Part shown: piece after piece, positions 1 to 64,000 of the stretch
Layout of the letters: every line of letters starts with the position of its first letter
How positions within the stretch are numbered: the first letter of the stretch is position 1
From: Liolophura sinensis
Lineage: Eukaryota; Mollusca; Polyplacophora; Chitonida; Chitonidae
Direction: 5' to 3'
Length of the DNA stretch: 64,000 nt
Assembly: GCF_032854445.1 (NCBI RefSeq)
Contig: NC_088304.1
Location: 34,519,551 to 34,583,550 of the forward strand
Made by a program: the position numbers and the translations under genes
The notes under the pieces: model-generated
Database searches by the model: none
Told to the model about the DNA's origin: nothing
The model's input: the letters and a program-made list of their open reading frames with translations, nothing else

Positions 1-1
1 C

Positions 2-151
2 AATGGGCACCGTGCTGTCCAAGTTTCACTATCATTTACAGAAGAAGTGCTGATTGAAACTGACAAAACCTTGATCATTCGAGATGAACTGATAACAATT
101 GTTCGTCCTGTGACAGATGGCATTAATCAGTTTGGAGGGAAGGAAAATTAA
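2..151 (+). CDS. possible last exon of an unidentified gene (partial)
   Basis: One frame is open from the window edge to a TAA at 149-151 (49 codons). It begins NGHRAVQVSLSFTEE and ends in a hydrophilic tail, INQFGGKEN. The amino-acid composition looks like protein rather than translated noise. I do not recognise the family. No acceptor site is visible because the frame runs off the left edge. It could be the 3' end of an upstream plus-strand gene or a chance frame; a frame of this length is not strong evidence. Confidence 0.3.
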   Translation, partial: NGHRAVQVSLSFTEEVLIETDKTLIIRDELITIVRPVTDGINQFGGKEN

Positions 152-1750
152 TCCCAAACAGAAAATGACTACTTACCCCGGCGTTCAAGTGTATTGGGAC
201 CAGTGTGACCATCTGTAGGCTTACCGCTATCGATGTTTATATCTAGTTCGACTGTTTACAATTGTGTAGCTATAAGATCATTGAACAGGTATTCCACATG
301 AGCCGCTAGCCACCTTGGACCGTTTTGTTGTAGCGCAACCCTGAGAGCAGAAGTGAAAAGGAAATCCAAAGTATGGTATTGTGTGCGCACAATGGCAGTT
401 TAGTCTAACCTTTGTGTAAAGACCGAGGACGTTCTGTGTCAGCGACAGAATCATGTTTGAGCCCCGCGTAGCCGTTGACGACGAAAGTGTGTCGGTTTAC
501 AGTGAAGGACAACTCACTCTCAGAGTTACAAGCTACTACTTGCTCTTGATACACGCACACCTGTCTCACGGTACTTGAGTCTGAGTTGCGTGTCCATCCG
601 TTCATGCTCTGACGGAATTGATATGTACACGCCTTATCTGCGTTTATATACTGTCAATGTCCAACACAATGTATTGACACGTACGTTCAGTCTGATACTG
701 ATGGTGTACATGACTTCCGTCTAAGTCTTATAAACAGATTTGATGACTTCGTTCCCTTACTCTTGAAATGTGTCCTTCCGTTTTTGATCCAAAACTGAAT
801 TGATATCCACGATTGATACATGAACTTCAGTCTGTTTTCAAAGCGGAATTTTATACCTTCGACTGTTTCATGTAAGCCTGTTCATGCACAATACGGAATG
901 GATACGTTTAACTAAGCAATTTATAATTGTACTTTCGTCTTTATATCCCACTGCTGCTTTTAAAACATGAACTTTTTGGGGTGTTTAAAAATGCTCCTAC
1001 CATTGACGTAGGATATACTTCAATCTGTTCGCAAAACAGAGTTGATAAAGAGTATCTACCACAGATACCTTTGCTTCCGTCTAAATGATACGTCCATGTA
1101 TCATTCCAGTGCCTTGGGTGTACGAGACGCATTAGGTGCCGGTTCGATCCCAGTATTGGACAGGAAATTTGTAGATTTCTCGGCTGTCCCTGATCTTAAG
1201 ACCTTGGTGACAATAAACGATGACATCGTGTGTGGGGCCGTTAACCAGTTTTTACTTAAAAACATCAAGCGGAAAAACATCACTGTCAAGGCAGACTACA
1301 AAGCTAAAGCGGAAAAACAGTTAACCGGCCACAGCGGTTTCGTCCACTCATAAGACTGACCGGCATCATACAAGTGGAAGATCATTTAATATTGCAGTAA
1401 ACAACAATTAAACAAGGACATGCTCCTACGATTGATACATACGGGCTTTTTGTGTCCATCGAGGAAATGTTAAGACTCATACACGGTGTTCCGTGTGTGT
1501 TGCAAGTTGGCTTAGGTTTTTTTCTAGGTTTGGACAAAGTATGTACAATGCCATATATCAGCTGGTTTGGCTGCACTGGTAATATGTTTATTTGCCGATG
1601 ACTGACGCTTTGAATTAACAGTTATCAGTTGTAGAAACGAACGGAATTATATCATGGCGTGAGTGCGCTTACACGCTGAGGATTTGAACCACAGAAGTCT
1701 TAGATTCCATTCCACACTTTTATCATGATACAGACTCAATGGAAATTCCC

Positions 1751-1930
1751 TCTATTTATTTATTTGATTGATGTTTTACGCCGTACTCAAGAATATTTCA
1801 CTTATACGACGGCGGCCAGCATTATGGTGGGTAGAAACCGAGCAGAGCCCGGGGGAAACCCACGACCATCCGCAGGTTGCTTCCAGACCTTCCCACTTAC
1901 AGCCGGAGAGGAAGCCAGCATGAGGCCCCG
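1751..1930 (-). repeat. SINE family A, 5'-truncated
   Basis: On the minus strand this ends in the family tail (CGTATAAGTGAAATATTCTTG, then GTACGGCGTAAAAC and AATAAATAAATA). The tRNA-like head is missing after about 1930. Boundaries are approximate. Confidence 0.75.
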
Positions 1931-2764
1931 AAATTCCCTCCACCGCGTACGTATATAGGTATACGCTTATATCCTACAATGAGAAGACATGCCGGGATAT
2001 ATTGAGTATATGGTCAGCAGACATTTCTACGATTTATTACACTGTGTTGTAAGTTTTTTTTATTTGTCTGCTGAAACAATGTAGATGTCAGTTCTAGTCC
2101 TTGATTTATTTACTTATAGATCATTCATGTATGGGCTAACAAATGTTGACTTTTTACTCGTGCTCTATTAAATGAGCCAATGATTTACTGATAACAAAAA
2201 TCCATTTCGATCAGAAACACATAATATAACACAGTAAAGATAGCATTCTTTCTTTGACAGCTTTTAATATCGTAAACAATATTTAATCTTTACTCTTGAT
2301 GTGAAACATTGCATTTCATGATTTGTTGGCTTGTTTGTTTGATTGATTGATTGATTGGCTGATTGATCGATTGACGTTCTGACTGGGGGATGTATTGTAT
2401 AGACGGATTCATGATTGAACGATTGGTTGACTTGCAAGATTATGACGTCGTGCGCAAGAATTTTTCACTCAAAATAGGCCACAAAATACACTTGTGCTTT
2501 ATGAACACAAACTTGTCTTATTTTCAACAAATGTCTTGTATCATATTTAAACAAGTCTATCTTGTGTTGAATTAAGGCAAGGCCTTGAGTTGAAAGAATA
2601 AACATAAGCTGTGTTGGACGTTTTACAAAATACTTGTTACATTTTTTTATTGCATAAATTCCCTCATTTGGTTTCAACACAAGTTTAGTTTTATTATTTT
2701 GTAACACAAACATGTGCACTTCACATTTATTGAACACCTGTTTGTGTTGGGGTAACATATTTCT

Positions 2765-2865
2765 AAGAGGTACTCAAGAATATTTCACTTATATAGGGGG
2801 CTACGACGGCTGCGAGGAAACCGAGCCCAGCCCGGGGGAAACCCACGACCATCGGCAGGTTTGAG
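2765..2865 (-). repeat. SINE family A, short fragment
   Basis: It retains the tail core (GTACTCAAGAATATTTCACTT on the plus strand) and the CCCGGGGGAAACCCACGACC body segment, with an internal insertion or rearrangement. Both ends are lost. Confidence 0.6.
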
Positions 2866-3460
2866 ACAAGCCCATTTCTGTGTTGAATGAAAACAACACA
2901 AGGTGTTGTGTTAGATCTCAACAGAAGAGGTTTTTGTGTGCGTGTAACACAGGTTCCGTGTGTCCGGTTTCTGATTGAGCATACACTCTCCGCGGATGAC
3001 TGACACATGTCTGTGCCTGTCAAATACCTTCCCATTTAACAAGTCTGACCCAAATATTCCGACGTACACCATACAGTCCACTTTCTCACAGTGTTGCTTT
3101 CTCCACCTTTTCATGGACACGAAGATCTGATAGTTTAACCTCTGACTTGACCCCTCGGGTACCTTTATTACCTCACAGGTTACTTGTCGTTTGTATACGA
3201 GGCATTACCACGTATACACACTTACTATATACTATGCCTTCATGCATACAACCAAATGTGTAAACTTCGCTAAATTCTATACATGTAGCCTCTACATAGC
3301 TATAGTACATCCGCATGTCTATATTGCATAACGCTTGAACATATGGGGTTAAACGTACAAACAAATTTGGCAAGCACACTAAAGGGTTACATGTGAGGGC
3401 AACGCATACAAGGTTTGCCAATCTGAGTAAACAGTGTAAGATAGAAATAAAGGGATCGAG

Positions 3461-3833
3461 TGAATGAGTGAGTGAGTGAGTGCTTGGGGTTTAACGTCGT
3501 ACTTAGAAATTTTTCAGTCATATTACGACGAAGGAATCCGTAGAATGCATGTAATGTGCCTCCTTGTTGCAAGACGGATTTCCACCGCTCCTGTCTAGTC
3601 CTGCTTCACTGAGAGGCCTTACCGAAGGCAAGTATGGGGCCCCGCCCAAGCCACTATACTGATATGGGTCAACCATCCTGTATCACTATCCACTGTCCCT
3701 TTCATGCTGAACGGCAAGCAAGGAAGTTACAACTTCCTCTTTTAAGGTCTTAGGGGTGACTCCAAAAAAGGATTGACCCTGGATCAACCGCTCCCGAAGC
3801 GGACGCTCTACCCAGAGTGCTATCAGGGCCGGT
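3461..3833 (-). repeat. SINE family B, near full length
   Basis: This is a minus-strand copy of the element at 25541-25893. The tRNA-like head with box A (TAGCACTCTGGGTAGAG) and box B (GGATCAATCCT-like) lies at the 3830 end. The tail that reads GACTGAAAAATT...GACGTTAAACCCCAAGCACTCACTC on the minus strand lies at the 3461 end and runs into a (CACT)n simple repeat. Confidence 0.8.
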
Positions 3834-3887
3834 CAATAAAGGGATTGAAGGGCTCTTAACGTCGGTACCATGAAACAGGTGCTATAT

Positions 3888-4125
3888 GTTTATTTATTTA
3901 TTTCTTTGTTGTTTAACATCATACTCAAGATTGTTTCATTTATACGATGGGTGGAAGAAACCGGAGCGCATGGGGATAAACCACAAAATTGCTTACCGAA
4001 ATAATGGCCAGTTACTGACGCACATCAACATCGTCAACCGCTTCTTAACACCACCGTCTGTTAAGAAGTGAGAGCGGAGGAGTCCAAGGCTAGGTTTGAA
4101 CCCTCACTTAGAGTGCCATAGCGAA
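3888..4125 (-). repeat. SINE family A, strongly diverged
   Basis: It shows a diverged tail (TTTATTTATTTC, GTTTAACATCATACTCAAGATTG) and, at the other end, a tRNA-like box B read on the minus strand as GGTTCAAACC. The interior is heavily mutated. Confidence 0.5.
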
Positions 4126-7001
4126 TGAATGACAAGCAACGTTAACTTCTAGAAACCCCATAAAATATTGATCTGATATATCATTACATCATTAATCAAG
4201 AAACCAGTCGTGATGCGGACAGCTACAATATACACAGCGTACTTAACAATCCATTGCGGTGTAATACTAGTCTTATCTGATGGCAAAATCCAGGAAAAAA
4301 TCCTGCTGATCGATTCAAATGTTGAAATTCTGGAATTTTTTTGTTTACTTCTGATCAACATGGCTTTCAATGTTAATTTTTAAATATCATTACGGTATTT
4401 CCTTGCAGCAGCTCAGAGCCAATGCCGAGATATAATAATGCTGTCTCTCCAGAATACTGTACCGAGGATATATGTGCCAGACCAAGCCAACGCGTTCAAT
4501 CTCGTCACAGTACACTGTGCGCTGAGCTACGTAGAATTAATGATTGATTGAATGTTGTTTAATATAAAAGACTGCGGCATAAAGAGCAAAACCAGCGGCG
4601 GTCATGTGAAAAACGGAAAATCTACCTTTTCCACATATGACGGGCGTCATGCTGGTAATTGCGTGGCGTCCAGTGAACGTCATGCAACGGTGCCACCAAG
4701 GTACCGTGATGAGTGGAAGCTGGGAAATCTTGAAAAATCCCTGTCCGTGAAATTGATTGGAGTGGATTTTTTTTCTTTTCAAACTTCTCAGCTAACCAGT
4801 TTCTGATACTGATGCTTTACGTTTTAGAACAAAAATATTAGGCATTGTTCATAGGCTGGTGCAAACCATGCGTATTCGAATCTGCATCCCGAAGCTAAAC
4901 GGTAGTATATAATAAATAACGGGGTAAAAAATGGGAAAACCCACCAAACCATGTTGTATTTTACTTTTAAGTATTGTTAGAACAATGATTGTGATAATTC
5001 AAGAGAGGATTGCCATCGTCTTTTTTTTATATTTATTTATTTATTTCTCTTTCTTTCTTTTTTTAGCCCTGGACGAACCACTAGGCATTTATTGTTTGTG
5101 GGTGGAAGAAGCTACACATGAAGGAAGAGTTACCTCCCGTTGCTTAGACCTGTATTCTCTTTCCCTGAAAGTAGGTTATGTCTAACGCTACAAACTTTTC
5201 TAAATGGTGTGCTAAGCAGTTGTAATAGTAACGGATCGGGAAGTTCTCGGAGGTCAGACACTACACTTTGCACCTGGAAGACCAGGTAATAGAAAACATC
5301 AAAAAAGAGGTAGAATAACCCACGGAATGATCTGTTTTACACCTGTAGAGGTAAAGTCTAGCCCCCTTGCTCGGCAGCGGACGGGCGAAGGTATATTAAA
5401 CAGTGTTCATAACTTATACAAACACTGTGGTGAAACTATGCTATATTATAGTCTATCTTGTGCTACTTGGGATATAACACTGCAGGTGAAGTGATTTACC
5501 CGGAGCTGGATTATGCGGTGCTTATCTACATGTGAACCACACTGCTCTTTACACCGTGTAGCAGATTCTCATATGCGACACGTTTGGGATACGGTAACAT
5601 TGTTCCGCTTGACTGCCTATAGACAGTAGAGCTAGACCAGAGCTAGGACTGCGCCAACAGTCTCTGGAGTGTCGTCCACCGCTCACTGTTATGCAACAAG
5701 GCCTCACAAACAGTGAGAGCGTAGCAAAATTCAAATTCCCTGTCGAAGGCCGGTTTTGAAAGCCGTGCCTCAGGGGTTCCGGTGATCAAAAGGTTAGGAC
5801 TACTAGACCATGGAACGTTTCCCATTTTGATGAAACCGTAGGTACACGACCGTATCTCGGTAAACATAAGCTCCACGTGTATGTTTCTGCTCCATAAGAC
5901 AGTCATTTACACCTTTGATTTAGCATAAGTAGCTGCACAAAATCATTGCATTCTATGCATTATAACGGATGTAATAATGATAAATGTAACCGAAAATAAA
6001 TTATTAAAACATAAATTTTTTTTCTGTCCGCTATTGATTTCAGTTATGAATGAAGTCAATCATACAAACGGTAGGCGCATATGTATGTAAATTAAAGCAG
6101 AGAAAAAATATGGAATATTTCGTCATCACGTCTATCTATCTCCCTGTGAGCATGACATTGCATACATATCACACGTATGAAAAGATAGTTCTGTAGCTTG
6201 ACACGTTCAGATAAGTTCAGCGGACTGGCGTGGCTGAGTCGTCGGTGTTTGTATTCCAGCCGGCATGACTAGGACACAAGTTGTGTTAATGCCGCTTCTC
6301 CCGGTAGTGTATTCATAATGTTGAATAAGGGCAGCTGAGATAGAGGCCGATATATTTTTATTAATGACCCAAGGCTCAGATTCACAAAGATCTTCTACGT
6401 GTACGATAATCGCACATATAGGACAGTGGCAATAGTGACGTACAAAACATCGTACGACAAATGTACGATATAAAAAAAATGGCATCTGTCGCTGTGAGAA
6501 GCTGGGCCTAGGAACTCAACATGATCGATACACCTCATGAACATTTGATTTAATTCATTCGCTTAGAATATACCTTGTGTCTTTGTGTCATCACTGAAAA
6601 CTATTGTCACCTTCTCTTTTCTTGAGTCCGTCCTAATTTCTTACTTTCTTAAGGTATATTGTAGGCCTACAGTGATTTGTGTTGGACGTTGTGTTGGAAA
6701 TTGGTCTTTCTCTTATTTTCCGGAACGTCCAGTATGGCGGATGGTTGGTGAACAAATGTCTGTTTCCACTCCTAGATTCTGGTCAACATTTAGCAGAGGC
6801 CTTCATCGAGAGGGAATCTTTTTAATCAATTGTTAATTCAAGGCCCAAAATCTTCGTTTTGAGTAATTATCAGGATGAAATCCCTGTATGGCGAAATCAC
6901 ACTTTAGAGTGAGATTTGTGTTCACGTGTGAATCTTATCATTTTGAAGACGATTCACGTGGAGAAACGGAGTTTCACATTAAATGAACGATATTCCTAAT
7001 T

Positions 7002-10000
7002 ATGACTTCCAGCAATATGTCTGTTAGCGAGCTTGTATCGTGTGAGTGGCTGGCTGAGCGGTTGGAAAGGGGAGACCACTCTGATATCCTTGTCGTCGAC
7101 GTGTCCTGGTTCAGTAACAAAGATGGCAGAGGAGAATATCTGAGGTATGTTTTGGTTGATATCTGTTTAGATTGGGTTATCCTATCACAGCTTCCAGCGC
7201 GCTGAATTTTGAGGTATGTAACATTATGACATCAACCACTCGTTAAAAACAGTTTTATTTTAAAAGTTTAAATCATTTGAATAGTCACTGTCACAGACGT
7301 TAAAACATAGATAAACCAGTTAGAACGCCGTGACACGCCGTGGTATTTTGTTCAGAGAAAACACCACGGTGAAAAAGCTTTAAAGCCTTTCATCGTGGGG
7401 TAAAACCTTCCCTTTTTACATTTTTTAATCTTTCCACCGTGAGAAAAAATTTTATTCTTTGTTAATATTTCGTTATAATATCTCTGTAGGCCTATGTATG
7501 CTTGGGGCTTAACGTCGTACTTAGCCAACTTTCATTCATATGACGACGAGGAATCATTTGGTGCGTGTACATATACCGTGTCACTGAGCCAACCAGTCAC
7601 GTTTCCTTGCCTAACCCCTCAGTGCTGAGTGCTAAAACGAGGTAGCAATAGGTACCATTTTTAAAGTCTTTGGTTTGACCCGATCTGGGTTTGATCCCGC
7701 GAGTATCTCGATATTGAGGTGAACGCGCAAATCATCATACCTGTTTCGATGGAATAATTTACATCAATGCTCCTATAAAATTCCAAATTGTTTCAATGTG
7801 AAACATTTCCCTCCCAAAATAAGTCTGGTCTAGGCTACTTTTATGCACATTCTTGTCTATTAATTGTTGATTTTTACATGTCATCCTGGCTGCGAACCGA
7901 GTCGCCATTGTGGAGGAAAAGTATTGCCTCTGTTAAAAGTCAAGCGACATTAAACATGCTTAAATTAATGAGCATGTAAGTCTACTCATAAAATATATAT
8001 GTTGATATTGTATGCAGAGAGCACATCCCAGGCGCTGTGTATCTGAACGTGATGGAAGGAGCCGAACACAGTCACGTGTACCCACGGAATCTCCCGACCC
8101 CCGAGGTGTTTCAGGCCAATGTGCGGGCAGTGGGCGTGGCCTCTGACACCCATGTGATCTTGTACAGCCGTACGGACAAGCTTGGCTTCATGGCGTCTGG
8201 TCGGGCTTGGTGGATGTTTAAGGTAGGAAAACTATTGGAGACAGCGTACATCCGGGCGGTTTATTTGCGCCTACAGGCAATAAACGCGCAAATGCGGAGA
8301 TGGAAATATTATCTAAATAAGCTGGGAGTTAAAACGACACTCCACTTCAAGACAACATAACTAAAACTACGCTTTAAAAAAAAAAACCAGGAAACCAAAA
8401 TTAAAAAAAGACTGGTGTTTTACGCCGTACTTAAGAATATTTCACTTATTCGACGGCGGCCAGCCTTATGACGGGAAGAAGCCAGACAAAGCCCGGGGGA
8501 AACCCACGACCATCCACAGGTTGCTGTCAGACCCTCCCACGCACGGCGAGAGGGGAAGCCAGCATGAGCTGATGGACTTTAACTCACAGCGACTGCATTG
8601 GTGAGAGGCTTCTGGACCATTGCGCCGTGCTGGCACGCTAACCACCTTGGCCACGGAGGCCCCCTGCGATTACTGTATGACTGTGCTACTTCACTGTGCG
8701 CTTATATATAAATTTCCTTGTAGAAACTTCAGTATGACAGGATGAACATGAATTGAATCCATATTGACAGTATAGGTCTATATACATGTATAATGGTCAC
8801 CATGAAACCTGTCTTTTCCCCCACAGTATTTTGGACATGATAAGGTGTCTGTTCTGAACGGTGGCTGGCAGAAATGGTGCTTGGACGGTCATCCCAAAAC
8901 CTCGGAGTTACCATATGTAAAGGTAAAATCTAAACTGCAAACAAAAGTACAAGTAAACAATTATGGTGTTATATTTAAAGATCAGTCCTTCGGTATCTTC
9001 TACCTCTCCAGCTTTCAGATATAATGTTCAAACAAAGAATTTTATATAAATGTACATATAACGTTTGTTTCAAATTAAGGCAAACTGTGGAAACACTACG
9101 CATTAAACCACAACAAGTCGAAAGCCTCCTGTCGGCTTAGAACTTAAGTGCTGGCTTATTACGACAATCCGACAATGAGGGCGTGTGTTCGAATCCAGTT
9201 CTCATTGCGTCAACCACGGCTTTAAGTCAGGCTTCTCAGGAGAGGTGTTTTTTCTCCCGGCACACTGGGGTCCTCCTTCCAGTAACCTCACTGTCGTCAT
9301 TTAACTGAATATTCTTGCGTAAATTTTTAATAAAATAAATAAGTAAAATAAATTATAAAACTTTTTCATCACTGAATCCTAACACGTTTATCTTGGTTAC
9401 GGATGCATTCTGTGCATGTGGCACATCAGGTTTTTCGTTCTTAACTCTCTATTTTGAGAATCTCAATGGCTGACAGCGTAATTTGTGAAATTTGGTAACT
9501 CTATCGATCAATGCACTTGCGGTAGTTTCGGAGAGAAACAGCGCTTAATGTGTCGGATTTACTTACTGCTGTTCACGCGCACATTAAGACTTAAACGGCG
9601 TTTAACCGTTTATTCCTACAAATGAACTAACCTGTTAATTTTTAGATATCCTAACCAAAAACTATCAATGTCAATCACAAACATTGTTGAATCGGAGTTA
9701 TGATTGGGAATCAGGTTTTGATGCGTGTGTGAAAAACGGTTGATGTTCCTTATCGTATAAATCCGACACATTTTGGGCTGTTTCTCTCCGTAACACTCGC
9801 AATTACGTTGTCAAATGAGAGTCACCCCATGCACTTCGCAACTAACTTGAGCGTTGTTGTTGAAAGTCACAGTCAATCAGCCCATTATATGGTCGCTGCA
9901 AGACTCGAGTTCAGCTCTCGCTAAATGTGTTGCGGCTCATAGTCAGGATTTTTTTTTCAGCTAAATTGGGGCGGCTTAGTTTGGCCAATACGTTTCTTTT

Positions 10001-13000
10001 TACCCCTAGACCTAACCGCCTTAAGTTTAATATAGGTGAAACAGTTTTGAGTCTAGCGTTAGGTACTACCAACAAATCAACTGAAAAAAGTCAGTATAGA
10101 CATGTATTGCCGGTAACCTGGGGATGGTGGTGGGCTACCCCCGGGCTTTGCCCGACTTCTTCCCGTCATAATGCTGGCCGCCGTCGAAAAAGTGAAATAT
10201 TCTTGAGTACGGCGTAAAACACCAGTGAAATAAATAAATGAATCAGAATAGGCCTGTATGTATTTCTCTGCATTTGTTTTTATTGGGTTCGTTGTTTTAC
10301 TTTCTGGTGACAGGAGGGTAATTTCACCGCACATGTGCAAAAGAAGTACCGGCGGGAATATGACGAGTTGAAGGTGTTATCCGTCTCTCCGCCCGATTCT
10401 TCATCCGCACAGATTATCGACACCCGGCCGTCCGCAGCATTTCTGGCAGGTCACCTTCCAGGAGCGATCAACATACCCGCCGATTCACTGATGGATACCG
10501 GGAGATCAGAAATGAGGGACAAAGACAGTCTAATAGCGCGTTAGTCCATTATGTGTCCATAGTTGCCTTAATTCATATCGGTATCAGGTACCTACATATA
10601 GGTATAGTCCAAGGGCCTCCTGCACAGAACGATCGTATAGCTTAAGTCCACTGTAACTTTGGAAACATATGGTTTTACGACGTGTCGCCATAATATAGTT
10701 ACCGTCAACTTAGCGTAAGATTGCTTTGTACTAGAGACCCCAAGTTCTCATCTTGCAATCTCAAGGACACGCGAGATGCGGCTTCAACGTCAACCTTGAA
10801 CAGGGGATTTCCACATTACCTGCAGCTTTCATGTATTGAGTGGGGCCTTAGGGACAATGAGTGATCAACAGTACACTCGTGTGACCGCTTGTGTAGTCTA
10901 AAGTTCATTGAAGATCAGTTGTCTTTCACCAGTGTGCCGTGCACATCTGTACCACACACGTGTGAAAGTTCGTCAGTAAGTTGCCAAAGGTCGCAGGTTT
11001 ACCCCGGATACTCCGATTTCTTCCACCAATAATACTTACCGCACATAAAACTAGAAGGGGAAAATCAAAATATGCATATGTGTATGCTTAGGGCTTTACG
11101 TCGATCGTAGTGAACAATTTTTCAGTCTTGTGACGACGAGGAGTCGTTAGGTATGTATGGACGCTTGGGGTTTTACGTCGTACTTAACAAATTTTCAGTC
11201 ATGTGACGACGAGGAGTCGTTAGGTATGTATGGATGCTTGGGGTTTTACGTCGTACGTAACGATTTTTCAGTCATGTGACGACGAGGGAACGCATTAGGT
11301 ATCCATGTGGGCTTGGGGTTTAACGTTGTGTTGCCCTTCCTATGGTCTGGCGCAATGTAAGGCTGTAACACAGACGAGATGAGACAAATTATTTAGATGG
11401 CACAGAACTTTTAATGGAAGATGGCGGACAACCAGTCTCATCCTCCCAATCAACCAATCAGAACGATCGTTTTACTCAGCGTCAACGCACATGTTGGGAA
11501 TTCCCCTCCTGTGTAACACCTAAGAGTTATATCCCTTAGAACAACATTGCTAATTACCTACGATCGCTACACTCTCCTTCTCTAAATAAATGTCGTCCCG
11601 ACATTAGCTACGTTCATGGCTCATCCACACTTCAACTGATTCCACCAAATCTATCGCTACATCACCGATGAGATAATAACCTAGGCATATTCAACGCAAA
11701 ATTTTATTAGATGGCCAGTCTAACAAAATCCATGTCAAATTTCTGTTCTCAACAGATTCATGTGATGCTACTTCTACTCTTAGGTAGGAAGATTACATTA
11801 CCTTGCCTGTTTTCCAATCTTTCCTAAAACTGTATTGAAAACAGCAACATTTCAGTGGATCACGTCTAAAGTCTCGTGCCCTTGTACTACTCAACAGCTG
11901 AATCAACTATAACTGACCATCACTTCTACTAAAATTCAACAATCCCAATGTCCTGGGTCAGTTCAAAATTTAAACAGCAAAATCTACAAAGGAAATGTTA
12001 TTTAACACTTAACTGCCAGAGTTCACAGTCCCAAACAATCAAGTCTTCAATTTACTGACACACTGGTTACAATGGGGTCCACAACATCGGAAATGGTGAA
12101 CCTATCCCCAGGGGAAAAAACTGCCATGGCCACGCCACGGTTACTCCGTCACAATTTACTGTCCTCAAACAAGGCGGCGATCGGTACTCAGTGACATTTC
12201 CCATTGTGTCGTAAGTCAGCCGGGACGGTGGTTTGATTGTCCTCTTGGATCGTTGTCTCCGTCGCACAGTTCCATTATCTTCGTTGTCACAATCGGAACT
12301 GGAATGAACACTATCACTGGCCACATCCGATCCACTGTAGAGAGTGTCCTCGTGTTGTGTCACTTCAGTTCTCGGAATGAAAGACTCAGCCTGAGGGTTA
12401 AGCTTGAATGGACTCTGTCGTTGTTCTACAAACCACTCTTGCCAATCAAGATCAGTATCCGAATCAGTCTCTGGGTGTTCCACAGTGTCGCGCTTCCCTT
12501 TTTTCTTCACTTTTCGAGGTATTTCTGATTTTGCACGAGTAGGCTTTGGCAGCTCCAATGGAAGATTATCACAAGGCAGGAGTAAATTTTAATCTCCGAA
12601 CTTTGCCAGTTCCATCCTCAGTTTTCACTTGATAGACAGGACTGTCATCGCCTAGGCGCTGAAGGACGACATGCACCTTGTCTTCCCACCACGATCTCAG
12701 TTTTCCAGGTCCACCTCGTTCTGATAAATTCCGGACAAGAACCCTGTCATTTGGCTGAAGGATGTTTGACATCATTTTGCTGTCGTAGTTCTTCTTGCCC
12801 CTTGCTGCTGATTTTGCTGCTGTTTCAGAAGCCAGTCTGTACGCTTGTTTCATATTTGTTTCCCACTCATGGACGTACTGTTTGTGAGTCTTGGCATTTT
12901 TCGGTGTCTGAATGTCAAACAAGATGTCCACAGGAAGACGAGGAGATCGTCCGAACAATAGGAAAAACGGCGAATAACCTGTAGAATCATTCTTCGTACA

Positions 13001-16000
13001 GTTGTAGGCGTGTACAAGTTTGCTCACGTGTTCTTTCCAGTTAGGCTTCTCTCTAGACGACAAGGTTTTTAACATGGTTAAAATTGTTCGATTAAACCGT
13101 TCTGCTTTCCCGTTTCCTTGTGGGTGGTAGGGGGTTGTTCTCGAGCTAACCATGCCACAAAGTTTCTGTAGGTGACAAAACAACTCGTTCTGGAATTCCC
13201 CACCCTGATCGTGGTGAAGACGTGCCGGAAATCGGAAACGGGGAATAAAGTCACTAAAAATCCGTTCAGCCGCAGTTTTCCCAGCCTTATTCCTTGTGGG
13301 GTACACTTGCGCAAAGCGAGTAAAGTGGTCAACAACTACTAGCTTTTAGATGGACAAAGTCAATGCACACCAGTTCGAACGGTGAGCTGGTCACAATTGG
13401 TTGGAGAGGTGTTCGAGTAGCTTTGGTTGGCACCTTGTCCTTGAGACACCCACACTCACTGTTGACGTAATGTTCTACCTCAGCCGTCATCTTAGGCCAA
13501 TAGAAGCGCTCTCGTATCAGTGAGATCACTCGTTCAGCGCCCATGTGTCCCATATTGTCATGCAGTTCTTTAATAACAAGTATTCGCCACTTCTTTGGAA
13601 GCACAATCTGAGTACGTTCTGTTCCTCCAGGTAATGTGTTCTTCTTCACGAGCACACCATTTCCGTCGAAGCTCAGCTTGCTGAATTCTTTCAGCAGTTG
13701 TAAGGGTACTTTCGTCTGTTTGAATGAAGGGCGCTTGCCAGTTTTGACATGCGGTATCACAACACCAATGTCTTCATCGCCCTCCTGCGCTTTAATAATC
13801 TCTTGCAAGGGTATTCTTTGCAACGGTGTAGCACAGTCGGTCACCTTGAACTCTGCCATAAGGTTTACATCACTAGACACCGAAGCAATTAGAACATTGT
13901 CCGGACGGGTTGCAGTATTTACACCACTAATGATAGCTTGCAAGGCATCCTGAACAATGACCTCTGGGTGCTGTTTCCTGGCTTCATTGATATCAAGAGG
14001 CATCCTTGAAAGCCCATCGGCATCACAGTTTGTTTTACCTGGTTTATACCTTATTGTGAATTCAAAGTCCGACAATTCGGCAACCCATCTGTGCCGTGTA
14101 CTGTCCAGTTTGGCACTTGTTAAGATATAGGTCAATGGGTTGTTGTCACTAAAAACCTCAAATCCAGGAGAGTAATATAGGTAATCACGAAATCTCTCGC
14201 AGATCGCCCATTTCAGGGCTAGGAACTCTAATTTCCCCGAATGCAGGTAATACTTCTCTTCTGCAGGAGTTAACGTCCTCGACCCATAGGCAACCATAGC
14301 GAACTGTCCATTGTCCCTCGTTTGGTATAACACAGTTCCAAAGCCCTTCTGCGCTGCATCCACATGAAGAATGAACTTCTTACCAAAATCTGGGTACGCC
14401 ATGACATGTTCGGACAGCAGATCATCAACCAGTTCATCTAGTGTTTCTTGATGTTCTGCAGTCCACTGGATAGTTTGTTTAGGATTTACTTGGGCGTACT
14501 TGGACTTTTTACACAGTTTTGACTTCTGAGGGGGATCTTTCCTTTTCAAGAGATCATACAGCAGTTTTACTCGTCTAGAAAAGTTGGCCAAGTATTTCCG
14601 GTAATATCCGAGGAAGCCTAACATCTGCCTCAGCTGTCCTACCGTCTGTGGAGGAGTGTCTTTGAGTTTTCGCACAGGCTCTTTCTCAGCCGGGTCCATC
14701 CGATAGCCATCCCTTGACACCAGGTGGCCAAGATATCGAACCTCCTCTCGAAACATCTCACACTTCTTTGGTTTCAGTTTTATCCCTCTGCCCCTGAGAC
14801 GGCGAGGCACTTTTCTAGTGTGCTGGAGGTGGTCGTCGAAGGTATCGCTGAATACGAGTACATCGTCCAAGTAGGGAATACAGATCTTGTCCCGCATGTC
14901 ACTAAGGATTTCCTCCATAAAGGATTGAAAGACGCCTGGCCCACCTGAAAGGCCGAAGGGAATCCTATTCCATTCGTACAGTCCCCAAGGACTAATAAAT
15001 GCTGTCATGTGCCGACACTCTTCTTTTACAAACCCTTGATGGTAGGCTTTCCCTTGATCCAGTAGGGGAAACCAGCATTTTCCACCTAAAGTGTTCAAGG
15101 CATCCTGGATTCTTGGGATTGGCAGCCTCGCCGGAACAGTCTTCCGATTTAGCTTCCGGTAGTCTATACAAAGACGCAGAGAGCCGTCCTTTTTCCGGAC
15201 GCAAACCATTGGGCTAGAAAACTATGATTTACTTTTCCTTACCCACTCATTCTCGATCAGCGTTATTAAATAGTCTTTGACTTCCTGGTAGAGAGGAACT
15301 GGCACGGATATGCAGTTCTGCTGAACTGGTGAATCATCTGTTAACTTAATGTCTAACTGCAGGTCTGGGGCAAAGCCAATGTCATTTTCATCCCTTGCAA
15401 ACACGGAAGATTCTTCATACAACATTTGCCTGACTTTACATTTCTGTTCTTCTGTTAGACAACTGTTTGTTAAGTCGATTGGCGGATGCCACAGTTCCTT
15501 TCCATGATTATGTGTAACACCTGACTGTGAAGTTTCTACAGACTTTACAACATTTATGGGAATGACCGTTTGAATTTGATGCAATGTGCCAACATGGCAA
15601 CCCCCTTTAATACTAACTTCTTGTGTTAACCCATTTGTTACAATTACATCAACAGCCACTCTGGTCCCTCTGTTAACAGTCCCCAATGAACCATAAACCT
15701 GTACACCTTCAGGCCACAACTGCTCCACATTTGGCTCAAACATTACATCTGAACGATCATCGACTCTGGCTCTTGAGAAACATTTCACTACAACAGTCTC
15801 TCTGGCTGGCACTTTGTAGCTTTTTCTACCTGTAGTTACCAAACCCAATTCTGTGTTTGTTTTCTGATTAATTAAGTTAACCACAGCAGTTAATGTTCTC
15901 TTATCTATAGTGGGTAAACCTGACTGAATCAAATTAACCTTAAAGTCAAGTCCAGTTTCACTACTGTTGTCCAGATAGAATTTGATCACATTGTATCCTA

Positions 16001-19000
16001 TAATAGGCTCACTCATGCCCTTTACATCGGACACCAGGAATGGGACACTAAGTTCCTGACTACTACTGTCTCCTAGTAAACGGAAGTTTATTGGGATCCA
16101 ACCCTTGAATGGGATATTGATCCCATTAGCTGCTGATACTGTTAAATTACTGTCTCCAAGGATATCTGCTATTGGTTTTATTTCCGATTGAGGTAAGTGT
16201 TCTTTAACCCAGTGAATTGGCAAGAGACACACCTGTGCCCCAGTGTCCCACAAAACTTCAGTTTTTATTCCCTCTAAAGTACACAGCATTTTACACCTGT
16301 TGCCAACTAAATTTATCATCTGTACTTGAGTTCTGGTTGTTCGTTCTGGCCGTAAACAATCTCGTGGTTTTCCAGTTGTTGAATGGCTGAACACACATAT
16401 TTATGACTTGGCCAATGTACTGTTTGACAGTCTATTGAACAGTATGCAACGGAATTACATCCGGTACACTGCAACGCCTTTGTCAGCATTTTGCCACACT
16501 GAACGCAGCCTGGTGGAGATTCATTCCTGGCCATCACTCTCCCCTCTGTGGTGACCTGTTGTCGTTTCCCGAACGGTTTCCTTTCCCCACGCGTTTCCTA
16601 GCTTTACATCCAGCCTTGAAATGTTCCTCTGATCCACAAATAAAACAGTGGTTACATTTCTCTGCACCAGATTTTCTGCAATTTTGACAGCCCCCTTTTG
16701 TCTGACGCTTGGCTAGTTCTTCTCTCATAGCCATAACCTCTGTTTTTAAGTCACGAACAAGAGCAGTCACGTTGTCTACTGTATCATCCCTTGTTTCTCT
16801 ATCTACCTGTGCTGAGTGTACTCCGGCCTTCTTGATTTTTACTGTCCCACTTTTTGTTTGTCTCTCCTCATACGCAGACATGGACTTTGTAACTGCATCA
16901 ACAATTTCTTCATCTGTTGGATTTCCCTCCAACAACTCCTTCATGTCCTGACTGACAGCCATATCCCTCAGGCCAGTATGGATAGAACGCAATGTCCTTC
17001 TTCGCACTAACAGAGGGTCATACATTAACCCGGAATCATCTTCTCGTGACGCAAAAACAACTTTTTGTCCCAGGTCCAGAATTCTCAAGGTGAAGTCTAA
17101 GGTGTCTTCTTTGGTGTTTTGTGATGCTTCACACAACAGTTTATACAGGTCTGTAGCTGAATCTTCTTTGAAGTATCGTCGGAGCAATTTCCTTAACACA
17201 GGCAAGTCCAGATCTGTTTTCCCCTCGAGATAACTTCGAAGGCGCTGTGATGGGTGGACTGCTGTCACGACTGCATCAAGAATCTCTGCTTCACTGTACC
17301 CCTTCAGTTCTGCGGTTTGTAGCTGACGTATCACATTAGCAAAACTGATACCAGCTGATCCATTTATTTGTCCAGTGAATTTCAAGTCCTTTTTGAAAAC
17401 CTTGTGGTTGTCTGCTGACTTCTCATCAGCGTGAACTTGTTTGCTACCTTTCATGGCTGTGTCCAAAGTTTTGAGTAGCTGGTCTAGACGTGGTGGTCCA
17501 TCTTCCTCATCTGCAGAGCATACGGCTATGTATTTTTCGATAGCGCGTAGCCACTCAGTTTTCCCACTGTCTTCTAATTTCACCGGAATCTTCAACTTAT
17601 TGATGGTATCAAGTAGTTTCTCTGGGGCCTGCTGGTACAATAACGCCTTAATCTCGAACTCGGTCTCCACAGAACCCATTGCCGCACTACCGCTGACTGG
17701 CACACATTCGTCTTATCCTGGCAAGCTCGCCAAAATGTTGCCCTTCCTATAGTCTGGCGCAATGTAAGGCTGTAACACAGACGAGACGAGACAAATTATT
17801 TAGATGGCACAGAACTTTTAATGGAAGATGGCGGACAACCAGTCTCATCCTCCCAATCAACCAATCAGAACGATCGTTTTACTCAGCGTCAACGCACATG
17901 TTGGGAATTCCCCTCCTGTGTAACACCTAAGAGTTATGTCCCTTAGAACAACATTGCTAATTACCTACGATGGCTACAGTTGTACTTAAAAATTTTTCAT
18001 TCATAAGACGACGAGGAGTCATTAGGTGTGTAAATATATATTGTGGTTCCTCGTGGCAGGGCGAGTCCATGCTGCCGAAGTGCTGCCACCACTGAAGTGT
18101 CATGCCGAAGTACACCAGACACGATACCCTACATGTACCATGTCACATTATACTGACACCGAGGCAAGCAGTTCTTTTACCTTCTTCTGACCTCCCTGTG
18201 CTGCGCGCCAAGGAAGACATCAACAATTAAGTACCATTTTTAAAGACTTTGGTATGACCCGACCTTGTTTGGTTCTAAATCTCCAGGACTTTGAGGCGAA
18301 CGCTGTAGTAATTAAGCCACCCAAACGGTCCAACATTCAAATATTTTCTTAGCATGTGCACATAAGGTGTACATATGAAGTGTATCATTTGAGATGCGTA
18401 AAGAACTTTTCTGGGTATTCATCAGTCAAAATATAGGGGTTTTTCCAAAAGACTTTTTTATTTATTATTTGATTGGTGTCTTACACAATACTCAGGAATA
18501 TTTCACTGATACGACGGCGGCCAGCATTGTATGGTGAGAGAAATCCGGAGAGTGCCAGGGGCAAACCCACAACTATCTGCCCGTTGCTTCCTGACTTCCT
18601 GACACACCACCAGAGGAGAAGTCAGCATCGAGCTTGACTAGACCTCACAGCAACAGCATAAGTGAGAAGCTACTGAGTCCTTATGCTACGCTATCACGCT
18701 AATCACTCGGCCACGGAGGCCGAAAAAAAAAACAAACAAAAAAAAAAAATCCTTGACCAATGGGGTTTTATATATAGCTTACCTGAAACCAGTAAGTGTG
18801 TTAGGCGGGTTTGGAGGTACGAGCTTACCTGAAACCAGTAAGTGTGTTAGGCGGGTTTGGATGTACGAGCTTACCTGAAACCAGTAAGTGTGTTAGGCGG
18901 GTTTGGAAGTACGAGCTTAGCTGAAACCAGTAAGTGTGTTAAGCGGGTTTGAAGGTACGAGCTTACCTTAAACCAGTAAGTGTGTTAGGCGGGTTTGGAA

Positions 19001-20524
19001 GTACGAGCTTACCTGAAACCAGTAAGTGTGTTAAGCGGGTTTGGAAGTACGAGCTTACCTGAAACCAGTAAGTGTGTTAGGCGGGTTTGGATGTACGAGC
19101 TTAGCTGAAACCAGCAAGTGTGTTAGGCGGGTTTGGATGTACGGGCTTACCTGAAACCAGTAAGTGTTGTAGGCGGGTTTGGATGTACGAGCTTGGCTGA
19201 AACCAGTAAGTGTTGTAGGCGGGTTTGGATGTACGAGCTTAGCTGAAACCAGTAAGTGTGTTAAGCGGGTTTGGATGTACGAGCTTACCTGAAACCAATA
19301 AGTGTGTTAGGCGGGTTTGGAGGTACGAGCTTAGCTGAAACCAGTAAGTGTTGTAGGCGGGTTTGGATGTACGAGCTTAGCTGAAACCAGTAAGTGTTGT
19401 AGGCGGGTTTGGATGTACGAGCTTAGCTGAAACCAGTAATTGTGTTAAGCGGGTTTGGAAGTACGAGCTTACCTGTTAAGCGAGTTTGGATGTACGGGCT
19501 CACCTGAGACCAGTAAGTGTTGTAGGCGGGTGTTGAAGTACGGTGCTTCTTCTTGAGCATAGGTAAATAGAAGTATTATATTTTCCGTGACGCAAGTATG
19601 AAATATCATATAAATAAGGACTTAGGTTTGGTACACTAACGTACGTCTATATATAGGAAGAGTGGCGTTTGTTACAGTGTACCGTCAGGCAGGGGTTGAT
19701 CTGGAGAAACCCGTGGTTTCACACTGTAACAGTGGGATGTCCTCTTGTACCATGGCTCTGGCGTTAAGTGAGTGTGGGTATCAGCTCTGGGCTGTGTACA
19801 TGGTAAGTGGTCTTCAATGATCTCTTTAAGCCACAGAAGAGCAGTTTCAAAAGATTTCAACATAATAGTTAAAGATCTCCGACTAACAATTTCCTATCAT
19901 TTGGTTTTCTTCAATATTTTAGTTTGAGTAAATTCTGGTCCTATAAATCATTTCGACACAAACCAAACGGGGAACCCCGCCTTAAGTAACCCGTGTCCAA
20001 GCTGTATAGACTGTTGTTCATTTCTACCTTTGCGATGACGTATATTCTGAGTTTCGTCATAGCAGACCAGTGATCTGTATATTCAGTGATTTAATTTATT
20101 TATTCGATTGTTCTTTCAAGTCATACGAATTGTTTGCTTACAGTTCTGTTTCGCTTCTTTCGGAAAACGTTAACAAACAACTCGCGTCATTTAACATTGG
20201 CATTTTAATTTTTTGGAGTTATCATTTTCTTCTTATTTTTTAATCGAGTTTTAATGCTCATGTCTAATTCCCAGGCACTATAGCTCCTGTTTTCTTCACC
20301 CAGAAAAGTGACTACCGTTTCGAAAAGTCAAAGTGGGTACTTAATATGTAAACAATCAATCAGTCGGTCAATCGTATACATGTATATAGATATGGGGTCT
20401 ATATCTACACGAGAAAGAGTCACCACGCAGAGGCACTGACATATAAGACTTTTTGTTCTTCACATTTCAGGGTGGTTACAAGGAATGGCAGCACAAAAAC
20501 ACAACAGACGGCAACAAAGAGTGA
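7002..20524 (+). CDS. MPST/TST-like two-domain sulfurtransferase
   Basis: Exons: 7002-7144, 8018-8222, 8827-8922, 10314-10539, 19693-19802, 20471-20524. All phases match; the total is 277 aa (272 from the in-frame ATG at 7017), against about 297 for MPST. The family moves sulfur from 3-mercaptopyruvate or thiosulfate to acceptors through a cysteine persulfide. The inactive N-terminal rhodanese domain shows REHIPGA, RAWWMFK and [16 protein letters not shown]. The C-terminal domain shows [20 protein letters not shown], then VDLEKPVV and the active loop C235-N-S-G-M-S-S-C, then a GGYKEW end. The loop resembles MPST (CGSGVTAC) more than rhodanese (CRKGVTAC), so MPST-like is the better guess. The exon 4 donor is GTTAGT. 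Intron 4 (9.2 kb) carries a Gypsy element and a minisatellite. A 14-codon upstream ORF (ATG at 6983) overlaps the start codon region. No clear mitochondrial presequence is seen. Confidence 0.9.
7497..7725 (-). repeat. SINE family C
   Basis: Located in sulfurtransferase intron 1. The plus strand reads CTTGGGGCTTAACGTCGTACTTAG and ATATGACGACGAGGAAT (the conserved tail), then CTCAGTGCTGAGTGC and CCGATCTGGGTTTGATCCCG (box B region). Its head is partly lost. Confidence 0.7.
8413..8664 (-). repeat. SINE family A, full length
   Basis: Complete minus-strand copy in intron 2 of the sulfurtransferase gene. The tRNA-like head (GGGGGCCTCCGTGGCC on the minus strand, box B near 8575-8590) is at the high-coordinate end; the tail ends at 8413. 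Confidence 0.85.
9130..9345 (+). repeat. tRNA-derived SINE, family D
   Basis: A box B sequence (GTTCGAATCC at about 9190) is followed by a body with CACTGGGGTCCTCCTTCCAGT, then AACTGAATATTCTTGCGTAA and an AATAAATAAG tail. The last part resembles the tail of family A but the body differs. Confidence 0.6.
10110..10241 (+). repeat. SINE family A, 3' half
   Basis: Plus-strand copy lying just before exon 4 of the sulfurtransferase gene. It contains CCGTCATAATGCTGGCCGCC, AGTGAAATATTCTTGAGTAC and GGCGTAAAACACCAG, then AAATAAATAAATG. Confidence 0.75.
11085..11328 (-). repeat. tandem copies of the conserved SINE tail (families B/C)
   Basis: Three successive segments of about 80 bp each carry CTTGGGGTTTTACGTCGTAC...TTTTCAGTCATGTGACGACGAGGA. 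A fourth begins at about 11311 and is cut by the retrotransposon at 11328, resuming at 17979. The tail domain alone is repeated; no bodies or heads lie between the copies. Confidence 0.75.
11329..11571 (-). repeat. 3' LTR of the Gypsy element
   Basis: 243 bp, from TGTTGCCCTTCC to GATCGCTACA on the plus strand. It differs from the other LTR at four positions. Confidence 0.95.
11572..11583 (-). other. polypurine tract of the Gypsy element
   Basis: The minus strand reads AGAGAAGGAGAG directly beside the 3' LTR, the expected place and composition for the plus-strand DNA primer. Confidence 0.8.
12067..16402 (-). pseudogene. broken Gypsy pol (PR-RT-RNaseH-IN)
   Basis: Pol is open from about 16402, in the -1 frame relative to the MYND ORF, with an overlap down to 16316. 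The protease has its D-T-G-A motif near 16247. The reverse transcriptase has the YLDD motif near 14873 and the RNase H region follows. Integrase has an HHCC zinc motif and D, D and E core residues spread over two frames. Lesions: a TAG stop near 15222 just before the RT core, a frame break near 13335 inside the integrase core between its first two Asp residues, and another near 12570, after which the C-terminal tail ([13 protein letters not shown]) continues in a different frame to 12067. Normal expression would use a -1 ribosomal frameshift; GGAAAAC at 16373-16367 is a weak candidate slip site. Confidence 0.9.
16316..16534 (-). CDS. MYND-type zinc finger ORF between gag and pol
   Basis: A 72-aa ORF. 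Its ATG (16534-16532) shares a base with the gag stop, giving TGATG, so reinitiation after gag translation is plausible. Residues about 10-50 hold a MYND pattern: C-V-Q-C, then CTGC, YC, DC and a final H-K-Y-V-C. MYND fingers bind zinc and usually mediate protein-protein contacts. The gag protein upstream already ends in a CCHC knuckle, so this is a second, different zinc module. The frame is intact, unlike pol. It could be a separate protein or, if a frameshift joins it to pol, the N-terminus of a Pol polyprotein. Confidence 0.8.
   Translation of the reverse strand: MARNESPPGCVQCGKMLTKALQCTGCNSVAYCSIDCQTVHWPSHKYVCSAIQQLENHEIVYGQNEQPELKYR
16534..17679 (-). CDS. Gypsy gag with CCHC zinc knuckle
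   Basis: An intact frame of 381 aa from the first in-frame ATG (17679); the same frame extends to a GTG at 17703. Gag forms the particle that packages the element RNA. The middle ([20 protein letters not shown] and following) is helical and capsid-like. Near the C-terminus there is C-X2-C-X4-H-X4-C ([14 protein letters not shown]), preceded by a second Cys pair (CQNC) and followed by a basic tail (KARKRVGKG). This is the usual nucleocapsid layout. Gag ends in TGA at 16534, overlapping the next ORF. Confidence 0.9.
   Translation of the reverse strand: MGSVETEFEIKALLYQQAPEKLLDTINKLKIPVKLEDSGKTEWLRAIEKYIAVCSADEEDGPPRLDQLLKTLDTAMKGSKQVHADEKSADNHKVFKKDLKFTGQINGSAGISFANVIRQLQTAELKGYSEAEILDAVVTAVHPSQRLRSYLEGKTDLDLPVLRKLLRRYFKEDSATDLYKLLCEASQNTKEDTLDFTLRILDLGQKVVFASREDDSGLMYDPLLVRRRTLRSIHTGLRDMAVSQDMKELLEGNPTDEEIVDAVTKSMSAYEERQTKSGTVKIKKAGVHSAQVDRETRDDTVDNVTALVRDLKTEVMAMREELAKRQTKGGCQNCRKSGAEKCNHCFICGSEEHFKAGCKARKRVGKGNRSGNDNRSPQRGE
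17716..17732 (-). other. primer-binding site of the Gypsy element
   Basis: The minus strand reads TGGCGAGCTTGCCAGGA, three bases inside the 5' LTR. It begins with TGG, complementary to a tRNA CCA end. I cannot name the tRNA with confidence. Confidence 0.7.
17736..17978 (-). repeat. 5' LTR of the Gypsy element
   Basis: 243 bp, TG...CA, paired with 11329-11571. It should carry the element promoter on the minus strand. Confidence 0.95.
17979..18322 (-). repeat. SINE family C split by the Gypsy element
   Basis: This is the remainder of the SINE whose end lies at about 11311-11328. It reads GTTGTACTTAAAAATTTTTC, then AAGACGACGAGGAGTCATTAG, a long body and a degraded head near 18300. Confidence 0.8.
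18461..18721 (-). repeat. SINE family A, full length
   Basis: Minus-strand copy with tail at 18461 and tRNA-like head ending at the GGCCACGGAGGCC box at about 18720. It is moderately diverged and is followed by an A-rich run. Confidence 0.8.
18777..19535 (+). repeat. 46-bp minisatellite in sulfurtransferase intron 4
   Basis: About 16 copies of a 46-bp unit (GCTTACCTGAAACCAGTAAG, then TGTGTTAGGCGGGTTTGG and a variable TGTACGA) end about 160 bp before exon 5. Copies differ at a few positions and one near 19475 is shortened. Every unit carries a good donor site on each strand: CCA|GTAAGT on plus and CAG|GTAAG on minus. Confidence 0.95.
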
Positions 20525-20527
20525 TTG

Positions 20528-20533
20528 AATAAA
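20528..20533 (+). promoter_or_regulatory. possible polyadenylation signal
   Basis: AATAAA begins three bases after the TGA stop of the sulfurtransferase. If used, the 3' UTR would be only a few dozen bases. Confidence 0.45.
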
Positions 20534-21181
20534 ATCTCTATCAAGGAAATGGAGCTTTTGGTCGGCGTGTGATAACTGTGTGATAACTGTGTGATAACAG
20601 TTATGCACGAATTTGGATGAAAGTTGGTGCAGAGATTAGCCTTCGGCTAAGGATTGTATTACAGGATATTTTAATGGTTACCTGCGTCTAGGAATTATTT
20701 AAACAATTCTTCATTATTGCATGTTAGGCAACAGACACTATGCCAAGCAATTTATTGTCCCATTGTTGGATCTCGTCGTGCGTTTTTTTTTTTTTTGTTT
20801 TTATTTGTACATATAATTGTGGCGAAAGTATTGCACTCATGGGAATGCAGAAATTTGCACTCTGGAATGCGATAGAGGTTTTCACTCCTCGTTTGTCTTC
20901 TGGTTGTAGATGTAGCATTGAGTTGACCCTGATTAAAAGCTGTACACGTTACCTATCGTGACGTTCCTGGTGGCATATGCTGTATTGTCTTCATTATCTT
21001 CTATGGACACCTTATTCCATGCTAAGACAAGCTGTTTGAATTTTCATCATGCGTTGAGAGCCTCGTGTGTATATTTCTTGAAGCTGACATGCACAGGAAG
21101 TAGGTGGATATATATTCCACAATGGGAATTAAGTTGTGAGTAGGTCCACATTTAAGAACATTCGACTATGTGTAGGCATAT

Positions 21182-21424
21182 ATTTATTTATTTATTTATT
21201 TGATGTTTTACACCATACTCAAGAATATTTCACTTAAACGACGACGGCCATCAGCGGCAGAGCCCGGTGGAAACCTACGACCATCCGCAGGTTGCCGGAA
21301 GACCTTCTCGCATGGAGAAGAAGCCAGCATGAAACGGACTTGAACTCACAGAGACCGCATTGATGAGAGGCTTCTGGGTCATTACGCTGCGCTAGCGCGC
21401 TAACCAACTGGGCCACGGAGGTCC
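21182..21424 (-). repeat. SINE family A, near full length
   Basis: Minus-strand copy with TTTATTTATTTATT tail at the left and the head box GGGCCACGGAGGTCCCC at the right. Confidence 0.8.
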
Positions 21425-23563
21425 CCTGTACGTATATACACTACACTACAAGTTAGCCACCCTAGATATACTAGTATACATGCAGATGTAAATTTCTTTC
21501 CTTGATATTCAGCTGAAACCCATATTTCCCATTTTTCAAGTGAAATTCTCCAAAAAAATTACATGTACTAGAAATCATGTAAGTATTTATATGTTCTATA
21601 TTTATTCCGATTATAAACAGAAAGTTAAGACTGAAAATGCTTTTTGCATATAAATATAAAAAAAGAACAGGTCTACAGTGCCCACCTGTAGCCAGTTATC
21701 GTTCTGTCTAACATTGCTTGAAGATCACTTGCCCTCCACCAATAATTATGGTGTACAAATCTGTCCGTTATCCCTAAAGTTCGTAAGTGACTTGCCAAAG
21801 GTTGCTGTTTTACAACGGGTTATCTAATTTTCTCCATCCATAAAACTGACTGTCAGCGTATAAGTGAACATTTCTTGTGTAAGGCGTTGAGGACAATTAT
21901 CTTAAAAAAAGAGACAATAATCTATTAAACCTAACATCAGCTCTTAAGGATGAATTAGATACATGCTGTATAGTGTGTTTTGTCATTGCAGCAGATTACT
22001 CTGTTAAATATACAATGCATGCCTATAGTGTTATAGCACTGGCGTGTAAACCCCTTTTGGCCACGAAGGCACCCAGCATAAAGGTTGCATCACACTAACA
22101 TGATATTATGTTGAATTTGACATAATATAATTATGCTATAATAACAGAGTACATTCTAGCATCATTCAGACAGGAAGCTTTAAAATTAACCGATTATTAT
22201 TATTATTTGAGAGTGTCCTTCGTACATCGATCTGTATTGGCGTCTCAACTGGGCCGAATTCTTAATATAATATGACTTTATACCGGTACCAGGATTAGAA
22301 CAACCGGATCTTGAGCCCCAGACCTTGTACTGGGTGCGTTAAGGGAAATTCGTCGGAGATATAACGTATCTTCTAACAGTTATTTAGTGACCGTCAAGAA
22401 GTGAGTGGAACCAACTGTTCCCAAACATTGTATACTTCTAGGTGTGGATCTAAGTAGTCACATAGGTCTCGGAAGCTCCGTGACTATATATTGCCGTAGA
22501 CGAGATCTCATCCGTTTTATGGCACCGAGAGATGATGACTGAAGAGTAAAGAGGTGTAAAGATGACATGGCGGACTTCGTTTTTTAAAGATTAAAAGTCG
22601 CGGACTAGAAATGTCAACTTGAGCACATTAGGAGAGGGCTCAGGGGCTACATATGCCTACATCAAAATAAGCTCCGCGACCCTAGACTAATTTTGATAAT
22701 TCACCAAACAAGTAAAAAGTGAGGCCACAACACTTGATATATGTGGAAGGGGGCTTAGCCTCTAGCTAGCTCTACCGATTCCGACGTCACTGATGTTTCT
22801 TTTCTCTTCTTCCCATGTTACTTTTACGGCTCCATAAGAGCCTTTGGTTGGCTGAAAATAATAACAAGACTCTGAGTTTGAGTAGGCCTGCTTTCTTACT
22901 CCAGGTTATATTGGCTAAAGCTCGCATGCGCGGAAGCTAGTGGTACTATAACTTATAGCCGTGAAACCATGATCGGTTAGCGCCGTAGGAACACACACAC
23001 ACACACACATATAAACCATTCGCCAAGGTCCCAATGCTAACGCGGAAGCTGAATTGTACCATTTTACTCCTTGCGGAGCTGCCGAATATCTGCATGTAGT
23101 TTGAATTAATGCGCTCGATAGGCCTGCGTTAAAAGAGTGTGTTCACATGAAAAACTCTTCAACGCCGGAACATTTTTAACGATCAAATGACTGATACTAC
23201 AGCCTCCTCGTGTTAGTTAACGCACCACAAAGGCCTAGATACATATTTGTTTATCTATAAACGTGTACATATTGGGGCCTACATGTAGGCCTACATGTTG
23301 ATAGTTACGATACAATGCTGTAGCTTCGTTGAACTCAAAATAACAGAAAAAAAATGTTTAATATGGCAGGTTTGCATAATAATAGAAAGGTTATTGTATC
23401 ACAATCTCAGTTCTAGTCATTTCATATTTCCTTCTTCTTTTCTTTAATCATTTGACGATATCACATGTTGGGATACATGTGTTTTAAGTTGTATTGCGGC
23501 CAACAGCATTTCAACCAATCAAATTAGCTTATTCTCGAAAGCCCTTACCCTCAAGTTTGCATC

Positions 23564-26500
23564 ATGGCTTCCTCCGTTATTCGACAGTTCTGCATCGGGC
23601 AAGGTAATTTTGTAGTAAATACATAGGCATGGCTTTTTATTTCGTCACGCTGTATCTCAGTTTCATTGATTCTTATTCTGCGTGACTCGGTGCATGTGAA
23701 TCACTGATCGTCTACAAGGTGATATGGCGTTTCAAGCCGGTAAAACACGTGCCCGCTGCAACAACAACGTCACTGACTGAGACTGTCAGTTGCTGTCAGT
23801 TGCTGAGTGATTTAATGGAACCGTTGTTTGATTTTTTTTTTCTTTTTTTTATAGTAAACAAGACATTACTGAAGAATATCTTACGAGATTGCTTGTATCA
23901 AGTAAGTACCATGCATACCCTGCCTGAAAGTCACACTTGGTTGTCTCCCCTAATTGAGTTCGAGGCGATTTCTTTCGACGTAATTTATTCTCGTCAGTCT
24001 CAGAACCTAAATACACCCTTTTCCTTTAGTTCATTTATATTAACTCACAGGGAATTAATTTTGTTTCTCAACAGCTTGTTGCCAGGTCCAAAGGACAGTT
24101 GTAAAGACTAGGTTGATGTATTTGTTAGTCATTGAACCCCTTCAAACCATATTTCAAACCATTCTGAAACCTGGTTTGTCTATGAATTGATGTCACCCTA
24201 CACCCCCCCCCCCCACACACACACACCTCCCCCCCACCTCATCCCAATTCAGAATATACATTGTTTCACACTGAGCTATGAGCATGAAATCCTTCAATCC
24301 TATTTGCTTTTAAACCTTGACTTGGAGCAACTGCTTGGTGGTTTTAGATTTGAACTTGATTCTGGTGCATTCCTGCGAATTGAATGAAAGAATAATGACC
24401 TATAGTAACATGCATCTATTCAAGTACATCTACATACGGAATGTCCATCTCTCAGCGATGTGCATTATTAAAGCCATAATCCTTCATTCATTCCATCTCC
24501 CTGACATTCACGTCTGAGTTGTTGTTGCAGCAAAGTCGATGCCTGAGTTTATCAGCTTGCCGAGCAGCTCAACCTGTAGCACAGAAAAAAACGTTCACAA
24601 GGGACAAACCACATGTCAACATCGGCACAATAGGCCATGTGGACCACGGCAAAACAACCCTGACAGCTGCTATCACAAAAGGTGTGTATGCTTGGGGTTT
24701 TATGTTATACTTTGCCAATTTTTAAATCATATGACAACGAGAAGTTGTTAGGTGTGTGTACATGCACGTATATGTAAGCTGTGTCTTCTTATGGCAGAGT
24801 GAGTCCATGTCGCCAAAGCGCTGCCGCCACTGAAGTATCATGCTGCAGACACCAGACATGACACCACACCAAGTCACTTTATACTTACAATGGCTGACCA
24901 ATCCAGTTTCCTTACTCTAACCTCTCAGTGCTGAGCACCAAGCTGAAGCGAGGCAGCAAGAAGTACCATTTTTTAAAATCTACTGTGAGACCAGTCCAGG
25001 GTTTGATCTCCTAACTTCGAGGCTGACGTTCTAACCATTAGGCCACTGAGGCAGTCATGTTAATGTTGCAGCTGTATGAAGTGCATATTTGAATGACAGC
25101 TATATTACATACTTGATCAGTTGACTAAACAAAGGAGCATATGATTGTATCCTTTTGTAGAAAGGTTCATGGTTTTGTTACAGTTCTAGCCAGTGAAAAG
25201 AAAGCTAACTTTAAGGAGTATGCTGAGATTGACAATGCTCCAGAGGAGAGAGCGCGCGGAATCACGATCAATGCTGCCATTGTGGAGTACTCAACGGAAA
25301 ACAGACACTACGGTCACGTGGATTGCCCAGGGCATGCTGATTATATCAAGGTAAGGCCACCATTAAAGGTATTGTGGTTGGTTGTAACAAGATGGACAGG
25401 GTTACATTGAGATATATAATATATTTCATATATTCCATGATAATTTCTTTAAAATCACTGATGACCTTTCCCCTTGTGCCAGAATAAAAAAAGAAAGGAC
25501 TTCCATGCAGCCAGGCCCTTTTTTTCTGATAGGGTTGTCAACCGGCCCGGATAGCACAGTTGGTAGAGCGTCTGCTTCGGGACCGGTAGATCCAGGATCA
25601 ATCCTTGATCGAGTCACAGCTAAGACTTTAGACGCTTGACGCTTGGTGTCAGCATGAAGGGGATAGTGCAACAACGGGTTGACCTGTATCAGTATAATGG
25701 CTCGGGCGGGGCGGCTTACTTGCCTTCGGTAAGTCGTCTCAGTGAAGCAGCACTAAATAAAAGAGCGGTGGAAATCCGTCCTGCAACAAGGAGGCACATT
25801 ACACGTACATGCACTTTAAGGATTCCTTCGTCGTCATATGACTGAAAAATTGTTGAGTACGACGTTAAACCCCAAGCACTCACTCACTCACTCTGATAGG
25901 GTCAGGTGCCCTAAAAGAAATTTTTTAAGGATCGCCAAAGTCACTGCTTGAAAAAAGATGTTTGACAGTGATGGACTCTCATCCACACTCAACATGGCCG
26001 CAGTCTTACATGTACAACTGTAAAACTGTTGAAAACGGCCAGGTGCTAAAATCCAGCTGTCTCTAGTTAAGCTGTTATCCTTATATCAGTGACTTTGGTT
26101 CTCACCAACGTAGTTGCTATGACTAAAATCCAAGTCATAAAATTGTTTCATCATCAAATCACAACTCATTTATCTTGGTGGTTAGTGATGTCTTCTGTAC
26201 TAAGCATATCAGATTTTTTGTTATTTCTCTATTCTGAGTTCGTCCAGCTCATGCTGACTTCCTCTCCGGCCATATGTGGGAAGGCCTGCTGGCAACCTGC
26301 GGATGGTCGTGGGTTTCTTCTGGACTCTGCCTGGTTTCCTCCTACCATAATGCTGTCGTATAAGTGAAATAATCTTGAGTATGGCATTAAACACCAATCA
26401 AACAAATAAATAAATAAATAAATATTTCTCTATTCTCCGGTCAAATCCAGCTCATGCTGGATTCCTCTCCATTGGAAGATCTTCCAGCAACCTGCGGCTG

Positions 26501-29500
26501 GTCATGGATACCACCACAGTTCTGCTCGGTTTTACTTCGACCATAATGCAGGCTGCTATCATATGAGTGAAATATTCCTGAGTGCAGTGTAAAACACCAG
26601 TCAAATAAATATAGCATATAATAGCATGTAAAAGGTTAGGTACCTTAGAGCTGATTTTAGATCAGCTAAACAAAGATAAAAGACCACAGTTTTTAATTAC
26701 CATGGAACCCCATCAATGAAATAAATATGACAGCGGAATTACCCCACAAGCTTAGCCAATTTGACACATCGTATCAAAACATGAAAACTTGCCCTTCAGA
26801 ACATGATCACAGGAACAACCCAGATGGAGGGAGCTATCTTGGTCGTTGCGGCTACTGACGGTGCCATGCCTCAGACGAGGGAACACATTCTGCTTGCCAA
26901 ACAGGTACGTACATGAATTTGTTCTCTGCATGCCTGTCATGTTTATCCCTACATGGATGCCCCTGTCCTATATCCCTGTTATATCCAATCTTGTCATGTT
27001 CATCCCTACATGGATGCCCCTGTCCTGTATCCCTGTTATATCCAATCTTGTCATGTTCATCCCTACATGGATGCCCCTGTCCTGTATCCCTGTTATATCC
27101 AATCTTGTCATGCTCATCCCTACATGGATGCCTCTGCCCTGTATCCCTGTTATATCCAATCCTGTCATGTTCATCCCTACATGGACGCCCCTGCCCTGTA
27201 TCCCTGTTATATCCAATCCTGTCATGTTCATCCCTACATGGACGCCCCTGCCCTGGATCCCTGTTATATCCAATCCTGTCATGTTCATCCCTACATGGAC
27301 GCCCCTGCCCTGTATCCCTGTTATATCCAAACTTGTCATGTTCATCCCTACATGGATGCCTTTGTCCTGTATCCCTGTTATATCCAATCCTGTCATGTTC
27401 ATCCCTACATGGATGCCTCTGTCCTGTATCCCTGTTATATCCAATCTTGTCATGTTCATCCCTACATGGACGCCTCTGTCCTGTATCCCTGTTATATCCA
27501 ATCTTGTCATGTTCATCCCTACATGGACGCCCCTGCCCTGTATCCCTGTTATATCCAAACTTGTCATGTTCATCCCTATATGGATGCCCCTGTCCAGTAT
27601 CCCTGTTATATCCAATCCTGTCATGTTCATCCCTACATGGATGCCTCTGTCCTATATCCCTGTTATATCCAATCTTGCCATGTTCATCCCTACATGGACG
27701 CCCATGTCCTATATCCCTGTTATATCCAGTCTTGCCATGTTCATCCCTACATGGACGCCCATGTCCTATATCCCTATTATATCCAGTCTTGCCATGTTCA
27801 TCCCTACATGAACGCCCATGTCCTATATCCCTATTATATCCAGTCTTGCCATGTTCATCCCTACATGGACGCCCCTGTCCTATATCCCTGTTACATCCAA
27901 TCTTGCTCTGTGTATTGTGAGTTCCATGTAACTTGTCCACTGATGTTGAGTTTTAAACTTGTATCCTTATAAATGCCATACAGTTTGAAAGATGATTACA
28001 GTTTGAATGATTAAGAGTTCCATAAATGGATACAGGAATGTTTCTTTAAGTGTTTCACAGTGGCTGGTATTGAGATTGATGATTTCAGTAAATTCACTGA
28101 AAATCACAGACCAGTGATTGGACACATGTGGATATATTTGCCACAGAGTTAGTCTCCTGGTGTAGATTTTCCTGTGCAGTGGTTGACAGACAGACACACA
28201 GATCAGTACAGACAGACAGACAGACCAGTACAGACAGGCAGATGGGTGCAGACTGACAGACTGGTACCGACAGACAGACAGACCGGTACAGACAGACAGA
28301 CCGACTGGTACCGACAGACAGACAGACTGGTACTGACAGACTGGTACAGACAGACAGACAGACTGGTACAGACAGACCGATTCAGACAGACAGACCGATT
28401 CAGACAGACAGACAGACAGACTGGTACAGCAGACATTCTTTGGTGTAGGTAATAAATAAGTAGTGTGTTTTAACTGTTAAGCAGCATGTTTATGTGTTTC
28501 AGATTGGGATCTCAAGCCTGGTGGTGTTCGTAAACAAGGCAGATGCCGCAGACAAGGAAATGTTGGAGCTAGTAAGATAATCAGTAACCTTCACTCTACA
28601 TGTTGTCACATCATGAACAGTTTAGGCCACCATTGAAAATATGTTTGTTCAGGTTAACTCAATCCTCTAAAACAGACCCTATCACAAGGGATTTTGGTGG
28701 AATTTCTTTTTATTTTACTCTTAATGTTAGCTTCTTCAAATTAGCCAGTAAAAATTAGTCTTCTTCAAATTAGTCTTTTTCATTAGCCGAAATGAAACAG
28801 AAATATTTCCCTAGTGACTGATCTACTGTATTTTTCTCTGATAGAGCTGTGTTAGCAGCAAAAAAGCTTTTTTTGAAAACTAGCCTTAAGTAAAATTATT
28901 CCAAACTGTGAGAATTTTGTATTAAATGTCCAAAGGCTTTTGAAGACATAGATACATCTCTGGCAATTTCTCAGCTCGGGATGACTGCTATTTGGTAATT
29001 ATAGTGTGGAGGGATGAGCAGTTGTTTCAAAAGTCTGGTAACATGTACACGTACGTACACATGTTTATCACAGGTTGTTGTTGATATCTGCTGAGTCATT
29101 ATAATGTAGTACTCGTCTGAGTCCACTGCACGGATATCATCCATTTATGACAACGAATTCAGTTACACTCATCTTTGTATTGTTTATAATACACTTCCTT
29201 AGTTCAAGTAGGGGGCCTACTTAATAATAGTTGAAGCAATGTAGTAAGCTGTAGGATTCACTCAGTCAGTGTATTTACCATGTCCCAATTGACCCTTTAA
29301 CAGTTTTGTGTCAGAGGCCCCAGTTTCCTGGAAACTGTTTTAATGGTCTTTCACCCGATGTATGCTTCATTTTAGTGTTTTCTTTGCCTTTAAACTCTAT
29401 TTTGATAATTCACAGTACTGACTCTCTGTTCGTTATGTTTCAGGTGGAGATGGAAATCCGAGAGTTGCTGACAGAGTTTGGGTTCGATGGTGATAATACA

Positions 29501-32500
29501 CCCATTATAATCGGCTCCGCCTTAAATGCCTTAGAGGTGAATGAGAGAGATCGGGGGCCAGATTCATGAAACCTGTGTTACAATGCGAACATGTAACTGC
29601 TATGGCAACGTAATGTCAACAGTCCTGGTTGCCATTGTATACCCTAATTCAACCTTTTCTCGTAGGAAAGAGCAACTTTCAGTGCAATTTGTGCACATTT
29701 TTAATTTCATTTTGGAGACCAAACTACATTGGTTGGATTGGCCAGTTTCAGGACTTCACACAAAGTTTAGTTTTATCAGTCAACAAAGAATAATGTTTTC
29801 AGAATAGGCTTGAATAAACATCTTGCAAACATGCGAAAATTACAGTCATAGATTAGTCATAAATTATAGACATAGTTGCGTGCATGTAACTCCGCAAATG
29901 CTTCACGAGACCTACATGTACCCCTGGGGTCCATTGTACAGTGCCTCCCTTACGGGTTAGAACCTGACAAAAGACGGTCTTGATTCCTCACGTGAACACT
30001 TGACATAAAACTAACTGCGTTATTCCACTTAATGAACTTTTCCAGTGGAAAAGGAAAAAAGTAGTAGAAATAAAATGGCTTATTTGATGTCGTTTTAATT
30101 TCATTTTTGGAGCATACTGGAACCCAAATCCTGAGTAGAAAAATTAACTCATTCTTGTTTTTCTTTCATACAAACTGTGGATCTATATATATATATGTAT
30201 ATATATTGTGTATATACATGTACACTTAACTTAGTTGACCAGGTGGTTGATATTTTTTTAACAGTGCCTCAAACCCATGTTACTTTCAGGATAAAACCCC
30301 AGAACTAGGCGTGGAGAAGATTAGGGAGCTTTTGGCCGCTGTTGACACTCACATCCCCACCCCGGTCAGAGAGCTGGACAAGCCCTTCTACCTGCCGATA
30401 GAGGGCGTCTGCAGCATTCCAGGTAATCTAACAAAATACTACACAGTCATGTTTGTGTAAACCTTCTGTTCCACTGATTAGTTTGACGTAATATGGGAGT
30501 AGTGTAACTCTGAAAAATGAAAGGCTCAGTTTGACTCGATATTTCAGCACATTATTTAGCCATTATCAGGAGAGCTATTTGAAGTTTTCCTGATGTTGGC
30601 AAAATGAGCAAAAATATCGAGTCAAAATGAGACTTTTCTGCATTCTGGGTAATGATAGTATATCATCTGTATTCCAGGTAAATGGAAACATTTCAACGGT
30701 TAGAGCGTCTTCCTCGATGTTAGGAGACCTGGAATAAAACCCAGATCGGGTCATAGCAAAGACTTTAAAAATGATACTTGTTGCTGCCTCACTTGGCGCC
30801 TAGCACTGAGAGGTTAAAGCAAAGACACAGGACTAGTTGGCTGGGTATCAGTATAATATGACTGGGTTGGGTGTCATGTCTGGTGTCATGTCTCGTGGCG
30901 TCAGCACTTTGGAAGCGTGCCTGTACTTGACCTGCCATAACTTACAAGAAGACACAGTATACATGTTTATACACAAATCGAAGGAATCTTTGTCGTCATT
31001 TGACTGAAAATTGTACAAGTACAACGGAAACACCCAAGCATACATTTTCATGGTTTTATTTTTGCAGGGAGGGGGACAGTAGTCACAGGTAAACTGGAGC
31101 GTGGCATCCTGAAGAAAGGAGACGAATGTGAAATTCTGGGCCACAACAAATCCCTAAAATCCATAGTCACTGGTAAGGTTGCAAGTGTTTTGCATTTTGT
31201 GAAGTTGGTGATGACCAAGTGAAGATCAGAAAGGTCTTGTTTAGTGCTCGTTGTATCAGTTAAGAATACTCATTATAATGAGACACATAAAACTTTCAGT
31301 AAATATCAGGGATCTGTTTACCATATCATATGTGTATGTTGTATGCTCTACATGTGTATGTGGATATGTGATGTATGCTGTACACACAGGTGTGGGGATG
31401 TGTTGTAATGTTGTATGCTGTACACACAGGTGTGGGGATGTGTTGTAATGTTGTATGCTGTACACACAGGTGTGAAGATGTGTTGTAATGTTGTATGCTG
31501 TACACACAGGTGTGGAGATGTATTGTAATGTTGTGTGCTGTACACACAGATGTGGTGATGTGTTGTAATGTTGTATGCTGTACACACAGGTGTGGAGATG
31601 TATTGTAATGTTGTGTGCTGTTCGCACAGGTGTGGTGATGTGTTGTTATGTTGTGTGCTTTTCGCACAGGTGTGGAGACGTGTTGTAATGTTGTACGCTG
31701 TACACACAGGTGAGGAGATGTGTTGTAATGTTGTATGCAGTATACAGAGGTGTGGTGATGTGTTGTTATGTTGTGTGCTGTTCGCACAGGTGTGGAAATG
31801 TGTTGTAATGTTGTATGCTGTACACACAGGTGTGGTGATGTGTTGTTATGTTGTATGCTGTACGCACAGGTGTGAAGATGTGTTGTAATGTTGTATGCTG
31901 TACACACAGGTGTGGAGATGTGTTGTAATGTTGTATGCTGTACACACAGGTGTGGTGATGTGTTATGTTGTATGCTGTACACACAGGTGTGGAGATGTTT
32001 TGTAATGTATGCTGTACACAAGGTGTGGTGATGTGTTGTAATGTTGTACGCTGTACACACAGGTGTGGAGATGTGTTGTAATGTTGTATGCTGTATACAC
32101 AGTGTGGTGATGTGTTGTAATGTTGTATTCTGTACACACAGGTGTGGTGATGTGTTGTAATGTTGTATTCTGTACACACAGGTGTGGAGATGTTCCATCA
32201 GCTGCTGGAGAGAGCGGAGGCTGGGGATCAGTTGGGGGCTCTCCTGAGGAACATCAAGAGAGATCAGGTCAGGAGAGGGATGGTTGTGACCAAGGCGGGG
32301 TCTGCGAGTATGCACAACAAGATAGAGGCACAGGTAATGAGTTAGGGTACCTGGATAACAACATAGAGGCACAGGCTATGACAAATCAGAGGGTGGATAC
32401 ATACACAAGATAGAGGCATAGGTCATGATAAATCAGAGGCACAGGTAAGGAGAGAGCATACATACACAAGATAGAGGCAAGGTCATGACAAATCAGAGGC

Positions 32501-34291
32501 ACAGGTAAGGAGAGAAGATACATACACAAGATAGAGGCACAGGTAATGATTTAGGGTACCTGGATAACCACATAGAGGCACAGGCTATGACAAATCAGAG
32601 GGAGGATACATACACAAGATAGAGGCAAGGTCATGAAAAATCAGAGGCACAGGTAAGGAGGGGTGGATACATGCATAATTAGATAGAGGCACAGGGATGA
32701 TACATACACAAGATAGACACACAGGGGATAACAGATCAGAGGCACAGATGATGAGGGATGATACATACCAAGGCACAGGCAATGGAGTAATGACACAGGT
32801 ATGGTCAAACTGATGTGTGTTGTGTATTTCATAGGTGTATTTCCTTTTACAGCATGGTCAAACTGACGCATGTTGTGTATTTCATAGGTGTATTTCTTTT
32901 TATGGCATGGTCAAACTGACGCGTGTTGTGTATTTCATAGGTGTATTTCCTTTTATGGCATGGTCAAACTGACGCGTGTTGTGTATTTCATAGGTGTATT
33001 TCCTTTTATGGCATGGTCAAACTGACGCGTGTTGTGTATTTCATAGGTGTATTTCCGTTCTAGATCCTGCTCACAGTGATGTGTTGTGTGTGTATTTCAC
33101 AGGTGTATTTCTTGAACAAGGATGAGGGAGGGCGCTCTAAGCCCATGGTGCCTCACTTCCAGACACAGGTGTACAGCCTCACCTGGGATTGCCCAGCCTT
33201 CATTGAAATCCCTGATAAAGACATGGTCATGCCTGGAGAAGATGCTAAAATTTTATTCAATTTGAAGAAGAAAATGGTAAATTATTTGGCCTTTTTATTG
33301 TTAAGTAAAAGCAATTGGCTATGACGAGCTGTTTGTATGAGGCTTTGCTGTCAGAGTAGAAGAGCAGATCAATCAATTTTTCACTTAAGATTTTAAACCT
33401 CAATATAACACAATTTTTTGGGGTATTTTTCTTAATGTAACACTGGTTAAGTGTTTCCAACTTCATCTCTCATCTCACATATCAGAATTGGTTACACAGT
33501 TGACAGTTGATGAAAATCTCTTCATCTATAAACTTGTAATGTTGATACAGAATACGATTTACTAAATGAAAAACTTCGATTCTCAGCAGGAAAATTCCCA
33601 GGTAGTGTATTTCACAAGCAGGCCACATTAAACTTTTTTCAATCTCAGTCAATCTGTCAGGATTAAATTAATTCCAGACAAATTGACTGAATAAAACTTG
33701 TATCAAAACTGAAGTTTTTTAATTGTATTTCTCTTGCATGGGGCTGAAAAAAGTGCACAAATTTTTTGTTTTACGGGTGAGCCAACGCAAAAAATCCAAA
33801 ATTGGAATGAGAAGAAAATCAAGAATCCTCCTTTTTATGTTATTTGATCTTAATGTCTTTTTATGATTTCCCTGTTTTTCACGGCTTTCCACTCAAATAA
33901 ATTTGTCTTTAACAGGAATAATTACTGGATCAGTGGGCAAAATTCCTGCGAATTTTTCAGCATTACTTCTATATTTACTCCTTTTGAAGAAAACAATTCA
34001 TTCTGCCTGTAAAACAAAAATTTTAATTAGTGTGGCCTAAATTAATAAATAAATGTATATTTGTATGTACAAAGAATTTAAGGATGCATAGTGCACGGTT
34101 TATTCTGTTGCATTGATTGCTGTATTCTATACCAGGTGTTAGAGAAGGGCCAAAGGTTTACCATGCGTGATGGAGCTGGCACTTTGGGGTACGGGGTCGT
34201 GACCTCAGTTCTCCCGGACATCGACATGGCTGAGTACGAGGAGGATATCAGGAAAAAGAAGAAAGCTGCGATTAAAGAAGCGGAAAGCTGA
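23564..34291 (+). CDS. TUFM: mitochondrial elongation factor Tu
   Basis: Exons: 23564-23603, 23855-23901, 24531-24681, 25184-25350, 26800-26904, 28503-28571, 29444-29536, 30290-30422, 31068-31172, 32182-32333, 33103-33276, 34136-34291; 463 aa with all phases consistent. This GTPase brings aminoacyl-tRNA to the mitochondrial ribosome. The first 50 residues are basic and non-acidic, fitting a targeting peptide. G1 is GHVDHGKT (64-71), the switch I ERARGITI is at 101-108, G3 DCPGH at 126-130, G4 NKAD at 181-184 and G5 SAL at 218-220. Domain 2 starts around GRGTVVTG and domain 3 carries KPMVPHF and [10 protein letters not shown]. Length matches the family (about 452). Introns 5, 9 and 10 carry large tandem arrays, and introns 3, 4 and 8 carry SINEs. 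Confidence 0.96.
24687..25054 (-). repeat. SINE family C, near full length
   Basis: Lies in TUFM intron 3, beginning about 5 bases after the donor. The tail is TATGCTTGGGGTTTTATG; the head contains CCAGGGTTTGATCTCC and ends at GGCCACTGAGGCA near 25054. Confidence 0.8.
25541..25893 (+). repeat. SINE family B, full length
   Basis: The best copy of its family, in TUFM intron 4. The head (ACCGGCCCGGATAGCACAGT, TGGTAGAGCG) carries box A and the GGATCAATCCTTGATCGAG region carries box B. The tail GACTGAAAAATTGTTGAGTA then CGACGTTAAACCCC runs into (CACT)n. Confidence 0.9.
26228..26423 (+). repeat. SINE family A, head-truncated
   Basis: Plus-strand copy in TUFM intron 4. It contains CCTGCGGATGGTCGTGGGTT, then AGTGAAATAATCTTGAGTAT and a long AAATAAATAAAT tail. 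Confidence 0.8.
26425..26612 (+). repeat. SINE family A, second copy in tandem
   Basis: It directly follows the copy at 26228-26423 in the same orientation and is more diverged, with its own ATAAATA end near 26612. Confidence 0.7.
26935..27903 (+). repeat. 57-bp minisatellite in TUFM intron 5
   Basis: Seventeen copies of a 57-bp unit (TGTCATGTTCATCCCTACAT, then GGATGCCCCTGTCCTGTATC and CCTGTTATATCCAATCT). 57 is 19 codons and the unit lacks stops in several frames, so long frames run through both strands. These are by-products of the repeat, not genes. The array starts 30 bases after exon 5 but shares no sequence with it that I can see. Confidence 0.97.
28185..28435 (+). repeat. GACA-rich microsatellite in TUFM intron 5
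   Basis: Runs of GACA interspersed with CTGGTACA/CTGGTACC, about 250 bp, ending 70 bp before exon 6. Confidence 0.95.
30698..31043 (+). repeat. SINE family C
   Basis: Plus-strand copy in TUFM intron 8. The head is near GGTTAGAGCGTCTTCC and the tail GTCGTCATTTGACTGAAAAT ends at CACCCAAGCATAC, only about 24 bases before exon 9. Confidence 0.75.
31361..32181 (+). repeat. 40-bp array made of the TUFM exon 10 acceptor
   Basis: About 20 copies of a 40-bp unit (TGTTGTAATGTTGTATGCTG, then TACACACAGGTGTGGAGATG). The last copy is the real 3' splice site: ACACACAG|GTGTGGAGATGT, where exon 10 starts at 32182. Each unit thus repeats about 28 bases of intron end and the first 12 bases of the exon. Small deletions occur in a few copies near 31960-32020. 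Confidence 0.95.
32318..32800 (+). repeat. degenerate array made of the TUFM exon 10 donor
   Basis: The end of exon 10 (ACAAGATAGAGGCACAG|GTAATGA) recurs about a dozen times, complete or in part, through the first 460 bases of intron 10. The copies are mixed with ATGACAAATCAGAGG and GGATACATACAC segments, so this is a higher-order repeat rather than a simple tandem. Confidence 0.9.
32803..33102 (+). repeat. 53-bp array made of the TUFM exon 11 acceptor
   Basis: About five copies of a 53-bp unit (CATGGTCAAACTGACGCGTG, then TTGTGTATTTCATAGGTGTA and TTTCCTTTTATGG) lead up to the true acceptor GTGTATTTCACAG|GTGTATTTC at 33103. Each unit mimics that acceptor and the first bases of exon 11. Confidence 0.93.
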
Positions 34292-35455
34292 GAATATTCC
34301 TGTGCAAACAGAAAGGTGTTTTACGATGGGGCAGTGATGCTTTGTGCAGGGGAAACTACATATATGTATGCTAGGGCTGCTTAGTTCTTCAGTATAGGAA
34401 CTGGGATGGTTGTGTTCCCAGGTACAAATATTTCCCCTGCTTTATAAGACTGCGCCCTCGTGGATGTAAAAAAATAACAGACGTGGACAAACGCAGGTGT
34501 GAAGGATTCACCTGTTCAGGATGTACACCTGTGCATTTTGTGTGTGTCTCATTATGATGGGGAATTTACCTCAGGTGTGTTTCTTACCTGTGCTATTCTT
34601 TAGGATCATCTGCAGTGTGTTTAGAAAGTACATGAAAAATACGGGAGCTATCAGCATGGATGATTTGGAAAAGAATAATATAATACATCAGTCTGCTCAC
34701 TGATGGGAGCGCATTCTTTTGTAGGTCAACCGACACCATTTATTTTGCTATAAGTGAGAATTAAAAAATATTAGAATGTATTTCCTCATGCATATTTGGT
34801 ATTCTTTCTTCAGTAATGGTTGCCTCTTACAGTGCTTTTATCATCTGAAAAGTTGATCACCTGTTCATTTTGCAAGCACTAATGGCAAGATACTTATTTG
34901 CAAAGTAGGTCATCTCTTTGTTGCAGTTTTGTGTAATATGAAAATATATGGTTTTCTTCACCAAATCTTTGTGTTTTTGTTCCTCAAGATTCTCCTTAAG
35001 GATGCACCTCGTGATTTACCACCTTTTGATCATGATGAGGTGGCATACTGGAATCCATGTCAAACTTGCACCTCCACTTTACTGCAGCTCTAGCATGTTT
35101 AACTGTGGGGAGATTTGCTTGGGAGGATGTGACTTTGGACACTGGGTTCTTCAAATCACGCTTGTGGCAGCCATTTTATAAGCGATAAATCATGGAGTAT
35201 ATTGTTAAACACCAATGAAATACATGTAAACAAGAAAAATGATGGATCTGTCTTCCAAAGCAGAAAATGCTGTGAGAGCAGGGGAATCTACAAAATTCCC
35301 TGTCCAAGTCCGGGTTTGAACCGGTGGTAAGAGGAGTATGGTGTGTGTTACTGGTCCTGTTAATCATACATGTATCTAATAAAACAGATTTTAAAATTCT
35401 GACGCGAGATACGTCAACATAAGACAAGTGAATATTTTCTTGAAAATTCACACAG

Positions 35456-35749
35456 ACTGCTTCGGTGGCCTAATGGTGAGAGCGTCCACCTCGAAGTCAG
35501 GAGAGCCGGTATCAAAACTGGGTCGGGTCATACCAAAGAAGGAAAATTGGTTGGCCCGGTGTCAATATAATGTGATTTGGTGGGATGTAATGTCTGGTGT
35601 CTTCGGTGTGATGTTTCAGTGGAGGCAGCACTTTGGCCGCATGAATTTGCCTTGCACAAGAAGACACAATACATGCACACACACCTAATGACTCCATATG
35701 ACTAAAAAATTGTTAAGTGCGACGTTAAACTCCAAGCATACATACATAC
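35456..35749 (+). repeat. SINE family C
   Basis: Head CTTCGGTGGCCTAATGGTGA with box A; body with CAGTGGAGGCAGCACTTTGG; tail ACTAAAAAATTGTTAAGTGC, GACGTTAAACTCC, then (CATA)n. Confidence 0.85.
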
Positions 35750-35840
35750 GTGTTCAGACATATTTATTTCACACAAGGACACTTGTGTACTTATCTACAT
35801 GTATTTTCTATGTGTTCTCCCTTAAATGTTCTTGCCAAAT

Positions 35841-36090
35841 GTATTTATTTATTTCATGTATGTGTTTTACGCCGTACTGAAGAATATTTCACATATAAGA
35901 TGGTGGGAGGAAACTGAGCAGAGCCCGGGGGAAACACGACCATTGGCAGGTTGCTGGAAGACCTTCCCACACATGGCCGGAGAGGAAGCCAGCATGAGCT
36001 GGACTTGAACTCACAGCTACTGCATTGGTGGGAGGCTTCTGGGTCATTGCGTTGTGGTGACGTGCTAACTCCTCGACCACGAAGACCCCC
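35841..36090 (-). repeat. SINE family A, near full length
   Basis: Minus-strand copy; tail at 35841, tRNA-like head ending near GACCACGAAGACCCCC at 36090. Confidence 0.8.
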
Positions 36091-36602
36091 TGCTAAATGT
36101 ATGGCTTGGTTCATAAATGCACTACTGCAAACAGCACAGTGCCCTCTGATTAACATGGTCCAGAGTTCAATTCCTTGGGTCGTCAGCAGATTTACATCAT
36201 GTCCAGTTTCACTCAACCTTTTTTCCCCAATAGTCCAATATGGAGATTTTCTTGAAAAAACTTTATAATCAGTCAAATACTGGACTGAACTTTGGTGAAA
36301 TTTTATGTAAACTGACACAAGTACGATATTCATTTAGATTGTTTTCACCGACTTGTCATGCACTCTCTAAATTCAACATATACATATTTTAAATGACTCA
36401 AATACATATAAATATATAAGTAACAAAATACAACTGTCATCACAAAATGGACACATAACCACAAAATTTAAGCAGGCAGTCTAGCATTTAAAAATGGTCA
36501 ATAAACTGATGATTTTTATAATCATTATGATAAAAAATGGACCACTAAAATGAGGACGGAGTGTAAAATATAGCGCAGCGTAAACTCAGAATGACGGATA
36601 AG

Positions 36603-37113
36603 TCCCTCAGTGAGGTGTGTAGCTGGTGTCAAGATGGTAGAAACCCCCTTGTGAATTCACCGTGTGATAACACAGTCCCTCAGTGAGGTGTGTAGCTGGT
36701 GTCAAGATGGTAGAAACCCCCTTGTGAATTCACAATGTGATAACACAGTCCCTCAGTGAGGTGTGTAGCTGGTGTCAAGATGGTAGAAACCCCCTTGTGA
36801 ATTCACCGTGTAATAACACAGTCCCTCAGTGAGGTGTGTAGCTGGTGTCAAGATGGTAGAAACCCCCTTGTGAATTCACCATGTGATAACACAGTCCCTC
36901 AGTGAGGTGTGTAGCTGATGTCAAGATGGTAGAAACCCCCTTGTGAATTCACCATGTTATAACACAGTCCCTCAGTGAGGTGCGTAGCTGGTGTCAAGAT
37001 GGTAGAAACCCCCTTGTGAATTCACCATGTTATAACACAGTCCCTCAGTGAGGTGCGTAGCTGGTGTCAAGACGGTAGGAACCTCCTTGTGAATTCACCG
37101 TGTGATAACACAG
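36603..37113 (-). repeat. 73-bp array made of the NTAQ1 stop-codon end
   Basis: Seven head-to-tail 73-bp units, starting at 36603, 36676, 36749, 36822, 36895, 36968 and 37041. The unit at 37041-37113 is the real end of the last NTAQ1 exon and contains its TGA; six more copies follow it in the 3' UTR direction. The coding part ([14 protein letters not shown]) is conserved in the NTAQ1 family, so the exon is the source. Confidence 0.95.
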
Positions 37114-40100
37114 TCCCCCAGCCAACTGACGGATCCATGCTGATGAAATCGGCAATGTTGTTGTTTGACTCTGAAAAACAGAAGTTTGGGGTTTGTATAC
37201 AGGGATAAGGTGAAGGTGTTATAATTACACATACCTGGGGTTTGTATACAGGGATAAGGTGAAGGTGTTATAATTACACATACCTGGGGTTTATTCCGGC
37301 ATACAGGGATAAGGTGGCGGTGTTTTCAGTTACATTACCTGGGGATTGTATACAGGAATTGGCTGGAGGTGTTTTACTTACACATACCTGGGGATTGTAT
37401 ACAGGGATAAGGTGGAGGTGTGTTACTTACACATACCTGGGGTTTATTCCGGCATACAGGGATAAGGTGGCGGTGTTTTCAGTTACATTACCTGGGGATT
37501 GTATACAGGAATTGGCTGGAGGTGTTTTACTTACACATACCTGGGGATTGTATACAGGGATAAGGTGGAGGTGTGTTACTTACACATACCAGGGGTTTGT
37601 GTACAGGGATAAGGCAGAACTGTTTTACTTACACATACCTGGGGACTGTATACAGGGATAAGGTGGAGGTGTTTTCAGTTACATTACCTGGGGATTGTAT
37701 ACAGGAATTGGCTGGAGGTGTTTTACTTAGACATACCTGGGGATTGTATACAGGGATAAGGTGGAGGTGTGTTACTTACACATACCGGGGGTTTGTGTAC
37801 AGGGATAAGGCAGAACTGTTTTACTTACACATACCTGGGCATTGTGTACAAGGATAAGGCGGAGGTGTTTTACTTACACATACCTGGGGATTGTATACAA
37901 GGATAAGGCGGAGGTGTTTACTTACACATACCTGGGGACTGTGTAGAAGGATAAGGCGGAGGTGTTTTACTTACACATACCTGGGGATTGTATACAGGGA
38001 TAAGGTGGAGGTGTTTTACTTACACATACCTGGGGATTGTATACAAGGATAAGGTGGAGGTGTTTTACTTACACATACCTGGGGATTGTATACAGGGATA
38101 AGGTGGAGGTGTTTTACTTACACATACCTGGGGATTGTATACAAGGATAAGACGGAGGTGTTTTACTTACACATACCTGGGGATTGTATACAAGGATAAG
38201 GTGGAGGTGTTTTACTTACACATACCTGGGGATTGTATACAAGGATAAGGTGGAGGTGTTTTACTTACACATACCTGGGGATTGTATACAAGGATAAGGC
38301 GGAGGTGTTTTACTTACACATACCTGGGGATTGTATACAGGGATAAGGTGGAGGTGTTTTACTTACACATATCTAGGGATTGTATACAGCGATAAGGTGA
38401 AGGTGTTTTACTTACACATACCTGGGGATGGTATACAGACATAAGGTGGAAGTGTTTTACTTACACATACCTGGGGATTGTGTACAAGGATAAGGTGGAG
38501 GTGTTTTACTTACACATACCGGGGGATTGTATACAAGGATAAGGCGGAGGTGTTTTACTTACACATACCTGGGGATTGTATACAAGGATAAGGCGGAGGT
38601 GTTTTACTTACACATACCTGGGGATTGTATACAGGGATAAGGTGGAGGTGTTTTACTTACACATATCTAGGGATTGTATACAGCGATAAGGTGAAGGTGT
38701 TTTACTTACACATACCTGGGGATGGTATACAGACATAAGGTGGAAGTGTTTTACTTACACATACCTGGAAATTGTGTACAAGGATAAGGTGGAGGTGTTT
38801 TACTTACACATACCGGGGGTTTGTATACAAGGATAAGGTGAAGGTGTTTTACTTACACATACCTGGGGTTTGTATACAAGGATAAGGTGAAGGTGTTTTA
38901 CTTACACATACCTGGGGATTGTATACAAGGATAAGGTGGAGGTGTTTTACTTACACATACCTGGGGATTGTATACAGGGATAAGGTGGAGGTGTTTTACT
39001 TACACATACCTGGGGATTGTATACAGGGATAAGGTGGAGGTGTTTTACTTACACATACCTGGGGTTTGTATACAGGGATAAGGTGGAGGTGTTTTACTTA
39101 CACATACCGGGGGTTTGTGTACAGGGATAAGGTGGAGGTGTTTTACTTACACATACCTGGGGTTTGTATACAGGGATAAGGTGGAGGTGTTTTACTTACA
39201 CATACCTGGGGTTTGTATACAGGGATAAGGTGGAGGTGTTTTACTTACACATACCGGGGGTTTGTGTACAGGGATAAGGTGGAGGTGTTTTACTTACACA
39301 TACCTGGGGTTTGTATACAAGGATAAGGTGGAGGTGTTTTCTGCCAGCTCCCATCCTCGCCCAACATATGGGTTCTGTCAGATGCAAAGTGACGCAGATA
39401 TGTTTCAGCAGAAATCACTCGAAAGTACCTTAGAAGACAAATAACAGGACAACGAGCTTTTGATAAATTCACGATAGTTAGCGAAACAAAATCGCACTGC
39501 AAAGATGCAAATATCAGAGCTGTTTAAAAGTTGGTTTCCTTGTGTCTTGCCGGTGTGGAACATAGTTCAATCAGACCCTGGTGGTATGTTGTTGTGGTTT
39601 CAAAGCTCAATACACGAATTTGATAAAATGCTGCCTTGTTTAAGGCAGAGTGATAGGTTCCATTGGTGTCTTATGTTGTATATAAAGATTTCATTGATGA
39701 TACCAGTGGGGGGGCCTCCATGGCTGAGATGGTTAGGATCTTCTGACTAATGCGGATGTTGGGAGTTCAAGTCCAGCTCATGCTGGCTTCTTCTCCGGAC
39801 ATATGTGAAAAGGTCTGCCAGCAATCTGCACACGGACATGGTTATCCCTAGGCTCTGCCAGGTTTACTCCCACCATAATGGTGACCGTTGTCGTATAAAC
39901 GAAACATTCTTGCATATGGCGTAAAAACATCAATCAAATAAATAAATATTTTCAGTACCAGTAATCCACACACAACTTCATGGGATATTTTAACTCCTTA
40001 TCCTTGTATATTACAGTTTGATCAACACTATGCTTAGTTCATTAAAAACTTTATAACAATATTGGTGATTTACTACCATATTCTGACTGCGCATGCTTGA

Positions 40101-43100
40101 TGGAACTGTACCGTTTATATTCTGGTTTCAGGAAGTCCTCAGAGTGTATGGCCTGCTGAGCGTATCTCCGGAATGAACAGGGAAATGTCAGCCGCGTATC
40201 CAGGTCGTACACCTGGACAACTGAGCTGCTCTGACGATGTAGCAGGATCACATGGTAATCCTGAAAACATATAGAATGCTGGGATATGTTCCTGTTAGAA
40301 TTATTTTTTTTGTGCCAAGCTGAATAATTTTTCACTTACATGATGCCGGCCAGTATACTATTTATCTAATTATTGTTCAATACCATTATCAAGTACACAT
40401 GTCGTTCATTTATACGATGGCAGCCAGTATGCTATTCATAAAAGATGGGGGAAACTGGAGTGTTGGGAATAAAACCACCAGCCTTTGGCAAGTGTATACA
40501 ACAGGAGCACTTCGACGTGTGGTCCTAGCATGTGTGGTAGTGGTGGAAGGCAAGTGTCCTGTGACCTTCATGCACAACCACAACCACAGAGCACTCTGTA
40601 CAACTTATTGCCTCTAAGGCCCAGAGAACAAGGGAAATTTCTCTGTTAATATAGTTACTGAGAAAAGTATTGAACCGTTAATCACATCTCAAGTAAATAC
40701 TGTTTTTTTCTGTCTTGACAATGTCAGAAAATGACAGCAACCTATTAATACTGATAATTCTTCAAGGTTTTATCCAGCTACTGATGTAACAGGAGCAGAT
40801 TTCCAGTACTTATACTGGCAGAGGATAGAAGGAATTGTCCCTTTTGTACAATTGGTAGATGTAGATTTGTTTGTTTGATTGATTTACTAGGCTTTAACAT
40901 TGCTTTCAACATTACTCCATCATCAAGCCTGACTGGAGTGCCATGCCAAAAACATCAGACAAGATGGCTCACCCATTGATTATGGCAGTGGAATAAGTGT
41001 AAAAGTAGATGTATTTATACGCCTAAAAGGGGAGACCTCAAAAATATGGTCAAGGAGATGGAGTTATCCCCCTTACCCAAACAACTGGCTGATCCACAGA
41101 CTTTGCCTGCTTCTGATTCCACAGTGGTACCTGCCGAGAAAATGTCACTGTCATGATAATGATCAGGTTTCTATGGTAACTGGAGACTGCAGACATCCGA
41201 GCACATCACTCCCATGAGGCAGCGGCAAACAGATGACAAGGTGAAAGATAACAAGGGAGGGTACAGGGAAATTAACAACATTGGACGATATTCACGAAGT
41301 AAGGCTGATAATCACCAGACCTGTATGCAAGACAACAGAACTATGTCCACACCATATATAAATTATAAACATTAACACAACCTGGTTTTGAACTTATGAA
41401 GCTGTGAAGCAGTTTTGTATTAAAGGAGAAGAAAATTTAAATATCAAACAAATACCATTGAAAAGAGTACGCATTTCCTAGCAGGTGCATGCCATATAAA
41501 AATTCTATTACATACCTCAAGATGATAAATTATAAATAAAGTCAGCGCCAAAATCCGCTGTGGGCGACTCCATTTTGCCTAAGAACTAGTCCTGAATTCT
41601 TCTGTGTTAGAAGGAGAACTGCCGTCAGCAACCGCTGAAGTGCAGTTCATACATTTCTGGTAGAACTCTTCTTCCCACAAGGTAGCAAACAGTACAGTTT
41701 GTTTTCCGCTTGACAATCAAGAAACCAGAATGTTGAACTAGCTTCCAAGTTTACACTAACAAGCCAGCAGTTTTAACAACTCACATTGACTGAGGGGCAA
41801 CACACCCTCAGCATAAATTACAAGGTGTTAAAAATGGAGGACGTTGAGAGTTTAAGTCATGCTGGCTTCCTCTTCAGCCATAACTGGGAAGGTCTGCCAG
41901 CAACCTGCGGATGGTCGTGGGTTTCTCCCAGGCTCTGCCCGGTTTCCTCCCACCATAATGCTGAAATATCCTTGAATACGGCATAAAACACCAATTAAAT
42001 AAATAAATAAATAAAAATGGAGGATGCGATGGACTCAGCGATTTATGCCAGCTTTGCCGTTTTCAGGTTTTATGTGTATGGCGAGAAAAAATCCCAGAAT
42101 TATTGCAACAGGCACCACCAGATAGAAAAAATGTGCTCTTTTCGGCCAATAGTGTCATGTTTTTAAGTTTTCTTCTCCTTTAACTCCCATGCTATATGGA
42201 CAGTGTTTTCACAGCTGTGTGATTGAGTATGCATGAACACTGATGTGAGTAAAATGGTAAATGCCCTGATGTCCACGGTCTTGAATAAGGAAACAAAACA
42301 CAATCAAGAATATATCATGGCATCTTACATAATCTTACTGAAGTGAGATCAAGTAGAAACCATTAAACCCCTAGGGTTTATAATAGGTACTTCTCTTGGA
42401 AAAAAAAATGTACTTGCTATGGTCCCACATCAAGAGTCAAAGCCTTAGATATTTATTTCATTATCTTATTGGTATTAATACCTATTGGAATATTTCACCA
42501 GCTACATGTACCAATGTTGTCAGATTTGTGTGAGGAGGAAACCATGTAGATACCTGAGGAAACCTGCGTGCCTGAGGAAACCTCCACACCTCACCAGCTA
42601 CCTTATAAACCTCCTGACGTAAAATCAAAGCTGAACCAACAGACGCTGGATCTGAACTCACGGTCATTGGACAACAAACTGGGCAGATAGTTATGCATGA
42701 CTTGGACAGTCAGGGTTCCAAAACAAAATAAAGGTACGTGTTAAATTGATATTTTCCGCGATGACTGCACTAGAACGTGATCGTTGTTCTCTATATATTA
42801 ATACTGCAATATACTTACTGCCAGGCTGTTGTTTGAAATGAACACCACCCAGCAGCTGGCCAGCTCAGAGGGCATTTCCTGCTGCACATTTTCACACAAT
42901 TTCCAAATATTTTCTTCGCTGTCCAATAATAAAAAGAAACCAAGGGAAATATTTTAATATAGGGCCAAAAGTTCTCCTCATATCTGATTTCTCCCTTTGC
43001 AAAATATTAAAATATTGTTAATGCAGAATTTTAAGTTTTAACTTCATACATAATTACATCTGTGTCTCTGGTTGATTATTGTGTATTCCAGCATGGTCAG

Positions 43101-44224
43101 AAAATAAATAGATGAAAAACTTCTGAACAAATTTAAGCTGCTGGGGCAGATTTCACAAAGTCATTTATTAAGACTAAAATGAAAATCTGAAACACAATTT
43201 CCAGTGCTTAATTTCATTTCGTATAGATAAAAAAAATTTTAAAATCCTCATAAATGTTATTAAACAAATGTGTCAAATTTTCAACACCACAACAAATCAT
43301 TGTGATGACAGTACAAAAGAGTTAATCTGAGCATTAGGAATCAGTGTAAAGGCAGAAATAGGAGATGATACAAAACTGTGAGCTTTGCAGTGGAGTTTCA
43401 CAAATGCCAGTGACAGTTGCACAACTATCAGTGAGGATGAAAGCCTCACTTGTATTTCAAGAAAGCAGTGTCCAGAGCATTTTGCCTCTCAGTCCAAGTT
43501 GTAACACTAGCAGTCCAAGTTTGTTCTGATATTAGGTATGGCAAAATTCTATTAGGCCAAGGATAGCCCAAAGTAATGTCAGAGGGTGCTACAATTAAAA
43601 AACTTGATGAAAACATTTGTTACCTACCCTCATACAACATGTCGAGGGTGGCGGTATGGTGGGCACCTTTTGAGCAGTACCAAAGAATCTTGGCATGGCA
43701 CGGCTTTTAAAATTGACTTTAAACGCCGTGGCAAACTGCTTCACCAACAGTATCAGGTTTTTAAATGAAGCACGGTCTAGCGTTGGTTTGGGACCATGCT
43801 TGGCTGAACAATATTTTGCCAAATTTAACATCTGAGCAAATCTCGGGCTATAACTTTATCAGAGTTGTAACTACATGTAGACACACCGACAAACTGATGG
43901 GCTAATAAGGGTCCAGTTGATTCGACAGTATGACGATGATTGCCTTGTGTAAGATTATGAATCTTTAATGACAAATAAACTGCCGAAAACTGGACCCTTT
44001 CTCGCACCATTGGTAATGAGCTAGGAGAAAACTGTCTGTAAGATGCATAACACGAAACATTATTTCTCTGAAAACGATTAGGTTTGGCTGATACACAAAG
44101 CGAATGGGCATAGAATCTTTAGACATTAGCGCATGGATTACCAGAAAAATGCTGTATATGCAGAACTGTCATAACTAGCCAATGCTTGAGGTTCCGCTGT
44201 CATATCTTCCATGGGCGCTGCCAT
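37067..44224 (-). CDS. NTAQ1: protein N-terminal glutamine amidohydrolase
   Basis: Exons on the minus strand: 44224-44142, 42918-42819, 41130-41077, 40260-40112, 39428-39304, 37170-37067; 204 aa, against 205 in human, with all phases matching. The enzyme deamidates N-terminal Gln to Glu in the Arg/N-degron pathway. Diagnostic blocks are [10 protein letters not shown], the WDYHV motif (encoded across exons 3-4), [24 protein letters not shown] and [13 protein letters not shown]. The catalytic triad is present: Cys28 (its codon is split between exons 1 and 2), His82 in DYHV and Asp98 in YDLD. The N-terminus is unlike vertebrates: residues before Cys28 read YTAFF, without the neighbouring cysteines. 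The start is the ATG at 44224 (context CCAACATGGC). Intron 5 and the 3' end are occupied by arrays made of this gene's own exon edges. Confidence 0.95.
37188..39340 (-). repeat. 49-bp array made of the NTAQ1 exon 5 donor
   Basis: About 43 copies of a 49-bp unit; on the plus strand CTTACACATACCTGGGGATT, then GTATACAAGGATAAGGTGGA and GGTGTTTTA. The copy at 39304-39340 is coding: it is the last 37 bases of exon 5 (CCTCCACCTTATCCTTG...CCCCAG on the minus strand) followed by the donor GTATGTGTAAGT. The array fills 37188-39303, about 2116 of the 2133 bases of intron 5. Blocks near 37300-37800 show higher-order variants with TTATTCCGGC or GAATTGGC. Confidence 0.96.
39708..39950 (+). repeat. SINE family A, full length
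   Basis: Plus-strand copy in NTAQ1 intron 4. Head GGGGCCTCCATGGCTGAGAT, box B GAGTTCAAGTCC, and ATCAAATAAATAAAT tail. Confidence 0.85.
41848..42015 (+). repeat. SINE family A, head-truncated
   Basis: Plus-strand copy in NTAQ1 intron 2, from the box B region (GAGAGTTTAAGTCATGCTGG) to the AAATAAATAAATAAA tail. Confidence 0.8.
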
Positions 44225-44428
44225 GTTGGAATCCTCGCGAAATTCTCCGAGATGTGTCGAAATGTCTTTTCTATTTTTGTAGCAGGCTCAAAATGCCACA
44301 CCTTGGATACGTTTAGTTCGCATGTTGTGGATAAAGAAACTTTTCCAGCGACGATAAGGGGTACGATGGCACAGGAAGTTCTGTGAAACAACAAGAGTTT
44401 ACAGGTCACATGACCTGGCTGTCACAGA
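44225..44428. promoter_or_regulatory. bidirectional promoter, NTAQ1 / ISOC2
   Basis: 204 bp separate the two divergent start codons, so both promoters and 5' UTRs must overlap or extend into each other. It contains an ETS-like ACAGGAAGTTC and the inverted repeat described separately. No TATA box is evident. Promoter function is inferred from gene layout. Confidence 0.65.
44403..44416. promoter_or_regulatory. AGGTCA inverted repeat / E-box
   Basis: AGGTCA-CA-TGACCT is a perfect inverted repeat of the nuclear-receptor half-site AGGTCA with a 2-base spacer. It also embeds the E-box-like GTCACATGAC. It ends 12 bases before the ISOC2 ATG. Confidence 0.4.
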
Positions 44429-47400
44429 ATGGACAAAAATGGCGGTGTCCGAAAATTAGGAAATATTGTCCTGGATCAAACGGCATTTTTCTTGTGTGAC
44501 ATGCAGGAAAAATTCCGACCTGCCATCAAATACTTTCCAGATATACTAGAAGTCTCAAAACGCATGGTATGACTAAAATTTATCAGGTTTTCTGGATAAT
44601 GAATGTTTTTTTGAGCCACTTTAGGACGGTGACGCGTGTGATTCTGAAAATCGCCGGCCGGCAACATCGAGTACAGTGATACACGATGATCCCTGGGAAC
44701 GTAATGCAGACTAAGTCCGCTGCTCATTATGGCAGCTCTGCGTGAGACCGTATTTAATCATTTAGTCGATAACTGCTATATAAACTAGTACTGGTATTAT
44801 GAGCCAGTTTTACTCCATTCCATGGGATATGCATCGTTAAAAACATAGGATTATATACATTGCAGCTTCATAAAGAAGATAAAGTGATAGGTTTTAATAA
44901 TGGTTCAGTTGTTTACGATTTTGAGTTACAGAGTAGACCAGAACTGTCTGATGAGTGAAGCATCGTCGAATGAATGACAAGTTTCTAAGTACTCCTTGGG
45001 TTGTCATTTTCATGTTTTTTTTTTTTTAATTTCCCGAAGGTACATAGTATCACAAACTTATAAACATGTTTGTTATGACTGTAAATGATACATATCCGTA
45101 TCGTACCTAATACCATTGTTTCTTTGTCTTAATTTAGGTCCAAGCATCAACAATCCTCCAAATCCCACTTGTTGTCACAGAACAGGTATAAATTTTGATG
45201 GTTTAAACTTTAATTGTTGTGATGTGGCCGTTAAATGTAAGATCATCATATATTGCAACAATCGAATTTCAGTTTAATTGACCTAAAGGTTTGATAGCCA
45301 TGTTATAATCTTTTCATGCATGATTCCATTTCTTGACATTAAAATTCTGTGCAGTGTGTACAATTTATTTCATTGTCTACAGTTAAGATCTTTTTGTGGA
45401 TATGTTTTTTATTTGAGACCAGTAGCCAATGTAAAATGATGTATTGTATGTGTCTGCTCTTGGAATAGAAATTACATTTTTATTTCAATGAAAGCAAATC
45501 TGAATTTGCGGTTTTGTGTGAAGAAAAGGTTTTAAGATGAGAAAAATATTTTACGTGTATTTAAATAAAGCTTAGGGAGGCATAGTTCACTCATTTAACT
45601 GACAAAAACAAAAAACGTAACCTATTTTAAAATGAGCCATGCCAAAACAAAACATGTTTGCTGATTTTGACTTCGAGTTACTTGAATTATAGTTGGGTCT
45701 CTAACCCTTTTTATTCAGTATCCAAAAGGCCTTGGCAGTACAGTGACTGAGCTGGATGTCTCCACTGCTGTTGTTGTTGCTCCTAAAACAAAGTTCAGCA
45801 TGCTTGTGCCCGAAGTTGAGGAGAAGATGAAGATACTGTGCAATGGAGATGTGCAGCACGTTGTTCTCTTTGGAATCGAGGTATTTATTGTTGTGCAGTC
45901 GTGGGCCCTTGTGTTCACTGTCTGACCCTTTTTTGAGGACATAGACTGTCTGAAAATGTTATGTGTATCAGGAGATTGTCTTTCTACACTAACCTTGGAC
46001 AGATTTCCCACTCTCGACTGTTCACTGGGCCGTAGAGATAAAATGGTCACAAGGCTATATAGTTTAAGCATTTTTTATTGAAGTTCATTTGAAATAAGTT
46101 GCTTTCCACCAATACAGCATACACCATGAGTTTGCAATGCAGTTGAAAGTAAGTGTGACATGGATTGGAAAGTACGTGAGTTGCCTGCCAAAGGTTGGTG
46201 ATTTTATTACATACTTTCACGCCTTGTGTGAATATCAGTGACTCTGGGTAATGTTAGAATGCTTGATCACATGCACCCATTAAAATTAGACAAAATTGTA
46301 ATTGTTATGCGAAAGTTTGTTGTCAGGCTGTGGTATATTTGCAGAAGGGTCTTATCTTTCAATTTCTAGGACACAACAGGTGAAGGTTCAAACCCAGCCT
46401 TGGGCAAGGGCTTTGTAGATTCGTGGTGATGATAAGTAGAGTCATTAATGCTCGTTTGGCCATTGACACAGTATAACATTTATTGAAGACTACTAGTCTT
46501 CAAAGTTTGTCAATTACTTTCCAAAGATCAATGGTTTTCCGCTGGACACTGCAGTGAAAACTTGCTGACTATCATGTCTAGCAATAATCCAGTAACTAAG
46601 TAAGTAAATTTTATTTTTCTTTACCTATAATACAGACTCATGTATGCATACAACAGACAGCGATTGACCTTCTAGCCAGGAACATTGAGGTCCATGTTGT
46701 GGCTGATGCGTGCTCATCTCGTAGTCAGATGGACAGAGTTTTTGCCCTGGAGGTAAATTTGATTGTAATTAGTATTTTTATCTTTTTAATATGGACAATT
46801 GAAGAGTTCTGTGACATTTTTTGAGCTCTTCTTTGGTATTGTCTACAGAGTCTACAGGAGGACTATCCCAGACATAAACATTACAGATTATTCTGTATTT
46901 GCATTTCTTTATAATTTGCCGTTCCTAATTTTCTCATGGAAACTTAAGTGAAAATGAATGCAAGTGTCATTATATAATACATTATAGGCCTGTACTTTTT
47001 GTTTCTTTATTATCTGACCCATGGTTGGCAGCACAGAACAAGGGGAGGTAACTCTTCAGGCTACTTCTCATGTGTACTTGGTGATCCCCATAACCAGGAA
47101 GGTTGTCAGGTACCTGGTGAAGTGTGGTGGTTTGTCTCCCACCCATGAACCTCACTGCCATTGACAGGGCTGTATGTGTAAACATTCTTGAATAATGGTA
47201 CAGCGTAAAACACCAATTAAACACATGCACAAATACAATAATATGAACTCAAAAACTTTTAAAGATACTATTTTGATGTAATGGGGACCTCAAAAACTCC
47301 TTCCTGCCTGTGTCAAGAACTCGTGAATTCTTTCCTTTATTTCATTACACTTATCGATGTATGTGTGCTTATGAAACGTTTATGTTGTATGGGGCACTGC

Positions 47401-47893
47401 ATGTAATGTCACAGAAGAAAACGATGCATTGTGCTGTCATTTGAACCTTCTGTGTAGCTTATCCTCGAGTCTCCCATTGAAAATTCACTAACTGTGTATT
47501 GGTGGTGGAGTGAGTGGTCAAATATGTTTTTCCTGAAGACCACAGACATCTTACCGATGACAGTGCAAGTTCAAACCCATCTGCTGCCCTGCCACAGGCA
47601 GGCCTACCTATAGGCAGTGTGTAGTGGCTACTATTAGAGTGTTGTGAAAATTGAGAATGACGCAGCACTGGTATAAAAATTTTATTGCCTAATCAGAAGT
47701 GATTAATTACATACAGTGTTAATTTTATTTCTGTACTCTGTTTTAGCGATTGCGTCAGATAGGGGCTGTAGTCACTACCAGTGAAGCCATCCTCCTGCAG
47801 CTGGTTGGAGACAAGGACCACCCAAAGTTCAAGGAGGTGCAGTCTCTGATCAAAGTCAGCGCCCCAGAGTCAGGGCTTGTGGCTCAACTGTGA
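44429..47893 (+). CDS. ISOC2: isochorismatase domain-containing protein, ISOC2-like
   Basis: Exons: 44429-44566, 45138-45185, 45719-45880, 46636-46752, 47747-47893; all phase 0, 203 aa, against 205 in human ISOC2. The family has a Rossmann-like hydrolase fold with an Asp-Lys-Cys site; the substrate of animal ISOC proteins is not established. Visible blocks are [11 protein letters not shown] (Asp24), [20 protein letters not shown] (Lys85), VLFGIETHVCI (Cys120), [16 protein letters not shown] and [15 protein letters not shown]. The triad looks complete, so the product is probably active. It may sit in the cytosol or mitochondria; I see no strong presequence. It shares its promoter region with NTAQ1. 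Confidence 0.93.
46980..47225 (+). repeat. SINE-like copy with family A tail
   Basis: Located in ISOC2 intron 4. It ends AAACATTCTTGAATAATGGT, ACAGCGTAAAACACC, AATTAAAC; the body (GGTGATCCCCATAACCAGGA) differs from family A and is closer to family D. Confidence 0.5.
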
Positions 47894-48316
47894 ACCAATG
47901 TGTGGGTGTATCTAGTGACAACATCTCTCGTGAACTGTGAACCACTGTGTTGTGGACTTCCATGTACCTGTTGATTGGACAGGTTGTGAAAACTCAGTTG
48001 GTGACTCCACGTTCCCTGTGACAAACTTGTCTGGTGATTCTTGGAGTGTTATGAACAATGAGCCCAATGCTTCAGAATGGAGCTGCATTTAAATCAGGGA
48101 AGGTGTACAGAATGGTGTTATGCTGGATGGTGCAGTGGTATTTGCAGCAACCTAGAAAACTTTCCACTGGTCCTGGAAATTATTGTACTAAAGTACATGA
48201 ATTTCATTGTAAGATTTTCAAGGCCTTGGGAAGCCTGGAAGGAGAGTTTATTTTGGAATATGCCCTAAAGTGTACTTGATTTTTAAATGTTAAATATCAT
48301 ATTACAGTGTCTTTGA

Positions 48317-48334
48317 AATAAACAGATAAATAAA
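48317..48334 (+). promoter_or_regulatory. polyadenylation signals of ISOC2
   Basis: Two AATAAA hexamers (48317-48322 and 48329-48334) lie about 420 bases past the stop, in a fitting place for the ISOC2 3' end. Confidence 0.55.
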
Positions 48335-49844
48335 CTACACATACAGGTAAGTTCTTAAACCTAATGGTTCGTGAAAATGTTGGTGAACAAAAATTATGAA
48401 ATTCTTGGAAAAAATTCTTTCACCCATGGGGTGTAGATAGGGTGTAATTAATGGAGGTGTGAAACAGAATGAGCTTCAGGTCACTTTGTCTGCAACTCTG
48501 AGGTGGATGTCTTTATATTCAATAGATGTACATGTGCTGCGTCAAAGTTTTGCGAAATTTTTAAAAAATACATGCATAGTGTGGCTAAATTGTGAGTGAT
48601 TGAAATATGAGTAGATCAAATACTCCAAAGCAACCATTAAAAAAGTCATAGAGCTCTTACACTTGAGGTGTAGATCACTTGAATGCTTCATGGTTTTGGA
48701 TACACCTCAATTAATGTTTTGAGTTGCAGACCTCATGCTGCAACTATACTACACCACTTGACTGATGCACTTCTGACATTATTAATATAACTCAGTGTAG
48801 AACTCATGAAACGTGAAACAATATAAGATTGTGCTAAAATTGCAGAAATGCACATGTGTTTTTGAGAAAGTGTCATATTTATACTTATTGTAGCAAATGC
48901 AAGTCATTCATGGTGTCATACAGGTAATCTCTCTTCCCAGCATATTAGGAATACAGCTAAGTATATAAACACTTCATAATGTCTATTGTAGCCAGTATTT
49001 ACTCTGTGTTGTAGTTCCTGTATGGCTTGGTGTATTCAAGAATACACCAGTCCTATGATGGCGGTTAGGTGTACCGGTGGAGGAAACCACTTCACCAAGG
49101 CAGGAACCTGGCATGTTTCCTGCCTTCAAGCAGGAACGGAACGAGCGAATGTCTGATTCAATTAAGAAGCAACCGTCATAGTACAGAAAGTCCACTTTCG
49201 CCAAATTACTTGGTTTAGGTCTGTACAGGCACGTAGTTTACGTCATATCCAGAGAGTCGGCGTCCAATAACATCAGAGCAGGCAATGCTAAAGAAATTGT
49301 TAGGGGTTGTATTTTAAAAAGCACTGCATGTATTGAGTTCAAGTTTTGCACACTTGTACAGCACAATAACACCAGAGGGATGTTATGTCGTTGATTCGCT
49401 GTGTACATAATGATATTTACGAATGTAAATTACATAACTCTTAATTACATATTTAGTGTATGTTATATACGAATCAGTGTTAAATAAATATAGGGGGTGG
49501 TATCTAAGAAAGTAGATTTAATTGAAGTTTTACATGCATATAAAGCACAATATCGCGAGGAGGACGTTCCATTGCTGATGCTATGTGTGCATATTAACTA
49601 CCGTAAATTACCAAATTTACGACTTCAGTACTTTATGTGAAGTTTTGCATTCATGCGTCTCTTACAAGCCAGCTCTTTTGTAGCCTTGATACCAAATCTA
49701 AGTTAACACATAAATTAAGGATATCCTTATTTTGGATACAAGTGTAATGATCTATACAACAATATTTGCGATTCAGTGGCGGAGAAGTTATGGTCAGGTA
49801 CTTTGCTTGTCAATCGCAATGAAACGCAAGATGTGAGGTTAACC

Positions 49845-50009
49845 CTTCCTCTCCGGCCGTACGTGGGAAGGTCTGTCAGCAACCTGCGGATCGTCGTGGG
49901 TTTCCTCCGGGCTTTACCCGGTTTCCTCCCACCATAATGCTAGCCGCCGTCGTATAAGTGAAATATTATTGAGTACGGCGTAAAAACACCAGTCAAATAA
50001 ATAAATAAT
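49845..50009 (+). repeat. SINE family A, head-truncated
   Basis: A well preserved plus-strand copy: CTCTCCGGCCGTACGTGGGA, GCCGCCGTCGTATAAGTGAA and ATAAATAAATAA tail. Confidence 0.85.
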
Positions 50010-51659
50010 CAACTTAAGCTTCAGTCGCCCTGTGGCGATTCATTCAGCGAAAAACAAAGATAACCGTACGAAATTGGTACAATATTTTAGGCCAGAGATA
50101 ATTTTAAATTTTCGAAAAATGTCCTCGGGTTTGCCAGATGAGAATTGAATCAACGGGACACAGTTGGAGACTCCGCTTGATTTAGCAACGAATTTAATAA
50201 CAATGCAGTGCGAACTAGGACGCGGCAGTGGCACGTGTGAACGGAAGAAACACTAAGTAGGCGACAGCGTTTAATACAGCGCTGAAGATTTGAACACTCT
50301 TGTAGCGAACTCGATCGGCCAATCCAGACGATTTGCACAACGAGCCAAGAAAGTGTAGCAGGACAAGTACGAACTGGAAAGTTCAAACCTGTTTTTCTTC
50401 ACTTAACGCCAGATCGTTGTGCTTCGCTAAAGATGGCACAGAGGCTTAAGCGATGTTTTTTCTGCAGCGCTCAGGCTTCCTCCGCCCATAAACCTGATCG
50501 CCCTTGAGGAAGTGAAACTTTCTTGAGTTCAGCGTTGAACATTAATTATACTAAGAATGCATCCCTTTAAAGTTCCACAATCATCCCATGGATGCCAATG
50601 ACAAGCTATAGTTGCTCACAAGTCGGTCACCACAGAGAATTTTTAACGTAACTACGTATGCTAAACTGTGTAGATAATGTTCTCCAAAAATGTCACAGGA
50701 TACCTAGAGTAAAGTTAAAGCACTGGGATCGTTGTATATTGTTCAGAACGGGAAAGGCACTGCCATGCAGCTCGAGACAGCACTCGTAGTTGTGAAAACT
50801 AGAGTTGTCAACAAAACAAGCATGTCTTAAAGGAGATAACGACTCTGAGGTAGCATACCACACATGTATCTGAGTATATGCAAGTCTATAGGTGTATGCT
50901 GGAGACTTATAGTTATCATCTTATGTGTGTAATCATTATATATATATAGACATTGATTAAAGCCTATTATTCAAATCTTGTACAAATTATAACTTGTCAA
51001 TAATGAAAATATGTATCTCAGTCCAGCCTCGATTTCAGCTGTTCATAAATACAACATGGCGATCTAATTCAACACGATGAAAATAGAGCCCCGGGTTAAG
51101 TGTGTTCAGGCACAGTTATGAAGCAGAGTGCCAGAGATCCTGGACACTGTCCATATTAACATCCGCGAGGATCATACTCGTTCACAAACTCAAGAAACCT
51201 AAAGTGAAGGTGTTTGATGGAATAACCTTGACACACTAGTCAAGGCTTTCCAGTGATACGTGTCACTTTGATAACTCAGCACTGGAGCTAAGTGAATTGT
51301 TATTCCTGTGAAAACATGGGCCTATACATTTACTCATATCACGAGCGCCATAAACCATTTTATTATAAATATACATGAATATTTATAATAAACCCATATT
51401 ACCTTAGACAGCCATGAAACTGTATAGATCGACAATCGTGCCTCTTATAATACATCACGTTAAAACTCAGACTTGAGAGTCTTGGTGATAAACCAATGTT
51501 AATATTTTATTGACCAATGGTAATATGAAAATACACATTTAATATTATGAGTGATATGTGTGTGCCTTGCTAATATGAAAATATACATTTATAATTATGA
51601 GTCTTATCTGTCAACCATTATATTATAAAACAGACCTGGAGAGTCTTTAACAGCCGTTG

Positions 51660-52610
51660 GTGGTCGCTCAGTGTTACATGACCACTGGTGAATCGTGCCT
51701 GGAATGGTGAGATGGAGTCTTGTATCAAAGCCATCGTTTTATATCACGGAATTGGAGAGTGTCTCCATACAACTCTTGATTGCCTCTCACAGTTACATGG
51801 CCTCTGTTGCACCGTGTCTGGAATGGTGATTTCGAGTCATGTGCCAAACCCATCGTGTTATGATACGGACTGTCTCTGTACAACCCTTGATGACCTCTAC
51901 TGCATGGTGAGTGAAATGTTGAATATAAGTAATAGGCAATGCCATCATGGACATCATGGATTGTTGTTCACAGTTACATTAGTAATATTGCATCGTGTCA
52001 GTAAAGTTGAAAATGAGTGGTTTGCCAAAACCACCATAACGTGACATGGGCGTGGTAAATCCCTTTTCAGGACTTCGGGGTCGGTCCTAGTTACATAGTC
52101 CATTGCATCAAACCAGGAATGTTGAATATTGCCAAAAACCATTGTAATATAACATGGACGTGATAAGTCCATATTCAGTCCTTTATAGACGCTTCTGTTT
52201 GCATGGTCTCCATTACGTCTAACCAGTAATGTTGAATATGAGTTATATTGTTGAGCCATTTCTACGTACGTAGAAATTCTCGTTTCCATCATATACTGTA
52301 GTACCTCCGTTCCATGCGTTGGAAGGTCTCCCAGCAACCTGCGGATGGTCGTGGATTTCGTCTGGGCTATGCCCTGTTTCCTCCCACCATGATTCTGACC
52401 GCTGTATTGTAAGTGAAATATTCATGAGTACAGCGTAAAACACCAATCAAATAAATAAATAAATCCATCATATACAGTAGCATGACCTCTGACATTATGG
52501 CAGGAATGTTGAAGTTGAGTCATATATTTGTGAAGCATCACGATCTTGGTTACACGGCCTCTATTGCACGATGCCAGAGATGTTGAATACAGACTGCAGT
52601 CACAAGCCTT
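51660..52610. repeat. degenerate tandem array of roughly 120 bp units
   Basis: Phrases such as CATGGCCTCTGTTGCACCGT, GGAATGGTGATTTCGAGTCA and CCATCGTGTTATGATACGGA recur in diverged form at least six times. A SINE A (52317-52467) interrupts the array. It lies directly past the SLC13 stop codon, in its 3' UTR or beyond. Confidence 0.65.
52317..52467 (+). repeat. SINE family A, head-truncated
   Basis: Plus-strand copy inserted in the degenerate array; AACCTGCGGATGGTCGTGGA, then AGTGAAATATTCATGAGTAC and AAATAAATAAAT. Confidence 0.8.
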
Positions 52611-52620
52611 TGGGAATGCG

Positions 52621-55600
52621 TTAAGCCAGAAGTGACGTTGTATTCCGTGCCAGTGATGAATTCTGAAGCATCTGTTCTGGGAAGACGTCGAAGTTGAAGT
52701 AAGCATTCGCCCAGGTATTCGTGGCCAGGTTAAGCACCAAGACGCATACAATGTTTAACATGAAGCCAGCCGCCGCCTGAAACGTTATAAATGTCATTTA
52801 TTCGGTTGCCGTTCGCCATGCTCAAAACTGTTCACTTATACAATTGCATGGGTGGAGTGAACAGGAGTGCCTGGGCTCATTTGACCCGCTTCATCAAGAG
52901 TAACGTAAAAGCTTGCTCACCATATTGGTGATGCGTATACCGATACGTACTGACCCCAAAAGTTGTGCTATTCTCACTTAACATCGAGTCGGAATCAAGT
53001 CAATACAAAGGGGAACTGGTCTAGAATTACTTTAAATGCTTTGTTGCCATAAACAATTATTAACATGAAAACGGTGCAAAAGGGCCCAAGCCTGGGGGAT
53101 GATTAGTCCACTAGCAGAGTCCTTGTTTACGCAGGAATACAATGTAATATACAACAACATAGAGAGTAAAACCAGAGCATCGACAACCCTGCGATAAGTT
53201 GAAAAATGATCAAACAGTAACCGGTGAAATAACTTAACCCTGTCAGCGAGGGCACGGTTGTTTGTTGTACGAAATATACAGGCAGATATAGTAAAATAAT
53301 GCAACGTATGGTGAACCAGAAACATATATAAAAGGTCAACTCCTGAAGGAAGCAGGGGGCAGGTTTTCATATACGCGGTAGATTTGCGGGACAGTGTCAC
53401 TATACTCACCATATCCTTAACCTTAACGTGACCGTGTGAAAAGACAATGGCATTGGGCGGAGTGGCCACGGGCAACATGAAAGCGAAAGAGGTGGCAATG
53501 GCGGCTGGGAACATCAGGTACAAAGGGTTAACGCCCACCTGCAGACCCTGTAGGATAAACACACTGAAGATAACGTCACCTGTATGTTGTTTTCGAGCCG
53601 TTTGAGTACTAGCTGACGACAAACTTTAATAGTTGTTTAAAGACAGAATGTCATAAAACACTTTTACAGAGCCATATTTTCTCATGAACATCCACTGTAT
53701 TAGGGTACCTATAGCTTGTACATGTATACTTTCAAGGGTTTCATGTATGTGGTTAACCGAGGAAATCAATGGTGAATTCGCCTAAGGAAATCGTACCACC
53801 TCAAGCCCATGCTCAAGTTCGAATCCCGCCCTGGCTAGTTTGGATTTTTTCAAGACGTGAGGTTTGTCAGATATCTGGCAGAGGCGTTTCCTCTGGCATT
53901 TAACTGAACGATATCTCATAAGTTCAAACATCTTGAGTGCAACCCAATCCAATGAATATATGAACCTCTGAGGAACGCTTTCAAAGCAATTAGATCGCTT
54001 ACCAGTTCTCCGAGAATCGGCGTTATGATGGTGGTGATAGCTGTGTTACTGGTTACTTCAGTCACAGCGGCAGCAATGAACGTAATGATGAGCACCATCA
54101 CCCAGGGCTGGAGATCCCCGAAAACAGTCAGTTGTTGGCCAATCCAAGAAGACAGTCCAGATTTCTGCAACACGAGGATATATCTTAAATTTGCAGTAAT
54201 ATATAGTCTGTCCTGTTATTTATGTACTTATTTATGTATTTGTTTATTTATCTATTTTTTACATCAGACTTAAATTAATCTCTGTTGGAGTATATGTTTA
54301 CTTTCTTTGTATGTTAACGCAACCACAATTATTAATTCATTTTAATGATTATTAGCGGAAGATTTCACTGAAATCAGAGCCATGCAGCGAACGAAGCAAA
54401 TCGGAAAATCATAGCAAATCATAACAGTGGAATTCATAGAAAAACATCTGATAGTAGACAATGTAAGAGATATCAAAAAGAGGTGCACAAATAAGGTGTC
54501 GGTGGGTTGCCTCCATAATCAGAAGTTTATGTCGCGCAACGGAGACTAACAACAAATGGGTAGCAGTAGGATTTCGACCCTGGGTGGTTTACCTGAGAGC
54601 CTGCTGCTAGGGCAAATCCTCCTCCCAAAAGCCAGACTATCATCCAGGGTAATCCGTGATGAACGTCTTTCCAAGTCAACAGAGGCTCAACTTTCTGTCC
54701 CTTTTCCGAATGGTCAAAATCTACCAAGAAAAACAGGCAAATCCATGAAACACTGAGAGGTTCGTTAAAGGAAGTCAAGTTTCCTCTATAGGCAATGTAG
54801 AGTTTCTACTTTGCGAAACGCCAAGTTCCTCTATAGGCAGTACCAGGTTTGCTAAAGACAATGTCTAAATATCTCAGTCAGTGCCGTGTTTTCTCCTTAA
54901 ACAATTCCAAGTCGTCTTAAAAGGCAATATGATGTTTCCTCTACAGGCAGTGCTAAATTATACATCTAGACAATGCCAAACTCTCCAGACAATCAAACTC
55001 CAATGCAGACAAATGGACCATTGTACCAAATGACGGGAAATATAAAATAAAATAAGATGGCTTATAAACATAGATTATCGGCTAAGTGGTGTCATTGAAA
55101 TGGAATATAGAATAAAGTAAAATAGAAATAAAATGAAATAAAGTGGGATATACACGTAAACATAGTTTATCGGCTCTAATGCTTTTAATGTACCAAATAA
55201 AAAGAATATAAAATAAAATAAATGGAATATAAAATAAAATAAATGGAATATAAATTATAGACTCATTTGCTCAAATAAAGCATTAAATAGAATGAAATGG
55301 AATATAAACATAGAAATACCATCGCCACTCACCATACTCCTTAGGTCCACAGCAGAAAACCCGGGGTAGTTTAGAAGGGAAAATGAACAGAATGCAAGCC
55401 ACTAATATGGCAGCAGTGGAGTCCCCGACGTATCTGTCAACAGTCATTAGGTATGTTATCCTATATACCACAGTGAAAGTACGTATATATTGTCAATAGT
55501 AGAAACAATGCCGTAGGAAGAACTTATTAGTCTGTGGAAAATCATCACAATTGTCGTTTCTGACGATACTCTAAATTTTGAAACAATAATTTTTTTTTTT

Positions 55601-57494
55601 TTTTTTTGATTGGTGTTTTACGCCGTACTCAAGAATATTTCACTTATACGACGGCGGCCAGCATTATGGTGGGTGGAAACCAGGCAGAGCCCGGGGGAAA
55701 CCCACGACCATCCGCAGGTTGCTGACAGACCTTCTCACGTACGGCCGCCAGCATGAGCTGGACTTGAACTCACAGCGACCGCATTGGTGAGAGACTCCTG
55801 GGTCATTACGCTGCGCTAGCGCTTTAACCGACTGAGCCACGGAGGCCCCTGAAACAATAATTAGACCGATTCCAATTTTAAAATTTGAGCCTAATCTCCC
55901 AGATAATTAAAATAGAGAAAAGTAGGCCTGTGATTAGGTGTGAAACAACAGCTGCTGTAAACTCACTATATGGAGACCGTAGAATATCTTGTCCTGCTGA
56001 AGATATAAATGATTCAGCAAGCTACACTGTAAGAAATTACACTGTAACTTTACAGTGAAAAGTGCTGGCAATTTTTCTTTTCACTGTAGATTTACAAGGT
56101 GTGCTGTTTTATATTTACACCCAAAATAGAAGTATATTAATATATATACCATTGTAAATAATCCGTCAACTCCATTGCAAATGAACAAAATCTACATATG
56201 TATCAAGGAAACCAGTGTATATTTACAGCAAAGTGCACTGTAAACGGTCAAGCCGTTACAGTTTTACAGACAATGCTGTAAACACACATCAACTAGAGTA
56301 AAATTACACCACATAGGTGCAGGATTGCGCTGGAAAATGGTGTAAAATATTTACATCTTGATTTACTGTAACAATATACAGTGCTTTAGGCTGTAAATTT
56401 GCATTCAATTCTTACAGTTTAAGTCTGAATACCATAAACATCAGTCGCCCCGATATGACTGAAATATTGCTAACGTCACATTCAGCCATAATCATTCAAT
56501 ACCAGAACCATTAATCTTATCGTACAAGAAAAGAATGGTTTGTGGTATTCAACTTTCACCTTATGGTGTTCTATTTATGATGAAGGGAGAAAAGGGAAAA
56601 GCGGGAGAAAATTTTTTTCCGAAAAACAAATTCGTGCCAAAGTTGTTCAATGTCTGAAGGAATGTATTTATTTGATTGGTGTTTCACGCTATACTTCAGA
56701 GTATTTTACTTATACGACGGCGGCCAGCATTATGGTGGGTGGAAACCCGACAGAAACCCACGGCAATCTACCGGTTGCTGCCAGACCTTCATACAGCTGT
56801 ACGACCGGAGTGGAAGCCTGCATGAACTAGGCTTGAACTCACAGCAAGTTGGTTAAAGACCACTGTGCCATTGTGCTGCGCTAGCATACTAACGACTAGG
56901 CCAACATTTATTCTTTGCATAGATACTATTTTTCAACAAACCAAAACTCTAAGCCGTCATACTATCACATTCAATATTACTTTTTATGGTAAAAGGTATC
57001 CGGGGTTAAAAAACCTTCCAAATGTGTCAGAAAATTTACCTTAAATGAAACACAACAAATATTAAACCGACGTATCAACACCCGGATTAAATATAGGGAA
57101 ATGTGTAGCAAATACTAAGTACAACATGTGCTAATCATCAAAAGATCGGAATGTAAGAAATGCGTTCTGGAATGTCTTGATACAAGAAATGCCTTGTTCT
57201 GTACGCAGGATACAGCCAGGAAGTGAACGCTAGAAACCAAGATGTTGGGTGTTGGTATTTAATCATGGCTCCGGTAATTGTCTCATCACTTACTTGGGAG
57301 GAAACAGGTCTCCCCATCCAGAAATAAACTGTGGCCTTCTGGTTAACCACAAAATGGCCACGATGATGAAATGAGCTAAAACAGCTGCTTCCGCAAATCT
57401 GAACAGAAACAGTAAAATGTGGTTAAGTAATCAGGTGTTGTGTTAACCGCAACAACTTGTGTAACACGTACAAGCGGGTGTAACGGTAAAGCCG

Positions 57495-57535
<41 letters not shown>

Positions 57536-60500
57536 GAACCACACACCGATGTTCAAGAACAAAAATAGATGTCAGTTGTTGAGATGACATGAACGTTGCA
57601 TTTACTTAATTAATTGCGTTTGTTATTGAACAAAGTTCCTGACACTAGACTTGGGGAATTCCTCACCTTTTGTACTGGTGACCCAAAAATACCTTGGACA
57701 CCCCATAGTCAATGTTATGTAATGTACGCGTCTTTGTTTTACATTTAATCACGTCTTTGTTTTACATTTAATCGCGTCTTTGTTTTACATTTAATCGCGT
57801 CTTTGTTTTACATTTAATCGCGTCTTTGTTTTACATTTAATCGCGTTTTCACATAAACATGATACGTTGTTTTTTTAATGTTCTCTGATTTTTGCCACGA
57901 AACAGGGATGCTGGGTAGTCGTTATGTTTTGCTTTAACAGAGGTATTCATATATATAAGCATATATACGCTTACATTGGCTTGATCGTTCTGTCGTAAAA
58001 TGTCATGTGCACATAACCACAAATGTCATATAACCACAAATTTGCAGACAAGCCCATGCAAAGACGGTTAAATCTTGTTAACATGTTATCAACCAAATCT
58101 ATAGCTGTATATTACCGTGTAAATTACAAATACAAGCTTCGTCAGTTTATATTTTGTCTAACAACACATTTGCCTTTCTCTTAGTAAACACCAGGTAGAA
58201 CTCCTGAGCTCAACTCAAGCCATTGGGCAACTAATGGGTATATAGTTTATTTTCACCAATCAAACGACTAACGTGTATATGCAACGGTCATCCTTTCACC
58301 CTGACTTCCGCTCGCATAATGTTATACATTTGGTTGTTCTTTGAATGACTTGTAGCTGCTACTCCATTTTTCTTTAAATTCATTTTCTACATCCCCGTTA
58401 TTTTGGCAATATTCTCTTCTATTAGTGATTATCGATTTTCATTTTTTGTTTTTTGTACCCATTCAGGGTGGGAAACCAGCTGTTGATGAGATACACAACC
58501 GACGGTTCCACGAATCATTTTCTTATCAAGTGATTGCTGATCATGACGTTGAAAAATGTCAATCGACTCTTCTTTAACGGAGATTTCTCAGAGATGCAAA
58601 CATAACGCTTGATGATATTCTCTAGATTGCTTGAGTTTTTGAAACATGAGACGTGCAGTCCCAGCACACCGAAACCAGTTCTGAACACGCCATCAACATT
58701 TTCCACTTTGTAGCAAACCGACGTGCACAACACGGAAACAATGTTGCAAATCGCCAGTCTAAGCCAAACCAAGTTACAAATTCGCCGAAAAACGACATCA
58801 GACACCAGAAACACAATGCAAACAACAGATCTAACAATATCTGTAGGAACTGCGGTGGAAACTGGCCACATAAAGGAAACCCTTGTCCAGCTAAAGGTCA
58901 GATATGCAGTAAATTAAACCATTTTTCAAAAGTATGTCATGGTGGACAAAACAAAAAACAAATGAATGAACAACATATGAATATGAAACAGAAATATGTA
59001 AATTACTTGGACACCACATATACAGTTGATGATTCCACATCTGAGAATGATACATCAGATAATGGCTACATCTTCACAGCCACAAACCACATTGGACATT
59101 TAAACTCTGCTACCAGAACACCTACAACAAATGTTTGTATAGGCGGTGCCACAGTGAAAGTGTAGATTGACAGTGGAGTATCAGTAAATGTAGTCAAGTC
59201 CAGCCCTATCTGACACGTCCTTAAACATACTTGGGACATTTCAAGCCATTGTGGAAAGTGAACACAATTCATGCAGTGTTGACTTTTACCTCGCTCACAA
59301 ACCTTGCATATCGCTTCTTTGGTTTAACACAGCAACAGACTTAAACAGATTTCAAACAGCTAAGTGAACGCCACACCTAAACCAGACTTTCACAAGAACC
59401 TGTCTACACCAGACGTCAAGGAAGTTGTTCATGGAATCACTGACAGATTCCAAGGAGTTGGCTTGTTGAACGACTATCATGTGATCTATGATAATCCCCT
59501 TAGAGGCATTATGGGTAATACACATGAAGCGAGGAGTGAATGTGAGAGGACTAGAATGTACCTTTCTGTCATGTACAAACAGCTGTTGTGTGAAATCTCT
59601 TCATCAATATTACACAGACGAAAGCTTTTCAAATCGCTACAGAATGAAAGAAGCCTGTACCAGTCTGCGTCTAGGGAGCCACAATGGCATACTTGATTGA
59701 CACTGTAGATATTGTGATTATGCTAGTCCCGGAAAATCTCGTACTATCTCGGGTTAACTGGCATCCGAGAGCCCTTTAAGGGGATATGCAAAATATCCCA
59801 AATTCCACCATATAGCATGCACTGAACTCTGAAAGGCCACTTTTACTTAAGCTGGAACGTCCAATCAAACTTCATGACTTCTTTTATATAGTAGTGCTGT
59901 GTTAGGCACTTATAAATAGTTTCGATACCAGCTTTTACACTGAATTTCATGGCAACACGGAACAGACGAGATTCTTCGAGATTATGCTTGAACTGTGTAA
60001 TACTTACGTGATAGGTCCAAGTGCATCGTACTCCTTCCGAATAACAGCCTTGATGGCAGCACTTCTTCCAGATTTTGATCTTTTGAACAGGCAACTATAA
60101 GTACATGACCCAAATGAGTAAGAAGTCGTTTATTATACTGGATTCTGACGAGACGGCTTTTCCTGAGCGATATTGTTGTGTCTTGCGCAGTAATTACTGT
60201 TTTATAATGTAGGGCCTAAACATTCAGTGGTGGCTAAAGGCCTACCATCATGACAGTACTATAATTTAAGCCTTTGCTATGTGCTATGCCAGAATCTATC
60301 TAAATGTTTTTTTTTTTAGAACTAACGTCTATGACGTCCGTGATAAAATGTAATAAAAATGAATATTTAAATGGCAATAATTCTGGGTGTGGTTGGTTGT
60401 TTTCCTCTGACAATAATCTCACGGTGGTAACAAGAGAGCTACTAATAGTCAACTAATATTTGTTTACTTATTTGATTGGTGTTTAACGCTGCACTCGGTA

Positions 60501-63500
60501 ATCAGTGTGTGGGTGGAGGCAACTGAAATGTCTGGCGTAAACTATACCGCCCTCTGACAGGCACGTGACAGTCCGGCTGACTCAAAGCCGCTGCCGAAAG
60601 AGCAGAGACAGCTGCATGGATTCGAACACACAACGGCATTGGTCAACAGCCGGCCAGATGCATGGCGATAGCACTCCAATCGCTTAACCGAATTAGGGAG
60701 GGATCATGTATCAATAAATAAATAAATACATTGGTTATTGATGTGCGATTTATAGGTTATACTATATGTAATTAATATCATTGTAAATTAAATGTGATGA
60801 CAACACAACATTTTGAATAATTCCAGTGACGTTTTAATGAACTGCAATTAACATCACCGCATTCTTTTTACCAAATTCTGCTTAAGCCATGGTGCTAGGG
60901 GACACGAACAGTTGGAATAGTAACGCTAAGTACCGGATTTCACCGGTTAGGTGGGGACATTGGCATGTGGTCACTGCTCCACGTTTACTCCCTGTGCTTT
61001 ACGTCATCTATGATAAGTGTGAATACCTGCAGCGGAGGAAGAATATCTGTAGCCATATCCAGGTAATGACCACACAAATTAAAGAGGTGGGAAATCCGAA
61101 AATCATCCAGCTTCCAAATGAGACTCCAGACTCAATTCCATACTTCTGGAAAAGTCTAGGTTTTTAACCAGACAAGAACAAAAACGAAAGGAAATAAGGA
61201 TGGCGATTCATGGGATTGTGCTTTTACTGCCACAGATTTACTAAAAATAGTTTTAAATTGTTTTCGTACATTTATAATTTTTTCCATATCTGTATTATTC
61301 CATAATATCGAAAAACACAATTTAATATCAATTGAAACCATTATATCCAAAACACGCGAGAGTCTTCAGCACAACTTTTGTGTGTTTTGTGTGTAACTGG
61401 GTGTATATCAAAAGGAATTTCTGTTCATAAAGAGAATGGATGAAATGCTAACTGTTCATTTAGAGGCGCCTACATGTTTATAAGATCATTATCTGTTGAA
61501 ACAATAAACATTTAAAGTAAATAAGGATGACCCACATTTCTGCTTGTCCTTGCAAAACGACATTCGGACCAGTTCCAATCAGCGTAGAAATTCCGCCAAC
61601 GTTAGCTGCATATGCAATACACAGAGACATCCCTTTACACAGACGTGAGTACTCCCGGTCGCTGAAACCCTCGGTCGGAACATCGTCCGCTATTCTGTTG
61701 GGATAAACAAAACTTGAAGAGTACAGATAAAATGAACTGGAAAAACATACTGAAGAAAGAAGGAGCTTATAAACAAGACAATACCGTTTCACTGGTCTTA
61801 CATCAATCATCCTTGGGCTTAAATCCTGAAGTCAGTTGAGTGAACGGTGTCGCTTTCACTATTTTAGGACAATCACTGAGGTACGTGTACCTTATTCCCG
61901 AACCGAGTGAACCAATGTTATCTTGTTATGTATTTATTTATTTGACTGGTGTTTTACGCCGTACTCAAGAATATTTTACTTATACGACGGCGGCCTACAT
62001 TGTGGAGGGAGGAAACCTGGCAGGACCCGGTTACTAGCAAACCTTACACATACAGCCAAACCACCTCGGCCACGAAGGTCCCCTGCTAACTTGTAATACA
62101 TGAGCAGGCTACTAAGTTAACTTACCAGTTTTGCCCACAAATCGTCAACGCAGGGATGAACAATACCCCACTCTGGTTGGGCCCGTATTACTTTAGGCAG
62201 GTACTCCCCTCCCTCCAGTGAACAGTTATACATGTTACTTTATATACCCGATCTTACAGCATCGGAGATATTAGATCTGTTAACGAACAACAAATGGCGT
62301 TTCCGTGTCGTACAGCCCCATTTTATATGTGTGCTATATTTGTACTTCGTTCGATGATGATTCTTTTGGGCATGGTGTTCGGGCATACAAGACGTTTCTA
62401 CCGAAGCGTTTGCCTCAACAGTTAGAATAGAGCCCTCGCCCAGGTGAAGAGACGAGAGGACTGATTTCTTCTGTTACATGTGACCAGTTACCAACCCTCA
62501 CATTGTCGTCGCTGCCTTGGTTTATATCTTCATACTGATGGCGTTTTGTATTGGAACCCCCTATTTTTGCTGTTGCCCCTTTCGTATTAATGTCATATTT
62601 AAACTAAGAACATTTTAATTGCAATCTTTGCGGCAATTCTGGGAAGAGTTGAAATTCAATTTATTTCGACTTACACCACCGTGTTTCCAATTTGAGTCAT
62701 ATCGTTGTCAATGGCGGGTTTCTCAGGGACGCCATTTGTCTGTTTCACGTCTTGGACGTCAGCCATTTCCAGAGACTGATTGTCCATGATCAGACCAGAA
62801 TTATCCAAACCTGAAGCCAAAGAACTAAAGGTCAATGTTTAGAATGTCCAAACCTGAAGCCAAAGAACTAAAGGTCAATGTTTGGAATGTCCAAACCTGA
62901 AGCCAAAGAACTAAAGGTCAATGTTTGGAATGTCCAAACCTGAGGTCAAAGAACTAAAGGTCAATGTTTGGAATGTCCAAACCTGAGGTCAAAGAACTAA
63001 AGGTCAATGTTTGGAATGTCCAAACCTGAGGTTAAAGAACTAAAGGTCAATGTTTGGAATGTCCAAACCTGAGGTTAAAGAACTGAAAGGTAAATGTTTC
63101 GAATTTTCAAACCTGAAACGATAAGAACTAAAAATAAGTGATTTGAATATTCATCCGTGAAGCCAAAAAACTAAAGGTAAGTGTTTAGAATGTTTAAATC
63201 TGAAACCTAAAACCGTAAATTATGAGTTAAATGCTTTGAATTTCTGTCATGTTGTAACTATCTAAAGTGAACACGTCTTTATTTACATTGATGAGGCAGT
63301 AATCTATCTCCAACAATGGAGAACTCTCCCTGAATAATCATTCCGCTACGAAATACACATGATTTGATTCACGTCAATAGACGTGACAACAAAACATTAT
63401 AATTTCCAAACCTAAAACCGTAAACCAAATGATAATTGTTTTAAATATCCGTCCTAAAACCGTAAACCATGGGGCATAAGAGCTATAAGGTCTAAATTCG

Positions 63501-63870
63501 AAACTGTGAGACAAAAGATAAGTACTTTGACCATTCACAACTAAAACCGTACACCAAGAGATTATTAATATTAAAACAAAAGATTCATAATTTATGTCTT
63601 ATGGCGAAATAACAGGTTCCTTTTGTATGATAAGCGTTATGTTATATTAAAATTAAATCGCCGATAAAATTTATCTAATGTTCAACGTTTAAGCTCTGAC
63701 CTTCAGTACTGGACTCACTGTCGACTTCCGGTCCCTCACCACTGCCATCTGTTGTCTCCTGTAGCTGGACGAGTATGGCCTGGACAATGGGAAGCATCAT
63801 GGCAGTGGTGGCCGTGTTGCTGATCCACATGGACAAAAACCACGTGGGTAGCATCATGCCTAACATTAGC
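52621..63870 (-). CDS. SLC13-family Na+/carboxylate (or sulfate) cotransporter, 5' end missing
   Basis: Minus-strand exons: 63870-63701, 62810-62675, 61694-61536, 61155-61027, 60094-60008, 57398-57294, 55433-55333, 54720-54593, 54164-54003, 53547-53410, 52776-52621; 489 aa in the window, about 100 N-terminal residues lie beyond it. The family couples Na+ entry to uptake of citrate, succinate or sulfate across the plasma membrane. The two Na+/substrate SNT signatures are present (WISNTATTAMMLP and TSNTAITTIITP). Also visible are GGISTLIGTGPNVVLQGQ, FGSWMIFGFP, LWLTRRPQF, WMIVWLLGGGFALA and LPVATPPNAIVF. The loop after the first SNT is acidic (SGEGPEVDSESS), as in SLC13A2/3/5. The last residues carry N-glycosylation sites (NSS, NTT). 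I cannot choose between paralogues. Confidence 0.94.
53790..53910 (+). repeat. SINE family D fragment
   Basis: Box B-like AGTTCGAATCCCGCCCTGG, then GCATTTAACTGAACGATATC; the head and tail are weak. It lies in an SLC13 intron. Confidence 0.4.
55596..55849 (-). repeat. SINE family A, full length and well preserved
   Basis: The best family A copy. The minus strand reads GGGGCCTCCGTGGCTCAGTC (box A), then GTGAGTTCAAGTCC (box B), and ends in the conserved tail and a poly-A (poly-T on plus at 55591-55608). It lies in an SLC13 intron. Confidence 0.93.
56026..56418. mobile_element. possible non-autonomous inverted-repeat element
   Basis: The ends ACTGTAAGAAATT (left) and AATTCTTACAGT (right) are inverted repeats. 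The interior is full of TTTACAGT/ACTGTAAA motifs. No transposase frame is present. I could not fix a target duplication. Confidence 0.4.
56664..56905 (-). repeat. SINE family A, near full length
   Basis: Minus-strand copy in an SLC13 intron; tail TATTTGATTGGTGTTTCACG at the left, degraded head near 56900. Confidence 0.75.
57497..57531. repeat. (TA)n microsatellite
   Basis: About 17 TA units in an SLC13 intron. Confidence 0.95.
57725..57848 (+). repeat. 24-bp tandem repeat
   Basis: About five copies of CGCGTCTTTGTTTTACATTT plus AAT, nearly identical, in an SLC13 intron. Confidence 0.93.
58545..59560 (+). pseudogene. decayed Gypsy fragment (gag end, protease, pol start)
   Basis: It lies in an SLC13 intron, opposite to the gene. 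A gag-like stretch (RRFLRDANITLDDIL) near 58570 is followed by two zinc knuckles (CRNCGGNWPHKG...C and CSKLNHFSKVC) near 58845-58940. A protease-like IDSGVSVNVV near 59166 comes next, with an in-frame stop just before it. Pol-like phrases (TATDLNRFQ, DRFQGVGLLNDYHV) continue to about 59500 in shifting frames. No LTRs are seen. It is a different, older lineage from the element at 11329-17978. Confidence 0.8.
60463..60690 (-). repeat. SINE, diverged family A relative
   Basis: TTATTTGATTGGTGTTTAAC and GCTGCACTCGGTAATCAGTG at the tail end, and GATTCGAACACACAACGGC as a box B region read on the plus strand; the body is strongly altered. Confidence 0.5.
61927..62085 (-). repeat. SINE family A, internally deleted
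   Basis: Tail intact (ATTTGACTGGTGTTTTACGC), head box near 62065-62085 (CCTCGGCCACGAAGGTCCCC), with the middle deleted. Confidence 0.8.
62811..63110 (-). repeat. 43-bp array made of an SLC13 acceptor
   Basis: About six to seven copies of a 43-bp unit; on the plus strand CTGAAGCCAAAGAACTAAAG, then GTCAATGTTTGGAATGTCCA and AAC. On the minus strand each copy is TTCTTTGGCTTCAG|GTTTGGA, the 3' splice site and first 7 bases of the exon that begins at 62810. More diverged copies (AAACCTGAAACC, CTAAAACCGTAAACC) continue to about 63560. Confidence 0.93.
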
Positions 63871-64000
63871 CTACAGAAAAACAACGGCTAGATATTTACA
63901 TGTACTTACAAATAGCGGTTATAGATTTACAAGTGGAAGAAATAACGGGCCTTTCCATCGCACCTCAACAGGTTTCTGACAAAATGGAACACTACTCAGT

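Follow-up and report, generated by a model that had tools for sequence, protein, structure and literature searches.

The window, by which we mean the whole 64,000-nucleotide stretch of Liolophura sinensis DNA analysed here, carries tandem arrays at exon borders of TUFM, NTAQ1 and an SLC13 gene. The joined TUFM exons align with PDB mitochondrial EF-Tu chains over residues 6-408 of 424, and the NCBI L. sinensis TUFM protein is 100% identical to the query from residue 245 to 420, a segment that spans both array introns and the intron after them. Of the 125 residues of the NTAQ1 exons, 1-122 align with N-terminal glutamine amidohydrolase in the PDB, and the NCBI L. sinensis NTAQ1 protein matches the entire joined query at 100% identity, spanning the 2133-nt array intron. 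In both genes the annotated protein uses the exon-proximal junctions. The joined SLC13 exons align with PF00939. The features are as follows.

31173..32181, + strand: TUFM intron before exon 10 (intron 9), 1009 nt, 85% locally repeated
31372..32193, + strand: TUFM exon 10 acceptor-edge array, 40-bp unit x 20.8 (TRF)
32182..32333, + strand: TUFM exon 10, ending KIEAQ, by PDB EF-Tu homology
32334..33102, + strand: TUFM intron 10, 769 nt, 97% locally repeated
32334..32795, + strand: TUFM exon 10 donor-edge array, degenerate, right limit set by eye
32801..33111, + strand: TUFM exon 11 acceptor-edge array, 53-bp unit x 5.8 (TRF; TTTCATAG|GTGTATTTC)
33103..33276, + strand: TUFM exon 11, by PDB EF-Tu homology
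36601..37121, - strand: NTAQ1 coding-end (stop-codon) array, 73-bp unit x 7.1 (TRF)
37171..39303, - strand: NTAQ1 intron 5, 2133 nt, 99% locally repeated
37187..39340, - strand: NTAQ1 exon 5 donor-edge array, 49-bp unit x 43.7 (TRF)
39304..39428, - strand: NTAQ1 exon 5, upstream end picked by splice score
62675..62810, - strand: SLC13 exon with copied 5' edge; splice sites present, the exon itself without homology support
62804..63204, - strand: SLC13 acceptor-edge array, 43-bp unit x 9.3 (TRF; GGCTTCAG|GTTTGGA)

The first-pass annotation had claimed that several arrays copy the exon boundary they adjoin, and this was borne out: TRF confirmed six arrays at the places noted, five at splice edges (three in TUFM, at the exon 10 acceptor and donor and the exon 11 acceptor; one at the NTAQ1 exon 5 donor; one at the SLC13 acceptor) and one at a stop codon, and each contains the edge of the exon it touches. 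Altogether, TRF found 12 arrays in the window with a period of at least 20 and a score of at least 60, of which six (starting at 11105, 18776, 26935, 28186, 55195 and 57727) were without visible exon-edge content. Intronic minisatellites repeat units a few tens of bp long head to tail, and the window arrays resemble them in unit size, in arrangement and in a unit-to-unit match of 89-96%, falling within the usual definition of roughly 10-100 bp at high identity; unlike in ordinary intronic minisatellites, the chiton unit contains an exon edge with its splice site.

At the TUFM exon 10 acceptor, the last unit extends 12 nt into the exon (ACACACAG|GTGTGGAGATGT), and these 12 exonic nt are common to most copies. 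The following intron is made of donor-edge copies on its left and acceptor-edge copies on its right. The donor-edge array has a TRF core at 32397-32549 (60 bp x 2.5), and nine copies of the edge 16-mer (at most three mismatches) lie within 445 nt of the donor, sharing 8-18 nt with the exon and keeping GT in five; its units had been described as carrying GTAATG, which they do, although GTAAGG and GTCATG copies occur as well. Copies of the exon 11 acceptor share 9-11 nt with that exon, and those of the SLC13 acceptor 7 nt. The NTAQ1 donor unit consists of 37 nt of the end of exon 5 (11 codon-encoded residues), common to most copies, plus 12 nt of intron start (GTATGTGTAAGT), and only the final 16 nt of the intron (AACTTCTGTTTTTCAG) lie outside any unit. 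GT is kept in 37/39 of these copies and AG in 33/39, and 31 GT copies equal the real donor in score. In the coding-end array, the first unit represents the final part of the coding region (18 residues) and the remaining units lie past the stop codon. A donor called at the last NTAQ1 exon proved false and was removed before edges were counted (239 to 238). The striking part is that exon-derived repeats have replaced the body of the intron, to 99% in NTAQ1 and 97% in TUFM intron 10.

The arrays had further been attributed to a recurring process and not to one satellite family, and two lines of evidence agree. Genome searches, in which match counts are lower bounds since common words were skipped, returned no matches beyond their own locus for the arrays of TUFM intron 10 and of NTAQ1, and a single 69% match, on contig C8, for the TUFM 40-bp array; the TUFM and NTAQ1 units searched are thus not dispersed over many unlinked places as a satellite family would be. 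Similar arrays moreover occur at exon edges of chaperonin (CCT) and kinesin genes. The edges profiled numbered 44 within the window and 194, defined by homology, outside it (93 edges in an earlier round), and among the outside edges copies were found at 6/194, two in CCT3, one in another CCT gene and three in kinesins, with 6-97 exonic nt in common; one of these arrays has a 109-bp unit. These counts are small and clustered by gene (2/6 in CCT3). The genes with edge copies are unrelated and spread over contigs C1, C8, C9, C10 and C11. All six outside edges are donors (6/99 vs 0/95 acceptors, p 0.03), an excess absent from the window, with its two donors and three acceptors. In CCT3, where the exon join rests on PDB CCT gamma chains and no Liolophura protein of that name was among the matches listed (120 of 216), the unit is 22 codons long, a multiple of three, and open, and 10/10 donor copies keep GT at real-donor strength.

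Two candidates were rejected. At a kinesin acceptor (L071) the splice score had chosen an array copy, the real acceptor, without exonic content, likely lying downstream; a CCT3 acceptor array stops at the border and was left out of the edge-array count. An alternative count of 6/193 includes L071 and omits L100, a kinesin donor on C9 with just 6 exonic nt common to its copies, and the 6/194 count has L100 in place of L071; L071 still stands in the recurrence-profile, TRF-edge and AG|GT counts. At the C10 kinesin edge no TRF array extends to the edge.

Our preferred explanation, which we consider probably correct, is that a tandem duplication spanning the exon border was followed by minisatellite expansion into the intron. 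A duplication straddling the border, taking in between 6 and 97 bases of exon in the examples observed, would leave one intact, full junction beside the exon and place the other copy inside the intron or past the stop codon; the intronic copies would then expand as a minisatellite, in some cases until they make up almost the entire intron, while splicing would stay at the exon-proximal site. The change would be near-neutral because splicing remains at that site, and the expansion tolerated because one intact junction is kept beside the exon. We infer near-neutrality, expansion by slippage or unequal exchange, and a choice of splice site by position; strict neutrality would be surprising, since the copied donors of NTAQ1 and CCT3 equal the real donor in strength. 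The direction is from exon to intron where the exonic part of the unit encodes conserved residues, as in TUFM, NTAQ1 and CCT3, in which it specifies the PDB-conserved VEMF, IEAQ, VYFL, PPPYPCI and LVPGGGATEMA. Identity to the exon copy drops with distance in NTAQ1 (rho -0.53, p 0.0004), SLC13 (rho -0.91, p 0.0007) and the C1 CCT gene (rho -0.83, p 0.04), the trend not being significant in the other 4/7 arrays.

The association with edges was compared with chance in several ways. A permutation control, one version of the check suggested in the first-pass annotation, covered 50 complete introns and 14 array rows using edge 16-mers at up to two mismatches: words from an intron's own edges were found in its arrays in 8/28 pairs and words from foreign edges in 0/1372 (8/28 and 9/1372 at up to three mismatches). 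Counting the two CCT3 rows once, 7/13 arrays were edge-derived, against 2.8 expected under a null with arrays collapsed (p 0.0045), which is partly circular because the original NTAQ1 intron was set to a 60-nt floor, or 0.9 under a null with present lengths (p 4e-6), which takes half of the TRF period for two CCT arrays (109 for 218 and 60 for 120). Outside the window the figure was 3/5, against 1.0 (collapsed, p 0.05) or 0.4 (present-length, p 0.004), so that the excess is carried by few cases. Repeats made up at least 30% of 8/50 introns, and edge-derived arrays were present in six of these eight vs 0/42 of the others. The proposal that existing introns grow in this way is supported by this repeat share and by the edge-derived arrays in the 50 introns.

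The most serious alternative, to which we give a minor share of belief, is chance placement, with minisatellites arising at a high rate throughout introns and a few seeds falling on exon borders. It accords with an array density that is similar in the window, at 0.188 per kb for scores of at least 60, and beyond it, at 0.201 per kb with a cut-off of 60 or 0.174 with one of 100, arrays amounting to 8-10% of bases. Nor does 20-mer recurrence over the 194 and 44 edges peak at the exon edge; it rises steadily into the intron, from 3.6% near edges to 8-10% at 200-320 nt outside the window and from 8.8% to 18-20% at 110-260 nt within it, so the majority of repeat bases lie away from edges. The six outside edges, one of them the C10 kinesin edge without a TRF array reaching the border, compare with about 2.1 expected from density and unit length (p 0.019) or, once 15% is allowed for coding sequence, about 2.5 (p 0.04). 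What argues against chance is the share of intron arrays that are edge-derived, 7/13 and, outside the window, 3/5. This border excess, about two- to eightfold, may be mutational, or it may be selective, in that a duplication just inside the intron may harm splice signals and one across the border may be harmless. It is possible, and we propose it tentatively, that minisatellites of this lineage arise preferentially at exon borders, with introns growing from their edges and their bodies becoming exon-derived repeats.

AG|GT is present at 10/11 edge arrays, but the AGGT core noted in all splice-junction units is largely splice-site consensus, as edges without copies have it at 34/113 acceptors and 61/114 donors. 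On a second, unlikely alternative, it would be mainly AG|GT borders that multiply, because each copy could serve as both acceptor and donor and the array might be removed stepwise, by recursive (ratchet) splicing. Consistent with this are the excess at edge arrays (10/11 vs 5.2 expected, p 0.0026), AG|GT sites lying inside the intron, as at ratchet points, at TUFM exon 10 and NTAQ1, and the dual-specific AGGT sites known from tandem repeats of human genes, polyubiquitin UBC being the case compared here (PMC10809524). The excess comes mainly from the window where it was first noticed, though, and outside it is not significant (5/6 vs 3.2, p 0.14). No selection on AGGT within arrays was seen (percentile 0.02-0.88 across seven arrays), in a column test biased towards the core, since its copies had been selected with a 16-mer surrounding it; exonic columns were likewise not consistently better retained than intronic ones (higher in 3/7 arrays). 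The copies of two kinesin donors lack AG (0/4 and 0/6), and opposite-sense splice sites are weak in most arrays, the exception being the TUFM exon 10 acceptor copies, with a GT score of about 4, AG in 20/20 and GT in 19/20 (the 20 counted include two from outside the array). The UBC case is similar in its tandem array of AGGT-bearing units adjoining coding sequence; unlike in the chiton, its repeated site is both donor and acceptor and its intron is a whole number of units long. Here, 0/14 array rows match both edges of their own intron, as those of a dual-specific splice-site intron would, and the lengths are not unit multiples (2133 vs 49; 769 vs 60 or 53).

An origin of these introns by tandem duplication of an AGGT segment from an exon (the Rogers model), a route the first-pass annotation had raised, is very unlikely. 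TUFM intron 10 and NTAQ1 intron 5 are nearly without non-repeat sequence (97% and 99% repeated) and the exon 10-exon 11 junction of TUFM is AG|GT, as this model would have it, but the window units, instead of being wholly exonic, contain intronic DNA (12 nt in NTAQ1, more in others), 199 nt ahead of the array are retained in TUFM intron 9, and the absence of two-edge matches and of unit-multiple lengths weighs against it as well. In the potato RdRp gene, a tandem duplication across an intron-exon border carried splice signals along, as here, and made a new intron (PMC4974935), whereas the chiton intron was lengthened by up to 44 copies with no sign of a new one. Fission yeast genes have several head-to-tail exonic AGGT copies that are spliced out (Zhu and Niu 2013, via PMC4974935); the multiple head-to-tail copies are alike, but there the intron spans copies of an exonic segment and in the chiton one splice site lies outside the array. 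In Drosophila, novel introns arose by tandem duplication of proto-splice sites (PMC2891723), again exonic DNA with AG/GY, but as intron gain within coding sequence and not as lengthening from an intron's own edge. Arrays of exon edges were not described in titles or abstract openings among the matches listed.

Because array and exon edge share sequence, the direction needs argument, and the reverse course, in which intronic repeats were absorbed as new exon ends, is scarcely credible given the conserved residues encoded by the exonic bases of TUFM, NTAQ1 and CCT3. Equally implausible is an assembly artefact of repeat collapse or expansion: near-identical units in up to 44 copies are hard to assemble, but the units differ (89-96% match) and edge copies turn up on five contigs, in genes unrelated to one another.

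Border-spanning duplication followed by expansion offers a concrete, testable path by which existing introns lengthen and lose the sequence they began with, the gene showing no evident harm. In these housekeeping genes the arrays also set near-identical splice sites in natural competition, and ordinary RNA data suffice to show which of them is chosen. A mutational cause of the border excess would mark exon edges as sites prone to duplication. If exon borders are indeed favoured birthplaces of minisatellites, the 30-40 or so copied donors, most of real-donor strength, would constitute a natural experiment in splice-site choice, and open arrays with a multiple-of-three unit, such as that of CCT3, could enter the exon as a new protein repeat.

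The existence of tandem arrays whose units copy the exon edge they adjoin is confirmed, as is their recurrence in the genome. TRF returned 27 rows in the window (part of a 609 Mb assembly) and recovered in place all six arrays that the first-pass annotation had described as built from exon edges, namely those at the TUFM exon 10 acceptor, exon 10 donor and exon 11 acceptor, the NTAQ1 exon 5 donor and stop-codon end, and the SLC13 acceptor. The gene models are supported by homology of TUFM to mitochondrial EF-Tu chains and of NTAQ1 to N-terminal glutamine amidohydrolase (both PDB), and by Pfam matches of SLC13 (PF00939) and the rhodanese gene (PF00581). Moreover, an NCBI Liolophura sinensis protein matches the joined NTAQ1 exons with 100% identity over the entire 125-residue query, another does so for TUFM residues 245–420, and in the annotated NTAQ1 and TUFM proteins the exons are joined across the arrays at the exon-proximal splice sites.

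The NTAQ1 unit consists of the last 37 nt of exon 5 and the first 12 nt of the intron, and some 40 copies (TRF 43.7) fill 99% of this 2133-nt intron, the final 16 nt of which (AACTTCTGTTTTTCAG) fall outside the units. Repeats make up 97% of the 769 nt of TUFM intron 10; its left part carries degenerate copies of the donor edge of exon 10, and its right part copies of the acceptor edge of exon 11. In intron 9, 199 nt remain ahead of an array in which the acceptor edge of exon 10 is copied about 20 times. Since the final coding bases of NTAQ1 are repeated beyond its stop codon, the process is not confined to splice sites. In TUFM, NTAQ1 and CCT3 the exonic part of the unit encodes conserved residues, which indicates that the copies there were derived from the exon. 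The window also contains the following repeats and retroelement-like sequences:

Window 26935–27905: 57-bp × 17 array, beginning 30 nt past the donor of a TUFM intron with 83% repeat content, yet without exon-edge sequence
Window 18776–19475: 46-bp array in the rhodanese gene, its unit including the donor-like CCAGTAAGTG, with no recognised exon adjoining it
Window about 12.1–17.7 kb, minus strand: retroelement-like ORFs (from ORF lists) between rhodanese exons
Window 11369–11536 and 17776–17943: near-identical stretches flanking these ORFs and resembling terminal repeats

From their look, the retroelement-like ORFs in this region (11369–17943) may be Gypsy-like.

The edge content of the arrays is specific. 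Across 50 complete introns from the window and from CCT, kinesin and P450 genes, with 14 array rows, a 16-mer of the intron's own edge was present in its array in 8/28 pairs, compared with 0/1372 pairs for foreign edges at ≤2 mismatches and 9/1372 at ≤3, a control that upholds the exon-edge match claimed at first pass.

Intron gain, which had been proposed alongside intron growth, is not supported: in none of the complete introns does an array match the two edges of its intron, and these introns therefore appear to have been lengthened rather than newly gained. Among the open-licence papers surveyed, the closest cases come from potato, where a duplication across a border created a new intron (PMC4974935, which cites the Rogers model and a fission-yeast case of AGGT in multiple copies), from Drosophila, with introns made by tandem duplication (PMC2891723), and from tandem repeats such as UBC, in which splice sites have dual specificity (PMC10809524). 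UBC and the AGGT model involve splicing between copies of one site, whereas here no array in a complete intron holds both intron edges. No title or abstract opening among the open-licence papers listed described introns filled by exon-edge arrays; the main text of a paper on the chiton genome (PMC12005716) uses the words "tandem" and "intron" a single time each, and the passages seen do not treat such arrays.

Border-spanning duplication followed by minisatellite expansion is the best explanation and the likely mechanism. A tandem duplication straddling an exon border would leave an intact junction at the exon and place the extra copy in the intron, where copies could then expand like any minisatellite. 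The copies look inert, because exonic columns are kept better than intronic ones in only 3/7 arrays and likeness to the exon copy drops significantly with distance in 3/7. Copied donors equal the real donor in strength in 31/37 NTAQ1 and 10/10 CCT3 copies, from which we infer that position determines the choice of the real site.

Outside the window, edges were taken from Pfam hits with the border chosen by splice score, using the rows for which sequence was retrieved: loci of 30/99 P450 rows, 30 loci plus four longer regions for 50 CCT rows, and 40 pieces for 132 kinesin rows, giving 42, 72 and 80 edges, respectively. An edge-centred 20-mer recurred at 6/193 outside edges and 5/44 window edges. 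After removal of one wrong acceptor and addition of a kinesin donor whose copies share 6 exonic nt, the outside count became 6/194 (0/42 P450, 3/72 CCT, 3/80 kinesin), in agreement with the proposed recurring process. The family difference (loci L004–L107), which rests on small numbers, is possibly linked to germline expression. One kinesin locus carries a further array:

L071 (G000:C9:4627288–4628612): 27-bp array that repeats a polypyrimidine tract and AG; it directly precedes a kinesin acceptor and seems to contain no exonic sequence

A preference of arrays for exon borders is plausible. The 20-mer recurrence profile does not peak at edges; outside the window, recurrence is 3.6% at the edge and climbs to 8–10% at 200–320 nt. 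With each array counted once (the two CCT3 rows taken as one array; that of SLC13, its intron incomplete in the table, left out), more arrays are edge-derived than expected.

Edge-derived arrays in the 50 introns, with expectations for array copies collapsed and for present lengths
All: 7/13; collapsed 2.8 (p 0.0045); present 0.9 (p 4e-6)
Window: 4/8; collapsed 1.7 (p 0.047); present 0.5 (p 0.0005)
Outside: 3/5; collapsed 1.0 (p 0.05); present 0.4 (p 0.004)

The excess, though modest, has the same direction throughout; it comes from a small number of introns that cluster by gene. Edge-derived arrays occur in 6/8 introns with at least 30% repeat and in 0/42 others.

The AGGT core noted at first pass is indeed present at 10/11 edge arrays (5.2 expected, p 0.0026), but edge arrays outside the window gave 5/6 against 3.2 expected (p 0.14). 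Splice edges in this genome often read AG|GT in any case, as do 34/113 acceptors and 61/114 donors without edge copies, and AGGT columns within arrays are retained no better than other columns. We therefore read AGGT as mainly splice consensus; a filter favouring AG|GT borders is possible.

In the CCT3 array (locus L067, G000:C8:53403500–53413400, reverse strand), units of 66 nt (22 codons) run from position 7427 and stay open in frame with their exon to about 7859. If a later donor copy were used, 22-residue repeats would be added to the chaperonin.
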